Source: Pseudomonadota bacterium
GTDB taxonomy: Bacteria; Pseudomonadota; Gammaproteobacteria; Pseudomonadales; Moraxellaceae
Length of the DNA: 64,000 bases
Direction of reading: 5' to 3'
Assembly (NCBI GenBank): GCA_021851865.1
Contig: JAJZBU010000004.1
Span: 1-64,000 of the forward strand
The position numbers and the translations under genes are program-made. Every line of letters begins with the position of its first letter. Within the stretch, counting starts at the first letter, position 1. Below the pieces are notes generated by a model. The model saw only the letters and a program-made list of their open reading frames with translations, searched no databases and was not told where the DNA came from. This document shows positions 1-64,000 of this stretch, piece by piece.

Positions 1-380
1 TCGCCGGTCGTGTGCCTTTGCTCGGCGTCTGTCTCGGACATCAGGCCATAGGCCAGGTCTTCGGCGGTAAAGTGGTGCGTGCGCGCCAGGTCATGCACGG
101 CAAGACCTCGCCCATTCAGCATCGTGGTCAGGGTGTGTTTCATGGCCTGCCGGTGCCGTTCACCGCTACCCGCTACCACTCCCTCGTCGTTGAACGCAGT
201 ACGCTGCCGGAAGCGCTCGAGATCACCGCCTGGACCGCCGATGCGCAGGGCGAGATCGACGAGATCATGGGGGTGCGGCACAAGACCCTGCCGGTACAGG
301 GGGTGCAATTCCACCCCGAGTCCATCCTCACGCAACATGGCCACGCGCTCTTGCGTAACTTTCTGGAGCTGCGCTCGTGA
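1..380 (+). CDS. trpG: Anthranilate synthase glutamine amidotransferase component, 5' truncated by window edge
   Basis: TrpG hydrolyses glutamine and passes ammonia to TrpE, which makes anthranilate from chorismate in the first step of tryptophan synthesis. The reading frame enters from outside the window, and the first complete codon is at base 3. The class I amidotransferase nucleophile motif [10 protein letters not shown] is visible near the start. The His-Glu pair of the triad lies in the QFHPESI motif near the C-terminus. About 125 residues are present and the N-terminal third is missing. The TGA stop overlaps the GTG start of trpD, the arrangement of a translationally coupled trpGDC operon. 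The closely related folate enzyme PabA is possible from the fragment alone, but trpD and trpC next door favour TrpG. Confidence 0.93.
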
Positions 381-1405
381 TCATCAAAAACGCCCTCAAG
401 AAGCTGGTTCTGCGTGAAAGCCTCAGCGCCGCCGAGATGGCTGCGGTGATGCGGGTGGTCATGTCGGGCGAGGCCAGCGCCGCCCAGATCGGCGGACTGC
501 TCATGGGCTTGGCGGTCAAAGGCGAGAGCATCGACGAGATCCAAGGAGCGGTGACCGTCATGCGTGAGCTGGTGACGCCGGTCATTGTTGATACCACCGG
601 TCTCGTCGACACCTGCGGCACCGGGGGTGATGGCGCCAAGACTTTCAATATCTCGACGGCGGCGGCCCTCGTTGTCGCCGCTGCCGGCGGCCGTGTCGCC
701 AAGCACGGCAATCGCGCTGTTTCCAGTCGTTCCGGCAGTGCCGACGTGCTCGAAGCGGCCGGCGTCCATCTCGAGCTCACGCCACCGCAGCTGGCGCAGT
801 GCCTGCAGAGCCTCGGTGTCGTCTTCCTCTTTGCGCCGCGCCATCATGGCGCCTTGCGCCACGCCGTACAGGCGCGCGCCGATCTCGGCGTACGCACCCT
901 GTTCAACCTGCTCGGCCCGCTCACCAACCCGGCGCGAGCCCCCAACCAGGTCATGGGCGTCTATGAGCGGCGCTGGCTACGTCCCCTCGCCGAAGTGCTG
1001 GGGCGCCTCGGCTCGCGCCACGTTCTCATGGTGCAGGCCGAAGACGGCATGGACGAGATCAGCATCAGCGCCGCGACCCACGTCGTCGAGTGGCGCGATG
1101 GCCATATCGCTGAGTTCGTCTTCGATCCGCGCAGCGTCGGCATGACGCTGGCCGATCGGCGTGTGCTCGAGGTGCTCAGCGTCGAGGACAGCCTGCGCCT
1201 GCTCAAGCAGGGTCTCGTCGCCGGCCACGGCGCCGTCAGCGACATCGTCGCGCTCAACGCTGGTGCCGCCTTGTACGCCAGTGGGCGCAGTACGTCCCTG
1301 GTCGAGGGCATCGCCCTGGCGCAAGCCACCCAGGCGCAGGGCCTGGCGCTCGGCAAACTGCATGCCCTGGTCGAACTGACGCAAGCTTTGGGCGGGAGAG
1401 GATGA
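377..1405 (+). CDS. trpD: Anthranilate phosphoribosyltransferase
   Basis: The enzyme transfers phosphoribosyl from PRPP to anthranilate, the second step of tryptophan synthesis. The 342-residue product is the usual length. It shows the PRPP-binding GTGGDG motif at about 81-86, the NIST motif at 91-94 and the [18 protein letters not shown] segment from about 109. The start is a GTG that shares bases with the trpG stop. The stop shares bases with the trpC ATG (ATGA). The overlaps indicate one coupled transcript with trpG and trpC. The promoter must lie upstream of the window. Confidence 0.97.
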
Positions 1406-2199
1406 TGGCGGTAGCGACGGTGCTCGAACGGATACTCAGCGACAAGCGCACCGAGTTGCGGCAACGGCAGGCGTCCTTGCCAGCGGCGCAGCTGCAGGCG
1501 CAGCTGGCGACGGCGACGCCGGTGCGGCCTTTTCTGTCGGCCTTGCGCCGCAGCGTGCAGGCGGGGCGGGCGGCGGTGATCGCCGAGGTCAAGAAGGCGT
1601 CGCCCTCGAAGGGCGTGCTGCGCGCCGATTTCGATCCTGCCGCCATCGCGCGCTCTTATGAGCGCGGCGGCGCTGCCTGTCTGTCGGTGCTCACCGATCA
1701 ACCCTATTTCCAGGGCCATGACCTCTATTTGCAACAGGCGCGTGCCGCCTGCTCCCTGCCGGTCCTGCGCAAGGACTTCATCGTCGACATCTATCAGGTC
1801 GATGAGGCGCGTCTGCTCGGCGCCGATTGTGTTCTGCTCATCGTCGCCGCCCTCGATATGGCCACCCTGCATACCTGTTATGGGCGCGCCCTGGAGCTCG
1901 GCATGGACGTCCTCATCGAGGTGCACGATGGCGACGAGTTGCAGCGCGCCTTGGCCCTGCAACCGGCGATGATCGGCATCAACAACCGTAATCTGCACGA
2001 TTTCTCGGTGACGCTGGACACCACGTATGAGCTGCTCGCCGCCATCCCCGCGACCACGCTGGTGGTCAGTGAGAGCGGCATTCTGACGCGCGCGCATGTG
2101 GCCGAGATGCGCGCGCATGGCGTGCACAGCTTCCTCATCGGCGAGGCCTTCATGCGCGCAGCGGAGCCGGGCGAGGCGCTGGCGGCGCTCATCGCCTGA
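1402..2199 (+). CDS. trpC: Indole-3-glycerol phosphate synthase
   Basis: TrpC closes the indole ring, turning CdRP into indole-3-glycerol phosphate. The 265-residue protein has the family pattern of a beta/alpha barrel: the [10 protein letters not shown] motif with the catalytic lysine near residue 55-65, the LRKDFIVD motif in the middle, GINNRNL towards the end, and the phosphate-binding SESGI and FLIGEAFMR motifs. It is a stand-alone enzyme, not fused to TrpF. Two ATG codons in a row begin the frame, and the first overlaps the trpD stop. Only 12 bases separate its stop from the end of the convergent DUF4334-type gene. Confidence 0.97.
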
Positions 2200-2211
2200 A
2201 GAACGCTGTTC

Positions 2212-2910
2212 TCACCGGGCGATCGGCGAGAGCTCATCATCGAGTGTCAGGGTGAACCAGCCACCGGCGATGTGCTTGTGCGTCCAGACGCCGAGCAGGA
2301 CGGTCGGTTCGCCATCCAGCGACAGGCGCTTGAAATAGTCCTTCCATGGCTGATGGTCGTAGTTCATGGTGGCGGTGACCTGACCGCGCCAGCGCATGTC
2401 GGTGACGCCGACATTGCCCCACAGCGGCAGCGGGAAAAAGATTTTTTCACGCCAGTGGCCGAGCAGGGGATCGCCCTGCTCGGCGCTGCGATAGCGTTTC
2501 CCCCAACCGAAACCAAGCTTGCCGAGAGGGCGGACGATGGCCCATTCGGCGAGATCGAGCACTGAGCCGCGGGTGCGCAGGATACGCCCGCGCCAGACGC
2601 GCCCGACCAGTTCATCGTTGGCGGTGAGCGACGGCAGGGTATCGTAGAGACGTACCAGATCAGCTTCGAGCTGCGCCTGATCGGCCTGGCTGAGGATCTC
2701 CTGCTGCAAGGTCGCCAGTGATTTGCCGCTGCCGGCGGGCGCCGTCTTGCGCGCATCGTTCCAGATCGAGGTCTGTGGCTGCAGATGACAGAGACCGGCG
2801 ATGGCGTAGTTGAGCGGAAAGCACAGCCATGACACAAGGTCATAAGTGGCGGCAGGTAAGGTGACGAGGCATGGCGCGCGGCGTTGCGTGGTGCGTGGTG
2901 TGGCGGTCAT
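2212..2910 (-). CDS. GXWXG / DUF4334-like protein of unknown function
   Basis: I recognise the general pattern of the GXWXG-DUF4334 family: a LVGRVWRGR motif in the middle, followed later by ATMNYDHQPWKDYF and a closing hydrophobic strand. No enzymatic role is established that I can state. The product is 232 residues. It is translated from an ATG that overlaps the stop of the upstream tetR gene (ATGA), so the pair should be co-transcribed and translationally coupled. A longer in-frame start would run into the tetR coding sequence and is less likely. The N-terminus has a hydrophobic stretch (about residues 24-40) that could be membrane-associated. The link to a repressor with an obvious operator suggests an inducible detoxification or lipid-related job, which is inference. 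Confidence 0.72.
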   Translation of the reverse strand: MTATPRTTQRRAPCLVTLPAATYDLVSWLCFPLNYAIAGLCHLQPQTSIWNDARKTAPAGSGKSLATLQQEILSQADQAQLEADLVRLYDTLPSLTANDELVGRVWRGRILRTRGSVLDLAEWAIVRPLGKLGFGWGKRYRSAEQGDPLLGHWREKIFFPLPLWGNVGVTDMRWRGQVTATMNYDHQPWKDYFKRLSLDGEPTVLLGVWTHKHIAGGWFTLTLDDELSPIAR

Positions 2911-3545
2911 GACGTGACTCCTGGGCGGGAAAAAGTCGCCCAGCAAGCCTCTTCGGCCTGGGCGATGCGGGCCTCATCGAGGCGAAGGTAGCCAGAGTAC
3001 TCGGCTTTGAACAGGCCGACGAAGGCGCCCCAGATCAGCGCCATTAGCACCTCAGCAGGCAGGTCACGGGCGATACCGGCCTGGCGTAGTTGCTCGCAGG
3101 CCAGCCAGATCGGCGCCAGCACCTGGCTTTCCAGGGCGAGACTGTCGGCATCGAGATAGCTCTGGTGGTGATGCAGTTCGAGGAAACGGAATTCGACCGG
3201 GTGACGGCGCGCGAACAGCGCTAGGCGCTGCCAGAGGTGCGAGAAGAGCTGACGCGGCGGCGCCTGCAGATCGAGGTGCTCGTGCAGAAGGGCGCGGAGT
3301 TGGCCCTTGGCCTGTTGAAAGGCGGCATTGACGAGTGCCTGCTTGTCGGTGAAGTGGCGATAGATCGTGCCAGCACCGACCTCGGCCACCGCCGCGATCT
3401 CGGGTACAGCGGTGCCGTGATAGCCACGCTCGGCAAACAGGGTCAAGGCAGCGGCGAGAATGCGCTGGCGCTTGTCGACGGCCGTGGTTGCTGCTGTGGC
3501 AGGGCGGCCGGAGGATATGGGCAAAGTATCGGAATGAATGTTCAT
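2907..3545 (-). CDS. TetR-family transcriptional repressor
   Basis: This 212-residue protein has a classic TetR N-terminal helix-turn-helix: an RQRILAAALTLFAERGYHGT helix pair from about residue 26, then VAEVGAGTIYRHFTDKQAL. The rest is a helical ligand-binding domain typical of the family, whose ligand cannot be predicted. It leads a two-gene transcript with the DUF4334-like gene. The ATG start falls inside a 34-bp perfect inverted repeat at 3523-3556, almost certainly its own operator. Occupancy there would block its own expression and may also affect the divergent lipoprotein gene at 3653. No other ATG lies near the N-terminus, although a TTG at codon 8 exists. Confidence 0.9.
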   Translation of the reverse strand: MNIHSDTLPISSGRPATAATTAVDKRQRILAAALTLFAERGYHGTAVPEIAAVAEVGAGTIYRHFTDKQALVNAAFQQAKGQLRALLHEHLDLQAPPRQLFSHLWQRLALFARRHPVEFRFLELHHHQSYLDADSLALESQVLAPIWLACEQLRQAGIARDLPAEVLMALIWGAFVGLFKAEYSGYLRLDEARIAQAEEACWATFSRPGVTS

Positions 3546-3556
3546 TCCGATACTTT
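3523..3556. promoter_or_regulatory. 34-bp palindrome, probable TetR operator
   Basis: Two perfect 16-base arms (AAAGTATCGGAATGAA and its reverse complement) are separated by only TG. Each half contains CGGAATGAA, so the site looks like back-to-back dimer sites. It lies in the divergent gap between the tetR-like gene and the lipoprotein gene and covers the tetR start codon and first few codons. Autorepression by the adjacent TetR protein is the straightforward reading, but it is inferred from position and symmetry. Confidence 0.75.
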
Positions 3557-3652
3557 AGGCGTCAAGAGAACAGTTGTCAACGGAACGTCATGGCACAGTC
3601 ATCAATGCTGCGCACAATGCCTCCGACTCAACGGATGGACAAGGAGCCCATC

Positions 3653-4789
3653 ATGAAGTATGCGCTACGGTTAGGAGTTCTGAGTGGTCTGAGTGTGCTG
3701 TTGGCGGCCTGCGGCAATTCGAGCTCATCCGCATCGGGCCCGGCTCTGCCGAGTGGCGTCGAGGTCTTGCAGGGTGCCTATCATCTCAGCATCTTCGCGC
3801 AGCCGACGGGGGTGCTCAGCAGCCTGCGTCCGGACGATCTCCTGCAGGTGGGTAGCACCGTCTACGTCAACTATCAGGATCACAACAACCTTCCCGATGG
3901 CAGCAATGCCCCCGGCACGACGCCGCAGAGCATGCTCGCCGCCTATAATCTGCAAGGCCAGCTGCTCGCCACCTACAAGGTGCCGGGCCATCCGGATGGC
4001 TTGGTGTCGCCCGATGGCAGCAAGGTCTGGGTCAGCAGCAACGAGGATGGCAATCCCCTGCTGACCATCCTCGATCCACAGCAGAACACCCTGACCACGC
4101 TGAGCAGCGACACCCTGCCCCTGGCGCATGGCGGTGGCCTCGACGACATGAAGGTGATCGCCGGTCAGGTCTACGTCAGCGCCTCAGCCCCGAGCACCAC
4201 GATGTCACCGACGCCCAATCTCGCGCCCTACTCGACCGATGCTGCCGGCGCCACCGCCCAGTTCGGCGTCAATACCGGACCGGTGGTCTATCAGATCAGT
4301 CTGAACAGCGACGGCAAGACCTATCATCTGACCTCGGCGCTGTCCTCGAGCACGCCGGCGACCCTGTTGCCGGGCAAGACGACGGTGACCTTGAATATGA
4401 CCGACGCTGACTCCTCAGCCATCGATCCGGCCGGCGATCTCGTCGTCGACAGCCAGCAGGACAGCGAGTTGGTCTTCATCAAGAATCCAGGGCAGAGTGG
4501 CATGGCGGTGTCGGTCCTGCCGATCACCCTCTATGGCAATCCCTGGCCGATCGATGACACGCGCTGGGCGCCGGCGGCGAGCGGTTCCGGCGTCGTTCCT
4601 TACATGCTCTTCTCCGACAACAAGGCGCAGATCATCTACCGTGTCGACGCCAATGGCGGCTTCACCGCTGGCACTGCCTATAGCTCGGCGCAGGGCATGA
4701 TCACGCAGACCGACACCGGCAGCGGCATGCTGACGCCCATCATCATGGGACTGAATGCGCCGCATGGTCTGATCTTCGTGCAGCCTTGA
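3653..4789 (+). CDS. Secreted lipoprotein, probable beta-propeller, unknown function
   Basis: The chosen ATG has an AAGGAG ribosome-binding site 7 bases upstream and gives a clean lipoprotein signal peptide: MKYALRL, a hydrophobic core, then the lipobox LLAAC with the lipidated cysteine at residue 20. A Ser-rich linker (SSSSAS) follows. The 378-residue mature part has repeated segments such as DGLVSPDGSKVWVSSN and DPAGDLVVDSQQDS, a pattern seen in NHL/YncE-type beta-propellers. I do not recognise a specific family or binding partner. It stands alone, divergent from the tetR pair and convergent with vfr. It could respond to the same palindromic operator, whose right edge is 97 bases from the start codon. 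Confidence 0.7.
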   Translation: MKYALRLGVLSGLSVLLAACGNSSSSASGPALPSGVEVLQGAYHLSIFAQPTGVLSSLRPDDLLQVGSTVYVNYQDHNNLPDGSNAPGTTPQSMLAAYNLQGQLLATYKVPGHPDGLVSPDGSKVWVSSNEDGNPLLTILDPQQNTLTTLSSDTLPLAHGGGLDDMKVIAGQVYVSASAPSTTMSPTPNLAPYSTDAAGATAQFGVNTGPVVYQISLNSDGKTYHLTSALSSSTPATLLPGKTTVTLNMTDADSSAIDPAGDLVVDSQQDSELVFIKNPGQSGMAVSVLPITLYGNPWPIDDTRWAPAASGSGVVPYMLFSDNKAQIIYRVDANGGFTAGTAYSSAQGMITQTDTGSGMLTPIIMGLNAPHGLIFVQP

Positions 4790-4797
4790 GGATGAGG

Positions 4798-4825
4798 CGC
4801 GGGCTCTTCGCTATGCGGGCCCGCG
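4798..4825. terminator. GC-rich hairpin between convergent genes
   Basis: CGCGGGC and GCCCGCG form a 7-bp stem around a 14-base loop in the short space between the lipoprotein stop and the vfr stop. No run of T follows on either strand, so it is a weak or bidirectional terminator candidate only. Confidence 0.35.
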
Positions 4826-5461
4826 TCAGCGTGTGCCGAAAACGACCATGGTCTTGCCCTTGACGTTGAGCAGACCCTGCTCTTCGAGAGACTTGAGGAC
4901 GCGTCCGACCATCTCGCGCGAGCAGCCGACGATGCGACCGATCTCCTGACGAGTGATGCGGATCTGCATGCCATCCGGATGGGTCATGGCGTCGGGCTGG
5001 CGACACAGATCGAGGAGGGTGCGGGCCACCCGGCCGGTGACATCGAGAAAGGCGAGGTCACCGACTTTACGCGTCGTGGCACGCAGACGACCGGCCATCT
5101 GCGCCGCGACGGCAAAGATCATGCCGGCATTCTGCCGCGCCAGCTCCTTGTAGCGAGCATAGCTGATCTCGGCGATTTCACAGACACTGCGCGCGCGTAT
5201 CCAGGCGGAGCGCACGGGGGCGTCTTCGAACAGACCCATCTCGCCGAAGAAGTCACCGGCGTTGAGATAGGCCACCACCATATCGCGCCCCTGGTCATCC
5301 TGGATGACGACCGACACCGAACCGCTGATGATGAAATAGAGACTCTGCGAGCTTTCACCGGCCTGGATGATGGCGCTGCGCGCCGGGTATTTGCGCAGCT
5401 GGCAGTGGCTGAGGAATTCTTCGATTTGTGGAATGTGGGCATTGCTCGGCAGACGAGCCAT
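4826..5461 (-). CDS. vfr: CRP/Vfr-family cAMP-responsive global regulator
   Basis: This 211-residue protein matches the Pseudomonas CRP homologue Vfr. The N-terminal cyclic-nucleotide-binding beta-roll holds GDFFGEMGLFE and RSAW, the phosphate cassette of cAMP binding. The central dimer helix contains TTRKVGDLAFLDV. The C-terminal winged helix carries TRQEIGRIVGCSREMVGRVL as recognition element and ends with GKTMVVFGTR. In Pseudomonas, Vfr controls virulence, twitching motility and quorum sensing. The ATG at 5461 is preferred because upstream in-frame codons do not resemble the family. It is divergent from osmC, the same arrangement as in Pseudomonas next to trpGDC. Confidence 0.95.
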   Translation of the reverse strand: MARLPSNAHIPQIEEFLSHCQLRKYPARSAIIQAGESSQSLYFIISGSVSVVIQDDQGRDMVVAYLNAGDFFGEMGLFEDAPVRSAWIRARSVCEIAEISYARYKELARQNAGMIFAVAAQMAGRLRATTRKVGDLAFLDVTGRVARTLLDLCRQPDAMTHPDGMQIRITRQEIGRIVGCSREMVGRVLKSLEEQGLLNVKGKTMVVFGTR

Positions 5462-5585
5462 GGCGTGCTCCGTGTCGGTGAAAGGGATCAACATACACGC
5501 CGGCATGGGAATTGCCAATCCTGGCGTCTTGCTGGCCCGGCGCCGAGCGGTCACAATGAGCTTTGTTCTCGGTGGGAGTGGTGCG

Positions 5586-6026
5586 ATGCAGGCAAGTATC
5601 AAGTGGATTGAGGATGTGACCTTTATGGCGACCTCGGGTAGTGGTCATGCCCTGATCATCGATGGCCCGCCGGACAAAGGTGGCCGCAATCTCGGTCCGC
5701 GGCCGATGGAGATGTTGCTAATGGGCCTCGGCGCCTGCAGCTCTTTCGATGTCGTCTCCATCCTGCGCAAGGCGCGTCAGGACGTGGTCAGCTGCGAGGC
5801 GCAGCTCGAAGCCGAACGCGCTGACGCCGTCCCGGCGGTGTTCACGCGTATCCACCTGCGTTTCATCGTCAAAGGCCGGGCTCTGAAAGCGGCCCAGGTC
5901 GAACGCGCCGTCGCCCTGTCGGCGGAGAAATACTGCTCGGCCTCGATCATGCTCGCCGCTGGCGGTGTCGCCATCAGCCATTCCGTCGAGATTCATGAAC
6001 TCGACGCTGGCAGCGCTGCAAATTAG
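5586..6026 (+). CDS. OsmC-family protein
   Basis: The 146-residue protein is an OsmC/Ohr-fold protein, a family that reduces organic peroxides or handles stress-derived thiol substrates. Two conserved cysteines are present, C51 in GACSSFD and C117 in EKYCSAS, consistent with the redox pair. It corresponds in position to the OsmC gene that follows vfr in Pseudomonas. The start at MQASIKW fits homologues better than upstream in-frame Met codons. Its last codons and TAG stop lie inside the 16-bp sequence that is repeated at the far end of the ggp islet. Confidence 0.9.
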   Translation: MQASIKWIEDVTFMATSGSGHALIIDGPPDKGGRNLGPRPMEMLLMGLGACSSFDVVSILRKARQDVVSCEAQLEAERADAVPAVFTRIHLRFIVKGRALKAAQVERAVALSAEKYCSASIMLAAGGVAISHSVEIHELDAGSAAN

Positions 6027-6030
6027 ATGC
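6015..6030. repeat. Left copy of 16-bp direct repeat bounding the ggp islet
   Basis: GCTGCAAATTAGATGC occurs here and again, identically and in the same orientation, at 8982-8997. This copy holds the end and stop codon of osmC. The bases outside differ on both sides, so the identity is exactly 16 bp. Confidence 0.9.
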
Positions 6031-6666
6031 TTCATGGCGGTAGCCGCCCCCCGGGCACGGACAAAACCACGGCCAATCTATGAAATATGGCCAGCGGCAA
6101 GTATTTCATGATCATGCCTAGTCCGGCCAAGGGGCCCGGGTTCCGCATCGCCGGCGAACAAAGTTGAAAGGTTGATCTGCTGAAAATCGACCAGCGATGG
6201 CTTGTGAAGAAGGTTTCATTGTATTGACCATCTAATGACTTTTCTCTGGGCTTACTGTAAAAACATAAGAACAAGTTTGGCGTGATTCGGCGCAAGAATG
6301 TAACTTGTTGAAATGTATTTTAAATGTATTTGTAGGTCGGCGCTCATCAAACACAGCGCGTCGCCAAGAAAGGCCATGAAACGGGTCCTTGAATGAGGTG
6401 CCTCTGGCCAGGACCGGCAGAAACGATATATCCTAATGTTGTAGAGTCTGGCAGAACATCTGATTCAGCATACAGATGATCAATATTCTGCTATCGCCCG
6501 GCGTTGATGCCGACCTTATGAAATACTCGTGCCTCAGGCACAAGACAAATCATTCGCTAAACTCAGTAACCGCCTATGACGGATGGACGGTTAATAAAAA
6601 ATATCAGCAATTTTAATCGGTGTTGTTTTATGTCTAAATTCGAAGAAGTATTGCAAGGTGTTTCTA
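6027..6666. other. 640-bp gene-poor, AT-rich left arm of the islet
   Basis: No convincing coding sequence is seen. An 87-codon open frame on the minus strand (6032-6295) has no recognisable family. Two small inverted repeats lie near the osmC end: GGCGG/CCGCC around TAG at 6036-6048, and ATGAAATA/TATTTCAT at 6080-6109. A GC-richer patch at about 6335-6430 stands out from the AT-rich surroundings and could be a relic of another element. The promoter for the ggp genes should lie in the last 200 bases, but no confident -35/-10 pair was picked. Confidence 0.55.
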
Positions 6667-7416
6667 GTGCATGAGTTTAAAGACAAAAACAGGTTTGTTC
6701 TAGCCACGGATCTTGATGGAACTTTTCTCGGTGGGAGTGCCGCCGAGCGTGATTCACTATACAAGTGGATCGAGCAACACCGCGATAAATTCGTCCTCAT
6801 ATTCGTCAGTGGTCGAGGTTAGGGCTTTATGCGCGAATTGGCGCATTCGTTACCGATTCGCCCTGATGTGTGCATCGGTGACGTGGGGACGAGTGTCCAT
6901 TTTGGTCCTGAACTGATGCCTCTGTCGGATATTGAAGACTGGATCGATTCAGCATGGCGGCCGGATGCTTCGGCTGCCATCGCTGCGGCATTACAAATGT
7001 GTGCGCAACTGTGTCCGCAGCAGCATTGCGGCGGTCGACGCTTGTCGTACACATTCAAAGATCTGAATAGCGCCTATCGTGCCGTCTTGATGATACGCGC
7101 GCATGGGTTTGATGCCTTGATTTCCTCAGCATTTTCTTGATGTGCTGCCACGCGGCGTACAAAAGGGATCTACTTTGCTTCGTACATTGAATCATCTTGA
7201 ATTGTCGTTGAATAAAACTTTCGTTGCCGGAGACACTCTCAATGATTTCTCAATGTTCGAATCCGGATTGACCGGCGTTGTTGTTCACAACAGTGAGTCG
7301 GCCCTGAAGCAGGCTTTGGTAGATCGTGAAAATGTTTATTTTTCAGCGCCAATGGCGCGGCGGGTGTGCTTGAAGGTCTTAAATGCTTCTACTACTCAAA
7401 AGGGGATGATAAATGA
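6667..7416 (+). pseudogene. Broken HAD-IIB phosphatase, likely glucosylglycerol-phosphate phosphatase
   Basis: Joining three frames gives a HAD-family phosphatase of about 250 codons. Motif I is ATDLDGTF near the start and motif II is FVSGRG. DVLPRGVQKGSTL and FVAGDTLNDFSMF are the conserved C-terminal motifs, and a GAAGVLEGLK tail ends the protein. Lesions: an in-frame TAG at 6820-6822 right after SGRG, a frame change near 7130-7140, and a second, compensating frame change in a T-rich run near 7340. The true stop TGA at 7414-7416 overlaps the ggpS ATG, so the ancestral pair was translationally coupled. In some Pseudomonas an equivalent phosphatase domain is fused to the synthase. The GTG at 6667 is a tentative start. 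Confidence 0.82.
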
Positions 7417-8963
7417 CGTCTTCACTCGTGATCGTGTATCACCGCGAACCCTATGAAGAATATGCTGTGGATGGACAGCGATTCTTGAAAGAGAACGCAA
7501 GTCCGAACGGCATCATCCCGGCATTGAAGGGGGTTATCACTCGTGTCAACAGCGCCTCATGGATCGCCTGGAAAGAGCTTTCTGATGAATCCGCTCACCT
7601 CTTCACTCGCAATGTACATATTGATGATAGCTATGGCAGTTACAATGTGGTTCGTCTGCCCTTGTCGCGTGCCCAGATCGAGCAATTTTATTTCATCACC
7701 TCGAAGGAAGCATTGTGGCCTGTCATTAACAGTTTCCCATCGTACTATTCGACACAATACACCGATTGGTCAGTTTTTCGCGAGGTCAATCGACATTTCG
7801 CTGATGCTATCTGTGAAGAGGCGGAAGAAGGCGGCTTGGTGTGGATACATGACTACAACCTCTGGCTGGTTCCTGGCTTTGTCCGCGCTTTGCGGCCTGA
7901 CCTGAGCATTGCCTTTTTTCACCACACGGCATTTCCGTCTGCGGACATATTCGCTATCCTGCCGTGGCGTGATGAGATCCTGTCCAGTTTGCTGCAGTGT
8001 GACTTGATCGGATTTCATGTTCCGCGCTACGCTCATAATTTTGCCCGTACAGCACAATCGCTCTGTGCTATAGATCAGGTGAACACCTTGCCTGTGGCGT
8101 CATCATGTCGTTCCATCGGTGGCGCTTTGAGCGAAACTTCCGTGCCATCCGAGATCATCTACCAGCAACGCAGTATTCTCATTGACTCCTGCCCGATTGG
8201 GCCACATACGCAGATGATCATCGACTTTGTCCAGACAGATGAAATTGCTGCTCGGGTCGAGGAGATACGAAAAATTCACCGCGAAGAGATCATCATCGTC
8301 TCGGTCAGCAGGATCGACTACTCAAAGGGTATCGTCGAAATGTTGATGACTTTTGAGCGGCTGCTGCAACGCCGTCCAGAGCTGTGCGGTCGCATCAAGC
8401 TGTTGCTCACGGCGGTTTCTGCTGCAAATGGCATGCGTATCTACCGCCAATCCGAGCAAACCATTGAACAAACCGTGGGTCATATCAACGGCTTATATGG
8501 CACCTTGGAATGGGTTCCTGTCGTTTTGTCGACAACGGCGATGCCTTTTGAAGAGACCATGTGTCACTATCGTGCCGCCGATATTTGCTGGGTGACCCCA
8601 CTGCGCGATGGTTTGAACTTGGTCGCCAAAGAATTTGTCGCATCTCATGTTAATGCCGGTGGCGTGCTGGTTTTGTCAGAATTCGCCGGGGCCGCCATAG
8701 AGCTCTCCGATGCCATATTGGTCAATCCCTATAGCAGAAACCAAATGGACGACGCTATTGATCGGGCCATTGACATGCCTTATGAGGAGCAGAAACAACG
8801 TATGACCAAGCTCGGAAAGCAGGTCTTACGCAATAACATTTCCAACTGGACCGATCACATGTTGGACCTGTTCAGAAAAATTTCGGCCCAACATGAGAGC
8901 AACGGCCTCACCAAGCTTGCACGTCGAACTTCCTTCTGGAAAAGCGAAAGACGATGGAAGTGA
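7413..8963 (+). CDS. ggpS: Glucosylglycerol-phosphate synthase (GT20 family)
   Basis: The product joins glucose from ADP-glucose to glycerol 3-phosphate, giving the phosphate of the compatible solute glucosylglycerol. The 516-residue protein is the usual size. SSLVIVYHREPYEE and SPNGIIPALK at the N-terminus are GgpS hallmarks that separate it from trehalose-6-phosphate synthase OtsA. WVHDYNLWLVP, AFFHHTAFPS, SRIDYSKG and TPLRDGLNLVAKEFV mark the GT-B nucleotide-sugar fold. The coding sequence has no interruption. It starts at an ATG overlapping the stop of the broken phosphatase gene. Composition is AT-richer than the neighbours, in line with transfer. It ends 18 bases before the right repeat. 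Confidence 0.9.
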   Translation: MTSSLVIVYHREPYEEYAVDGQRFLKENASPNGIIPALKGVITRVNSASWIAWKELSDESAHLFTRNVHIDDSYGSYNVVRLPLSRAQIEQFYFITSKEALWPVINSFPSYYSTQYTDWSVFREVNRHFADAICEEAEEGGLVWIHDYNLWLVPGFVRALRPDLSIAFFHHTAFPSADIFAILPWRDEILSSLLQCDLIGFHVPRYAHNFARTAQSLCAIDQVNTLPVASSCRSIGGALSETSVPSEIIYQQRSILIDSCPIGPHTQMIIDFVQTDEIAARVEEIRKIHREEIIIVSVSRIDYSKGIVEMLMTFERLLQRRPELCGRIKLLLTAVSAANGMRIYRQSEQTIEQTVGHINGLYGTLEWVPVVLSTTAMPFEETMCHYRAADICWVTPLRDGLNLVAKEFVASHVNAGGVLVLSEFAGAAIELSDAILVNPYSRNQMDDAIDRAIDMPYEEQKQRMTKLGKQVLRNNISNWTDHMLDLFRKISAQHESNGLTKLARRTSFWKSERRWK

Positions 8964-8981
8964 GGGCATCGTTCGCATTAT

Positions 8982-8997
8982 GCTGCAAATTAGATGC
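8982..8997. repeat. Right copy of 16-bp direct repeat bounding the ggp islet
   Basis: Identical to 6015-6030. Here it covers the end of coq7: on the minus strand it reads GC ATC TAA, the last Ile codon and stop. The same bases in the left copy supply the osmC stop on the plus strand. Confidence 0.9.
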
Positions 8998-9637
8998 GGT
9001 AAGCGCTGCGCGTCATCACCTTGGCCATGGCCTGCATCAGGCGGGTCACTGGGGGGGGCAAGGCGACACCGCCGGCGGCACGCGCCTGGGCGCCATGCCG
9101 TTCTTCGTCCTCGGCCATGAGCGCAACGATGGCGCGCGACTTGAGGTCCTGAGCCGGCAAATGCGCCAGGTGCTCCTGCAGGTGGCGACCGACCTGACGT
9201 TCGGTTTCAGCGACGAAGCCGAGGCTGATCTCGTCGCCAGCGAGGCCGGCGACGGCACCGACGACGAAGGACAGGCCATACCAGAGCGGGTTGAGGCGAC
9301 TGGTCGAGTAGCCGAGTTCATGCACGCGATGCTCGCACCAGGCGAGATGATCGGTCTCCTCGCGCGCCGCCTGCGCCATCTGCTCGCGCACGGCCGGCAG
9401 CCTGGCGGTGAGGGCCTGCCCCTGGTAGAGGGCCTGGGCACAGACTTCGCCGCTGTGGTTGACGCGCATGAGGCCGGCGGCGTGCCGCTTCTCCTCGGCG
9501 CTCAAGGTGGTGGTGGCGATAGAGCTGTCGGGATGCGGGCGTTGACTGCTCACCGCTTGCGGACTCAAGGTGCGGAGCAGACGATCGGCCTGCAGAACCC
9601 AGTGATCACTCGGACGTAGATGACGCATGGCGCTCAC
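8990..9637 (-). CDS. coq7: Demethoxyubiquinone hydroxylase (diiron)
   Basis: Coq7 carries out the last hydroxylation in ubiquinone synthesis. The 215-residue protein shows the carboxylate-bridged diiron ligand set: E64 in VNHSGEV, E94-x-x-H97 in EETDH, a Glu near 144-146 and E178-x-x-H181 in EDEERH. A hydrophobic segment (FVVGAVAGLAG) fits its membrane-surface location. The gene overlaps the stop of the upstream HIT gene by four bases, so the two are likely co-transcribed. In Pseudomonas, coq7 follows osmC with speD between them. Here the ggp islet occupies that interval. Confidence 0.96.
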   Translation of the reverse strand: MSAMRHLRPSDHWVLQADRLLRTLSPQAVSSQRPHPDSSIATTTLSAEEKRHAAGLMRVNHSGEVCAQALYQGQALTARLPAVREQMAQAAREETDHLAWCEHRVHELGYSTSRLNPLWYGLSFVVGAVAGLAGDEISLGFVAETERQVGRHLQEHLAHLPAQDLKSRAIVALMAEDEERHGAQARAAGGVALPPPVTRLMQAMAKVMTRSAYRI

Positions 9638-9975
9638 CCCGGTGGCCAGGACAGACGACGACCGGCGAGGACGTGGAGATGCAGATGATCGACGCTCTGC
9701 CCGCCATCCTGATGGCAGTTGATCACCGTGCGGTAGCCGGACGCGGCGACGCCGAGTTCGCGCGCCAAACGTCGTGCCGTGCCGAGCAGTTCGCCGAGCA
9801 GGGCGTCGTGTTCGTCACCGACGGCGTCGAGGCTGGCGTGATGGGTCTTGGGGATGACCAGGAAATGGGTCGGTGCCTGGGCAAAAATATCGCGAAAAGC
9901 GATGATGCGTTCATTTTCGAAGAGCAGCTGTGCCTGCGCTTCGTGCCGGGCGATTTTGCAGAAGATACAGTCCAC
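9634..9975 (-). CDS. HIT-family nucleotide-binding hydrolase (HinT-like)
   Basis: This 113-residue protein opens with DCIFCKIARHE and contains the histidine triad HLHLHVL, the active site of HinT purine nucleoside phosphoramidases. I chose a GTG start at 9975 because an AGGAG site lies 7 bases upstream and the product then begins exactly as family members do. Longer in-frame extensions have no homology-like sequence. The stop overlaps the coq7 start. Two cysteines in CIFCK and a downstream His resemble the zinc site seen in many HinT proteins. Confidence 0.92.
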   Translation of the reverse strand: MDCIFCKIARHEAQAQLLFENERIIAFRDIFAQAPTHFLVIPKTHHASLDAVGDEHDALLGELLGTARRLARELGVAASGYRTVINCHQDGGQSVDHLHLHVLAGRRLSWPPG

Positions 9976-10042
9976 GTCGGACTCCTGCGGCGGTGGGGAG
10001 TCCACTCTAGCCTGCCGGCGCGCGCCTCGCAAGAGGCCGCAC

Positions 10043-11974
10043 TCAGGGTACGATGGTCTGGTCGATGAAGCTGGCTTTCTCCTCCGCCGTACTGGGGCGC
10101 ATGTGGTCTTTATCCTTGTACAGGGGGTCGCCATCGTCGTCGACCGTGGCGCAGCGCTCGGCATTGCACAAGATGGTGAGTGGATCGATCAGGTGGGCGC
10201 CGCTGCGCTCTGCGATCACCCGGATCCAGGCCTCGGCCGAGAGATCCTTCTCCACTTGCAGCCGGCTTACGCTCTCCGGTGGTGGTGGCAGGAAGGGCAG
10301 GCGCTGCACCTGATTTTGCGGCACAAAGAGACGCCCGACCGGATTCGAGAGCAGGATGTAGACTTTGATGCCGCGCTGGCGCCAGGCGCGGATGTCCTGT
10401 GCCAGGGCGAGGGTGGCGCGTTGATACCCAGGCCAGTGTTCGTAGCGCTCCCAGTAGTTGTCGATGACGATGCGGCGCACATGCGCGGCGCTGGCGTAGC
10501 GCTGCGCCGCCTCATAGACCCTGGCGCAACCACCGGCGGGATAGTTGGGGCTGTTCGGGCGGTTCAGTCCAGGCAGGGCAGCGCAGCCGTCATAGGTGGC
10601 GAAGCGCAAGGTGAAGTAGCCGGGATGACGCGCGTAGTCTTCGGCAAAACGCGGCCAGTACTGTTCCATATGGCTATCGCCGATGAACAGCACCTCGTCG
10701 TGGCTGCGGCCGGGCAAGGTATTGCTGCGCAGGTGCTGACCATCGAAGCTGATGCCCGGGTAGTCCCAGTCACCGATGGCTTCTTCGACGCCGCTGTTGG
10801 TGAGGTCGATGTTACGCTGAGGCAGGCCTTCCTGTTGGCGCACATAGTAGCCATAGGCGAAGATCATGGACATGGCCAGGAGCAGCAGCAGACTCCAGCG
10901 GCGCCGGTGATCGCTGCGCCGCAGCGGTAGCTCGATGTAGCGATAGCTGAGCCAGGCGAGGACGAAGGCGAGCAGCAGCATCGCCGCCGCGAGCAAAGCC
11001 GGGAGGCGACCGGCGTCGGCCTGACGTGCGAAGACCAGCAGTGGCCAGTGCCATAGGTAGAGCGGATAGCTGATCAGGCCGATAGCGACGGGGAAGCGGT
11101 GTGCCAGGACGGAACGATTGAAGGGATTGTCGAGGCCGGCGTCGATGAACAACCAAGCGCTGAGCACCGGCAGCAGAACCCAGAAACCGGGGAAGAGCGA
11201 GTCAGGATTGAGCAGGCAGCAGGGCAGGATCAGGGCGAGCAGGGCGGTCAGGCTTTGCAGCAGTGCCGCGTGCCGCCCAAGGTAGGGTGCCAAGCCGCGC
11301 CAGGAACTGCCGGGGCGGTGCAGATAAGCGAGTATGCCGCCGCTGAGCAACTCCCAGAAGCGCGGCGGCAGGCCATAGAAAGCGGTGGTCGGGTTGTTGT
11401 AGACGTCGAGCAGGCTGAGCGCCCAGCTGAGGCAGGCGAGACCGAAGAGGAGGCCGAGAACGTGTCGGCTCTCGCGGCGCCAGATGAAAGCGAGCAGGGG
11501 TGGAAAGATGATGTAGTATTGCTCCTCGACGCCGAGCGACCACAGGTGCAGCAGGGGTTTGCTCGTCGCCGCCATGTCGAAATAACCGGATTCACGGCGC
11601 AGGACTTCATTGGCGACGAAGGCGGCGCCGCCGGCGGCGAGGGTGCCGAGCTGGGCGTATTCACTGGCCAGCAAGGTGAAAGCGCCGTAGGCCAGGCAAG
11701 CGCCGAGCACGAGGATGAGCACCGGAAAGATGCGCAGGATGCGGCGCTGGTAAAAGTCGATGATGGAGTAGCGGCCCTGGCGCAGGCGCTCGAGCAGCAG
11801 GCCGGTGATGAGAAAACCGGAGATGACGAAGAAGACGTCGACGCCGACGAAGCCGCCGGGCAGGGCGCGTGGGTAGGCGTGGTAGAAAACCACCGACAGC
11901 ACCGCCAGCGCGCGTAACCCGTCGATGTCGGGGCGATAGGACGACGCATGCAAAGGAGGAGTTGCTCGGGTCAT
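10043..11974 (-). CDS. OafA-type membrane O-acyltransferase with C-terminal SGNH domain
   Basis: The 643-residue protein combines an acyltransferase-3 membrane domain (RPDIDGLRALAVLSVVFYH at the N-terminus, FFVISGFLI, about ten hydrophobic helices to near residue 370) with a periplasmic SGNH hydrolase-like domain. In that domain FIGDSHMEQYWPR supplies the Ser block and DKDHMRPS near the end supplies the Asp-His pair. Such proteins move acyl groups, usually acetyl, onto O-antigen, peptidoglycan or other surface glycans. It is a stand-alone gene between the HIT gene and the divergent PP-loop gene, 5.6 kb from the polysaccharide operon, so its substrate cannot be assigned. Confidence 0.9.
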   Translation of the reverse strand: MTRATPPLHASSYRPDIDGLRALAVLSVVFYHAYPRALPGGFVGVDVFFVISGFLITGLLLERLRQGRYSIIDFYQRRILRIFPVLILVLGACLAYGAFTLLASEYAQLGTLAAGGAAFVANEVLRRESGYFDMAATSKPLLHLWSLGVEEQYYIIFPPLLAFIWRRESRHVLGLLFGLACLSWALSLLDVYNNPTTAFYGLPPRFWELLSGGILAYLHRPGSSWRGLAPYLGRHAALLQSLTALLALILPCCLLNPDSLFPGFWVLLPVLSAWLFIDAGLDNPFNRSVLAHRFPVAIGLISYPLYLWHWPLLVFARQADAGRLPALLAAAMLLLAFVLAWLSYRYIELPLRRSDHRRRWSLLLLLAMSMIFAYGYYVRQQEGLPQRNIDLTNSGVEEAIGDWDYPGISFDGQHLRSNTLPGRSHDEVLFIGDSHMEQYWPRFAEDYARHPGYFTLRFATYDGCAALPGLNRPNSPNYPAGGCARVYEAAQRYASAAHVRRIVIDNYWERYEHWPGYQRATLALAQDIRAWRQRGIKVYILLSNPVGRLFVPQNQVQRLPFLPPPPESVSRLQVEKDLSAEAWIRVIAERSGAHLIDPLTILCNAERCATVDDDGDPLYKDKDHMRPSTAEEKASFIDQTIVP

Positions 11975-12134
11975 CGCGGTCGGTTAAGAAAGGTAAACCG
12001 CAAGCATAACACGCACATCCGACAAGGAAAATGACCACCGCCGCGACAGCGGCGGCGCGCGCATCCGTCGGCGGCGCTTGGGTTGCGCGCCGTGGCCACG
12101 TATAATGCCGCCTTTTGATGAGACGGATGCCTCC

Positions 12135-13193
12135 ATGCAGCGCAAAGCTTTGGCCTTGATCTCCGGTGGACTGGACTCGATGCTGGCCGCCAAGCTCATG
12201 CTGGAGCAAGGTATCGCGGTCGAAGGCGTCAATTTCTACACCGGCTTTTGTGTCGAAGGGCACACGCACGCCATCCGTGCCGCCGCCGCTGCGCGTCCGA
12301 AGCGCAATAATGCCCTGTGGGTGGCGGAGACACTGGGAATACGCCTGCACATCGTCGACGTCAGTGAGGACTACAAGCGCATCGTCCTGCATCCGCAACA
12401 CGGCTACGGTGCTCACCTCAATCCTTGCCTCGACTGCAAGATCTACATGCTCAATCAGGCCAGTCTTTTTCTCAATCGCGCGCGACAGCTGGCCGACGAC
12501 GCCGGCATGGATTTCATCGTCACCGGCGAGGTCGCCGGCCAGCGCCCGAAGTCGCAACGGCGCCGTTACCTGCCGCTGGTGGCGCGTGAATCGGGGGTCG
12601 ACGACCGCGTCCTGCGCCCGCTCAGCGCCAAATTGCTGGAACCGACCTGGGCGGAGCGTCAGGGCTGGGTCGATCGCGAACGGCTCTATGGCTTTCATGG
12701 CCGCTCGCGGCAGCCGCAGATCGCTCTGGCGCAACGACTGGGACTTGCCGACTGGTCGCAGCCCTCGGGCGGCTGCTGCTTTCTCACCGATGAGAGCTAC
12801 AGTCGCAAACTCAAGGACCTGTGGTCGGCGCGCGGCAAGCGCGACTATCAGCTTGACGACATCCTCATGCTCAAAGTCGGCCGGCATCTGCGCCCACGAC
12901 CGCACTTCAAGCTGATCATCGCGCGCGAGGAAGGCGAGAGCTATTTTCTCGAGGGCTATCGCAAAGAATTCACCCACCTGCGCCCGCTGCAGCACAAGGG
13001 CGCGCTTTGCCTCGTCGATGGCGAGTTGCAGCCGCAGGATTATGAACTGGCGGCGCGCATCGTCGCGCGTTACAGCCAGGGACGCGACGCCGACGCGGTC
13101 GACATCGGCGTTTTCGCCGGTGATGAAAGTTTGGCGCAGTTGCAGGTGCGTCCTATGGCCCAGGACGAGATTCGGCAGGAATGGTATGTCTGA
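12135..13193 (+). CDS. MnmA-like PP-loop enzyme, probable tRNA or small-molecule thiolation
   Basis: The 352-residue protein starts with the ATP-pyrophosphatase loop SGGLDSM (residues 10-16). It keeps cysteines where MnmA has its catalytic ones: C98 and C101 in NPCLDCK (compare NPD..C in MnmA) and C214-C215 in SGGCCFLTD (compare GICFI). The last 120 residues (LMLKVGRHLRPRPHFKLIIA onward) are unlike MnmA and resemble the RNA-binding NFACT-R/DUF814 domain. It is not the housekeeping MnmA and is often mis-annotated as a tRNA methyltransferase. Its stop overlaps the start of a TusA-like sulfur carrier, so a sulfur transfer reaction is the best inference. The substrate is unknown. Confidence 0.78.
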   Translation: MQRKALALISGGLDSMLAAKLMLEQGIAVEGVNFYTGFCVEGHTHAIRAAAAARPKRNNALWVAETLGIRLHIVDVSEDYKRIVLHPQHGYGAHLNPCLDCKIYMLNQASLFLNRARQLADDAGMDFIVTGEVAGQRPKSQRRRYLPLVARESGVDDRVLRPLSAKLLEPTWAERQGWVDRERLYGFHGRSRQPQIALAQRLGLADWSQPSGGCCFLTDESYSRKLKDLWSARGKRDYQLDDILMLKVGRHLRPRPHFKLIIAREEGESYFLEGYRKEFTHLRPLQHKGALCLVDGELQPQDYELAARIVARYSQGRDADAVDIGVFAGDESLAQLQVRPMAQDEIRQEWYV

Positions 13194-13413
13194 ACCCTAT
13201 CTTTTGGACGCGCGTCGTTTATTATGTCCGCTGCCGGTGATCCGCACCCAGCAGCGCATCCGCGATTTGCACCCCGGTGACTTGCTCTGGGTCAGTGCCA
13301 GCGATCCCGGGGTCATGCAGGATATTCCGGCTTGGTGCCGGGTGCATGGCCACCGGGTGCGTGAGACTGTGGTGGAAGGTCGCGAATACCGCCTGCTGAT
13401 CGAGGTGCTTTGA
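13186..13413 (+). CDS. TusA/SirA-family sulfur carrier protein
   Basis: A 75-residue protein with the TusA signature LDARRLLCPLPVI, in which Cys14 would carry the persulfide. The body (GDLLWVSASDPGVMQDIPAWC) is typical of the two-layer TusA fold. The gene overlaps the end of the PP-loop gene by eight bases, so the carrier is probably made together with the enzyme it serves. True TusA in the tRNA 2-thiouridine relay is usually encoded elsewhere. This is more likely a dedicated paralogue. Confidence 0.88.
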   Translation: MSEPYLLDARRLLCPLPVIRTQQRIRDLHPGDLLWVSASDPGVMQDIPAWCRVHGHRVRETVVEGREYRLLIEVL

Positions 13414-13440
13414 TTCAAAGTGGTGCGGCGGCGAATGTTT

Positions 13441-13457
13441 TGCACTATTTTGGTGCC
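13441..13457 (+). promoter_or_regulatory. NtrC binding site upstream of glnA
   Basis: TGCACTATTTTGGTGCC matches the NtrC consensus GCAC-N7-GTGC and nearly repeats one of the classic Escherichia coli glnA enhancer sites. It lies about 65-80 bp upstream of the -24 element, a normal distance for an enhancer acting through looping. Confidence 0.78.
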
Positions 13458-13521
13458 ATGCTCGTCCCCTGGGGGCGGAACGAGTTTGTCAAGGCACTGA
13501 AATATAAGGCGTATGATGTTA

Positions 13522-13536
13522 TGGTACGCAAATTGC
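13522..13536 (+). promoter_or_regulatory. Sigma-54 (RpoN) promoter of glnA
   Basis: TGGTACGCAAATTGC has the invariant GG and GC doublets of a -24/-12 promoter at exactly ten bases spacing. It sits 86 bases before the glnA start codon and downstream of an NtrC site, the expected arrangement for nitrogen-controlled glnA. Confidence 0.82.
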
Positions 13537-13621
13537 CTCCTGCTGTGCGGCGATGCGCACGGGGCCGCTTTTGTGCAGGTGCCCGGAATGAACGAAGTTT
13601 TAACCTGGTTCGGAGGACCAT

Positions 13622-15031
13622 ATGTCCAACAAGACGCTTGATTTGATCCAAGAAAATGACGCCAAGTGGGTCGATTTCCGCTTCACCGACACGCGCGGCA
13701 AGGAACAACATGTCTCCTATCCGGCGTCGACGGTGGATGCTGAGACCTTCGTCACCGGCAAGATGTTCGACGGTTCGTCGATCTCCGGTTGGAAGGGCAT
13801 CGAAGCCTCCGACATGATCCTGCTGCCGGAAGCCGACTCGGGCTTTCTCGACCCCTTCTTCGATGAGCCGACCATCGTCGTGCGTTGCGATATCATCGAG
13901 CCGTCCACCATGCAAGGCTATGAGCGCGACCCGCGCTCCCTGGCCAAGCGCGCGGAAGCCTATCTGAAGTCGACGGGCATCGCCGATACCGCCTATTTTG
14001 GACCGGAACCTGAATTTTTCGTCTTTGATGAAGTGAAGTTCTCCATCGACATGAGTGGCGCCCGTCACACCATCTACGCCGAAGAAGCGGCCTGGTCGAC
14101 GGATCGTGACTATGAAGGTGGCAACACCGGCCATCGTCCGCGCGTCAAGGGCGGCTATTTCCCGGTGCCGCCGGTCGATTCCGGACAAGACCTACGCGTC
14201 GCCATGTGCAACGCCATCGAGTCGATGATGGGCCCGGGCCGTTTGGAAGTGCAGCACCACGAAGTGGCCTCCTGCCAGAGCGAGATCGGCGTCTCCTTCA
14301 ACACCCTGGTGAAGAAGGCCGACGAAGTGCAGATCCTCAAGTATGCGGTGTGGAACGTCGCGCACGCCTACGGCAAGACGGCGACCTTCATGCCCAAGCC
14401 CATCGTCGGTGACAATGGTTCCGGCATGCATGTGCACCAGTCCCTGTCGAAGGATGGCAAGAATCTGTTCGCCGGCGACCAGTACGGTGGACTGTCGGAA
14501 ATGGCCCTGTACTACATCGGTGGCATCATCAAGCACGCGCGCGCGCTCAACGCCATCACCAACCCGGCGACGAACAGCTACAAGCGCCTGGTGCCGCACT
14601 TCGAAGCGCCGATCATGCTCGCCTACTCGGCGCGCAACCGTTCCGCCTCGATCCGCATCCCCTACGTCTCGAACCCGAAGGGACGCCGCATCGAGACGCG
14701 TTTCCCGGATCCTTGCGCCAATCCGTACTTGGCGTTCGCGGCCCTGCTGATGGCAGGTCTCGACGGCATTCAGAACAAGATTCATCCGGGCGATGCCATG
14801 GACAAGAATCTCTATGATCTGCCGCCGGAAGAAGAGGCGAAGGTGCCGACCGTGGCGCACAGCCTCGAGATGGCCCTCGATGCGCTCAAGGCGGATCATG
14901 ACTTCCTGCTCAAAGGTGGCGTCTTTACCCAGGAGTTCCTCGATTCCTACATCGAGCTCAAGAACGAGGAAGTGCGTCGCCTGAACACCACCACCCATCC
15001 GGTGGAGTTCGAGATGTATTACAGCCTCTGA
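13622..15031 (+). CDS. glnA: Glutamine synthetase type I
   Basis: GlnA makes glutamine from glutamate, ammonia and ATP and forms a dodecamer. At 469 residues it is the standard GSI-beta length. Motifs include [14 protein letters not shown] near the N-terminus, metal ligands in [11 protein letters not shown], the [13 protein letters not shown] loop and [10 protein letters not shown]. Tyr398 in NLYDLPPEE is the adenylylation site acted on by GlnE, which is encoded at 30361-33090 of this window. A strong CGGAGG site precedes the ATG. Control is by NtrC and sigma-54 (sites at 13441 and 13522). A terminator follows at 15051. Confidence 0.98.
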
Positions 15032-15050
15032 GCTGCAGCATCCTGCGTTG

Positions 15051-15076
15051 AAAAAGGGGCCGCGTGCCCCTTTTTT
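15051..15076 (+). terminator. Rho-independent terminator of glnA
   Basis: AAAAAGGGGC and GCCCCTTTTTT form a perfect stem around CGCGT and end in a run of six T, 20 bases after the glnA stop. The leading A run also allows function on the opposite strand for the GNAT gene. Confidence 0.92.
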
Positions 15077-15132
15077 CATGTGCGCCGCACGAGCGCGGCG
15101 TCATACTGCATCAACAGCTGAGCCAAGTCGTC

Positions 15133-15675
15133 TTATGGATGCTCATCGCCAGCGCAGGGTTTGTGCTCATGATGGTGCGCATCGAGCGTATGCCGATAGA
15201 GGAAATAGCGCAGTCCATGCCGGGGTGGCAGCTCGCCAACCCGCTGAAACCCGGCTTGCTCGTAGAGGTGATGGGCGGTCGTCATCGACGCGCTGGTGTA
15301 CAAGCCTACGGCGGGGGCGCGATCGTCCCTGGCGCGCTGTACACAAGTGTCGATCAGGGCTCGGCCGAACCGCCGGCCGCGATGACCGGGTGCGACGGCG
15401 AGCAGGAGAATGGACGCCCAGGCCGATGGGATCGGGGCGCGTGACCGTCCTGGCGGACAATAGGCGATGGAACCGACGATAGGTCCCTGATGCCGGATAA
15501 CGAAGAACTGGGCGAATTCCGCCAGCTGCTCGACGCGTGGCAAAGAGACCTGCGCCTTCATGGCAGCCCAGTGGTCGGCCGCCATGGTGCCGGAAAACTC
15601 TTCGAAAGCCAGCATATTGACGCGCGCGATGGCCGTCAGATCAGCGGCGCCGGCGACTTCAATACACAAGGTCAT
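15133..15675 (-). CDS. GNAT-family N-acetyltransferase
   Basis: A 180-residue protein with the acetyl-CoA-binding motif A of the GNAT fold: ILLLAVAPGHRGRRFGRALI, where the R/Q-x-x-G-x-G/A type loop is HRGRRFG, followed by LYEQAGFQRVGE, the usual motif B. Substrate unknown. The C-terminal tail is His-rich (AHHHEHK). It is convergent with glnA and shares the glnA terminator region. It precedes no obvious partner gene. Confidence 0.82.
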   Translation of the reverse strand: MTLCIEVAGAADLTAIARVNMLAFEEFSGTMAADHWAAMKAQVSLPRVEQLAEFAQFFVIRHQGPIVGSIAYCPPGRSRAPIPSAWASILLLAVAPGHRGRRFGRALIDTCVQRARDDRAPAVGLYTSASMTTAHHLYEQAGFQRVGELPPRHGLRYFLYRHTLDAHHHEHKPCAGDEHP

Positions 15676-15723
15676 GGCAGGCGAGGCCAGCCCTGCACGC
15701 GAGGGTGACAGGGCCTGACTTTT

Positions 15724-16167
15724 TCAAGGGGACGATGCGCTCTGTGCGGCCTGCACGCGCTGTTCGTAGCCCTGGTAGGCGGGGATGGCGATGGCGGCGA
15801 TGATGCCGGTCAAGAAGATGCCCAGGACAATGATCAGTCCCCATTTCGACCATTGCCGCTGCACGCGATTGAACTCGTCGAGACTGGCCCAGTCCTTGTT
15901 CTTCCACGCCCATTCACGGCCCTTGAAGCCGAGAATGATCGCGACAATGAGACCGACATAGGGAATCAGTGCCAGCAAACCTATCCATGTTTTATTGCCG
16001 ATAGACCAGATCCAGCTCAATAGGAATGCTCCCCAAGACCATCCGCGCACGCCGTCGGGGATGGCTTTTCCTGGTCTGGAAGCTTGCTGGGGAGCGCCGC
16101 ATTGAGGGCAGGCTATGGCGGTTTCATGGATCTCTTTGCCACAGGCTCGACAAAAGACCATGCTCAT
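15724..16167 (-). CDS. Zinc-ribbon membrane protein with pilin-like C-terminal helix
   Basis: The 147-residue protein starts with a zinc ribbon (C6, C9, C20, C23 in FCRACG and CPQCG). Hydrophobic segments follow at about 44-58 and 61-80, with a Trp-rich loop between membrane parts. A final segment of about residues 112-140, GIIAAIAIPAYQGYEQR, strongly resembles the N-terminal helix of type IV pilins but lacks a pilin leader before it. The ATG at 16167 has an AGGAG site 8 bases upstream, which decides the start over an upstream ATG. Function unknown. The zinc ribbon could mediate protein contacts at the inner membrane. Confidence 0.75.
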   Translation of the reverse strand: MSMVFCRACGKEIHETAIACPQCGAPQQASRPGKAIPDGVRGWSWGAFLLSWIWSIGNKTWIGLLALIPYVGLIVAIILGFKGREWAWKNKDWASLDEFNRVQRQWSKWGLIIVLGIFLTGIIAAIAIPAYQGYEQRVQAAQSASSP

Positions 16168-16316
16168 TCGGCAACTCCTTTTTTGATGAGCTTTGCATGC
16201 TGCAAAGGTGGGCATTGATGATCATTAGCGCTCAATTATATTCAATAATACGCAATAGTGATCAGGTTAATCTGATGAATTGTGGCCTACCATGATCACC
16301 TTGCTGGAGTTCTTCG

Positions 16317-16623
16317 ATGGCCTTCAACCATCCTGGCTACTTACACCACTTCCGTGGTCACGATCATGGGACACCGCAACAACGCCGCTGCAACTGGCGC
16401 TGGCCAGCCATGCTGGAATCCGGCGAGGCCAAGTCGCTCAGGGAAATCGCCGTCAGAGATCGATGACAGCTATGTGAGCCGCATGGTCAATCTGACCACA
16501 CTGGCACCCGACATCGTGGCGGCCATCCGGGATAACGCATTGCCAAATCACATCACGCTGTTCGATCTGGCGGTCGATCCGCCGGCCCTGTGGGATGAGC
16601 AACGCGAGAGCGCCGGGCTCTGA
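16317..16623 (+). pseudogene. Frameshifted remnant of a recombinase-associated protein
   Basis: In one frame, from ATG 16317, the sequence reads MLESGEAKSLREIAVRD. After a frame change near 16460 it continues SYVSRMVNLTTLAPDIVAAI. Together these match the C-terminal region found in site-specific recombinases and related phage or plasmid proteins (WRRMLESGEY..IAEIA..E.IN.SYVSRVLRLTLLAPDIVEAI). The helix-turn-helix-like core is recognisable but the protein is broken. It lies next to two other decayed mobile genes and marks a graveyard of mobile DNA. Confidence 0.62.
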
Positions 16624-16637
16624 GGTGGAGCACCCCC

Positions 16638-17012
16638 TCAGCTCAACATGCCCTTGAGATCCTTGAGCATTAGGAACAGATGGTACGGATCGGTCGGGCT
16701 GGGCTCGAATTCCCAGGATTCGTACCACTGCCGCGCTGCATCGTCCTTGGCATGAACCAATAGACAGCGAATGCCGGCGATGTCGGCGGCCTGTGCCGTG
16801 CGCAGCAGGGCATCCTTGAGCAAGGCCTGGCCCAGGCCCTTGCGCTGATGTTCCTTGTCCACGGCGAGCCGTGCCAGGATCATTACCGGCACCGGGTGAC
16901 GCGCCAACCCCTTCATGACTCTGGACGGCGCGGCCTCCGGATCGACACTGCCGACTGCGAGGCTGTAGAAGCCGACCACCACGTCACTTTGGCGGCAGAC
17001 GTAGGTCTGCGC
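16638..17012 (-). pseudogene. N-terminally truncated TacT-type GNAT toxin
   Basis: The remaining about 125 codons match the C-terminal two thirds of TacT/AtaT-like acetyltransferase toxins. VVVGFYSLAVGSV is followed by VPVMILARLAVDKEHQRKGLG, the acetyl-CoA loop, then LLVHAKDDAARQWYESWEF. Homology can be followed upstream to AQTYVCR at about 17012, where it stops abruptly and IS66 transposase sequence begins. The missing N-terminus and the absence of a DUF1778-type antitoxin gene indicate a dead toxin-antitoxin locus cut by the insertion. A GTG at 16982 could still start a short 114-residue GNAT protein. Confidence 0.75.
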
Positions 17013-17415
17013 GCTCCGATCCCAGGTATAAGCAGTTCTTCCTGCCGATCGCTACGGGGTGGATGCCGTTCTCAGCGGCGTTGTTGTCGATAGGATGGGT
17101 ACCTGAGTCTGCGTAGCGCTCCAGGGCTGGCCAGCGTTTCAGGGTGTAGTCCATGGCCCTGGCCGTACCACTGCCCGCGGCGACCGTCTTGCGGGTCGTG
17201 GCCAGCCAGGTCTGCCAGCAGGGGACGCGATCTGTCTTGCCATAGCACGGCACGGGCTTTGCCATCCAGCTCCCGACCCTCGCGCTCGACGGCAATCGGG
17301 CTCTTGTTGTCTATGTGCAGGTCAAAGAACTTCCGCCGTGCGCCCAGCAACCCAGTTCGGTGATGCTACGCTCTTCGGTAAACAGCTGTTTGTAGCCGCC
17401 GAAGGGCTGGGTCGA
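17012..17415 (-). mobile_element. IS66-family transposase (TnpC) remnant
   Basis: On the minus strand, pieces of the IS66 TnpC C-terminal region are found in different frames: GGYKQLFTEERSITELGCWAH, then ARRKFFDLH, then RAMDYTLKRWPALERYADSG, PIDNNAAENGIHPVAIGRKN and LYLGSERA. At least two frame changes (near 17340 and 17215) break it, and the N-terminal two thirds as well as TnpA and TnpB are missing. One end is fused to the truncated toxin gene. The other lies about 150 bases before the polysaccharide operon. The element is non-functional. Confidence 0.82.
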
Positions 17416-17561
17416 CAAATTTGCGCTTCCGGGAGATGGGTCTCGGTGTGGCGGGTACAACAAACACCCTCTCTTCTGCCATAATGATCACCGCTGTCAC
17501 GGTGGTGCGTATCGCGCCCAGGTTTCGCTCGAGGGGGACGTCAGGAAGATGGAAGCTGGTG

Positions 17562-19502
17562 ATGCTGAAAATATGGCGTGAATTGCGCTCGCCCAGCCTG
17601 CGTCTGTGGTTGCTGGGGCTGCCGCGGGGGATCAAGAAGGGCATTCTTCTAGCGACCGACATACTGTTGTTGCCGCTGGCGGTGTGGTTGGCTTTCGATC
17701 TTCGTCTCGGCGTCTTCTGGTGGCCGAGTCATGCCTATGAGCTGATTCCCCCGGTGGTGGCGGTGGTCGTCACCCTGGCCATGTTCATCCAGCGCGGTCT
17801 GTATCAAACCGTGGTGCGCTATATGCACGCCTCGGCGGTGAACATCCTGCTCACCGGCACCACCCTCGGCACGCTCGCTTTTATGGCGAGTACGCAGATG
17901 GCGGCGGTACAGCAGCCACGCTCAGTGCCACTGTTATTCTGGTTTATCGCGCTGTCCCTGGTCGGCGGCGTGCGGCTGTTCGCGCAGGTCTATCTGCGCC
18001 GCTTCACCGCTGGCATCATCGAGCCGGTGATCATCTATGGCGCCGGTTCCACCGGTAGCCAGCTCGGGCAGGCGCTGTCACAGGGCCTCGGGCATTGTGT
18101 CGTCGCCTACATCGATGACAATCCGCAATTGCATCGCATGGTGGTGCATGGCGTGCGCGTTCATCGCCGTGACGATCTGCCGGCCTTGCTGAAGACGTAT
18201 CAGGTCAAACAGATCTTTCTCGCCGTGCCCTCGGCGACGCGCGACCAGCGCCGCGAAATGCTATCCTTTCTTGAGCCGTGGGCCTTGCGGGTGCGCACCC
18301 TGCCGTCGATGGAAGAGGTGATCTCCGGACGTTTGCGCATCGATGAAGTACGCGATGTCGCCATCGACGATCTGCTCGGTCGCGAGCCGGTGCCGCCGCG
18401 CCCGGACCTGCTCGAGGCTTGTCTGCGTCACAAGACGGTGATGGTCACCGGCGCCGGCGGCAGTATCGGCGCCGCCCTGTGCCGTGAGATCATCCGCACC
18501 GGCCCGCGTGCCCTGGTGCTGTATGAGGTGTGTGAGTACGCACTGTATCGGGTGCACCGCGATCTTTTGCCCCTGTCGCACGCCTGTGGCGTCACCTTGC
18601 AGGTGGTGCTCGGCAATGTCCAGGATGAGCCCCGTCTGCTCAGCGTTCTGCGCGCGCATCAAGTGCAGACGGTCTATCACGCCGCCGCCTACAAACACGT
18701 GCCCATGGTTGAGCACAACGTCATCGCCGGCGTCCACAACAATCTTTACGGCACCCGCGCCCTGGCCCGCGCTGCCACGCAGTGTGCCGTCGAGACCTTC
18801 GTCCTGATCTCGACGGACAAGGCCGTGCGCCCCGCCAATGTCATGGGGGCGAGCAAGCGCATGGCGGAAATGGTTCTGCAGGACATGGCGCGTCAGCCGG
18901 GCATGGCGACGCGGTTTGCTATCGTGCGTTTTGGCAATGTGCTCGGTTCTTCCGGGTCGGTGGTTCCCCTGTTCATGGAGCAGATCCGCAGCGGCGGACC
19001 GGTGACGGTGACCCATCCGGAGGTCATCCGCTACTTCATGACCATCCCGGAGGCGGCGCAACTGGTCATTCAGGCGGGCGCTCTCGCCTCGGGTGGCGAG
19101 ATCTTCCTGCTCGACATGGGGGTGCCGGTGCGTATCGCTGACTTGGCGCGCAAGATGATCCACCTCAGTGGCCTGCGCGTGCGCGATACCAGTGCCCCCG
19201 AGGGCGACATCGAGATCCACTACACCGGCTTGCGCCCAGGCGAGAAGCTGTTCGAGGAATTGCTGATCAGCGGGGATGTCGCCGGCACCGTGCACCCACG
19301 CATCCTGCGGGCGCAGGAAACGGTCGTCGCCAGCCGCGAGCTCGAGCAGGCGCTGCAGCGGGTGGAGTCCTTGATTCGGCAAGGTGACGAGGCCGCCCTG
19401 GCGCGCCATGTCATCGCTTTCGCGCAAGGACAGCATGAGCCGCAGCCGCCGCACAATGTCATCGTCCTCGGTTCACGTCTGCTGGAAGGAGGTACTCTGT
19501 GA
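17562..19502 (+). CDS. Membrane-bound nucleotide-sugar 4,6-dehydratase (CapD/WbpM/PglF family)
   Basis: The 646-residue protein has four N-terminal membrane helices (about residues 25-130), a first Rossmann fold (IIYGAGSTGSQL) and a second, catalytic SDR fold (VTGAGGSIGAALCREI) with STDKAVRPANVMGASK. There the usual catalytic Tyr is replaced by Met, as in WbpM. These enzymes convert UDP-GlcNAc to the 4-keto-6-deoxy sugar that leads to FucNAc, QuiNAc or bacillosamine. The ATG at 17562 is preferred, with GGAAG upstream, because longer in-frame starts run into the decayed IS region. It is the first gene of the polysaccharide operon. Its stop overlaps the next start. Confidence 0.88.
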   Translation: MLKIWRELRSPSLRLWLLGLPRGIKKGILLATDILLLPLAVWLAFDLRLGVFWWPSHAYELIPPVVAVVVTLAMFIQRGLYQTVVRYMHASAVNILLTGTTLGTLAFMASTQMAAVQQPRSVPLLFWFIALSLVGGVRLFAQVYLRRFTAGIIEPVIIYGAGSTGSQLGQALSQGLGHCVVAYIDDNPQLHRMVVHGVRVHRRDDLPALLKTYQVKQIFLAVPSATRDQRREMLSFLEPWALRVRTLPSMEEVISGRLRIDEVRDVAIDDLLGREPVPPRPDLLEACLRHKTVMVTGAGGSIGAALCREIIRTGPRALVLYEVCEYALYRVHRDLLPLSHACGVTLQVVLGNVQDEPRLLSVLRAHQVQTVYHAAAYKHVPMVEHNVIAGVHNNLYGTRALARAATQCAVETFVLISTDKAVRPANVMGASKRMAEMVLQDMARQPGMATRFAIVRFGNVLGSSGSVVPLFMEQIRSGGPVTVTHPEVIRYFMTIPEAAQLVIQAGALASGGEIFLLDMGVPVRIADLARKMIHLSGLRVRDTSAPEGDIEIHYTGLRPGEKLFEELLISGDVAGTVHPRILRAQETVVASRELEQALQRVESLIRQGDEAALARHVIAFAQGQHEPQPPHNVIVLGSRLLEGGTL

Positions 19503-20926
19503 CATCGCTGCACGGCCTGTGGCCCGTGATTTTATCGGGTGGCGCCGGCACCCGCCTGTGGCCAGTGTCGCGGGAACTGCATCCAAAGCCCTTCATGCGC
19601 ATGACCGATGGCCAGTCGCTGTTGCAAAAAGCTCTGCAACGCAGTCTACGCCTGCCTGGGGTATGCGAGCTGATCACCGTGACGCAGCGCGATCTCTACT
19701 TCAAGACTCTCGATGATTATCAGGAATTGACGCCGGATCTGCCGCCCCTCGGGTTTTTGCTCGAGCCGGTGGGTCGCAACACCGCCGCTGCCATCGCCAT
19801 GGCCGCCCTGTACGCGCAGGAACGGGGCGCCCCGGAGGCGACCCTGCTGGTGCTCGCCGCCGACCATCTGATGCAGGAAGGAGACGCCTTCGAGCGGGCG
19901 GTGGCGCGCGCCCGCGTTCTCGCTGAACAAGGGCATCTGGTGACTTTCGGGATGACGCCGCAGGGAGCGGAGACCGGGTTTGGTTATATTCGCCATCGCG
20001 GCGAAGAAGTGCTGAGCTTTGTCGAAAAGCCTGACCGCGCCCGCGCCGAAGCTTTCGTCGCCAGCGGCGAGTACCTGTGGAATGCCGGCATGTTCTGTTG
20101 GCGCGCCGATGTCCTGCTCGACGAAATGCGTCAGCACGCCGGTGATCTGCTCGCCTGCGTCGAACGCGCTTACGCAGCGGCACAGAGTATCGCCGGGGCG
20201 GGGGTGACGCAAAGAGTCCTGCCGGCAGCCGACTTCGCCGCCATCCCTTCGATCTCCATCGATCATGCCCTGATGGAGCACTCGCAGCGTGTCGCCGTCG
20301 TCCCCGCCGATCTCGGTTGGAGTGACGTCGGCAGTTGGAGCGCCATGGCGACGACGCAGATGGCGGATGCGCACGGCAATCGCACCCGTGGTGATGTGTT
20401 GTTGGAGGATGTCGCGGATAGTTTCATTCAGAGTGACGGGCGTCTGGTGGCGATGATCGGCCTGCGCGATATGCTGGTCATCGACACGGCTGACGCCCTG
20501 CTCATCGCGCACAAGGATCGCGATCAGGAGGTGCGTCGTATCGTCGACCTGCTGAAAGCGCGCGGTGGCGATCTGCACCGTCTGCATCGCACCGCGCATC
20601 GCCCCTGGGGCAGCTATACCGTGCTCGAAGAAGGCGATGGCTTCAAGATCAAGCGTATCGTCGTGCGTCCGGGCGGCGCTTTGTCGCTGCAGTTGCACCA
20701 GCAGCGCAGCGAGCACTGGGTGGTGGTCAGTGGCCGGGCCGAAATCATCCATGGCGATCAGCCGATGACCCTGCACGCCGGCGAGTCCACCTTCATCCCG
20801 GCGCATCATCGTCACCGTTTGCGTAATGCCGGTGAAGAGCCTCTGGTCATGATCGAGGTGCAATGCGGCAGCTATCTCGGTGAGGATGACATCATCCGCC
20901 TCGAGGATGTCTATGGGCGCGTCTAG
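19499..20926 (+). CDS. manC: Mannose-1-phosphate guanylyltransferase / mannose-6-phosphate isomerase
   Basis: This bifunctional 475-residue enzyme (AlgA/WbpW/ManC type) provides GDP-mannose. The N-terminal pyrophosphorylase domain shows GGAGTRLWPVSRELHPKPF and the FVEKPDRA motif. The C-terminal type II isomerase cupin has RPWGSYTVLEEGDGFKIKRI and LHQQRSEHW metal-site residues. It begins at a GTG overlapping the stop of the dehydratase gene, with a GGAAGGAGG site. The GDP-mannose feeds the next two genes, gmd and rmd. The phosphomannomutase step is not encoded in this window. Confidence 0.95.
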   Translation: MTSLHGLWPVILSGGAGTRLWPVSRELHPKPFMRMTDGQSLLQKALQRSLRLPGVCELITVTQRDLYFKTLDDYQELTPDLPPLGFLLEPVGRNTAAAIAMAALYAQERGAPEATLLVLAADHLMQEGDAFERAVARARVLAEQGHLVTFGMTPQGAETGFGYIRHRGEEVLSFVEKPDRARAEAFVASGEYLWNAGMFCWRADVLLDEMRQHAGDLLACVERAYAAAQSIAGAGVTQRVLPAADFAAIPSISIDHALMEHSQRVAVVPADLGWSDVGSWSAMATTQMADAHGNRTRGDVLLEDVADSFIQSDGRLVAMIGLRDMLVIDTADALLIAHKDRDQEVRRIVDLLKARGGDLHRLHRTAHRPWGSYTVLEEGDGFKIKRIVVRPGGALSLQLHQQRSEHWVVVSGRAEIIHGDQPMTLHAGESTFIPAHHRHRLRNAGEEPLVMIEVQCGSYLGEDDIIRLEDVYGRV

Positions 20927-20985
20927 AACGGGACTTGCGTGCTCCTTGACCTTACAATGCCCCTACAATCGCGCAGCAGGCCTGA

Positions 20986-22050
<1,065 letters not shown>

Positions 22051-22057
22051 GGTAGCG

Positions 22058-22936
22058 ATGGCGCGTATTCTGGTGACCGGTGGCAGTGGTTTTCTTGGGC
22101 GGCATCTGTGTCCGCTGCTGCGCGCGGCGGGCCATGAACTGCTGGTGACCGGCCTGCGCGCGCAAGATGGGGTACAGGCGCTCGATCTTTGTCAGGCACA
22201 GGCGAGCGCGGACCTGCTGCAGCAGTGGCAGCCCGAGGTGATCGCGCATCTGGCGGCGCAAGCCTTCGTCGGCCACGGCAGCGAGGAGGACTTTTACCGC
22301 ATCAACGTCCTCGCCACCGATCATCTGCTGAAAGCCGCTTGCCGCTTGCCGACGCCGCCTTATGTGCTGGTGTGCAGCAGTGCCAACGTCTATGGTGCGG
22401 CGATGCAGACCTGTCTCGATGAAGATTGTGAGCCGCATCCGATCAATCACTATGCGATCAGCAAGCGCGCCATGGAGTATCGCTTGCAGGCTTACGCCGG
22501 GCAGCTGGCGATCGCCGTCGTGCGGCCGTTCAACTTTACCGGCCCCGGCCAGTCGCCGGACTTTCTCGTCGCCAAGCTGGTGCACCACTTTGCCCAGCGC
22601 TCACCCAGTGTGCGCCTCGGCAATCTGCAGGTGGCGCGCGATTTCAGCGATGTGCGTGATGTCGCCGCCGCCTGCGCCCGGCTCATCGCCGGCGGCCATC
22701 GCGGTCTTTACAACATCGCCAGCGGCACGGCGACGTCGCTGGCGGAGATCTGGGAGATGCTGGTCGCGCTCTGCGCCCACCGTCCACAGATCATCGTCGA
22801 TCCGGCCCTGGTGCGCACCGACGAGATTCCCTCCCTGTGCGGCAATGCCGCACGTCTGCAGGCGCAGACCGGGTGGCGGCGACATTACACCCTGACGCAG
22901 ACCCTAGCCGACATGCTCGCCGCGGAGAGGTCATGA
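22058..22936 (+). CDS. rmd: GDP-6-deoxy-D-mannose reductase
   Basis: A 292-residue extended SDR with a VTGGSGFLGRHLCPLL Rossmann motif and the catalytic Tyr and Lys in HYAISKRAMEY. Next to gmd it most likely reduces the 4-keto intermediate to GDP-D-rhamnose, the precursor of the Pseudomonas common polysaccharide antigen. GDP-L-fucose synthase is the alternative, but the sequence (PFNFTGPGQSPDFLVAKL) fits Rmd better. The start codon lies 8 bases after the gmd stop. Its stop overlaps the next gene. Confidence 0.88.
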   Translation: MARILVTGGSGFLGRHLCPLLRAAGHELLVTGLRAQDGVQALDLCQAQASADLLQQWQPEVIAHLAAQAFVGHGSEEDFYRINVLATDHLLKAACRLPTPPYVLVCSSANVYGAAMQTCLDEDCEPHPINHYAISKRAMEYRLQAYAGQLAIAVVRPFNFTGPGQSPDFLVAKLVHHFAQRSPSVRLGNLQVARDFSDVRDVAAACARLIAGGHRGLYNIASGTATSLAEIWEMLVALCAHRPQIIVDPALVRTDEIPSLCGNAARLQAQTGWRRHYTLTQTLADMLAAERS

Positions 22937-23979
22937 AGCTCGCTCTGACGACGGCCGTGCTGCAACCAGGAAAGGGCATCTTCGACGGTTGCGGCGTCTA
23001 TACGCGGCAGATTCAGCAAGGCCTGCCGGCCTGTGGCTGGCAGGTCGTCGCCTATGAGCAGTCCTCTTATCAACGCGCTCTCCTGCGCGGTATCCTGCGG
23101 CCGGCGCCGGCGCCAGCCGATATTCTTCATGTCACCGATTATCGCGTCGAGCGCATGGCTTGTCCGGTCGTCGCCACTTTGTATGACGCCATCCCCATGG
23201 CGCGGCCAGAGTATGCCAACCAACGCTGGCGTGGCCTGAAGAATGCGTTGATGCGCCATGTCGCGCGCTATGCCGATCACATCGTCTGCATCTCAGAATA
23301 TGCCGCGGCGGAAGTGGCGCATCATTACCGCATCGCTCCTGCGCGTATGAGCATCGTCCCCTGTGGCATCGATGAGGTCTGGTTGCAGCCGCTGGCGTCG
23401 ACGGCGACGGACGAGGTCTTGCAGCGGCGCGCCCTGCCGCCGTCCTATGTGCTCGCTGTCGGCACCTTGCAGCCGCGCAAGAACTTCAGTCGTCTGCTGC
23501 GGGCGCATCAGCAACTGCCAGCAGCGCTGCGTCAGGCGCATCCGCTGGTCCTGGTCGGACGACCGGGCTGGGATTGTGCCGAGCTCATCGCCCAACTGCG
23601 CCAGGCGGCGACGACGGGCACGGTGTACTGGCTGTCAGACGTCGCCTCCTTGCAGGAGTTGCGAGCTCTTTACGCTGGTGCGCGGCTCTTTGCCCTGCCC
23701 TCTTTGCACGAAGGCTTCGGCCTGCCTCTGCTCGAAGCCTTTGCCAGTTCACTACCGGTCCTGATCCATGCCGGCAGCTCCTTGCCGGAGGTGTCGGCAG
23801 GAGCGGCCCTGGCGGTCGATGCCGAGGACACCGAGGCGCTGTGCCAGGGCCTGCAGCGCTTGCTGACCGAGACGGGCGAGTGTCAGGAGCGGGCGCGACA
23901 GGGCCGGATGCGCGCTGAACAGATGACGGCCGCAGTCATGAGCCGACAGCTCGCGGCCCTGTACAGGTCTCTGCTGTGA
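22933..23979 (+). CDS. GT4-family glycosyltransferase, WbpY-like
   Basis: The 348-residue GT-B protein has the glycine-rich N-terminal loop GIFDGCGVYTRQI, AVGTLQPRKNFSRLLRAH at the start of the second fold, and the E-x7-E donor motif HEGFGLPLLEAF. The position right after gmd and rmd suggests transfer of D-rhamnose, as WbpY does in the Pseudomonas A-band locus. The exact linkage is not predictable. It is coupled by overlapping stop/start codons to both neighbours. Confidence 0.84.
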   Translation: MKLALTTAVLQPGKGIFDGCGVYTRQIQQGLPACGWQVVAYEQSSYQRALLRGILRPAPAPADILHVTDYRVERMACPVVATLYDAIPMARPEYANQRWRGLKNALMRHVARYADHIVCISEYAAAEVAHHYRIAPARMSIVPCGIDEVWLQPLASTATDEVLQRRALPPSYVLAVGTLQPRKNFSRLLRAHQQLPAALRQAHPLVLVGRPGWDCAELIAQLRQAATTGTVYWLSDVASLQELRALYAGARLFALPSLHEGFGLPLLEAFASSLPVLIHAGSSLPEVSAGAALAVDAEDTEALCQGLQRLLTETGECQERARQGRMRAEQMTAAVMSRQLAALYRSLL

Positions 23980-25070
23980 TGAAGGTCCTGCACGTCTACC
24001 GCACGCACTACCCGGAGACGCAAGGGGGCATCGAGGAGCATCTGCGTCAGCTCTGCCGTGGTCTGCGTGCTTGCGCCGTCGAATCGCGCATCCTCACCGT
24101 CAGTCCGCACGGACCTTTCGTCAGCGAGGTCGAAGGCACGCGCGTCATCGCCGCTCGCCGCCTCATCGAGTGGTCGTCGACGGGTCTGAGCCTGGATTTT
24201 TCGGGCAAGCTGAGCGAGCAGAGCCAGTGGGCTGATCTTGTGCATTATCAGTTTCCCTGGCCGATGGCCGACGTCGCACAACTGCTGAGCCGACAGCGCC
24301 AGCCCTATATCGTCAGCTATCAGTCGGACATCGTGCGGCAGCGCGTCATCGAGCCTTTCTATCGTCCTCTCGGGCATCGCTTTCTTGCGGGGGCGCGCGC
24401 CATCGTCGCCAGCACGCCGATTTACGCGACTTCCAGCCCTTGGCTGGCGCGGCATCGCGATCGTCTGCAGATCATCCCGCTGGGGCTGGATGAGGTCAGC
24501 GTCGACCCGGAACGCGTTCAGTACTGGCGACACGAGGTGGGAGAGGACTTTTTTTTGTTCGTCGGCGTTCTGCGCTATTACAAGGGGCTGCACCTGCTCA
24601 TCGACGCCGCACGTCAGCAGCAGCGTCGTGTTCTCATCGTGGGTCAAGGACCGCTCGACAAGGAACTCAGGGCGCAGGCGGAAGGTGTCCCACACATCCA
24701 GTTTCTGGGGCGCGTCGACGACGCCGACAAATTCGCTTTATTGGCTCTGGCGCGGGCTTTTGTCTTCCCCTCCCACCTGCGTTCCGAGGCCTATGGTCTG
24801 TCCCTGGTGGAAGCGGCGATGATGGGCAAGGCGATGATCACCAGCGATATGGAGAGTGGTCCCGGCTGGATCAATGTCGACGGCGAAACCGGCCTGTGCG
24901 TAAAAAGCGGCGACAGCGCCGCCTTGCTGACGGCCATGCAGCGCCTCGACCGCGATCATGCCGCGGCGCAGCGCATGGGGCAGACGGCACGCCAGCGTTA
25001 CCGCGCGGTTCTGCGCAGCGATCTGATGTGTCGCGCCTACGCCCGCCTGTACGCTGAGGTGCTGGCATGA
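23979..25070 (+). CDS. GT4-family glycosyltransferase, WbpZ-like
   Basis: A 363-residue glycosyltransferase starting MKVLHVYRTHYPETQGGIEE, a pattern close to WbpZ. FFLFVGVLRYYKGLHLLIDA opens the nucleotide-sugar domain and SEAYGLSLVEAAMMGKAMI is the E-x7-E motif. A GTG sits directly before the ATG, and either could start it. The ATG overlaps the previous stop. WbpZ adds the first rhamnose to the lipid-linked primer in A-band synthesis. That role here is inferred from similarity and context. Confidence 0.84.
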   Translation: MKVLHVYRTHYPETQGGIEEHLRQLCRGLRACAVESRILTVSPHGPFVSEVEGTRVIAARRLIEWSSTGLSLDFSGKLSEQSQWADLVHYQFPWPMADVAQLLSRQRQPYIVSYQSDIVRQRVIEPFYRPLGHRFLAGARAIVASTPIYATSSPWLARHRDRLQIIPLGLDEVSVDPERVQYWRHEVGEDFFLFVGVLRYYKGLHLLIDAARQQQRRVLIVGQGPLDKELRAQAEGVPHIQFLGRVDDADKFALLALARAFVFPSHLRSEAYGLSLVEAAMMGKAMITSDMESGPGWINVDGETGLCVKSGDSAALLTAMQRLDRDHAAAQRMGQTARQRYRAVLRSDLMCRAYARLYAEVLA

Positions 25071-25639
25071 AGCGCGCTTTCGATCTGACGCTGTCCCTGC
25101 TTTTGCTGCTCGCCCTGGCGCCGCTGCTGCTGTGTATCGCTCTGGCCATACGTTACGACACGCCGGGACCGGCCTTGCATTGGTCGCGCCGCGTCGGGCG
25201 GCACAATGAAATTTTTTTGATGCCAAAATTCCGCACCATGCGCCTCGATACGCCACAACTGGCGACCCATCTTCTGCACGAGCCGCAGCGCTGGGTGACC
25301 CCACTCGGGCGCTTCCTGCGGCGCAGTAGTCTCGACGAACTGCCGCAGCTATGGAGTGTCCTGCGTGGTCAAATGAGCATGGTCGGACCACGCCCGGCGC
25401 TGTTCAATCAGGATGACCTGATCAACGCCCGCACCGCCTTGGCGTTGCAGTCGCTGCGACCGGGGATCACTGGCTGGGCGCAGATCAACGGCCGCGATGA
25501 TCTGCCCATTCCGGTCAAAGTCGCCTTCGATGCAGAATATCTGGCAAAATGTCGGCAAGGCCATGGCTTGGCCATGGATTTGAAAATACTCGCGCTGACT
25601 TTCTGGCGGGTTTGGTGCTCGCACGGAGTACAGCATTGA
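25067..25639 (+). CDS. Initiating undecaprenyl-phosphate sugar phosphotransferase (PglC/WcaJ C-domain type)
   Basis: A short, 190-residue monotopic phosphoglycosyl transferase. A single N-terminal hydrophobic helix (LTLSLLLLLALAPLLLCIAL) is followed by KFRTMR, then RRSSLDELPQLWSVLRGQMS with the catalytic Asp-Glu pair, VGPRPAL and RPGITGWAQINGRD. It loads the first sugar phosphate onto undecaprenyl phosphate. With the dehydratase at the head of the operon, the likely first sugar is a 6-deoxy-acetamido sugar. Its start overlaps the preceding stop, and its stop overlaps the next start. Confidence 0.93.
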   Translation: MKRAFDLTLSLLLLLALAPLLLCIALAIRYDTPGPALHWSRRVGRHNEIFLMPKFRTMRLDTPQLATHLLHEPQRWVTPLGRFLRRSSLDELPQLWSVLRGQMSMVGPRPALFNQDDLINARTALALQSLRPGITGWAQINGRDDLPIPVKVAFDAEYLAKCRQGHGLAMDLKILALTFWRVWCSHGVQH

Positions 25640-26754
25640 TGGCTCAGCAAAACCGGATCCCAGACATTCAGGTCTTGCGCGGCATAGCCATCCTCGCTGT
25701 GGTGCTGCACCATTTTTTGACTGGCAATCTCTTGCCCTGGAGCATGCCGCTGCTGACGCATATCCAGCATGGGTTTGGTGGCGACGCCGGGGTGGATCTT
25801 TTCTTCGTCATCTCCGGCTACGTCATCGCACGCCAGTTATTACCCAAGATGGAGCAGGGCGACACCTTCGCGACCATCACCGGGTTCTGGTTCCGGCGTG
25901 TGCAGCGGCTCTGGCCGGCGGCGTGGGCTTGGGTGGCATTGATCCTCGCCGGCACTTACTTTTATAACCATTCCGGCGCCTGGGGCAGTGTTCATGCCGC
26001 CTGGATGAGCGGCCTGGCGGCGTTGCTGCAGGTGGCGAACTTTCGGTTTCAACATTGTTTTGGCGCCTATGAATGCGGTGCCGCGGCGGTCTACTGGAGT
26101 CTATCGCTGGAAGAGCAGTTTTACCTGATCCTGCCCTGGGGGCTAGCCTGGGTGCGGCCACGTTGGCGCCTGCCCGTTCTGGCGGCTTTGATACTCTCCC
26201 AGCTGATCGGCCACCTGCTTTATACCTGGGCGACGTATCGCAGTCTCGGCCTCATCTGTGGCGTCACTCTGGCGGTCATCGACAGATCCTGGCCCCTCCG
26301 GGAAAGAGGAGCTGCCCTGTCGAAAGGATGGTTGCTGGGCCTCTTTTTTCTCCTGCAAGTGCCGTGCTGGAGCCTACTGGCGCCGCATTGGGGCATCCGA
26401 TGGCCGCTTTGCTACAATTTGGAAGCCCTGGTCGGCACCGGCATCGTCTTGTGCGCCATCTTTTTGCAGGACGGCTTGCTGCGCTTGCCGGGAGGGCGTT
26501 GGTTGGCCTGGGTGGGCGATCGCTCCTACTCCCTCTATCTGTGCCACTTTTCGGCGTTCTGGCTGGTGCGCGAGACGATCTTTCGCTACTTGCCGCAAGC
26601 CACGCCGACTTCTCTTTATAGTGCCGCCTACCTGCTGGCTTTCCCCCTGATGTTGCTGATGGCACACGTCAGCTGGATCGTTTTGGAACGCTGGCCGCTG
26701 CAGCATTGGCGGCGGAAGGAAAGCCTGGCATGGCAATTCTCGGCAGCGGAATGA
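25639..26754 (+). CDS. Acyltransferase-3 family membrane protein
   Basis: The 371-residue integral membrane protein begins with IPDIQVLRGIAILAVVLHHF, the conserved R and H of the family, and has DLFFVISGYVIA and WSLSLEEQFYLI. About ten transmembrane helices fill the rest, and no SGNH domain is attached. Its start overlaps the initiating transferase stop, so it belongs to the polysaccharide operon and probably acetylates the glycan. Confidence 0.9.
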   Translation: MAQQNRIPDIQVLRGIAILAVVLHHFLTGNLLPWSMPLLTHIQHGFGGDAGVDLFFVISGYVIARQLLPKMEQGDTFATITGFWFRRVQRLWPAAWAWVALILAGTYFYNHSGAWGSVHAAWMSGLAALLQVANFRFQHCFGAYECGAAAVYWSLSLEEQFYLILPWGLAWVRPRWRLPVLAALILSQLIGHLLYTWATYRSLGLICGVTLAVIDRSWPLRERGAALSKGWLLGLFFLLQVPCWSLLAPHWGIRWPLCYNLEALVGTGIVLCAIFLQDGLLRLPGGRWLAWVGDRSYSLYLCHFSAFWLVRETIFRYLPQATPTSLYSAAYLLAFPLMLLMAHVSWIVLERWPLQHWRRKESLAWQFSAAE

Positions 26755-26852
26755 ACTGCTAGAGTGATGGCGGCTGAAGAGGTCCGGATGGGTCCGGGTG
26801 CCCGTTGTGGGCGAATGAAGGGAACGCTGTTGGATAGCTTAAGGAGTGGAGA

Positions 26853-27308
26853 ATGAAAGCCATGAAGAAACTGTTTGTCGCCGTGCTGGCGCTGACGACT
26901 TTGACCGTGTCGGCCGATGAGCAGCCGATGAAGCCTGGATTGTGGTCCATGCAGTTGAATGGCACGGTGCATATCGCCATGCCCGCCATGGATCAGCCCC
27001 TGCACAGCCAGCATCAGATCTGTGTCAAGGCGGGACACTCCAATGTCGAGTCGTTCTTGCCGGCGAACCATGTCCAGTGCCAGACGACGCACACTCCGGC
27101 GGGAGCTGGTAAGGAGAACTGGAATATCCGCTGCCAGATGCCGCAAGCGACGGTGACCCAGACGGGCTGGATCGAAAGCCTAGGACAAAGCTTGCACGCA
27201 CACTGGCTGATGAATATGACGACGACGGGTCCGATGACCTATAGCACGCAGACGACGATGGACATGCAGGGGCAGTGGCAGTCGGCGGACTGCGGCTCGG
27301 TGAAGTAG
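26853..27308 (+). CDS. Exported DUF3617-family protein
   Basis: The 151-residue protein has a Sec signal peptide (KKLFVAVLALTTLTVSA, cut after residue 21 or so). EQPMKPGLWSMQLNG follows, the characteristic MKPGLWE-type start of DUF3617, and conserved cysteines come later (C in HQICVKAG, CQTTHT, RCQMP, DCG). The family is periplasmic and of unknown function. It sits between two acyltransferase genes with its own gap of about 100 bases upstream, so it may be transcribed separately from the operon. A second Met at position 4 is a possible start. Confidence 0.82.
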   Translation: MKAMKKLFVAVLALTTLTVSADEQPMKPGLWSMQLNGTVHIAMPAMDQPLHSQHQICVKAGHSNVESFLPANHVQCQTTHTPAGAGKENWNIRCQMPQATVTQTGWIESLGQSLHAHWLMNMTTTGPMTYSTQTTMDMQGQWQSADCGSVK

Positions 27309-27351
27309 AGACTGCCACGCGTATGCAATAGCGATACACCCAGGGAATACG

Positions 27352-28440
27352 ATGTACAGACTCGATGACGTGCTGCTGACCGGACGCAATAATTTTGATC
27401 TCCTGCGTCTGTGTGCGGCACTGATGGTGGTGGTGGGACATTCGTATTTCTTCTACCCAAGCACTTCGGGCTGGGACCCCCTGCTGATCCTGACCCATCA
27501 CGAGAGCACGGGGTCGCTGGCGGTCTTCACCTTCTTTCTGATCAGCGGCATGCTGGTGTCGGCGAGCTGGGAGCGCGATCCACGCGTGCTACCCTTCCTC
27601 GGGCATCGCGTCATGCGTCTGTGGCCGGCGTTGCTGGTCAATGCTCTGCTCCTGACCTTTCTGATCGTGCCCCTGTGGTCGACGGATCTCAGCTATGGCC
27701 AAGCTTTGCGCAATCCCGCTTTGTGGCACTGGTTCCGGCACACGCTGACGCTATGGAGTGGGGGGGTGATTCTTGTCCCGCATGCCTTTCTCGGTTTGCC
27801 CTTCAAGGAGGTGAGCCCGAACGCCGTCGTCTGGACTTTGTCGCTGGAGTTCAAGGCGTATCTGCTGGTCCTGGCCATGGGTTGGAGCCTGGCCTTCACG
27901 CACACCTGGCGTTTCATTCTCGCCATGAGTCTGGCTTTTCTGGCGCTATGGTGGACTTTTTATCATCCTCCGGCTCTGGCCGTCCTCGCCGATTGGGGGC
28001 GGCTGGTGCCGGGTTACACGGCGCCGCCGGTGCTTTTCTTTCTGTTCGGCGTGCTGCTGTATCGCTATCGGAGCCGCGTGCTCATCTACGCCTGGCCCCT
28101 GCCGTTTTGTGCGCTGGCGACCTATCTGGCGCGCGACACTCGTTGCGGCGAGGCTCTCCTGCTGGTAACCTGGGCCTGGCTGATCCTGTGGCTGGCGGCG
28201 TGGCCGCGACTGCGCGTCTGGATACCGGCGCAAGACCGTTCCTACGGCGTCTATCTCTATGCCTTTCCGGTGCAGCAGATGCTGGCCTGCTTGACGCCGC
28301 ATCTCAATCATTGGCTGAGCCTGTTCCTGGTGCTGCCTACGACCTGGGCCCTGGCCGGGTGGTCCTGGCGTTTCGTCGAACACCCGGCCTTGCTCTGGGT
28401 GCGCCGTATCTATCCACGTCCACGGCTGTCCGGCGCATGA
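27352..28440 (+). CDS. Acyltransferase-3 family membrane protein
   Basis: A second, 362-residue membrane acyltransferase. It has FDLLRLCAALMVVVGHSY with the family Arg and His, FFLISGMLVSASW, VVWTLSLEFKAYL and around ten hydrophobic helices, ending RFVEHPALLW. It differs from the protein at 25639 and is not a tandem copy. The stop overlaps the start of trhP, although no functional link to trhP is obvious. A glycan-modifying role is inferred from the nearby operon. Confidence 0.88.
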   Translation: MYRLDDVLLTGRNNFDLLRLCAALMVVVGHSYFFYPSTSGWDPLLILTHHESTGSLAVFTFFLISGMLVSASWERDPRVLPFLGHRVMRLWPALLVNALLLTFLIVPLWSTDLSYGQALRNPALWHWFRHTLTLWSGGVILVPHAFLGLPFKEVSPNAVVWTLSLEFKAYLLVLAMGWSLAFTHTWRFILAMSLAFLALWWTFYHPPALAVLADWGRLVPGYTAPPVLFFLFGVLLYRYRSRVLIYAWPLPFCALATYLARDTRCGEALLLVTWAWLILWLAAWPRLRVWIPAQDRSYGVYLYAFPVQQMLACLTPHLNHWLSLFLVLPTTWALAGWSWRFVEHPALLWVRRIYPRPRLSGA

Positions 28441-29777
28441 GCGAGCTACTCCTGCCCGCCGGTAATCTCGAAAAACTGACCGTGGCTTACGACTACGGCG
28501 CCGACGCCGTCTACGCCGGTCTGCCGCGCTATTCCTTGCGCGCACGCCACAATGAATTTCGCCTCGAGCAACTCGCCGCCGCTCTGCAGATCGCGCGGGC
28601 GCGCGGTAAGCGACTCTACGCTACCTGCAACATCCTGCCGCACAACGACAAGGTTCGCTCCTTTTTGCGGCAGCTGCAACCGCTGGTCGATCTGCGCCCG
28701 GACGCTCTGATCATGGCCGATCCCGGACTGATTCTGCTGGCGCGTGAGCAGTGGCCTGATCTTGCCATTCACCTGTCGGTGCAGGCGAACACCCTCAACT
28801 ATGCCGCCGTGCGCTTCTGGCAGAAGGTCGGTGTGCGCCGCATCATCTTGTCGCGCGAGCTGTCCTTGACAGAGATCGAGGACATCCGCCAGCAATGCCC
28901 GGACATGGAGCTTGAGGTCTTCGTGCACGGCGCCCTGTGCATCGCCTATTCCGGCCGCTGCCTGCTCTCCGGCTATTTCAACCGCCGCGATTCCAATCAG
29001 GGCACTTGCACCAACGCCTGCCGCTGGAACTACAAGCTGCGCCCGGGCGACGCCGGTGGAGATGCGATCGCCGCCCCCTTGCACGGCTTCGACCTGCAGC
29101 ATGAGTTGCAGGCGGACGCGGCTTGCAGCGCCACCGGTCACGTTCGTCATCCTCTCGCGGATGGCGTCTATCAGATCGAGGAGGCGCAACGCCCAGGCGA
29201 GTGGATGCCGATCGAGGAAGACGAGCACGGCACTTACATCATGAATTCGCGCGATCTGCGCGCCGTCGAACACGTCGAACGTCTGCTGCAGATCGGCGTC
29301 GATGCACTCAAGATCGAAGGGCGGACGAAGTCGCTCTACTATGTCGCCCGCACCGCACAGATCTATCGTCAGGCGATCGATGACGCCTGCGCTGGACGGG
29401 CGTTCAACCCGCGCCTGATGACCGACCTCGAGGCTCTCGCCCAGCGTGGGTATACCAGCGGTTTTTTGCAAAGACACTCCGCCGATGCGACCCAGAATTA
29501 CACCCATGGAAGCTCGCAGAACGGCGCCAGTCAGTACGTCGGTCAGGTTCTGCGTATCGAAGACGGCTGGGCCGTCGTCGACGTCAAGAACCGCTTCGAA
29601 TGCGGCGATCACCTCGACATCATCCATCCGCAGGGCAATGCCAGCATGACGCTGCAGCGCCTGACCGATCTCGAGGGTGGCGAGTTGACGGTGGCGCCAG
29701 GCCATGGCCACCAGGTGCGTCTGGCTCTGGATGCGCGCTTTCAAGGCGCGCTCATCGCCCGCCGCCTACCGGTTTGA
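28437..29777 (+). CDS. trhP: Peptidase U32 family protein, tRNA 5-hydroxyuridine synthesis
   Basis: The 446-residue protein carries the U32 signature E-x-F-x-x-G-A-x-C-x4-G-x-C-x-x-S as EVFVHGALCIAYSGRCLLS. LLLPAGNLEKLTVAYDYGADAVY stands at the N-terminus, and the iron-sulfur-cluster-type cysteines are in GTCTNACRW. This is the YegQ/TrhP branch, which with prephenate-derived chemistry hydroxylates U34 of several tRNAs. The start at 28437 overlaps the acyltransferase stop. An open frame continues far upstream but only as antisense or offset reading of the acyltransferase gene. A hairpin (GGCATGG/CCATGCC, 29799-29818) follows the stop. Confidence 0.9.
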   Translation: MSELLLPAGNLEKLTVAYDYGADAVYAGLPRYSLRARHNEFRLEQLAAALQIARARGKRLYATCNILPHNDKVRSFLRQLQPLVDLRPDALIMADPGLILLAREQWPDLAIHLSVQANTLNYAAVRFWQKVGVRRIILSRELSLTEIEDIRQQCPDMELEVFVHGALCIAYSGRCLLSGYFNRRDSNQGTCTNACRWNYKLRPGDAGGDAIAAPLHGFDLQHELQADAACSATGHVRHPLADGVYQIEEAQRPGEWMPIEEDEHGTYIMNSRDLRAVEHVERLLQIGVDALKIEGRTKSLYYVARTAQIYRQAIDDACAGRAFNPRLMTDLEALAQRGYTSGFLQRHSADATQNYTHGSSQNGASQYVGQVLRIEDGWAVVDVKNRFECGDHLDIIHPQGNASMTLQRLTDLEGGELTVAPGHGHQVRLALDARFQGALIARRLPV

Positions 29778-29860
29778 AGGCCGTCGGTCGTGACGACGGG
29801 CATGGACGATCCCATGCCGACCTTCTATGCTGGAGCCTGCTGGTCCCAAGGAGAGCGCGC

Positions 29861-30364
29861 ATGAAAGCGAAGGTATGGCTGCTGGCGACCGTCCTGCTGC
29901 TGGCGGCGGGACAAAGTTCCCTGGCCGACATCTATCGTAAGGTCGAAGATGGTCAGGTCATTTTTTCGGATCACCCTTTCGATGGCGCCGAGAAGATCGA
30001 TTTGCCGCCTTTGAACACGGTGCCGGCAGAGGTGGCACCGGCGCAGCAGCCGACGGCGAATGCTGCCGCGGCGGGCGCCGACTATCAGATACAGATCCTC
30101 TCGCCGGTGGATCAACAGACCTATGGCTATGATCAGGCGATCGCCCTGCAGAGCAAGATGCAGCCGGGTCTGCGTGATGGTGATCACCGTGTCTGGGTTC
30201 TCGATGGCCAGCCTTTGCCCGTCGGCCGGCATCAGCTCAAGGGTCTTGAGCGCGGACAGCACGGCGTGCAATTGCAGATCTTTGATCGGCATCAGAAGCT
30301 ACTCACCCAGAGCAGCGTCACTTTCTTCATTCGCCAGAACTCTGTGCTGGTGCACCCGCATTGA
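29861..30364 (+). CDS. Exported DUF4124-domain protein
   Basis: A 167-residue protein with a signal peptide (KVWLLATVLLLAAGQSSLA) followed at once by the DUF4124 pattern DIYRKVEDGQVIFSDHPF. A Pro/Ala-rich linker and a C-terminal beta domain come next (YQIQILSPVDQQTYGYDQAIALQ). DUF4124 proteins often lie near nitrogen genes in Pseudomonas and relatives, and here the stop overlaps the start of glnE. Function unknown, probably periplasmic. A Shine-Dalgarno-like AAGGAGAG precedes the ATG. Confidence 0.85.
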   Translation: MKAKVWLLATVLLLAAGQSSLADIYRKVEDGQVIFSDHPFDGAEKIDLPPLNTVPAEVAPAQQPTANAAAAGADYQIQILSPVDQQTYGYDQAIALQSKMQPGLRDGDHRVWVLDGQPLPVGRHQLKGLERGQHGVQLQIFDRHQKLLTQSSVTFFIRQNSVLVHPH

Positions 30365-33090
30365 GCATCCAGCCCGCCGAGGTGGCGAAGGTCGCCGCCT
30401 GGTCGACCTATTTCGCCCGTCTTTGTGAGCGGCGCGGATGGATGCAGGGGGGGCCGGACTGGGAATCGGCGCGCTCGGCGCAGCAGTGGCCGGCATGGCT
30501 GGAGCAGGCGGTGCAGGCGCAGGCGGGCGTGCCGGACGATGAAGCGTCACTGACGCGAGCGTTGCGACGGGTGCGCCAGGAGGCGCAGGCCCGCTTCATT
30601 TTTCGCGAGCTCAGCGGCCGTGTCGACGTCGCCGCCAGCTGTGCCGAGATCTCCGCTTTTGCACAAGCCTGTCTGCACTATGTTTGGACGCAGCTCGGGC
30701 GCTGGTATGGCCTTCAGGACTGGAGCGTGCTCGGGCTCGGCAAGCTCGGCGGCGGCGAACTCAATCTTTCTTCGGACATCGATCTCATCTTTGTCGCCGC
30801 CGATGACGCCGATCTTGAAGCCTGCATCCGCCAGGGCCAAGCGCTGATCCGCGTGCTCGACGCCGTGACCGCCGAAGGGCGGGTCTTTCGTGTCGATATG
30901 CGCCTGCGCCCCTGGGGCGAAGGCAGCGCCCTCATGGCGTCGGTCACCAGCATGGAGCGCTACTACGAACAACACGGGCGCGATTGGGAGCGCTATGCCC
31001 TGGTCAAGGCGCGCGTCGTCGCCGGTGCCCGTGCCCCGGGTGGCGAACTCCTGCAACGGCTGCGCCCCTTCGTCTTCCGCCGTTATCGAGACTATGGCGC
31101 CTACGCCGCGTTGCGGCGCATGAAAGCCTTGATCGAAGGGGAACAGCGGCGGCGTGGTCTCGGCGAGGACATCAAGCTTGGACCTGGCGGGATTCGTGAA
31201 GTCGAGTTCATCGTCCAGTTGTTTCAGCTGCTGCACGCCGGTTCCGATCAGCGCCTGCAGACGACGTCCCTGCTCGCCGCCTTGCAGACGGTCGAGGAGC
31301 TCGCCCTCCTGCCGTCCGCCACCGTGCAGGATTTGCGCCGCGCCTATCTGTTTTTGCGCCGTCTCGAACACGCCCTGCAGGCGCGCGAGGATCAGCAGAC
31401 CCAGACCCTGCCAGCCGTAGCCGAGCGCGCCGCCTTAGCGGAAATTCTCGACTACGCCAGTGCCGATGCTCTCGAACGGGCGCTCAGCGAACAGCGTGCG
31501 CGGGTGCACGCCATCTTTGTCGCACTGGTGCAAAAACCGGCGCAGCCGAATCCTGTCGGCGAACGCTATCAGAGCTATTTTGCCCTGCCTGCCGAGCTGG
31601 CGGGCGGAGCTTTAGGCGAGATGGGTTTTATCGCTGTCGCCGCGGTCGATCAAGGTCTGCGTGCCTTGCTGACGAGCCGCACGGTGAGTTTGTTGACGCG
31701 GGAGGCGGCGGAGCGGCTGCAAGCTTTTTTGCCGGCACTGTTGCAGGCGGCGAGCCGCTCGGCGCAGCCTGATCTGGCGGTGCTGCGTCTGCTGCCCCTG
31801 GTCGAGGCGGTGCTGCGCCGCAGTGTCTATCTGGCCATGCTGCTCGAGGTCCCGGGTCATCTCGAACGACTCTGCGCCATCGCCATCGCCAGCCCTTGGG
31901 TGGCCGATGAACTGGCGCGTTATCCGGCCTTGCTCGATGAGTTTTTGGCAGCTGAAGCGCTGCGCCAGCCACCGACACTGGCGGACTTGCGGCAGTCGCT
32001 GGCGGAGGCGCTGCTGCGTTGTCCGGAACAGGATCAGGAAGCGCTTCTTGAGGTGCTGCGTTTCTTCAAGAAAAGCCAGGTGCTACAGATCGCCCTGGCC
32101 GATCAGGCGCAGGGGCTGAGCTTGATGCAGGTGAGCGATGCCTTGAGTCGGCTGGCCGAGGTCATCCTCACGCAGGCGGCGACGATGGCGTATGCCGACA
32201 TGCGCGCCCGCTATGGCGATTGCGCCGATTTCCAGCGGCGGACGATGATCATCGCCTATGGCAAGCTCGGCGGCCTGGAGATGAGCTACAGCAGCGACCT
32301 CGATCTCGTCTTTGTGCATGATCTGGCGATGGAGGCGGTGAGCCAGGGACCGGTCGTCCTCGATGCGGCGACCTATGTGGCGCGCTGGGCACAAAAGCTG
32401 ATCTCGATCCTGCAGGCGCCCATGGCCACCGGCAAGCTCTATGAAGTCGACGTCCGTCTGCGCCCCTCCGGCCACGCCGGGTTGCTGGTCACCAGCTGGA
32501 CGGCCTATCAGCTCTATCAACAAGAGCACGCCTGGATCTGGGAGCACCAAGCCCTCATCCGCGCGCGACCGGTCTGGGGCGATGCCACCTTGCACGACGC
32601 TTTCATCGTCTTGCGCGCGCAGTTGCTGATGCGACAACGCGAGGAAGGAGCCCTGGCGCAGGCGGTGGCGCAGATGCGGCAAAAAATGCTCAGCGAGGGG
32701 CAGCATCGTCCGCATCACGACGACGCCGACGATCGCTTTTTTATCAAGCACGATCGCGGAGGTATCGTCGACATCGAATTTATGGTGCAATATAGCGTTC
32801 TGGCTTGGTCCTGCCGTGATCCTGAACTGACCTGGTACACGGACAATGTACGCCTCCTCGAAAGATTGGCCGCGCGGCATTTCTTGCGCGCGCAAGATGC
32901 CATCGTCCTGCGCGATGCCTATCTCGCCTTTCGTGCGGCGCAGCATCGCCAAGCCTTGGCGCAGGGGCCGGATTTTGTCGCCGCCGCCGATTGGTCGGAG
33001 CAGCGCGCTGCGGTGCGTCGCCTGTGGCATGAATTGATCGAACAGCGCGCTGCGGCGCAGGCGCTGACAAGTGGAGAAGTGAAGCAATGA
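30361..33090 (+). CDS. glnE: Bifunctional glutamine synthetase adenylyltransferase/deadenylase
   Basis: GlnE adds AMP to, and removes it from, a Tyr of GlnA in response to PII and glutamine. The 909-residue protein contains two nucleotidyltransferase domains. GLGKLGGGELNLSSDIDLIF at about 124-143 is the N-terminal deadenylase domain. AYGKLGGLEMSYSSDLDLVF at about 633-652 is the C-terminal adenylylation domain. Each is followed by its GlnD_UR-type helical part (MRLRPWGEG, VRLRPSGHAG). It starts at a TTG overlapping the DUF4124 stop and is slightly shorter than usual at the N-terminus. Its substrate site, Tyr398 of GlnA, lies 17 kb away in this window. Confidence 0.96.
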   Translation: MSIQPAEVAKVAAWSTYFARLCERRGWMQGGPDWESARSAQQWPAWLEQAVQAQAGVPDDEASLTRALRRVRQEAQARFIFRELSGRVDVAASCAEISAFAQACLHYVWTQLGRWYGLQDWSVLGLGKLGGGELNLSSDIDLIFVAADDADLEACIRQGQALIRVLDAVTAEGRVFRVDMRLRPWGEGSALMASVTSMERYYEQHGRDWERYALVKARVVAGARAPGGELLQRLRPFVFRRYRDYGAYAALRRMKALIEGEQRRRGLGEDIKLGPGGIREVEFIVQLFQLLHAGSDQRLQTTSLLAALQTVEELALLPSATVQDLRRAYLFLRRLEHALQAREDQQTQTLPAVAERAALAEILDYASADALERALSEQRARVHAIFVALVQKPAQPNPVGERYQSYFALPAELAGGALGEMGFIAVAAVDQGLRALLTSRTVSLLTREAAERLQAFLPALLQAASRSAQPDLAVLRLLPLVEAVLRRSVYLAMLLEVPGHLERLCAIAIASPWVADELARYPALLDEFLAAEALRQPPTLADLRQSLAEALLRCPEQDQEALLEVLRFFKKSQVLQIALADQAQGLSLMQVSDALSRLAEVILTQAATMAYADMRARYGDCADFQRRTMIIAYGKLGGLEMSYSSDLDLVFVHDLAMEAVSQGPVVLDAATYVARWAQKLISILQAPMATGKLYEVDVRLRPSGHAGLLVTSWTAYQLYQQEHAWIWEHQALIRARPVWGDATLHDAFIVLRAQLLMRQREEGALAQAVAQMRQKMLSEGQHRPHHDDADDRFFIKHDRGGIVDIEFMVQYSVLAWSCRDPELTWYTDNVRLLERLAARHFLRAQDAIVLRDAYLAFRAAQHRQALAQGPDFVAAADWSEQRAAVRRLWHELIEQRAAAQALTSGEVKQ

Positions 33091-34010
33091 GTATGTCTGA
33101 TCGTGATGGCCTGATCTGGTATGACGGGCAGATGGTGCCCTGGCGCGAGGCCACCACCCATGTCCTGACCCACACTCTGCACTATGGCATGGGGGTCTTT
33201 GAGGGCGTGCGCGCCTATCAGGCTGAACAAGGCACGGCGATTTTCCGTCTGCGCGAGCATACCGGCCGCCTGTTCGACTCGGCGCACATCATGGGCATGA
33301 AGATGCCTTATGATCGCGACACCATCGATGCCGCGCAGTGCGCCGTCGTGGCCGCCAACAATCTCCCCGCCGCCTACATCCGTCCGATGGTCTTCTACGG
33401 CAGTGAAGGCATGGGCCTGCGCGCCAGCAACCTGCAGGTGCACGTCATCGTCGCCGCCTGGGAGTGGGGCGCTTACATGGGGGCCGAGGCGCTCGAACGC
33501 GGCATCAAGGTGTGCACCAGCAGTTTCACCCGGCATCACGTCAACATCTCGATGACGCGCGCCAAGGCCAATGGCCACTACATCAATTCCATGCTCGCCC
33601 TGCAGGAAGCGCTCAGCGGCGGCGCCGATGAGGCCTTGCTGCTCGACCCGGAAGGCTATGTCGCCGAAGGCTCGGGAGAGAACTTCTTTCTCGTCCGCGA
33701 TGGCGTGATCTATACGCCGGAGTTGACCGCCTGTCTCAATGGCATCACCCGTAAATCCATCTTCGCCCTGGCGCAGACGCTCGCCGTGCCGGTGGTCGAA
33801 AAGCGCATCACGCGCGATGAGGTCTACATCGCCGATGAAGCCTTCTTCACCGGCACCGCTGCCGAGGTCACGCCCATCCGCGAACTCGATGGACGCAGTA
33901 TCGGTATCGGACGGCGTGGTCCGATCACCGAAGCCCTGCAAAAGCTCTATTTCGATGTGGTGCACGGACGTGATCCGCGTTTTGTCGAATGGCTGACCCC
34001 CGTCCTTTAA
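33087..34010 (+). CDS. ilvE: Branched-chain amino acid aminotransferase
   Basis: This PLP enzyme carries out the last step of valine, leucine and isoleucine synthesis. At 307 residues it is a class IV aminotransferase with HYGMGVFEGVRAY near the N-terminus. The PLP lysine is K160 in TRAKANGHYINSML, and EGSGENFFLVRDG and GTAAEVTPIREL are the phosphate-binding regions. It overlaps glnE by four bases, and its 3' end overlaps the waaF start, the same gene order as glnE-ilvE-waaF in Pseudomonas. Confidence 0.97.
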   Translation: MSMSDRDGLIWYDGQMVPWREATTHVLTHTLHYGMGVFEGVRAYQAEQGTAIFRLREHTGRLFDSAHIMGMKMPYDRDTIDAAQCAVVAANNLPAAYIRPMVFYGSEGMGLRASNLQVHVIVAAWEWGAYMGAEALERGIKVCTSSFTRHHVNISMTRAKANGHYINSMLALQEALSGGADEALLLDPEGYVAEGSGENFFLVRDGVIYTPELTACLNGITRKSIFALAQTLAVPVVEKRITRDEVYIADEAFFTGTAAEVTPIRELDGRSIGIGRRGPITEALQKLYFDVVHGRDPRFVEWLTPVL

Positions 34011-35035
34011 GCGCTGCACGCATCCTCGTCGTCGGCCCTTCCTGGGTCGGCGACATGGTGATGAGCCAGCCGCTGTTCGCGACCTTGCGCGTGCGCCAGC
34101 CCGAGATGGCGATCGACGTGCTGGCGCCAGCCTGGAGTCTGCCTCTGCTCGAACGTATGCCGGAGGTGGCGCGGGGCTTGGCGCAGCCCCTAGGACATGG
34201 GCGTCTCGGCCTGTGGCGGCGCTGGCAGCAAGGCCGGCACTACGCTGGCGCAGGCTATGCCCAGGCCATCATTCTGCCCAATTCCTGGAAGTCAGCCGTC
34301 CTCCCCTGGGCCGCCGGCATCGCCCGGCGTACGGGTTGGCGTGGTGAGTGGCGCTATGGCCTGCTCAACGACCTGCGCCACAACCCGGAACGCTATCCGC
34401 GCATGATCGATCGATTTCATGCCCTCGCCTTCGCCGCTACGGAGGCCGTGACGGAAGCGCCGCCACCGCGTCTCCAGGTCGATCGCCAGCGCGCGCTGGC
34501 GACGGCGCATGCCTTGCAGCTGCCGCTCGATCGTCCGGTCCTCGGCGTCTGCCCAGGCGCCGAGTTTGGACCATCGAAGCGTTGGCCGGCGCGGCACCAC
34601 GCGCGTGTCCTGATGACCCTGATCGACCAGGGCTGGCAGGCGTGGATCTTCGGTTCCGCCGCCGATCAAGCGATCGCCGACGACATCGTGCAGCGCCTGC
34701 GCCCCGATCATCAGGCGCATGTGCAGCGCCTGACCGGCCGTACGCAGCTGCATGAGGCTGTCGATCTTCTCCTCCTACCGCGTGCGGTGCTCAGCAATGA
34801 CTCGGGCCTGATGCATGTGGCGGCGGCGGTGGATCCGCAACGGCCGTTGATCGCCCTCTATGGTTCGACGTCGCCCCTGTTTACGCCGCCCCTGGCGGCG
34901 GCGGCGAAGTTGCAGCGGCTCGAGCTGCCCTGTTCGCCCTGCTTTGCGCGCGACTGCCCGCTCCGCCATCATGACTGTATGGAGAAGCTGTTGCCGGAGC
35001 GGGTGCTGGAGGCTCTCGCATGCGACTCCTTCTGA
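33989..35035 (+). CDS. waaF: ADP-heptose:LPS heptosyltransferase II
   Basis: A 348-residue GT9 protein that adds the second heptose to the LPS inner core. Motifs: ILVVGPSWVGDMVMSQPL at the N-terminus, CPGAEFGPSKRWP for the phosphate-binding part, and SNDSGLMHVAAA for the ADP-heptose site. The start overlaps the end of ilvE by 22 bases and the stop overlaps waaC, so the core genes are coupled to ilvE. Confidence 0.95.
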   Translation: MADPRPLSAARILVVGPSWVGDMVMSQPLFATLRVRQPEMAIDVLAPAWSLPLLERMPEVARGLAQPLGHGRLGLWRRWQQGRHYAGAGYAQAIILPNSWKSAVLPWAAGIARRTGWRGEWRYGLLNDLRHNPERYPRMIDRFHALAFAATEAVTEAPPPRLQVDRQRALATAHALQLPLDRPVLGVCPGAEFGPSKRWPARHHARVLMTLIDQGWQAWIFGSAADQAIADDIVQRLRPDHQAHVQRLTGRTQLHEAVDLLLLPRAVLSNDSGLMHVAAAVDPQRPLIALYGSTSPLFTPPLAAAAKLQRLELPCSPCFARDCPLRHHDCMEKLLPERVLEALACDSF

Positions 35036-36027
35036 TCAAGACGTCTTCGCTCGGCGACGTCATCCACACCTTCCCGGCGCTCAGCGATGCCTTGCAGGCG
35101 CGACCTGATCTGCGTGTCGACTGGGTGGTGGAAGAAGCCTACGCCGAACTGGCGGCCCTGCACCCGGCGGTCGACCGCGTCATTCCCATCGCTTTGCGAA
35201 GCTGGCGCCGTCGTCCCTGGTCGCAGGCGTCGCGCCAGGCCTGGGCGGCTTACCGTGCCAGCCTGCGCGTCCACCCCTACGACCTCGTGCTCGACGCTCA
35301 GGGTCTGCTCAAGAGCGCTTTTCTCCTGCACGCCGCACCAGCTGGCGGAGCGCGTGTCGGCTTCGATCGCGCCAGCTTGCGTGAACCCTGGGCGAGCTGG
35401 TTTTATGATCGCGGCTATGCCGTCGACCGACAGGCGCACGCCGTCGAGCGGACGCGTAGCCTCATGGCTCAGGCTTTGGCCTATACGCAGCAGGGCCGCG
35501 GGCGCTATGGTCTGGAAATCGACCCCGATCCGCACTGGCAGGGAGCGGTGTGGTTGCTGCATGGCAGCAGCTGGCCGACCAAACTCTGGTCGCTCGCCGC
35601 CTGGCGGCAGCTGGCGCAGGCCCTGCAGGAGCAAGGACAGACGCTGGTGTTGCCCTATGGTCAGGCCGATGAGGAGGCGCGAGCCCGGCACATCGCCGCC
35701 GATCAACCGGGAGTGCGCCTCTGGCCGGCCAGCGGTGTCGGTGCTCTGGCGGCGGCGTTGGCGGGGGCGCGTGCCGTGGTCGGCGTCGATACCGGTCTCA
35801 GCCATCTGGCAGCGGCTCTCGATCGCCCGGTGCTCGCTCTTTTTGGGCCGACCGCTATCGAGCGCACCGGCCTCTATGGGGCCCACGTCGTGCACGTGCA
35901 GGCGCAACTGCCTTGTCAGCCCTGCCGGCAGGAGCGTTGCCGCATTCAGCCGCAAGCCAGCACCGCACCGTGCATGGCCGCCCTCAGCGTGGCGCAGGTG
36001 CAATCGGCCTTACAGGATCTGCTATGA
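35020..36027 (+). CDS. waaC: ADP-heptose:LPS heptosyltransferase I
   Basis: The 335-residue GT9 enzyme adds the first heptose to Kdo. It begins MRLLLIKTSSLGDVIHTFPA, the WaaC pattern that distinguishes it from WaaF, and has LHGSSWPTKLWS and GVDTGLSHLAAALDRPVLALFGPT near the donor site. It overlaps waaF upstream and the GT2 gene downstream. Cysteines near the C-terminus (PCQPCRQERC) are common in this family. Confidence 0.95.
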   Translation: MRLLLIKTSSLGDVIHTFPALSDALQARPDLRVDWVVEEAYAELAALHPAVDRVIPIALRSWRRRPWSQASRQAWAAYRASLRVHPYDLVLDAQGLLKSAFLLHAAPAGGARVGFDRASLREPWASWFYDRGYAVDRQAHAVERTRSLMAQALAYTQQGRGRYGLEIDPDPHWQGAVWLLHGSSWPTKLWSLAAWRQLAQALQEQGQTLVLPYGQADEEARARHIAADQPGVRLWPASGVGALAAALAGARAVVGVDTGLSHLAAALDRPVLALFGPTAIERTGLYGAHVVHVQAQLPCQPCRQERCRIQPQASTAPCMAALSVAQVQSALQDLL

Positions 36028-36806
36028 AGCAAGCGCTCAGCGCCGTCGTCATCACCCTCAATGAGGCCGCGCGCATCGAGGCCTGTCTGCGCGCCCTGGC
36101 CTTCTGCGACGAGATCGTCGTCGTCGATTCCGGCAGTCAGGATGACACTTGCGCCCGCGCTACGGCGCTGGGGGCGCGCGTTGTGCAGCAGGCCTGGCTG
36201 GGTTTTGGGCCCCAGAAACAGTTCGCCGTCGAGCAGGCTTGCCACGACTGGGTGCTCTGCGTCGATGCTGACGAACAGGTGAGTCCGGCTCTGGCGCAGG
36301 CCATCGTCGCGGCGCTGCAGGCGCCACAGGCGCAGGCCTATCGCTTCGCCCGCTGCAACCGGTTTCTCGGGCGTTGGCTGCGCCACGGCGAAGGCTATCC
36401 GGACTGGAGTCTGCGTCTGTTCGATCGTCGACATGGGCGCTGGAGCAGCGACAGCGTTCACGAAAAAGTCGAAGTGCAGGGGCGAGTCGAGACACTGACC
36501 GGAGATCTTCTGCACGAATCGCAGGAGAGCATCGCGCGTTATCTGCAGAAGCAGAACCGCTACACCGACCTGCAGGCGACGGCACTACACGCGCGCCGGC
36601 GCCGCTTCTCGGCCGCCAAGATGATCTTCAGTCCGCTCTTCCGCTTCTTTCGCTTCTACGTCCTGCGTTCCGGCTGGCGCGATGGCTGGGCGGGTTTCAT
36701 TCACATCCTCATCGGCTGCCAGAACAGCTTTTTCAAATACGCCAAACTCTATGAGGTGGAACGGATGGCGGCTGACGCCGAGCGCCCACCGACTCAGAAG
36801 AGCTGA
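36024..36806 (+). CDS. GT2-family glycosyltransferase, WaaE/KdtX-like LPS core transferase
   Basis: The 260-residue GT-A protein opens with LSAVVITLNEAARIEACLRA and has the D-x-D type motif VDADEQVSP, then SDSVHEKVEV and LLHESQESIARYLQKQNRYT, typical of the WaaE/KdtX branch that adds a beta-1,4 glucose or similar to the core heptose. Its start overlaps waaC. Its last 13 bases overlap the 3' end of the convergent ponA gene. Confidence 0.86.
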   Translation: MKQALSAVVITLNEAARIEACLRALAFCDEIVVVDSGSQDDTCARATALGARVVQQAWLGFGPQKQFAVEQACHDWVLCVDADEQVSPALAQAIVAALQAPQAQAYRFARCNRFLGRWLRHGEGYPDWSLRLFDRRHGRWSSDSVHEKVEVQGRVETLTGDLLHESQESIARYLQKQNRYTDLQATALHARRRRFSAAKMIFSPLFRFFRFYVLRSGWRDGWAGFIHILIGCQNSFFKYAKLYEVERMAADAERPPTQKS

Positions 36807-39112
36807 TCGTTGCTGGCAGCGTTCGCCGCGCCACCTGCGGCGGGGATCTTGTCGGCCGGCAGATATTCGGTATAGCCATCCGGGTCATTCGCCGTCGTCG
36901 GCTGCGCCGTGTTCTTGTTGAGCCAGACGGCATTGAGATCGGCAGGCTTGCTCCAACCGACCTGGGGCTGACCATTCAGGGCATAAGCCATGAAGCGGTT
37001 CCAGATGGGAACGGCGGCGACACCGCCGAATTCACCGCTGCCAAGGGGGCTTGGCGTGTCGTAGCCGACCCAGGTGACCGCCGCCAGGGTGGGACTGTAG
37101 CCATCGAACCAGGCGTCGCGCGCCTCATTGGTCGTACCGGTCTTGCCGGCGATGTCGCTGCGTCCTATGGCCAGGGCGCCGCGGCCGGTGCCGTGCACGA
37201 TGACGTCGCGCAAGATGGAATTGATCTCGAAGGCGATATTGGCCGGGATGACGCGCGGCGCCACGGGTGTGCCGGCGGCGCACTGCGTGCAGACGACGAC
37301 GGGGTGGGCACGGAAGAGCACTTTGCCGCGGGCGTCGCTGATGTGGTCGATGAAATAGGGGTTGATGCGATGACCGCCGTTGGCGAAGGTGGCGTAGGCG
37401 GTGAGCATCTGCAAAGGCAGGACGTCGGCCGAGCCGAGAGCGAGGGTGAGGTTGCGCGGCATCTTGTCGGCGGGCAGACCAAAGCGCCGGCAGTAGTCGA
37501 TGGCTGTCGGAATGCCGAGGTTCTGCAGGAGACGGATGGAGACGAGGTTGCGCGACAGGTAGAGGGCGCGGCGCAGGGTGATGGGGCCCATGAACTCACC
37601 GTCGTCGTTTTGCGGCTGCCACACCTGATCACCGAATTTGAAACTGAGGGGACCATCGTTGATCATGCTCGCCGGGGTATAGCCGTGGTCGAGGGCGGCG
37701 GCGTAGATGAAGGGCTTGAGTGACGAGCCGACCTGACGGCCCCCTTGCAGGACGCGATTGAAGGTGCTGGCGAAAAAGTCAAAGCCGCCGACCATGCCCT
37801 GGATGGCGCCGTCACGCGGATCGATCGCCACCAGCAGGCCCTGTACTTTTGGCAGCTCGGTGAGTTCCCAGCCATGGTCGCGATAGACGCAGCGGATGAT
37901 GTCGCCGACCTGCGCCACCTGATCGGCGCGCGTCGGCGGGTAGGTGACGTGACCGTTGGCCAAGGCGCGGCGCGCCCAGGCCAGGCCCGACCAGGGAATG
38001 ACGATGCTCTCGCCATCGCGCAGCGTCACCGCCAGGTGATCGGGCTGCACGGCGGTGACCAAGCCTGGAATCAGGCCATTGATCGTGTGGCTGCTGGCGA
38101 GATCGGCGAGGCTGGCGGCGCGCGCCTCCGGACCGCGATAGCCATGCCGATGGTCATAATCGATGAGGCCGTCGCGTACCGCCAGATTGGCGGCATTCTG
38201 CCGATTGCCGTCGACTGTGGTATAGACTTTCCAGCCCGAGGTGTAAATCGCCTCACCATAGCGTTTCACCAGGGTGTCGCGCACCAGTTCGGCGAGATAC
38301 AGTCCATTGACCTCGGACACCGTGCCGCGGTAGTTGAGGCCGATGGGCGCGTGCACGGCGTGCTCGTATTGCGCCTGGGTGATCGAGCCTAGGTAGCGCA
38401 TGCGGCCGAGAATCCAGTTGCGTCGTTCCAGGGCGCGCGGCGCATTGTCGACCGGGTTGTAGCGCGAGGGCGCTTTCGGCAAGCCGGCGATGAGCGCCAT
38501 CTGGTCGATGCTGAGATCGCGGATATTCTTGCCGAAATAGACCTGGGCGGCGGCGGCGATGCCGTAGGCGCGGTGGCCGAGAAAGATCTTGTTGACGTAG
38601 AGGGTGAGGATCTCCTGTTTGCTCAACGACTGTTCGATCTCGTGCGCGAGCAGGATCTCGGTGAATTTGCGGGCGAAGGTCCGTTCCTGGCTGAGAAAAT
38701 AGTTCTTCGCCACCTGCATGGTGATGGTCGAGCCCCCCGACTGACCCAAATGAACGCCGCCGTGCACGATCAGTTCGAGGGTGGCGCGCGCCAAGCCGCG
38801 CGGATCGATGCCGGAGTGGGTGAAGAAGTGATTGTCTTCGGCGGCGGTCACGGCTTTGATGAACATCGGCGGAATCTGGCGATAGGTCAGCGGCGTCGTG
38901 TGCTCGTCGCCGTACTCGGCGATCAGCTGGCCGTCACGGCTGAGCACCTGCAGCGGCGTCTTGAACTGGAAATGCTTGAGGCTGGCGACGTCGGGCAACT
39001 GCGGCAACAGCACGATATAGATACCGCTGGCGATGAGCAGCAGGCCACAAAATGGAAGAAGGAGAACCGTCAACCACCACGGGTATGCGCTAGACTCTTG
39101 GGACGTATTCAT
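36794..39112 (-). CDS. ponA: Penicillin-binding protein 1A, bifunctional transglycosylase/transpeptidase
   Basis: The 772-residue protein polymerises and crosslinks peptidoglycan. It has an N-terminal membrane anchor (about 12-37) and a GT51 domain with the catalytic Glu92 in AAEDNHFFTHSGIDPRG. An intermediate OB-like region follows, and then the transpeptidase domain with the acyl-serine motif SSLKPF, the SRN-type motif (LSRNLVS) and KTGTTNEARDAWFDGY. It is divergent from pilM, the order seen in Pseudomonas. The 3' end overlaps the convergent GT2 gene. Confidence 0.96.
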   Translation of the reverse strand: MNTSQESSAYPWWLTVLLLPFCGLLLIASGIYIVLLPQLPDVASLKHFQFKTPLQVLSRDGQLIAEYGDEHTTPLTYRQIPPMFIKAVTAAEDNHFFTHSGIDPRGLARATLELIVHGGVHLGQSGGSTITMQVAKNYFLSQERTFARKFTEILLAHEIEQSLSKQEILTLYVNKIFLGHRAYGIAAAAQVYFGKNIRDLSIDQMALIAGLPKAPSRYNPVDNAPRALERRNWILGRMRYLGSITQAQYEHAVHAPIGLNYRGTVSEVNGLYLAELVRDTLVKRYGEAIYTSGWKVYTTVDGNRQNAANLAVRDGLIDYDHRHGYRGPEARAASLADLASSHTINGLIPGLVTAVQPDHLAVTLRDGESIVIPWSGLAWARRALANGHVTYPPTRADQVAQVGDIIRCVYRDHGWELTELPKVQGLLVAIDPRDGAIQGMVGGFDFFASTFNRVLQGGRQVGSSLKPFIYAAALDHGYTPASMINDGPLSFKFGDQVWQPQNDDGEFMGPITLRRALYLSRNLVSIRLLQNLGIPTAIDYCRRFGLPADKMPRNLTLALGSADVLPLQMLTAYATFANGGHRINPYFIDHISDARGKVLFRAHPVVVCTQCAAGTPVAPRVIPANIAFEINSILRDVIVHGTGRGALAIGRSDIAGKTGTTNEARDAWFDGYSPTLAAVTWVGYDTPSPLGSGEFGGVAAVPIWNRFMAYALNGQPQVGWSKPADLNAVWLNKNTAQPTTANDPDGYTEYLPADKIPAAGGAANAASNDQLF

Positions 39113-39195
39113 TAGCAGTCAATGATTTAGCTCGGGTTCAGGCGGATGAGACAGAAGCCCGGGCATTATAAACGCAAAACGCTCTTGAGATCACG

Positions 39196-39224
39196 TTGCA
39201 AAGCTGCTAGGACTAGTATTTAAT
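39196..39224 (+). promoter_or_regulatory. Candidate sigma-70 promoter for pilMNOPQ
   Basis: TTGCAA and TTTAAT are separated by 17 bases in the divergent gap between ponA and pilM, 67 bases before the pilM GTG. The gap is noticeably AT-rich. The match is moderate and no activator site was identified. Confidence 0.4.
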
Positions 39225-39290
39225 GTAGTGGTGCATGATTTGATTCTAAGTCTGTATTTTCGATAGAAAAATGAGCAAGGAAGAACCAAC

Positions 39291-40349
39291 GTGCTGCCCT
39301 TCCTGAGAAAGAAAACCAATGATCAGCTGGGTCTGGACATCAGTTCGAGCTCGATCAAGATGCTGGAATTGTCGCGCCAGGGCGATCGCTTTCATGTCGA
39401 GAGCTATGCCGTCGAGCCTTTGCCGGCGCAGGCGGTGAGCGACGCCAACATCAGCGATGTCGAGGCCGTCGGTGAGGCGCTCGCGCGCCTGATCGCGCGC
39501 GCCAAGCCGAGCGTGCGGCGCGCGGCGGTGGCGATGCCGGAGTCGCTGGTATGGACGCGCACGGTCGAAATGGAGGGCTCTCTCAGTGAAGATGAGATGG
39601 AGAGCCAGATCCGTGTCGAGGCCGATCAGCTCGTCCCCTTCCCGCTCGATGAAGTGGCGCTGGACTTTGCTGTTCTCGGCCCCTCCGAGAGCAATCCCAA
39701 TCAGGTCGTCGTGCAGCTGGCCGCCTCGCGCAACGAGAACATCGAATTGCGCAAGGATGCCCTCGAGATCGGCGGTGTCACCGCCAGGACGATCGACCTC
39801 GAGTCCTATGCCATGGAGCGAGCTTTCGACCTCATGATCGACAGCATCGATGCGCGTGGCAAGGTCGTCGGTATCGTCGATATCGGCGCGGTGACGACGA
39901 ACTTTCACGTCATCGCTCAGGATCGCACCCTCTATCAGCGCTCGCAGCTCTTTGGCGGCAAGCAGCTGACCGAAGAGATTCAGCGGCGTTATGGCCTGAC
40001 GATGGAAGAGGCGGGCATGGTGAAAAAGCACGGTGGCCTGCCGGACAACTATGAACTCGAGGTCTTGCTGCCTTTCAAAGAAGCCGCTGCGCAGCAGGTG
40101 CAGCGCTGCTTGCAGCTCTTTTTCTCGTCGACGACACACGCCGATGTCGATCACCTGGTGTTGGCGGGCGGGTCGGCGTCCATCGCCGGGCTGGCGCAGT
40201 TGGTGCAGGACAAACTCGGTCGTCCGGTCAGTGTCGCCAACCCCTTCGTCAATATGTCGATCTCCAGTCGGGTCAATGCCGCGGCGTTGAGCATGGACGC
40301 CCCGGCACTCATGATCGCCTGCGGCCTGGCGTTGAGGAGTTTTGATTGA
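39291..40349 (+). CDS. pilM: Type IV pilus inner-membrane platform protein PilM
   Basis: PilM is a cytoplasmic actin-like ATP-binding protein that binds the PilN N-terminus. The 352-residue protein starts LPFLRKKTNDQLGLDISSSS and has VGIVDIGAVTTNFHVI as phosphate-2 motif and VLAGGSASIAGLAQLVQDKL as adenosine motif. It starts at a GTG with AAGGAAG upstream. It is the first gene of pilMNOPQ. Confidence 0.95.
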   Translation: MLPFLRKKTNDQLGLDISSSSIKMLELSRQGDRFHVESYAVEPLPAQAVSDANISDVEAVGEALARLIARAKPSVRRAAVAMPESLVWTRTVEMEGSLSEDEMESQIRVEADQLVPFPLDEVALDFAVLGPSESNPNQVVVQLAASRNENIELRKDALEIGGVTARTIDLESYAMERAFDLMIDSIDARGKVVGIVDIGAVTTNFHVIAQDRTLYQRSQLFGGKQLTEEIQRRYGLTMEEAGMVKKHGGLPDNYELEVLLPFKEAAAQQVQRCLQLFFSSTTHADVDHLVLAGGSASIAGLAQLVQDKLGRPVSVANPFVNMSISSRVNAAALSMDAPALMIACGLALRSFD

Positions 40350-40984
40350 TGGTCAGAATCAATCTCTTGCCGCACCGTCAGGAGCGGCGCAAAGAACAGC
40401 GGGAGACCTTCATCGCCCTGTGCGTGGCGGCGGCAGCCCTGGCGGTGGTCCTGGTCATGCTATGGAATCATGAGGTGGCGGCAGCGCTCGATCTGCAGAA
40501 CCAGCGCAATGCCTACATCGACGCTGAGACCAGCAAGCTCGACGCCAACATCAAGGCGATCGATGAGATGCACAAGCGCAAGGAGGATCTCCTGCAGCGG
40601 ATGAAGGTCATCCAGGAACTGCAGGGAAGACGGCCGGTCATCGTGCGCATCTTCGATGAGATGGTGCGCGTCATTCCCAATGGCCTCTACTTGACCAGCC
40701 TCGAGCGCCATCAGGACAATTTTCATGTCCAGGGTATCGCCGAGAACACCAATGAAGTCTCGTCCCTGATGCGCAACATCAGCGCTTCTCCCTGGTTCAA
40801 GAGTCCACAACTGCACAACGTCGTCGCCAGCAGTACCAAGGACAACGCCGGCGGCGTGCAACCGGGCGCGGATGGCTCGACGCAGCAGCGTTTCGATCTG
40901 AGCTTCAGCTTGCAGATCCCGAAGCAATCGGCGACCGATGGCGCCAATCCGCCGACCAAGTCCAAGGGAGGGGCGACGCCATGA
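40349..40984 (+). CDS. pilN: Type IV pilus assembly protein PilN
   Basis: This 211-residue bitopic inner-membrane protein carries the PilM-binding cytoplasmic motif MVRINLLPHRQERRKEQ, one transmembrane helix (about 22-40), a coiled coil and a periplasmic ferredoxin-like fold. A TTG precedes the ATG in frame, but the ATG gives the usual INLLP start. The overlap with pilM is ATGA-like. It heterodimerises with PilO. Confidence 0.94.
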   Translation: MVRINLLPHRQERRKEQRETFIALCVAAAALAVVLVMLWNHEVAAALDLQNQRNAYIDAETSKLDANIKAIDEMHKRKEDLLQRMKVIQELQGRRPVIVRIFDEMVRVIPNGLYLTSLERHQDNFHVQGIAENTNEVSSLMRNISASPWFKSPQLHNVVASSTKDNAGGVQPGADGSTQQRFDLSFSLQIPKQSATDGANPPTKSKGGATP

Positions 40985-41676
40985 AGCTGGAAGATTTGAA
41001 GCGGATCGACCTGCAAAAGCTGCAGGCCAGCTGGCGCTCTCTCGATCCGGAGAACATCGGCGCCTGGCCGCTGCCTTTTCGTGTCGGTATCTGGCTGGCC
41101 ATCGTCGCTGTCCTCCTGTTCGGCGGCTATATGGTGTTCATCACCGGCCAGATCGATGCCCTGCAGCAGGCGCGCGCCGAGGAAGTGACGAAGAAAGCCG
41201 ACTTCGAGAACAAAGCCTTCAAGGCGGCCAATCTGGCGGTCTATAAAAAGCAGCTCGCCGACATGGAGGAGTCCTTTGGCGCTCTCTTGCGGCAGTTGCC
41301 GAAAGAGACCGAAGTCCCGGGCCTGCTCGAAGACATCAGTCAGGCGGCGCTCGGCAGCGGGCTCGACGTGCAGTCGATCAACCTGCAGGCCGAGAAGATG
41401 CAGGACTTCTACGCCGAAGACCCGATCCAGATCAAGGTGCAGGGCGACTATCATGCGTTTGGCAGCTTTGTCAGCGCCATCGCCGCCTTGCCGCGCATCG
41501 TCACCTTGCATGATTTCAGCATCGCCCCGGTCAGTCACAACGCCACGGCGAGCAGTGGGTCGCCGCTGCTCGGCATGAGCATCACCGCGATGACCTATCG
41601 TTATCTCGACAAGGGCGAGCTCGACAAGCTTGACAAGAAGGGCAAGGACAAGGCCGGCAAGGGAGGCGCGAAGTAG
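40981..41676 (+). CDS. pilO: Type IV pilus assembly protein PilO
   Basis: The 231-residue partner of PilN has a short cytoplasmic part (LQASWRSLDPENIGAWPLP), one membrane helix (about 36-55), a coiled coil and a periplasmic domain with LLRQLPKETEVPGLLEDIS, the conserved PilO segment. The C-terminus is Lys-rich (GELDKLDKKGKDKAGK). It starts within the pilN stop. Confidence 0.94.
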   Translation: MKLEDLKRIDLQKLQASWRSLDPENIGAWPLPFRVGIWLAIVAVLLFGGYMVFITGQIDALQQARAEEVTKKADFENKAFKAANLAVYKKQLADMEESFGALLRQLPKETEVPGLLEDISQAALGSGLDVQSINLQAEKMQDFYAEDPIQIKVQGDYHAFGSFVSAIAALPRIVTLHDFSIAPVSHNATASSGSPLLGMSITAMTYRYLDKGELDKLDKKGKDKAGKGGAK

Positions 41677-41677
41677 T

Positions 41678-42217
41678 ATGCGCAGATCATATCGAGTCCC
41701 GGTCATCGTCCTGGCCATTCTAGGCCTGTCGGCCTGTGGCCAGTCGAGCATGGACGAGCTCAAGGGCGAGTTGACCGCCATCACCATGAAGCCGCGCGGC
41801 AAGATCGCACCCCTGCCGCAGCCGGTGGTCGTGCCAACGTTCATCTACGCCGCGCATCAGCTGCGCAGTCCGTTTACGCCACCGGGAGCTGCGGTGGCGG
41901 CGAATCTGACGCTGGGCAAGAAAGTGGAGCCCGATCCGAATCGACTGCATGAGCCGCTCGAGTCCTATCCGCTCGAGTCGCTGCATATGCGTGGATCACT
42001 CGATTGGGCGAAGACGGGGCAGGTGCAGCAGGCCATCGTCGAAGACCCGAACGGCCAGGAGCATCTGGTGCGGGTGGGTAACTATATGGGTAAAAATCAG
42101 GGGCGTATCGTGGCCATCACGTCGACGCAGATCGCCTTGATCGAGATCGTGCCGGATGGGCACGGGGGTTGGGTGGAGCGGCCACGCAACCTGCTGATCA
42201 GTCCTTCGGGCCGGTGA
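41678..42217 (+). CDS. pilP: Type IV pilus assembly lipoprotein PilP
   Basis: A 179-residue lipoprotein with a signal sequence ending LGLSAC (Cys20). PilP links the PilN/PilO complex to the PilQ secretin. The C-terminal beta domain (LHMRGSLDWAKTGQVQQAIV and VRVGNYMGKNQGRIVAI) is the part that binds the PilQ N0 region. The ATG starts one base after the pilO stop (TAG-T-ATG). Confidence 0.94.
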   Translation: MRRSYRVPVIVLAILGLSACGQSSMDELKGELTAITMKPRGKIAPLPQPVVVPTFIYAAHQLRSPFTPPGAAVAANLTLGKKVEPDPNRLHEPLESYPLESLHMRGSLDWAKTGQVQQAIVEDPNGQEHLVRVGNYMGKNQGRIVAITSTQIALIEIVPDGHGGWVERPRNLLISPSGR

Positions 42218-42234
42218 CACTGGAGAATAATGCG

Positions 42235-44343
42235 ATGTCGAACATCACTGAGGAGAAGCGACCGGTGTTCCGGAGTATCTTGGCAAAACAGACGCGCTGG
42301 CTGCTGCTGGCGCTGGCCGGTTGGGCGGGAGCGGTGTCGGCGCAGCCGGTGATGCTGCAAAAGGTCGATGTGACCACCTTGCCGGGGGATGAGCTGCAGC
42401 TGCTGCTCAGCTTCGATGGCACGCCGCCGCAGGCGGAAGGCTACGCCATCGATCAGCCGGCGCGCATTTCTCTCGATCTGCCCGGGGTGCGTAGCGCCCT
42501 GGCCAGCAAATATATCAGCCTGGGTACCGGTAACGCGCAGTCGATGTCGGTGCTCGATACGCCGGCGCGCACGCGTCTGATCATCAAGATGGCGACGATG
42601 ACCGGCTACAGCGAGCGGGTGCAGGGGCATCAGCTGATCGTGCGTGTCGGTCGTGCCGAAGCGGTGGCGCGTCAGCCGGCCGCGGCGCCGGCCGAGGCGA
42701 GAAACGCGCACAGCGTCGAGAACGTCAGTTTCCATCGTGGCGACGACGGTGCTGGTCTGCTCAACCTGACCCTGTCTGACGCCAACGCCATGGTCGACGT
42801 CAAGCAGGAAGGCAATCGCATCGTCGCGCATCTGCCTAGCACCAGTCTGCCGAACAAGTTCCGCCATCGCCTCGATGTCACCGATTTTGCGACGCCGGTG
42901 CATGACGTCAACATCACCAGCGACCGCCAGGGCACGCTCATCACCGTTGAGCCGCGGGGCGAATTCGAATACCTCGCCTACCAGGCGGACAACCGCTTCA
43001 CCATCAGCGTCAAGCCACTGACCGCCGATGACAAGGCGAAAAAGAAGGCCTTCGCCTACACCGGTCAGAAGCTCTCGCTCAACTTTCAGGACATCGACGT
43101 GCGTTCGGTGCTGCAGTTGATCGCCGACTTCACCAGCCTCAATCTGGTCGCCAGCGACACGGTCACCGGCAAGATCACCCTGCGTCTGCAGAATGTTCCC
43201 TGGGATCAGGCCCTCGACCTCATCCTCAAGACCAAGGGTCTGGCCAAGCGCACCATGGGCAATGTCATGCTGGTGGCGCCGGCGGATGAGATCGCGCGGC
43301 GCGAGAAGGAGGAGCTCGACGCCAGCCAGCGCAGTGAGGCGCTCGCCCCCCTGCATACCGAGTTCCTGCAGATCAGCTATGCCAAGGCGGAGGAGCTCGC
43401 CACCTTGCTCGCCAAGGTCATCAGCAGTCGCGGCAGCGTCAGCACCGACTCGCGCACCAACACCCTGATCATCAATGACACGGCGAAAAAGATCGACGAG
43501 ATCCGTGAGATGGTGACGCGTCTCGACGTGCCGGTGCGGCAGGTGATGATCGAGGCGCGCGTCGTCCTCGCCAACACCAGCACCGACAAGGAGATGGGGG
43601 TCAGCTGGGGTATCGACGGCAGCCAGGTGAATGGCAGCTCGGCCATGCTCTTCGGCGGTTCGAACCAGACCATGCTCGACAGCGCCACTTGGTGGTCGCA
43701 GCAGCAGGCTTCGCCGGGCGTGCCGGTGGTGCGCACCATCACCTATCCGCAGAACCTGGCAGTCGACATGAGCGCGCGGCAGACCGGCGGTTCGTCTTTC
43801 GCCCTCGGCTTCGTCAATGCGCGCGGCGATCTGCTCAACCTCGAATTGTCCGCTTTCCAGTCGGAAGGGCACGGCGACGTCGTCGCCAGCCCGCGGGTGA
43901 TGACGGCGGACAACCAGATGGCGCGCATCGCCTCTGGTCAGCAGATTCCCTATCAGCAGGCGACGTCGAGCGGTGCCACCTCGACTTCCTTCAAAAATGC
44001 TGAGCTGTCTCTTGAGGTGACGCCGACGATCACGCCGGATGGCCGTATCCAGATGAAGCTGGCGGTCAACAAGGATTCGCCGAGCACAGCGGTGAGCAAC
44101 AACCAGCTGCTCATCGACACCAACAGCATCAAGACCACCGTCCTGGTCAACGATGGCGAGACCGTCGTTCTCGGCGGCATCTATCAGACGTCGGCGACGC
44201 GCGGTGTGCTCAAGGTGCCTCTGCTCGGCGACATCCCCATCCTTGGCGCACTCTTCCGCAAGGACACGGCGATCTCCACCAAGCAAGAGTTGCTGATCTT
44301 CATCACGCCGAAGATCTATAACGATGTCGTCGCCAGCCGCTGA
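42235..44343 (+). CDS. pilQ: Type IV pilus secretin PilQ
   Basis: The 702-residue outer-membrane secretin forms the pore for the pilus. It has a signal peptide (LLLALAGWAGAVSAQ) and two AMIN domains that bind peptidoglycan (about 45-140 and 160-260). An N0/STN domain (SLNFQDIDVRSVLQLIADFT) and an N1 region follow, then the C-terminal secretin barrel with VPLLGDIPILGALFR near the end. The ATG at 42235 was chosen since the signal peptide follows it at the expected distance. The 3' end overlaps aroK by 20 bases. Confidence 0.96.
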   Translation: MSNITEEKRPVFRSILAKQTRWLLLALAGWAGAVSAQPVMLQKVDVTTLPGDELQLLLSFDGTPPQAEGYAIDQPARISLDLPGVRSALASKYISLGTGNAQSMSVLDTPARTRLIIKMATMTGYSERVQGHQLIVRVGRAEAVARQPAAAPAEARNAHSVENVSFHRGDDGAGLLNLTLSDANAMVDVKQEGNRIVAHLPSTSLPNKFRHRLDVTDFATPVHDVNITSDRQGTLITVEPRGEFEYLAYQADNRFTISVKPLTADDKAKKKAFAYTGQKLSLNFQDIDVRSVLQLIADFTSLNLVASDTVTGKITLRLQNVPWDQALDLILKTKGLAKRTMGNVMLVAPADEIARREKEELDASQRSEALAPLHTEFLQISYAKAEELATLLAKVISSRGSVSTDSRTNTLIINDTAKKIDEIREMVTRLDVPVRQVMIEARVVLANTSTDKEMGVSWGIDGSQVNGSSAMLFGGSNQTMLDSATWWSQQQASPGVPVVRTITYPQNLAVDMSARQTGGSSFALGFVNARGDLLNLELSAFQSEGHGDVVASPRVMTADNQMARIASGQQIPYQQATSSGATSTSFKNAELSLEVTPTITPDGRIQMKLAVNKDSPSTAVSNNQLLIDTNSIKTTVLVNDGETVVLGGIYQTSATRGVLKVPLLGDIPILGALFRKDTAISTKQELLIFITPKIYNDVVASR

Positions 44344-44863
44344 TCTACAGGCGAAGGTGGCGCGCGTGTTTCTTATCGGCCCGATGGGGGCCGGTAAGAG
44401 CACGGTCGGTCGGCAGTTGGCGGAAGCTCTGCACCTCGACTTCTATGACTCCGATCAGGAGATCGAGCGACGTACCGGCGCCGATATCCCGTGGATCTTC
44501 GACGTTGAGGGCGAGCAGGGTTTTCGCGATCGCGAAGAGGCGGTGATCGATCTGCTGACGCAAAAGCCGCGCCTGTTGCTGGCGACGGGCGGCGGTGCCG
44601 TGTTGCGGCCGGTGAACCGTCAGCGTCTGCACGAGCGCGGTTTCGTCATCTACCTCAAGGCGCGCGTCGAGCAGCAGCTGGAGCGCACCGCACGCGATCG
44701 TCATCGTCCCCTGCTGCGTACCGCCGACCCCGAGGCACGCCTGCGCGAGCTCATGCTGCAGCGCGAGCCCTTGTACCGCGAGACGGCGCATCTCATCATC
44801 GACACCGAGGGCGGATTGGCGCGTGACGTCACCGCCCGCATCATCAAACAGATGCGCGCTTAA
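44324..44863 (+). CDS. aroK: Shikimate kinase I
   Basis: The 179-residue NMP-kinase-fold enzyme phosphorylates shikimate, the fifth step of the chorismate pathway. Walker A is GPMGAGKST (19-27). Shikimate binding residues sit in [11 protein letters not shown] and GFRDREE, then LATGGGAV, and the lid is RDRHRPLL. It begins inside the pilQ coding sequence, as in many Pseudomonas. A short gap with a likely ribosome-binding site leads to aroB. Confidence 0.96.
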
Positions 44864-44918
44864 TCTAGGCAGCGATTTGGCATACAATGACCGCCTTGTC
44901 TGCGCTCGAGAGGTTCGC

Positions 44919-45993
44919 ATGATCACGGTTGAGGTCGCGCTACCAGGCCGCGCCTATCCCATCCACATCGCCGCGGGCCTGTTGGCGCGCGCTGATCTGC
45001 TCTTGCCGCACATCCCGGGTCGACAGGTTCTGGTGGTGAGCAACCCTACGGTGGCCGCTCTCTACATGGCGCCGCTGCGCGCTACCTTGCAGGCGGCGGG
45101 ATTGCGCGTCGCCGAGCATCTGCTGCCCGACGGCGAGGTCTATAAGGATCTTGAGCACGTCGCCGGTATCTTCGACACTCTGCTCGCTGAAAACATGGAC
45201 CGGCGCTGCACGGTGCTCGCTCTCGGCGGTGGCGTCGTCGGTGACATGGCCGGGTTCGCCGCCGCCTGCTATCAGCGCGGGGTGAATTTCATCCAGGTGC
45301 CGACCACCCTGCTGGCGCAGGTCGACTCCAGTGTCGGCGGCAAGACCGGCGTCAACCATGCGCGCGGCAAGAACATGATCGGCGCCTTCAAGCAGCCGTC
45401 CTTGGTGTTGATCGATACCGCGGTTCTGGCGACCTTGCCGCGCCGCGAGTTGGCGGCGGGACTGGCGGAAGTCATCAAGTACGGGCTCATCCGCGACGCC
45501 GACTTCCTGCACTGGCTGGGCGCGCACGCCGACGCGCTGCTGCAGGGCGAACCACAGGCGCTGGCGCAGGCCATCGCCGTCAGCTGTCGGCACAAGGCCG
45601 CGGTCGTCATCGCCGATGAATTCGAGCAGGGCGAGCGCGCCTTGCTCAACCTCGGACATACCTTCGGGCACGCCATCGAGACCCATACCGGCTATGGCAG
45701 CTGGTTGCATGGCGAGGCCGTCGCCGTCGGCATGCTGATGGCAGCGCGCATGTCGCAAGGGCGCGGTGATCTGAGCGCTGACGAGGTCGCCGGGCTTGAG
45801 GATCTGCTGCGTCGCTGTGGTCTGCCGACGCAAGCACCGGCGATGCAGGCGGCCGACTTCCAAAGCTGGATGGCGCACGACAAAAAAGTGCTCGATGGCC
45901 GCCAACGCTTGGTGTTGCTGCGCGCCCTCGGGCATGCTGAAGTGGTCGAGGTCGACGCTGATGAGCTGCACCGGGCTTTGCTGGAGATGCTGC

Positions 45994-46001
<8 letters not shown>
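44919..46001 (+). CDS. aroB: 3-Dehydroquinate synthase
   Basis: AroB makes 3-dehydroquinate from DAHP with NAD and a divalent metal. The 360-residue protein has [34 protein letters not shown] and the metal ligands in [14 protein letters not shown] and [15 protein letters not shown]. The ATG at 44919 has GAGAGG upstream. It lies after aroK and its 3' end overlaps the SPOR-domain gene by eight bases. The pairing aroK-aroB is conserved among gammaproteobacteria. Confidence 0.97.
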
Positions 46002-46617
<616 letters not shown>

Positions 46618-46646
46618 GACCCAGTGGCGGGCAGATTTGGGGGTGT

Positions 46647-46675
46647 TTGCCCTTGTCGTCATAAGCTAGTAATAT
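46647..46675 (+). promoter_or_regulatory. Candidate sigma-70 promoter for gltBD
   Basis: TTGCCC and TAATAT lie 17 bases apart in the gap after the SPOR gene, 80 bases before the gltB ATG. The -10 differs from consensus at one position. A T-rich run follows at 46682-46690. Confidence 0.5.
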
Positions 46676-46755
46676 AGTCTGCCTTTTTTGTGGCCTTCGG
46701 CCTGCCTCGTACAGGCCCGCCTTCCTTAACGCTCTGTTTTTTAAGGGTGCTGCCC

Positions 46756-49700
46756 ATGCAAGAAGCTGCCCGCGCGAAGGGGCTCTACAGCCCTGATGAT
46801 GTCCGCGATAATTGTGGATTCGGAATGATCGCGCATCGTCGCGGCGAAGCCAGCCACGACCTGGTCAGGACGGCCATACATTCGCTCAGCTGCATGACGC
46901 ACCGAGGCGCCATCGCGGCCGATGGCAAGACGGGTGACGGCTGCGGGCTCATGCTGAAGATGCCGCAGAAGTTTTTCCGCACGATCGCGGAAGAGCAGTG
47001 GGAGGCGACCCTGTCGCCGGTCTTCGCCGTCGGCATGGTCTTTCTCCATCCCGACGCCGCCATGGCCGCCGAGGCGCAGCGCGTGCTCGGTGAGCAGATC
47101 CGCGCCGAAGGCCTGCAGATCGTCGGCTGGCGGCCTCTGCCGGTGAATCCCGAGGTTTGCGGCGAGATCGCCCGGCGCAGTCTGCCGCAGTTCCAGCAGG
47201 TCTTCGTCGACGCCCCCGGTCATGACGAGGCCAGCTGCAATCGCAAGCTCTTCCTGGCGCGCCGGCGTGCCGAGCAGCGACTGGCCAGCGACGAGTATTT
47301 CTACGTGCCATCGCTATCGGCGAGCGTCGTGGTCTACAAGGGTCTGGTCATGCCCGCCGACCTGACCCACTTCTACACAGACCTCGCCGATGAACGGCTG
47401 ACGTCTTCCATCGTCGTCTTCCATCAGCGCTTCTCCACCAACACCCTGCCGCGTTGGCCGCTGGCGCATCCTTTCCGCTATCTCGCGCACAATGGCGAGA
47501 TCAACACGATCAGCGGCAATCGCGCCTGGGCCATGGCGCGCGCGCCGAAGTTCGTCAATCCCTTGCTGCCTGGGGTGGAAAAATTTCATCCCCTCGTCAA
47601 CCTGCGCGGCTCCGACTCCTCCAGCATGGACAATATGCTGGAAATTCTGATCAGTGGCGGCATGGATCTCTTCCGCGCCCTGCGTCTGATGGTGCCGCCG
47701 GCTTGGCAGAACGTCGAGACCATGGACGCCGATCTGCGCGCCTTTTATGAATACAACTCCAAGCACATGGAAGCCTGGGATGGCCCTGCCGGCATCGTCA
47801 CCACGGATGGCCGCTACGCCGTCTGCATGCTCGATCGCAATGGTCTGCGGCCTTCCCGTTGGGTCATCACGCGCAATGGCTACATCACCCTGGCGTCGGA
47901 GATCGGCGTCTGGGACTATCGCCCCGAAGAAGTGGTGGCCAAAGGTCGCGTCGGGCCAGGACAGATCCTCGCCGTCGACACGCAAAGCGGTGAGCTCTTG
48001 CGGACCGCCGACATCGACGCCCGCCTCAAGGCGGCGCATCCCTACAAGGACTGGCTGCGCACCCAAGTGCTGCGCATCGACCACGACGAAGAAGTGGAGA
48101 AGGAATTCTGCCGTTACGCCGACGCTGAACAGCTGAAAGTGCAGCAAAAGCTCTTTCTGATGAGCATGGAAGAGCGTGACCAGATTCTGCGGCCGCTCGC
48201 CGAGGTCGGTCAGGAAGCCGTCGGTTCAATGGGCGATGACACGCCGATGGCGGTCTTGTCCCTGCGTGAACGTCATCTCGCCGACTATTTCCGCCAGCAG
48301 TTCGCTCAGGTCACCAACCCTCCGATCGATCCGCTGCGCGAAGCCATCGTCATGTCGCTCGAGACTTGCCTCGGTGCCGAGCAGCACGTTTTCGAAGTCG
48401 CGCCCAAGCACGCTGATCGTGCCATCCTGGCGTCGCCGGTGCTGTCGCACAGCAAGATGGAGCAGATCCGTAATATCGATCGCCCGGGCTACCGTTTGCA
48501 GCAGATCGATCTGTTCTATGCGCCTGAACGGGGTCTGCGCGCCGCCATCGAGGACCTTTGCCGCGTCGCCGAAAGCGCCGTGCGTTCCGGTGTCACCCTG
48601 CTTTTGCTCAGCGACCGCAAGGTGCAGCGCGACCTCTTGCCGATACATGCCTTGCTGGCGACCGGCGCTGTGCATCACCACCTGATCGATTGTGGTCTGC
48701 GTTGCGACGCCAACGTGCTGCTGGAGACCGGTACGGCGCGCGATCCGCACCACTTTGCCACCCTCATCGGTTTCGGTGCCACCGCCATCTACCCCTATCT
48801 CGCCTACGATGTCATCCATGACATGGTGCGCACCGGCGAACTGCTCGGCGATCCGCTCGAGCTGCAGTCGAATTATCGCAAAGGCCTCAACAAGGGCCTG
48901 CTCAAGATCCTCTCCAAGATGGGCATCTCGACGGTGGCTTCTTACCGTGGCGCCCAGCTCTTTGAAGCGGTCGGTCTCGCCAGCGAAGTGGTCAATCTCT
49001 GCTTCCGTGGCGTCGCCAGTCGCATCGAGGGAGCCGGTTTTGCTGAACTCGAGCAGGACCAGAAGGCCTTGCAGGAACTCGCCTTCAAGGTGCGTCAGCC
49101 GGTCGATGTCGGCGGTGTGCTCAAATTCGTCCACGGCAAGGAATACCACGCCTTCAATCCTGATGTCATCGCCGACTTGCATCGAGCCGTGCACTCCGGC
49201 GATTACCAACATTATCGCCAGTACGCCGATCGGGTGAATGGTCGTCCGGTGGCGACCTTGCGCGATCTCATGGTGCCGAAGGCCGGCCTCACCCCGATCG
49301 ACCTGGCGCAGGTGGAAGGCATCGAAGCCATCCTGCCGCGTTTCGACTCGGCCGGCATGTCCCTCGGCGCTCTGTCGCCGGAGGCGCACGAGTCCATCGC
49401 CATCGCCATGAACACCCTGGGTGGGCGTTCCAACTCCGGTGAGGGCGGCGAGGATCCGGCGCGTTACGGCACCTTGCGCAACTCCAAGATCAAGCAGGTG
49501 GCGTCGGGACGTTTCGGCGTCACGCCGGCCTACCTGATGTCAGCGGAAGTTCTGCAGATCAAGGTGGCGCAGGGCGCCAAGCCGGGTGAAGGCGGGCAGT
49601 TGCCGGGGGGCAAGGTCAATGCTCTCATCGCGCGTCTGCGCTACTCGGTGCCGGGGGTCACGCTGATCTCGCCGCCGCCGCATCATGACATCTATTCGAT

Positions 49701-51216
49701 CGAGGATCTGGCACAGCTGATCTTCGATCTGAAACAGGTCAATCCGCAGGCGCAAGTGTCGGTGAAGCTGGTCTCTGAGCCCGGTGTCGGCACCATCGCC
49801 GCCGGCGTCGCCAAGGCCTATGCCGATTTCATCACCATCTCGGGCTATGATGGCGGCACCGCGGCCTCGCCCTTAAGTTCCATTCATTACGCCGGCTCGC
49901 CTTGGGAATTGGGGATTGCCGAAGCGCAACAGGCGCTGTGCGCCAACGATCTGCGCGGCAAGGTGCGGGTGCAGACCGATGGCGGCCTCAAGACCGGCCT
50001 CGACGTCGTCAAGGCGGCCATCCTCGGCGCCGAGTCCTTCGGCTTCGGCACGACGCCGATGGTCGCTCTCGGCTGCAAATATCTGCGCATCTGTCATCTC
50101 AACAACTGCGCCACCGGCGTCGCCACACAACGCGAAGATCTGCGCGAACAGCACTACATCGGCGAGCCGGAGATGTTGATGAACTTCTTCCGCTTCGTCG
50201 CCATGGAGACGCGCGAGTGGATGGCTCGCTTCGGCGTGCGTTCCTTGGCGGAGCTCATCGGGCGCACCGATCTTCTCGAGATTCTGCCGGGTGTGACGAG
50301 CAAGCATCAGCGCCTCGATCTGCGTCCCCTTCTCGCCAATCCGCACGTGCAGGACAAACCGCAGTTCTGTCAGGTGGAGCGCAATCAGCCTTTCGATCAG
50401 GGAATCCTGGCCGAGCGCATGGTCGCGGCGATCCTGCCGGCCATCGAAAAGAGGTCGGGCGGCGTGTTCGAGTTCAAGGTCGGCAACTGCGATCGCTCCC
50501 TCGGTGCCCGCCTGTCCGGTGAAATCGCGCGGCGTTATGGCGATCTTGGCATGCAGTCCACCCCGATCGAGCTGCGCCTGACCGGCACCGCCGGCCAGAG
50601 CTTCGGCGTGTGGAACGCCGGGGGGCTGCACATGCACCTCGAAGGCGACGCCAATGACTACGTCGGCAAGGGCATGGCCGGTGGTAAGCTGGTCATCGTG
50701 CCGCCGACGGGATCACCCTTCGCCTCGCAGGAGACGGCCATCATCGGCAATACCTGTCTTTATGGCGCCACCGGCGGACGGCTGTTCGCGGCCGGCACTG
50801 CCGGCGAGCGCTTTGCCGTGCGCAACTCCGGCTGCCACGCCGTCATCGAAGGCGCCGGCGATCACTGCTGTGAATATATGACCGGTGGCCTGGTCACCGT
50901 CCTCGGGCGCACCGGCCTCAATTTCGGCGCCGGCATGACCGGCGGCTTCGCCTACGTCCTCGATCTCGAGAACGACTTCTTCGACCGCTGCAATCATGAG
51001 CTGATCGATCTGCATCGCATCAGCACCGAGCCGATGGAAGCGCACCGGCATCATCTGCGCGAAGTGCTCGAAGAATACGTCGCCGAGACCGACAGTGCCT
51101 GGGGACGTTCGCTCCTGCAGCGATTCGATGAGATGGCGCGCAAGTTCTGGTTGGTCAAGCCAAAGGCGGCCAACATGAAAGAGCTGCTCAACAGCGTACG
51201 CCGTAATCCGATGTGA
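46756..51216 (+). CDS. gltB: Glutamate synthase (NADPH) large subunit
   Basis: GltB moves the glutamine amide to 2-oxoglutarate, giving two glutamates. The 1,486-residue protein begins with a short leader, and the N-terminal nucleophile is Cys in [14 protein letters not shown]. The glutaminase domain contains [19 protein letters not shown]. The FMN/2-oxoglutarate barrel has [15 protein letters not shown]. The iron-sulfur cysteines are in [15 protein letters not shown]-like sequence near residue 1115-1125, and the C-terminal GXGXG beta-helix follows. The ATG at 46756 gives the shorter propeptide seen in homologues. The gene is followed by gltD after 28 bases. Confidence 0.97.
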
Positions 51217-51241
51217 CGGGTGCATCCGAACCGAGGTCTGA

Positions 51242-52669
<1,428 letters not shown>

Positions 52670-52704
52670 AAACCGGCATGGCGCCGGTGAGGGAGGATGA
52701 GTGT

Positions 52705-53769
52705 ATGGCCGAGTTACACAATGATCGTTTCTTGCGTGCCCTACAGGGGCAGGCGGTGGACCGTACACCCGTCTGGATGATGCGTCAGGCCGGGCGCTAT
52801 CTGCCGGAGTATCGCGCGTCGCGGGCGCGTGCCGGTAGCTTTCTCGATCTTTGCAAAAACCCCGAGTTGGCCTGCGAGGTCACCCTGCAGCCGCTTGCCC
52901 GCTATGAGCTCGATGCCGCCATCCTCTTCTCCGACATCCTGACCATCCCCGACGCCATGGGCCTCGGCCTCTATTTCGAAGAAGGCGAAGGGCCACGCTT
53001 TCGGCATCCGGTGCGCACCGAGGCCGACATCCTCGCTTTGCCGCAGCTACGCGCCGAGGTCGATCTCGACTACGTCATGCAGGCGGTCACGACGATACGC
53101 TCGGCCCTCGCCGGTCGCGTGCCGCTGATCGGCTTTTCCGGCTCGCCCTGGACCCTCGCCTGCTACATGGTGCAAGGCGGCAGCAGCCGCGATTTCCGGC
53201 AGATCAAGACCCTGCTCTATCGCAGCCCGGAGCTGATGCACGCCCTGCTCGAACGTCTCGCCGTGGCCGTCACCGACTATCTTAATGCCCAGATCCGTGC
53301 CGGCGCCCAGGCGGTGCAGATTTTTGACACCTGGGGCGGGGTGCTGGCGGAAGGCGCTTATCAGGCCTTCTCGCTCGCCTATATGCAGCGCATCGTCGCC
53401 GGTCTCCTGCGCGAGCATGAGGGACGTCGCGTCCCGGTCATCCTTTTCACCAAAGGTGGCGGTGGCTGGCTCGAGGCCTTGTCGGCGAGCGGCGCCGACG
53501 CCATCGGACTGGACTGGACGGTGCACCTTGGCGACGCCCGTCGCCGCGTTGCCGGCCGTTGTGCCTTGCAAGGCAATATGGATCCCGCCGTGCTCTATGC
53601 CGAACCGGCGACGATCCGCGCCGAGGTGGCGCGTCTGCTCGAGCAGTATGGCGCCGGCCCGGGCCATGTCTTCAATCTCGGTCATGGCATCGAACAGCAC
53701 GTCGATCCTGACGCGCCCAAGGTCTTCATCGACGCTGTGCATGAGCTGAGCGCCGGCTACCACGGCTGA
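52705..53769 (+). CDS. hemE: Uroporphyrinogen decarboxylase
   Basis: HemE decarboxylates uroporphyrinogen III to coproporphyrinogen III in heme synthesis. The 354-residue barrel has [17 protein letters not shown], the substrate-binding loop, then [12 protein letters not shown] with the catalytic Asp, [12 protein letters not shown], and [13 protein letters not shown] near the end. A GGGAGG site lies 9 bases before the ATG at 52705. It follows gltD in the same order as in Pseudomonas. Confidence 0.97.
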
Positions 53770-53783
53770 CGCTGGGAGGAGTT

Positions 53784-55451
53784 ATGGCCGGCCTGCAAAG
53801 TCTGCGCGACCTGCGTCGTCTGCGTGAGATCCTGGGGGTGCTCATCCTCTATGGATTCGATGATTTTTTGCAATGGGTCGGCCTCGGCCGCCAGGCCTCC
53901 GTCATCAACCGCCTCCTGCGCCGTCAAGCGCCCCCCGGGCTCGCGCGTCTGCCGCGCGAGCAGCGCGCGCGCCTGGCGCTCGAGGAACTTGGGCCCACCT
54001 TCGTCAAGCTCGGCCAGATTCTGGCGACGCGCGTCGATCTGCTGCCCATGGAGTGGATCGTCGAGCTCGAAAAGCTGCAAAACCATGTCGCCGCTCAGCC
54101 TTTCAGCGAACTGCGCGCGGCGGTTGAACAGAGTCTGGGACGGCCGCTCAAAACGGTCTTTCTTGAGGTCGAGGAAGAGGCTTTGGGCAGCGCTTCGATG
54201 GCGCAGGTGCACCGCGCCCGTCTCCTCGACGGCAGCCCGGTCGTCTTAAAGATCCGTCGCCCCGGACTGCGTGAGCGCGTCGATGCCGATATGCGCCTGC
54301 TGCAGCAGCTGGTGGCGATCGCCGAGAGCCAGTCGCCGGAGTGGCGGCATTTTCAGCCTTTGGCGCTGTTGCGCGAGTTTCGTCGTTCCCTGGCGCGGGA
54401 GATGGACTTTTCTGTCGAAGCGCGCGCCGCCGAGCGCATCGCGGCACATCTGGCCGCCTGCGATTATGTGCAGATCCCGCGTGTGTACTGGGACTATACC
54501 TCGGAGGCGCTCAACGTTCAGGAGCTGATCGAAGGCATTCCGGCGACCGACATCGCTGCTCTCGACGCCGCCGGCCACCGGCGCGAGGTGATCGCGCGCC
54601 GCTGCGCCGCCGTGGTGTGGAAGATGATGCTCGAGGACGGGTATTTTCATGCCGATCCGCACCCGGGCAACTTTCTCATCCTGCCCGGGGATCGTATCGC
54701 CCTGCTCGATTTCGGCATGATTGGACGCCTCGGCAGCTGGCGTCGTGAACAGTTGCTGCGGCTGGTGCGCGGCATCCTCCAGCAGGAACCGGAAGTGGTC
54801 ACCCAGGTGTTGCTGGAGTGGAGCGCGGGCCTGCCCATGCAGCGCGATCTGCTCAATGGCGAGGTGAGCGGCTTCATCGAACGCTTTGACGGCGTCGCGC
54901 TCGAGAACCTCGACATCGCGGCGCTCCTGCATGATATCGCGAGCATCCTGCGCCATCATGGCGTCGGCCTGCCCAGCGACATCGCCTTGTTGATCAAGGC
55001 GTGCTTGACCCTGGAAGGTTTTGGCCGCTCTCTCGCGCCGCGTTTTGACCTCATGCAAGAAGCCATTCCCTTGCTGCGCAAGACCTTGCGCGGACGCTAT
55101 GCCCCGAAAAAATTGGCGCGCGCCCTGCGCACCCGCGCCTTGGACATGGTCGAGCGCGTCTACCATCCTGGTAGCGTCAGCGCGCTGTCTGGCGCGCCCT
55201 ACATGTCATCGGGCTTGCGTCCGCAGGAGATCGATCATTGGGTGACGCGCTTCGAAAGAGCCGCCGCCCGCCAGACCAGCGCCACCCTCATCGCTGGCAT
55301 CGCCATCGCTGGTGGCCTTCTCGCCCTGCTACCGCGCGGTCCGCATCTGCTCGGTGTCCAGATCCTAGGCTGGCTCTTCCTGCTGGCGTCCGCCCTCTAC
55401 GGTGGCTGGCTCTGGCTGGCGCAGTGGTGGGTCTTGCGCGGCCGCGAGTGA
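53784..55451 (+). CDS. UbiB/ABC1 (AarF) family atypical kinase
   Basis: The 555-residue protein belongs to the ABC1/ADCK family. FVKLGQILATRVDLLP is the KxGQ motif, EEEALGSASMAQVHRARL is the Ala-rich nucleotide loop, and VVLKIRRPG is followed by DGYFHADPHPGNFL, LLDFGMIG and two C-terminal hydrophobic helices (about 500-550). UbiB supports ubiquinone synthesis and lipid handling in the membrane. The location next to hemE, away from ubiE-ubiJ, suggests a second UbiB-like paralogue rather than UbiB itself. That is inference. It is convergent with the next gene, with six bases between. Confidence 0.88.
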   Translation: MAGLQSLRDLRRLREILGVLILYGFDDFLQWVGLGRQASVINRLLRRQAPPGLARLPREQRARLALEELGPTFVKLGQILATRVDLLPMEWIVELEKLQNHVAAQPFSELRAAVEQSLGRPLKTVFLEVEEEALGSASMAQVHRARLLDGSPVVLKIRRPGLRERVDADMRLLQQLVAIAESQSPEWRHFQPLALLREFRRSLAREMDFSVEARAAERIAAHLAACDYVQIPRVYWDYTSEALNVQELIEGIPATDIAALDAAGHRREVIARRCAAVVWKMMLEDGYFHADPHPGNFLILPGDRIALLDFGMIGRLGSWRREQLLRLVRGILQQEPEVVTQVLLEWSAGLPMQRDLLNGEVSGFIERFDGVALENLDIAALLHDIASILRHHGVGLPSDIALLIKACLTLEGFGRSLAPRFDLMQEAIPLLRKTLRGRYAPKKLARALRTRALDMVERVYHPGSVSALSGAPYMSSGLRPQEIDHWVTRFERAAARQTSATLIAGIAIAGGLLALLPRGPHLLGVQILGWLFLLASALYGGWLWLAQWWVLRGRE

Positions 55452-55457
55452 GCCCAT

Positions 55458-56279
55458 TCAGGGCTGGGCGTCGGTCGTCGTCGCAGCGGCGTCAGGAGCG
55501 AGGGTAGGCGGGCTCAGAGCATCCGGATCGTCGTGCCGTCCATTCCACTCGCAGGTGCCGGCGGTCGGTGGCGATTGCGTGCCGATGGCATAGTGACCGA
55601 CGCGCTCGAAGCCGTGCGCCACCGCTGCTTCCATCTTGTCGACGGCTTTGGCCATGCGCTGCTGCGGCGGAATCGCCGGGATGATGAGGTCATGCGCCAG
55701 AATCTGCAACTGGGCGCGCATGCGATCGGGCTGAAACACCGCCATGCGATGCTGCAGCACATAGGCCATGTCACCTTCCTTGAAGATGAGAAAGCCGTAG
55801 TAATAGTGTTTGTCGACGTCCTTGCGGTCGGGTGAGTCTTTCGGCCGCATGAGCAGGGTGTCGACGGCGAACAGCCCCTCATGGCCGCGCACCCGCACGA
55901 AGACCTTGCCGCGCTCCTTGATCAGCTTGATGCGACCGGAGGCCGGCATGATCGTGCGCAGGTAGTTGGAGTAGACGATCTCGGCGATGGTGCGATCTGC
56001 GGCAAAAGGCGGAATGCGCGCGTAGGGACTCTCATTGATCCGCAGATCATCGATGCGGAAGAAGCGGTTCTCGGCATCCCAGATGCTGAGCGAGTCGCCG
56101 ACGTGGTCACAGGCCTCGGTCAAGGTGACCTGTCCACGAAAGGTATTGCTGAACAGCGGCAGGGTATAGGCGCGCTGTGGCGCATGATAGTAGCCCTGGG
56201 TTTGCACTTTGGTGCTGGCGCAGGCGGCCAACATCAAGCTGACGCAGGTCAGGCTTATTTTTTTTATGATTCTGCTCAC
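55458..56279 (-). CDS. Lipoprotein of unknown function
   Basis: A GTG at 56279 with GGAG ten bases upstream gives a standard lipoprotein signal: SRIIKKISLTCVSLMLAAC with Cys20. The 273-residue protein then has TEACDHVGDSLSIWDAENRF, a long middle beta-rich region and a C-terminal tail rich in Ala, Thr and Pro. I do not recognise a family. It follows the uup-like gene by four bases on the same strand, so the two may share a transcript. An ATG in frame at 56300 would overlap that gene and is less likely. Confidence 0.7.
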   Translation of the reverse strand: MSRIIKKISLTCVSLMLAACASTKVQTQGYYHAPQRAYTLPLFSNTFRGQVTLTEACDHVGDSLSIWDAENRFFRIDDLRINESPYARIPPFAADRTIAEIVYSNYLRTIMPASGRIKLIKERGKVFVRVRGHEGLFAVDTLLMRPKDSPDRKDVDKHYYYGFLIFKEGDMAYVLQHRMAVFQPDRMRAQLQILAHDLIIPAIPPQQRMAKAVDKMEAAVAHGFERVGHYAIGTQSPPTAGTCEWNGRHDDPDALSPPTLAPDAAATTTDAQP

Positions 56280-56283
56280 GGCG

Positions 56284-58056
56284 TCACTTCTCCAGGGCAT
56301 CCCAGCGTTCGAGAAGATCGATCAGGGTGTCCTCGATGACGACCAGGCGATCTCCTGCTTCCTTTGCCCGCCTATTGTCAAGGAAGAATGTCGGGTCGTC
56401 CATTTGTTCTTGTAACTGCGCCTGTTCCTGTTCGAGCGCGGCGATCTGTGCCGGAATGGCGGCCAGCTCGCGCTGTTCCTTGTTACTCAGTTTGTGCGGG
56501 CGCGCCGGGGCTGTCGCCGGCTTGCGTGGACGTGTCGCGGGCGACGGCGTGACGACGCTGTTCGGGCGCTGGCGCAGCAGGTCCTGGTAACCGCCGATGT
56601 ACTCCTCGACCCGTCCCTGGCCGTCGAAGTACCAGATCGAATCGACGACCTGATCGAGGAAGGCGCGATCATGCGAGATCAACAGCAAGGTGCCGGTGAA
56701 TTGCGCCAGGCGGTCTTCGAGCAGCTCCAGGGTTTCGAGGTCGAGGTCGTTGGTCGGTTCGTCGAGGATGAGCAGATTGCATGGGCGGGCGAGCAGGCGC
56801 GCCAGCAGCAGACGGTTGCGCTCGCCGCCGGAGAGGCTGCGTACCGGCGAGCGCGCGCGGCGAGCGGTGAAAAGGAAGTCCTGCAGATAAGACATGATGT
56901 GGACGTCGCGATCGGCGACGCGCACATGATCGGAACCGCCGGCGACGCTGTCGATGACGCTGGCCTCGGGGTCGAGGCTCTCGCGATGCTGATCGAAATA
57001 CGCCGTCTGCAGTCGCGTCCCCTGGCGCAGATGGCCGTGCGTCGGTGACAACTCGCCGAGAAGCAGGCGGATCAGGGTCGACTTGCCGACGCCATTGTCT
57101 CCGACCAGGCCGATGCGGTCGCCGCGCAGCACCGTGGCAGAAAAGTCATCGATCAGCGGGCGCGCATCGAAACCATAGCTGAGATGCTCGATGGCCAGCA
57201 CCAAGCGCCCGGAGCGTTCGGCGTCGCTGATCTGGAATTGCGCTTGTCCCTGCCGCTGCCGTTGTTCGGCCTTTTCCTGGCGCAGGCCGAGGAGGGCGCG
57301 CACACGACCTTCATTGCGGGTGCGCCGCGCCTCGATCCCCTGGCGGATCCAGACCTCCTCCTCGGCCAAGCGGCGATCGAAGAGTGCGCGCTCGCGGCTT
57401 TCATTGGCCAGACGCTGGGTACGGCGCTGCAGCGCTTGATCGTAGCCGCAGCGGTAGTCGTGCACCTGGCCGCGATCGATTTCCCAGACGCGTTCGCCGA
57501 TGGCGCGCAGGAAAGCGCGATCATGGCTGATGACGATGAGGGCGCCGCGCCAGTTCAGCAGGTGCTGCGTCAGCCACTCGATGCTGCTGATGTCGAGGTG
57601 GTTGGTCGGTTCGTCGAGGAGCAGGACATCGGGCTCGCTCGCCAGGGCACAGGCGAGCAGCACGCGGCGCTTGCGGCCACCGGACAAGGTGGCAAAATCG
57701 ACGTCGGCGGCGAGCTCGAGGCGCGCCAACCAATGCCGCGCTGCCTGCTCGCGTTGATAGGGCTCGCGCGTCTGGTCCATGGCCAGGGCCGCCTCGACGA
57801 CGGCGAGGGTAGGGCCTTGCAGCGCGGTCGGGATGTCTTGCGGCAGGGTGGCGATACGCAGCGACTGCCGCTGGATGAGTTCGCCGGCGTCGAGAGCGAT
57901 CTGACCGGCGATGACGCCGAGCAGAGAGGACTTGCCGGCGCCGTTGCGACCGATGACGACGATGCGCTCGCCCTCCTGGACCCCGAGGTTGACGTGATCG
58001 AGCAAGGCGCCATCGCCACAGGCGAGTTGTGCGTCTTTCAGGGTGAGCAGGGTCAT
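56284..58056 (-). CDS. uup: ABC-F family ATPase, Uup type
   Basis: The 590-residue protein has two ABC ATPase domains joined by a basic linker, with no membrane domain, as in ABC-F proteins that act on ribosomes. Walker A sequences are GRNGAGKSS (36-44) and GDNGVGKST, signatures LSGGRKRR and LSGGERNR, and Walker B LLLDEPTNHLD and LILDEPTNDLD. The charged C-terminal coiled coil (about 530-590) is typical of Uup, which aids ribosome function and DNA transposition control in Escherichia coli. Start at ATG 58056. Divergent from slyX. Confidence 0.92.
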   Translation of the reverse strand: MTLLTLKDAQLACGDGALLDHVNLGVQEGERIVVIGRNGAGKSSLLGVIAGQIALDAGELIQRQSLRIATLPQDIPTALQGPTLAVVEAALAMDQTREPYQREQAARHWLARLELAADVDFATLSGGRKRRVLLACALASEPDVLLLDEPTNHLDISSIEWLTQHLLNWRGALIVISHDRAFLRAIGERVWEIDRGQVHDYRCGYDQALQRRTQRLANESRERALFDRRLAEEEVWIRQGIEARRTRNEGRVRALLGLRQEKAEQRQRQGQAQFQISDAERSGRLVLAIEHLSYGFDARPLIDDFSATVLRGDRIGLVGDNGVGKSTLIRLLLGELSPTHGHLRQGTRLQTAYFDQHRESLDPEASVIDSVAGGSDHVRVADRDVHIMSYLQDFLFTARRARSPVRSLSGGERNRLLLARLLARPCNLLILDEPTNDLDLETLELLEDRLAQFTGTLLLISHDRAFLDQVVDSIWYFDGQGRVEEYIGGYQDLLRQRPNSVVTPSPATRPRKPATAPARPHKLSNKEQRELAAIPAQIAALEQEQAQLQEQMDDPTFFLDNRRAKEAGDRLVVIEDTLIDLLERWDALEK

Positions 58057-58118
58057 GCTTGTCAGTCTCCAGGAAAGCAGGGATGATACGCCGGGTGCGA
58101 CACCCATGGGGAGGCAGA

Positions 58119-58316
58119 ATGGATCGTATCGACCGACTGGAGAGCCAGCTGGCCTTTCAGGATGATCTGCTCGAGACGCTCAATCGTCTGGTGGCGGAGC
58201 AGCAGACCAGCCTGCTACTGCTGCATCGCGAGATCATCGCCTTGCGCCAGCGCGTGCAGCAGATCGAAGGGCCGGTGGTGGTCAGCGCCAATGAGCCGCC
58301 ACCGCCGCATTACTGA
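58119..58316 (+). CDS. slyX: SlyX-family small coiled-coil protein
   Basis: A 65-residue protein starting MDRIDRLESQLAFQDDLLET, with coiled-coil heptads over residues 3-50 and the SlyX end EPPPPHY. Function unknown, and it is common in proteobacteria. A GGGGAGG site precedes the ATG. It lies divergent to uup and tail to tail with the DUF4442 gene. Confidence 0.93.
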   Translation: MDRIDRLESQLAFQDDLLETLNRLVAEQQTSLLLLHREIIALRQRVQQIEGPVVVSANEPPPPHY

Positions 58317-58823
58317 TCAAGCGGAGGGTTGCGCACGTTTTTTCGGCACCCAGGCCCAGATCATCTCGCAGCGGATCGGCGATTCGCCACGGTCATCGTA
58401 GACCACGGTGTCGACCACGATCTCGCCCTTGGGCAGGTTGCGCAGTTGCTCGATCTGGGCAGGCTGCAGTTGCGCCACGGCGCGCATGCTGCCGACGCTG
58501 CGCTGCAGGAATTCGACTTTGAGACTCTTGATCAGCGGCAGGCTGTGGTCGGGCAGATTCATGCCGACGACGAAGCCACTGGCGGTTTCGGCGAGCAGCG
58601 CCATGGCGGCGGCGTGCACGCCCTTGATGTGATTCTGCACCGGCCGGCGGTTGCGCAGGGAGACCACCACCTCTTCGGCGCTGAGCACCTCATAGAGCAG
58701 TCCGCTGGTGCCGACAAAGGGAACGACCCGCCCCAGAATGCGCGAGATGATGGCAGGACGCAGCGCCTGCGGAATGAAACTGAGGCGGTCGAGGGTGCGG
58801 GTCAGGCTGTTCTTGAAGGGCAT
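58317..58823 (-). CDS. DUF4442 / hotdog-fold thioesterase-like protein
   Basis: The 168-residue protein has the hotdog pattern: the NRRPVQNHIKGVHAAAMALL helix, then VEFLQRSVGSMRAVAQL strands, typical of the DUF4442/PaaI-like group. It probably acts on an acyl-CoA or similar thioester, but no substrate can be named. The ATG at 58823 has AAGGA upstream, and a TTG nine bases earlier would also work. It follows yajQ on the same strand with overlap or near overlap. Confidence 0.82.
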   Translation of the reverse strand: MPFKNSLTRTLDRLSFIPQALRPAIISRILGRVVPFVGTSGLLYEVLSAEEVVVSLRNRRPVQNHIKGVHAAAMALLAETASGFVVGMNLPDHSLPLIKSLKVEFLQRSVGSMRAVAQLQPAQIEQLRNLPKGEIVVDTVVYDDRGESPIRCEMIWAWVPKKRAQPSA

Positions 58824-58828
58824 GCCGG

Positions 58829-59317
58829 TCAATCCTTGAAATTGTTGAACTGCAGGGGCAGTCCGAATGAGTGTTCACGCAACAAGGCCATCACCGCCTG
58901 CAAGCTGTCTTTCTTCTTGTCGCTGACGCGGACCTTGTCGCCCTGGATGGAGGCCTGCACCTTCAAGCCTTCTTCCTTGATCAGCTTGACGATCTTCTTG
59001 GCGCTCTCCTGATCGAGACCATCCTTGAGCGTGATGGTTTGCAGCATGCGCCGGCCCGAGGCCTGCATGTCCTTGATCTCCATCACCTGTGGATCGATGC
59101 GGCGCTTGATCAGATGCGCCTCGAGCATGGCGCGCAGCTGGTCGACCTGAAAATCGGAGGTGGCGCTGAGCTGAATCTCGTGGTTTTTTTCCTTGAGCTC
59201 GATGCTCGCCTCGCTGCCGCGAAAATCGAAGCGCGTGGCGATCTCCTTGCTGGTATTGTTCACCGCATGGGCGATCTCGAACATTTCCAGTTCCGAGACG
59301 ATATCGAAAGATGGCAT
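58829..59317 (-). CDS. yajQ: YajQ-family nucleotide-binding protein
   Basis: A 162-residue protein with MPSFDIVSELEMFEIAHAVN at the start, IATRFDFRG and KIVKLIKEEGLKVQASIQGD, all diagnostic of YajQ. Members of the family bind cyclic di-GMP in Xanthomonas and Pseudomonas and act with LysR-type regulators. The ATG at 59317 gives exactly the family N-terminus. It leads a two-gene transcript with the DUF4442 gene. Confidence 0.94.
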   Translation of the reverse strand: MPSFDIVSELEMFEIAHAVNNTSKEIATRFDFRGSEASIELKEKNHEIQLSATSDFQVDQLRAMLEAHLIKRRIDPQVMEIKDMQASGRRMLQTITLKDGLDQESAKKIVKLIKEEGLKVQASIQGDKVRVSDKKKDSLQAVMALLREHSFGLPLQFNNFKD

Positions 59318-59417
59318 GGTAATCTCTCCGCAATGGCGGCGATTTAACATGCTGAACGACGATTGTGCAAGAGCTCTGATCGGGTATCATGCCGATGTCG
59401 CCGCTTAGGATCTCAGC

Positions 59418-60062
59418 ATGCTCGAGCACCACATCATTCCCGTGACCACTTTTGCCCAGAACTGCACCTTGCTCTGGTGTCAACAGACGCACGCCGCCGT
59501 TCTCGTCGACGCTGGCGGCGAGCCCGAGCGTCTCCTCGCCGCGGTGGCGCAGCGGCAGTTGCAATTGCAGGCGCTCTGGGTGACGCACGGTCATGTCGAT
59601 CACGTCGGTGCGGTCGGCGATCTGGCGCACCGCTTGCAGATACCGGTCATCGGGCCGGGCATCGCCGATGACTACTGGTTGCAAGCCCTGCCCAGCATCA
59701 CCCGGCAGTATGGCTTTCCCGTCGCCGAGGTCCTGCAGCCGCAACGTTGGCTGCAAGATGGCGATCAGCTCGAGCTCGGCGAGCAGACGCTCACGGCCAT
59801 CCATTGTCCCGGTCATACGCCAGGGCATATGGTGTTCTACAGCGCCACCGCCCGCCTCGCCCTCGTCGGCGACGTGCTGTTCGCCGGATCGATCGGTCGC
59901 AGCGATTTTCCCGGTGGTGATGGCGCCACCCTCATTCGCTCCATTCGCGAGCGTTTGTTCCCGCTCGGAGATGACGTCGCCTTCATCCCCGGGCATGGCG
60001 CGATGTCGACTTTGGGCGAAGAGCGGAGGCATAACCCCTTCGTCGCCGATCACCTTTTTTAA
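59418..60062 (+). CDS. Metallo-beta-lactamase fold hydrolase, YcbL/glyoxalase II-like
   Basis: The 214-residue MBL protein has the zinc-binding THGHVDHVG (H57, H59, D61, H62), HCPGHTPGHM and the later GDVLFAGSIGRSDFPGGD and FIPGHGAMS histidines. This set is characteristic of the YcbL group of glyoxalase II-type enzymes that hydrolyse glutathione or related thioesters. Start at ATG 59418. Its stop overlaps the stop region of the convergent histidine kinase by four bases. Confidence 0.9.
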   Translation: MLEHHIIPVTTFAQNCTLLWCQQTHAAVLVDAGGEPERLLAAVAQRQLQLQALWVTHGHVDHVGAVGDLAHRLQIPVIGPGIADDYWLQALPSITRQYGFPVAEVLQPQRWLQDGDQLELGEQTLTAIHCPGHTPGHMVFYSATARLALVGDVLFAGSIGRSDFPGGDGATLIRSIRERLFPLGDDVAFIPGHGAMSTLGEERRHNPFVADHLF

Positions 60063-61828
60063 GGCGAGTGCGGATCGGGCGCCCGCTGCGGCAGACGCAG
60101 GCTGAAGACGCTGCCCTGGCCGGCTTCGCTGCTGACGCTGAGTTCGCCGCCGAGGACGTCGCGCACCAGCTGCCGCGCCACATAGAGGCCGAGCCCGCTG
60201 CCGCCGCTGTCGTTGCGGGTGGTGAAAAACGCCTCGAACAGATGCTGCATCGCCGTCGCGTTGATGCCGCGGCCATTGTCGGTCACACGAAGCTCGATCT
60301 CCTCCGCTGAAGCCAAAGCGTGTACGGACAGGCGAACCCAGCCATCATGCCGGCCATCGAAAGCGTGCAGAAAGGCGTTGTTGATCAGGTTCATCACCAC
60401 CTGTTCGAGCGCGCCTGGAAAACTGTCCATCCAGATGTCGAGATCACATTGCAGCAGAAGCTGGTACGGGCTACGCCGTATCTGTGGTTGCAACAAATGG
60501 ACGATGTCACGGCAGATTTCCGGCAGGTAGAAGTGGCGGCGCCGGCTCGAGCTCTGATCGACGGCCATGTTCTTGAAGTTGGCGATGAGATCGCGCGCGC
60601 GTTCGCTGCTGCGCACGAGGAGGCGCGCCGCCTCCTGCAGATCGGAGAGCTGCAGCAGAATGTCGCTGCGCTGTACCGCCTTGCCCTGCACCATCTGCTC
60701 CAGTTGGGCGCTGGTGTGCTGGATGCCACTGGCCAGGGTCAGGCTGTTGCCGAGCGGGGTGTTGAGCTCATGCGCCATGCTCGCCACCATCGAGCCGAGC
60801 GTGGTCAACTTCTCAGTTTCGAGCAGACGGGCGAGAGCTTGTTCGCGTTCGGCGCTGGCGCTGGCCAGTTGTCGGTGGTTGTCGCGCAAGCGTTGCGCCG
60901 ACTCACGCAGGTTCTTTTCCATCTCGGCGCGTTCGCGTGTCAGGCTGCCGAGCAGGATGATCAGGACGGCGGCGATCATGATGAACAAGCCCTGAGTGAT
61001 CAGGGTTCCCGGGTCGTGTGCGTTGCTCAGGTAGCCGAGGTCGAATTCATTGCCGATGCCGAGCATCAGCAGCATCAGCATGACCAGGGCCATGGCGGCT
61101 GGCATCGGTAGCCACAGCGCCGCCGCGACCAGAATCGGCAGATTGATGAAGCGCAGCTCTGAGGCGACCGGTAGGATGTTCATGAAGGAGATGGCGCTGC
61201 CGAGCAGGGTCGCCACGAGCAGGAGCAAGCTGGGCAAGGTCTCGAGACGGTTCTGGTTGACGGTATCCCCCCAAGGATGCATACACAGGGGGAGCATGAT
61301 CAGCATACCGCTGACGTCCCCAACCCACCACGCCAGCGCCAGGGTGGCCCAGCTCTGGTCCTGACCATGATGATGCTGCAGCATCACCCAGGGGCCGAGC
61401 ATGGCCGTCGGCAGGCAGGTGAGGCCAGCAAGAGCGATGACCCAGACGCTGCCGCGCAGAGAATAGAGAGCTTGCGGTGGCGCGATGAAGCGCAGCCCGG
61501 TGGCCATCAGCACCGCTTCGAGGGTGACGGCGAACATGATGCCAGGTGCGCTGGCCGCGTCGAAGCCGGTGACCGTCGAGAGCATGGCGCCGAGGAGCAC
61601 GGCGAGAGCCCCACGGGTGCGCCAACGGTAGATGGCGATGGCACTGAACCCGGCCGGCAGCCAAGTCAGGGCGGCGACCGACAAGGACAGGTCGATGTGT
61701 AGGGAGATCTGCGCCAGAATCCAGTAGATGAGGGTCAAGGGTAGGACGATGAGCCAAGTCGCCCTGGTACGCAGGTGCTGCACGAGTTCGACCATCAGGC
61801 TCATTCTCCGGATTTGTCTCAGCGCCAT
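60059..61828 (-). CDS. MASE1-domain sensor histidine kinase
   Basis: The 589-residue protein has about eight membrane helices of a MASE1 sensory domain (residues about 20-300), a short coiled coil, and the HisKA box SMVASMAHELNTPLGNSL with the phosphorylatable His. N and G boxes follow in the HATPase domain (NNAFLHAF, DNGRGINA, GGSGLGLYVARQL). No response regulator gene is adjacent, so it is an orphan kinase. Met12 (start at 61795) has a GGAGA site 9 bases upstream and may be the true start. The signal sensed is unknown. Confidence 0.88.
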   Translation of the reverse strand: MALRQIRRMSLMVELVQHLRTRATWLIVLPLTLIYWILAQISLHIDLSLSVAALTWLPAGFSAIAIYRWRTRGALAVLLGAMLSTVTGFDAASAPGIMFAVTLEAVLMATGLRFIAPPQALYSLRGSVWVIALAGLTCLPTAMLGPWVMLQHHHGQDQSWATLALAWWVGDVSGMLIMLPLCMHPWGDTVNQNRLETLPSLLLLVATLLGSAISFMNILPVASELRFINLPILVAAALWLPMPAAMALVMLMLLMLGIGNEFDLGYLSNAHDPGTLITQGLFIMIAAVLIILLGSLTRERAEMEKNLRESAQRLRDNHRQLASASAEREQALARLLETEKLTTLGSMVASMAHELNTPLGNSLTLASGIQHTSAQLEQMVQGKAVQRSDILLQLSDLQEAARLLVRSSERARDLIANFKNMAVDQSSSRRRHFYLPEICRDIVHLLQPQIRRSPYQLLLQCDLDIWMDSFPGALEQVVMNLINNAFLHAFDGRHDGWVRLSVHALASAEEIELRVTDNGRGINATAMQHLFEAFFTTRNDSGGSGLGLYVARQLVRDVLGGELSVSSEAGQGSVFSLRLPQRAPDPHSP

Positions 61829-61861
61829 GTGCGTTCTGCAAGTTTAGATTAAAATGAGCTG

Positions 61862-63217
61862 ATGAAGATTTTATCGATATTTTTCCTCGTCACCGCCCTC
61901 GTCGGCTGTGCCGCGCATCCCTCGGCGCCGAGCAACGCACCGTCGCCCCTGCAGGAGCCGGCGCTGGAGAGTTCGACGATCGATCTGCCGCTGACTTTGA
62001 ATCTGCAGCGTGTGCGTGTGCAGCTCCTGCAGCAACTGCCGCATCCGCTCGCGCAGGGGAGTGCAGCTTTGCAGGGCCCCCTGGGCATGACGGTGATCGC
62101 CCGTCACCGGATCAGCGTCGCTGACATCGGGCTGCGCGTCTATGGTCAGGAGTATCGTGTCGTCGTCGATGTCCGTTTCGCTCTACAGGCGGATCTCGGA
62201 CACGGTGTCGTGGTCGGGTGTTCGCCCGCTGCCCCGGGTCGGGCGCGGTTCATCCTGCAGGGGCGTCTCGACACCGTGCAGGGGCATCTGCAGGCGCGCG
62301 CGCAAACCTGGCAGGTGCAATGGCTGCAATCCTGTCAGTTGGCGCCCCTGGCGGTCAACCTCGACCAGGTCCTGAGCCTGCCGCTGTTGCGCGAACGTAT
62401 CAAGGCCGAAGTCGACGCCGCCCTCGCCGACGCTCTTGGGCCACAAGGTCTGGCGGCGGCTATCGCCGGTGTCTGGCCGGAGTTGAACCAGCCCTTGCCG
62501 CTGGGGCAGGGACTATGGCTCCTGCTGCACCCGCAAGCACTGGCCTTGGGTGAGGTGAAGGGCGAAGGCGTGCTCCTGCATCTACGTCTACAGTTGCAGG
62601 CACGGCCGGAAGTGCTAGGACAAAGGCCGGATCGCCAGCCTTTGCCGGCGATGCCGCCGCTCAGTCCCCTGGCGCCTGCGCAAGGCGTGCATCTGGCCCT
62701 GCGCATCGATCTCCCGCTCGATCGCGCCGATGCCCTGCTCGACGCCTCCGTCGCGAACCGACCCTGGGTTGTGGGCCAGCACCGCTTCGAACTGTCGGCC
62801 TTGCGCACTTATGGCCACGCCGACCAAGCGGTGCTCAGTCTCGATCTGCTACAGCCGTTTCAGGGGCGTGTCGACCTCTATGCGCAGACGCACCTCGACG
62901 TCAAGGCAGGTACGCTGTCCTTCATCGATCCGGATTACACCCTCGATTCACGCAGCGCCCTGGCGCGTAGCGCCAGCTGGATGCTCAGTCATAAGGTCCG
63001 GCAGGCCTTGGCGCAGAATCTAAAATTGCGCTTCAGCGATGTGCCGAGCATGCTCAGTCGCTATACGCGCACGACACAGTCGTTCAGCTGGGCGGGTGGC
63101 AGCATCGCCGTACGCCTGCGCCTCGATGACGTGCAGGTGCGTTTCGTCGGCTACACCGCCACCGCCTTGCACGCCCTGATCGTCGCCGACGGCCATATCG
63201 ACGTCAGCGACGACTGA
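61862..63217 (+). CDS. DUF4403-family lipoprotein
   Basis: A 451-residue protein with lipoprotein signal MKILSIFFLVTALVGC (Cys16) and a Pro/Ser-rich linker. The rest shows the DUF4403 beta-rich pattern, including LDLLQPFQGRVDLYAQTHLD, SFIDPDYTLDSRSALARSA and repeated LPL segments. DUF4403 proteins have no known biochemical role that I can state. They are likely envelope-associated. The gene is divergent from the histidine kinase and convergent with the SPFH gene. Confidence 0.8.
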   Translation: MKILSIFFLVTALVGCAAHPSAPSNAPSPLQEPALESSTIDLPLTLNLQRVRVQLLQQLPHPLAQGSAALQGPLGMTVIARHRISVADIGLRVYGQEYRVVVDVRFALQADLGHGVVVGCSPAAPGRARFILQGRLDTVQGHLQARAQTWQVQWLQSCQLAPLAVNLDQVLSLPLLRERIKAEVDAALADALGPQGLAAAIAGVWPELNQPLPLGQGLWLLLHPQALALGEVKGEGVLLHLRLQLQARPEVLGQRPDRQPLPAMPPLSPLAPAQGVHLALRIDLPLDRADALLDASVANRPWVVGQHRFELSALRTYGHADQAVLSLDLLQPFQGRVDLYAQTHLDVKAGTLSFIDPDYTLDSRSALARSASWMLSHKVRQALAQNLKLRFSDVPSMLSRYTRTTQSFSWAGGSIAVRLRLDDVQVRFVGYTATALHALIVADGHIDVSDD

Positions 63218-63225
63218 GGCGGGCC

Positions 63226-64000
63226 TCAGGGACCGACCTGGGGCGACAGAAGGAGAGGGGAGGAGCCGTTTTTGTCGTCGCCGAGGACGATGGTCTTGCT
63301 GTTCGGCGAGTCGGCCAGCTTTTCCATGGCCTGGATCTTGCGCCATTCGAGAATCGCCGGGGTCAGGCCGTGGGTGATGATCTCCTGGTACTTGGCGATG
63401 CCTTCCGCCTGGATGCGCTTGCGTTCGGCTTCTTGCACTTCCTTGTCGATGACGAACTTCATGGCCAGTGCGTTCTGCTCTTCCTTGAGCTTCTGCTCGA
63501 TGGCGTTCTCGACGATCTTGGGCAGATGGACGTCGCGGATGAGCAGGGCATCGATCTGGATGTGATGGCCTTGCAGATTACGCTCGATCTCCATACGGAT
63601 CTCGCGCTCCACTTCTTCGCGCTTGGTCGAGTAGATCTCTTCCGGGCTGTAGCGGCCCACCACCTTGCGGGCGCCACTGCGCAGCAGCGGCTCGATCAGC
63701 ACGTCGTAGTAGTTGGGGCCGACCTCCGTCTGCAATTGATAGAGCTGATGGGGCAGAGGACGATAGATGACCGATGTGTCGAGCTGGATGGCTAGGCCGT
63801 TGTTGGCCAGGACCTGGAGATACTCACGGTGCTCCTGATCGCGCAGGTCATAGGTGTAGATCTGGCTGAAAGGAGAAACCATATGGAAGCCTTCATCGAG
63901 GGGCCGCTGCAGGGTGCCGCGGCTTGGCACCCACTCGATGGCACGTTTGCCTGAACCGATGCTGGTACAGGCCGAAAGAGAACCCAGGGCGAGCCCAAGC
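63226..64000 (-). CDS. SPFH/prohibitin-family lipoprotein, N-terminus outside window
   Basis: The gene runs off the right edge. The visible part starts within a lipoprotein signal (ALGSLSAC, Cys about eleven codons from the edge). TLQRPLDEGFHMVSPFSQIYTYDLRDQEHREY follows as two stretches of the SPFH domain, then a coiled-coil region (EEVEREIRMEIERNLQGHHI, VQEAERKRIQAEGIAKYQEI) and a short end. Prohibitin-like proteins form large ring assemblies at membranes and modulate FtsH-type proteases. A lipid anchor rather than a transmembrane helix is unusual for HflC-type relatives. Start codon not visible. Confidence 0.87.
   Translation of the reverse strand, partial: LGLALGSLSACTSIGSGKRAIEWVPSRGTLQRPLDEGFHMVSPFSQIYTYDLRDQEHREYLQVLANNGLAIQLDTSVIYRPLPHQLYQLQTEVGPNYYDVLIEPLLRSGARKVVGRYSPEEIYSTKREEVEREIRMEIERNLQGHHIQIDALLIRDVHLPKIVENAIEQKLKEEQNALAMKFVIDKEVQEAERKRIQAEGIAKYQEIITHGLTPAILEWRKIQAMEKLADSPNSKTIVLGDDKNGSSPLLLSPQVGP

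Follow-up and report, generated by a model that had tools for sequence, protein, structure and literature searches.

A block of foreign, AT-rich DNA separates the ends of osmC and coq7 in the genome studied here (G000), and it is bounded by two perfect copies of a 16-bp direct repeat that coincide with the stop codons of both genes. Within the 64,000-nucleotide stretch that was analysed (hereafter the window), this islet spans positions 6015-8997. An empty site in the same genus supports insertion with a long target duplication, making the locus a clean case of its kind, and a nearer relative indicates a block that is probably of greater age and more composite than it first appears. On balance, we consider it probable that a foreign fragment was inserted by an outside enzyme at the osmC/coq7 overlap before the split from that nearer relative (G002), that it carried cargo of beta-proteobacterial type, and that it has since decayed.

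A 16-bp repeat at the ends of two convergent genes

The 16-mer GCTGCAAATTAGATGC is present as perfect direct copies on the forward strand at 6015-6030 and 8982-8997, where the first-pass annotation had placed it, and the supposition that it occurs nowhere else extends to the whole genome: a scan of all 2,442,041 bases of G000 recovered exactly these two. The left copy comprises the final codons of osmC with its TAG (6024-6026), and the right copy comprises the final codons of coq7 with its stop on the opposite strand (TTA on the forward strand, 8990-8992). Both neighbors are intact, as had been claimed. The gene for the OsmC family protein (osmC, 5577..6026, forward strand) is open and scores above cut-off with PF02566 and NF008009; coq7, encoding a 2-polyprenyl-3-methyl-6-methoxy-1,4-benzoquinone monooxygenase (8990..9637, reverse strand), is open and reaches 304 bits with NF033656 against a cut-off of 180. 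The wider gene order reads trpG-trpD-trpC ... crp-osmC-coq7 from the ORFs, with Pfam matches for the last three; taken with a family that contains two very large genera (g15 and g8), this order suggests Moraxellaceae as the host group.

Three perfect direct repeats of 16 bp or longer, with copies no more than 5 kb apart, occur in the window, so length alone is little proof and position is the stronger evidence. When up to three mismatches are allowed, the 16-mer has three matches in the window (the two copies and a partial one at 8421 inside ggpS) where 0.53 are expected. A repeat that lies at both gene ends, at the borders of a low-GC block, and in register with a gap-free match to an empty site is hard to put down to chance. 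Related genomes had been suggested as a place to look for the same sequence around other cargo, or as a frequent motif; across 347 other genomes of the family there is one exact copy, which lies in AT-rich, unannotated DNA that looks unrelated. By exact matches, then, the 16-mer does not serve repeatedly as an attachment site. Its dyad symmetry is likewise weak (10/16, equaled or bettered by 4% of random 16-mers from the window) and hardly supports an attachment-site reading.

The empty site in relatives

G001, which belongs to the same genus, has no insert: its osmC and coq7 genes converge, and their ends overlap. If the two copies of the repeat in G000 are collapsed into one, the whole interval aligns with G001 column for column without an internal gap, and the collapsed genes converge on overlapping stops as the first-pass annotation had noted. 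The single-copy empty site is seen here in positional form, as G001 has diverged too far for the 16 letters of the repeat to be recognized. This gap-free match indicates an insertion that duplicated 16 bp and left both genes intact, and the proposed insertion with target duplication at the osmC/coq7 ends is thus supported by the empty site. An inverted repeat at 5955-5972/9062-9079 was also considered; it is not kept in the G001 alignment and looks like a chance product of GC-rich coding sequence.

The junction was further surveyed over 1.5 kb per locus in 30 of 48 genomes with coq7, G000 included. At 17 of the 29 non-self loci, osmC adjoins coq7 within 1.5 kb, with gaps between BLAST match ends of 8 to 978 bp (at most 141 bp in 10 of the 17). 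Larger gaps contain various ORFs, three of which were scanned with Pfam: a speD-like AdoMet decarboxylase in an order-level relative (L027), a DUF4442 protein (L020), and an ORF with no Pfam match (L010). The remark that this interval holds speD in Pseudomonas, and that speD is missing here, was therefore right in kind, but gaps too short to accommodate speD are common at this junction.

A foreign and decaying ggp cargo

The islet has a GC content of about 49%, versus 63% for the window, and the GC3 of ggpS is 0.58, versus 0.73-0.84 in seven other genes, which bears out its description as AT-rich. Its one open cargo gene, ggpS (7413..8963, forward strand), encodes a 516-aa glucosylglycerol-phosphate synthase (GT20) that scores 620 bits with TIGR02398 against a curated cut-off of 569, covers model positions 1-481 of 487, and scores 436 bits with PF00982. 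It keeps 106 of the 107 columns that are invariant in 26 GgpS-type rows (L036 left out); the sole departure is H to F at residue 94.

The preceding ggpP (6667..7416, forward strand; the start codon is a reading) is a pseudogene of a HAD-type glucosylglycerol-phosphate phosphatase, recognized by family search and by comparison with two intact homologues. The stretch is of sucrose-phosphatase/HAD type, matches the ggpP ORFs of loci L045 and L046, and still has readable DLDGT and GDTLND motifs. Relative to the two intact homologues, its reading frame is interrupted by an in-frame TAG at 6820-6822 and by frame breaks near 7126-7132 and 7340-7347. With three lesions concentrated in one gene of 750 bp and open frames in the adjoining osmC, coq7 and ggpS, stray sequencing error is an unlikely cause, and a ggpP pseudogene indicates that the islet is decaying. 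With GgpP destroyed, the encoded pathway is incomplete, leaving an orphan synthase that sits on a long branch; the cell would probably have lost glucosylglycerol pathway function.

The origin of this cargo was examined in a GgpS tree of 28 rows selected from the best 80 of 464 loci plus L034 and the window. The final tree leaves out L035, L036 and L039, among them distant OtsA-like rows, and one stop inside the matched range was removed from each of L054 and L060 before alignment. The window GgpS is sister to L045 (98/95), and the two belong to a 13-row clade (100/100) in which the remaining rows are betaproteobacterial or carry the unassigned label “Proteobacteria.” A grouping with L034, a homologue from the same family, is rejected (p-AU 8.4e-05), to be read with caution as L034 is a long branch. 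The window sequence itself also sits on a long branch (0.64, versus 0.15 for L045), of the sort that weak constraint or a shift in base composition would produce.

Within the family, 128 of 348 genomes (G000 included) have a GgpS match. The best besides the window is L034 (genome G015; 42% identity, 414 bits), followed by whole-length matches near 32% identity and 205 bits; G020 has, at the end of a contig, a 43% match covering about 100 residues, and neither G001 nor G002 has one. A plasmid DNA search with the islet returned four short ggpS-type matches, and GgpS patterns found no matching stretch in viral contigs. Judged from the tree, the cargo is horizontally acquired and closest to beta-proteobacterial-type loci.

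Age and mosaic make-up of the block

G002 is a nearer relative than G001, with about 90.5% DNA identity to the window over 1-6180 and an OsmC protein that is 93% identical. It contains osmC, the 16-mer with two mismatches, and then positions 6031-6180 at 142 of 149 aligned bases with one gap. The two changes in the 16-mer fall at positions free to vary, one a silent osmC site and the other a base past the osmC stop. Divergence from G000 begins at 6180, beyond which G002 features an apparent IS3-type transposase end (a translation reading), more repeats that also occur at several places in G002, G000 and G001, and then the end of the contig. We did not find coq7 in the G002 assembly, and a DNA search with 9010-16000 of the window recovered short scraps only (40 of 147 candidates scored). 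As the contig ends in repeat DNA short of the right junction, G002 may or may not once have carried the same insert. The 150 bp common to both genomes nonetheless make it most likely that the insertion came before their split, the ggp part having been lost from G002 or never present there.

The identity of the two repeat copies in G000 mildly favors a younger insertion: with about 12 bases free to drift, identical copies would have a probability of about 0.2 if the insertion were older than the split, calculated with half of the osmC third-position divergence of 40/150. Unusual conservation of the 150 bp was also considered and rejected, since their 95.3% identity to G002 (mean 90.8%) is reached or exceeded by 18% of 392 windows.

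The block is also heterogeneous in composition. Its left 150 bp (6031..6180) have a GC content of 58% and a putative minus-strand ORF with no Pfam match and one chance-level plasmid match. An AT-rich non-coding stretch of 42% GC follows (6181..6666), for which the family DNA search found G000 alone and the plasmid DNA search found nothing, and the genes then stand at 49-50%. Among the matches listed for 348 family genomes (22 rows, two candidates scored per genome), 6015-6670 matches only G000 and G002, and a search for islet DNA elsewhere in G000 returned only the self match. Rfam, up to an E-value of 1, gave no match over 5500-9500, and folding 6015-6185 as DNA revealed nothing unusual (z -1.17).

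Together, the GC steps and the 6180 breakpoint suggest that the block is a mosaic. As G002 continues differently beyond these left 150 bp, the repeat bounds that mosaic and may differ in age from the ggp DNA. The first-pass annotation described a 2,967-bp ggp islet; the bounded insertion stands, but the block is not one clean unit, given a left end common to G002, a mosaic interior and a broken first gene.

The inserting agent

Islet ORFs were listed from 80 aa upward, and family scans covered ggpS and both fragments of ggpP (Pfam/NCBIfam) together with an ORF of 87 aa; no transposase or integrase was recognized among them, and the earlier statement to that effect holds for these ORFs. No terminal inverted repeats emerged when the outermost 50 bases of the two ends were compared, without gaps, in stretches of 10 (best 7/10). 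A search for Ku had no match in the G000 genome (a control found Ku in Bacillus subtilis), so classical bacterial end joining is unlikely. IS1634-family transposases are represented by one match in G002 (266 bits against a cut-off of 100) and by partial matches below the cut-off, four in G000 and one in G001, none of them at the islet; sequence common to the islet and the IS1634-bearing stretches compared with it was limited to two chance words in L192, 15 and 17 bases long.

A 16-bp duplication had been taken to imply either an unusual integration route or a recombinase acting in trans. Two members of the IS1634 family, however, are reported with duplications of 8-514 bp, against a usual repeat of about 5 bp (PMC2266710), and the target duplication of the A. 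boonei casposon is given as 14-15 bp (PMC6614799). As similar lengths are documented, no new route is implied.

We propose that an outside enzyme inserted foreign DNA into the osmC/coq7 stop-codon overlap and duplicated 16 bp, and that, to judge from the common left end, it did so before G000 and G002 separated. The ggpP-ggpS pair would derive from a lineage of beta-proteobacterial type, as the phylogeny suggests. The fragment would then have been passively inherited while GgpP was destroyed and the synthase orphaned, and the enzyme would have acted in trans or since been lost. For the enzyme itself, we favor a long-stagger recombinase or transposase, acting either by att-type integration at a gene end or as an IS1634-like transposase, over repair-type joining.

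Several alternatives bear on this account. The most serious, which we hold possible at somewhat less than even chances, is an origin in two steps, whereby an older element with the 150-bp left end made the duplication and ggp later arrived inside it, where it replaced or joined debris of the sort present in G002. The more host-like composition of the 150 bp relative to the DNA that follows, the start of divergence at 6180, and the presence of these 150 bp in G002 ahead of an IS3-type fragment and repeats, without ggp, all agree with such a history; IS activity may simply have removed ggp from G002, and composition over 150 bp is a weak guide. Each of the two enzymes named above is unlikely when taken singly, and about equally so. 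An IS1634-like transposase making long, variable duplications, with the transposase and ends later lost or acting in trans, would fit the range reported for two family members and the matches in G002, G000 and G001, but the family usually duplicates about 5 bp, and the islet has neither terminal inverted repeats nor a recognized transposase ORF and shares only chance words with the copies compared. Att-site integration of the tyrosine-recombinase type, with the enzyme in trans and the 16-mer as att core, would explain a perfect repeat at gene 3’ ends that restores both genes and a left end common to two genomes that differ in what follows. Against it are an islet with no recognized integrase, no further 16-mer copy in G000 and a single unrelated-looking one in the other family genomes, weak dyad symmetry, and the absence of GgpS-pattern matches in viral contigs.

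Repair-type capture, in which a staggered double-strand break is filled in and foreign DNA is joined between its ends, would need neither terminal repeats nor an enzyme gene and could yield a duplication of any length; without a Ku match in the genome, we consider it improbable. Finally, a chance repeat or an assembly artefact is barely credible. Comparable repeats do occur three times in the window, but this one falls exactly on both stop codons, composition steps at both borders, the empty-site alignment is gap-free, and the independent G002 assembly has the same left junction.

The osmC/coq7 stop overlap could be an attachment site for a family of enzyme-free islets with a common left end of about 150 bp and interchangeable cargo, namely ggp in G000 and something else in G002, mobilized by a recombinase encoded elsewhere. 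We regard this as a long shot. If true, it would add a convergent-junction site that can be hit without harm to either gene. More generally, the locus cautions that an acquired “osmolyte islet” need not equal a working trait, as its phosphatase gene is broken. No description of ggp genes at an osmC-coq7 junction was found in the literature searched at the level of titles and the beginnings of abstracts.

Comparison with known systems

The cargo resembles the ggpP-ggpS loci of cyanobacteria and some Proteobacteria, in that the islet GgpS is likewise above the TIGR02398 cut-off. In L045 and L046, ggpP lies directly before ggpS and overlaps it, as in the islet. These two loci continue into an mscS-like ORF (a translation reading) that is absent from the islet, and their ggpP ORFs contrast with its broken copy. 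Heterotroph ggpPS is described as fused (PMC10873239), whereas ggpP and ggpS are separate both in the islet and in L045/L046.

With the IS1634 family (IS1549/IS1634), which is present in the genus, the islet shares a long target duplication of the kind reported for two members, but not the transposase and terminal inverted repeats of such an element. Casposons make a duplication of similar length, 14-15 bp in A. boonei (PMC6614799); within the islet no Cas1 or polymerase ORF was recognized, and there are no terminal inverted repeats.

Passive genomic islets at gene 3’ ends are att-flanked remnants without an integrase. The present islet likewise has a direct repeat at the end of a gene, a foreign GC content and no recognized recombination gene, but it lies where two protein genes overlap at their tails rather than at a tRNA. 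An att-type island would be expected to encode an integrase and to share its core with other islands; the islet has no recognized integrase, and exact matches in G000 and the 347 other family genomes revealed no related island with the same repeat. Overall, the case is well documented, and the islet is in other respects a small, fairly ordinary acquired fragment bearing a target duplication.

Transposase-like sequences and repeats

To the right of the 150 bp of islet DNA that the nearer relative, G002, shares with the window, its contig C68 carries debris (L145:6830-7374) comprising a segment that looks like the end of an IS3-type transposase, a section related to sequence in G001 (the same-genus genome with an empty osmC-coq7 site), and a repeat of about 130 bp that recurs in many copies in both G002 and the window's own genome, G000, often at contig ends. 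Partial matches to an IS1634-family transposase are present in G000 (C21, C31, and C33) and G001 (C88); a longer match lies at a contig end in G002 (C5).

Within the window, the identical 15-base stretch TTCTCGGTGGGAGTG occurs directly before osmC (5566-5580), where the G002 sequence differs, and within the ggpP remnant (6725-6739). This pairing is likely due to chance because the window contains seven repeats of at least 15 bases within 5 kb.

GgpS divergence and gene neighbourhoods

In the GgpS tree, the branch of the window protein (7413-8963) is approximately four times the length of that of its sister, L045, and the alignment places its H94F substitution at a residue invariant across 26 GgpS-type rows. 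Translations of two close ggpS loci, L045 and L046, show ggpP and ggpS as separate, overlapping ORFs. By our reading of these translations, a putative mscS-like channel ORF follows ggpP-ggpS in both loci, and probable ABC-transporter-like ORFs adjoin the pair in L045; these neighbors suggest an osmotic-stress gene cluster around ggpS.
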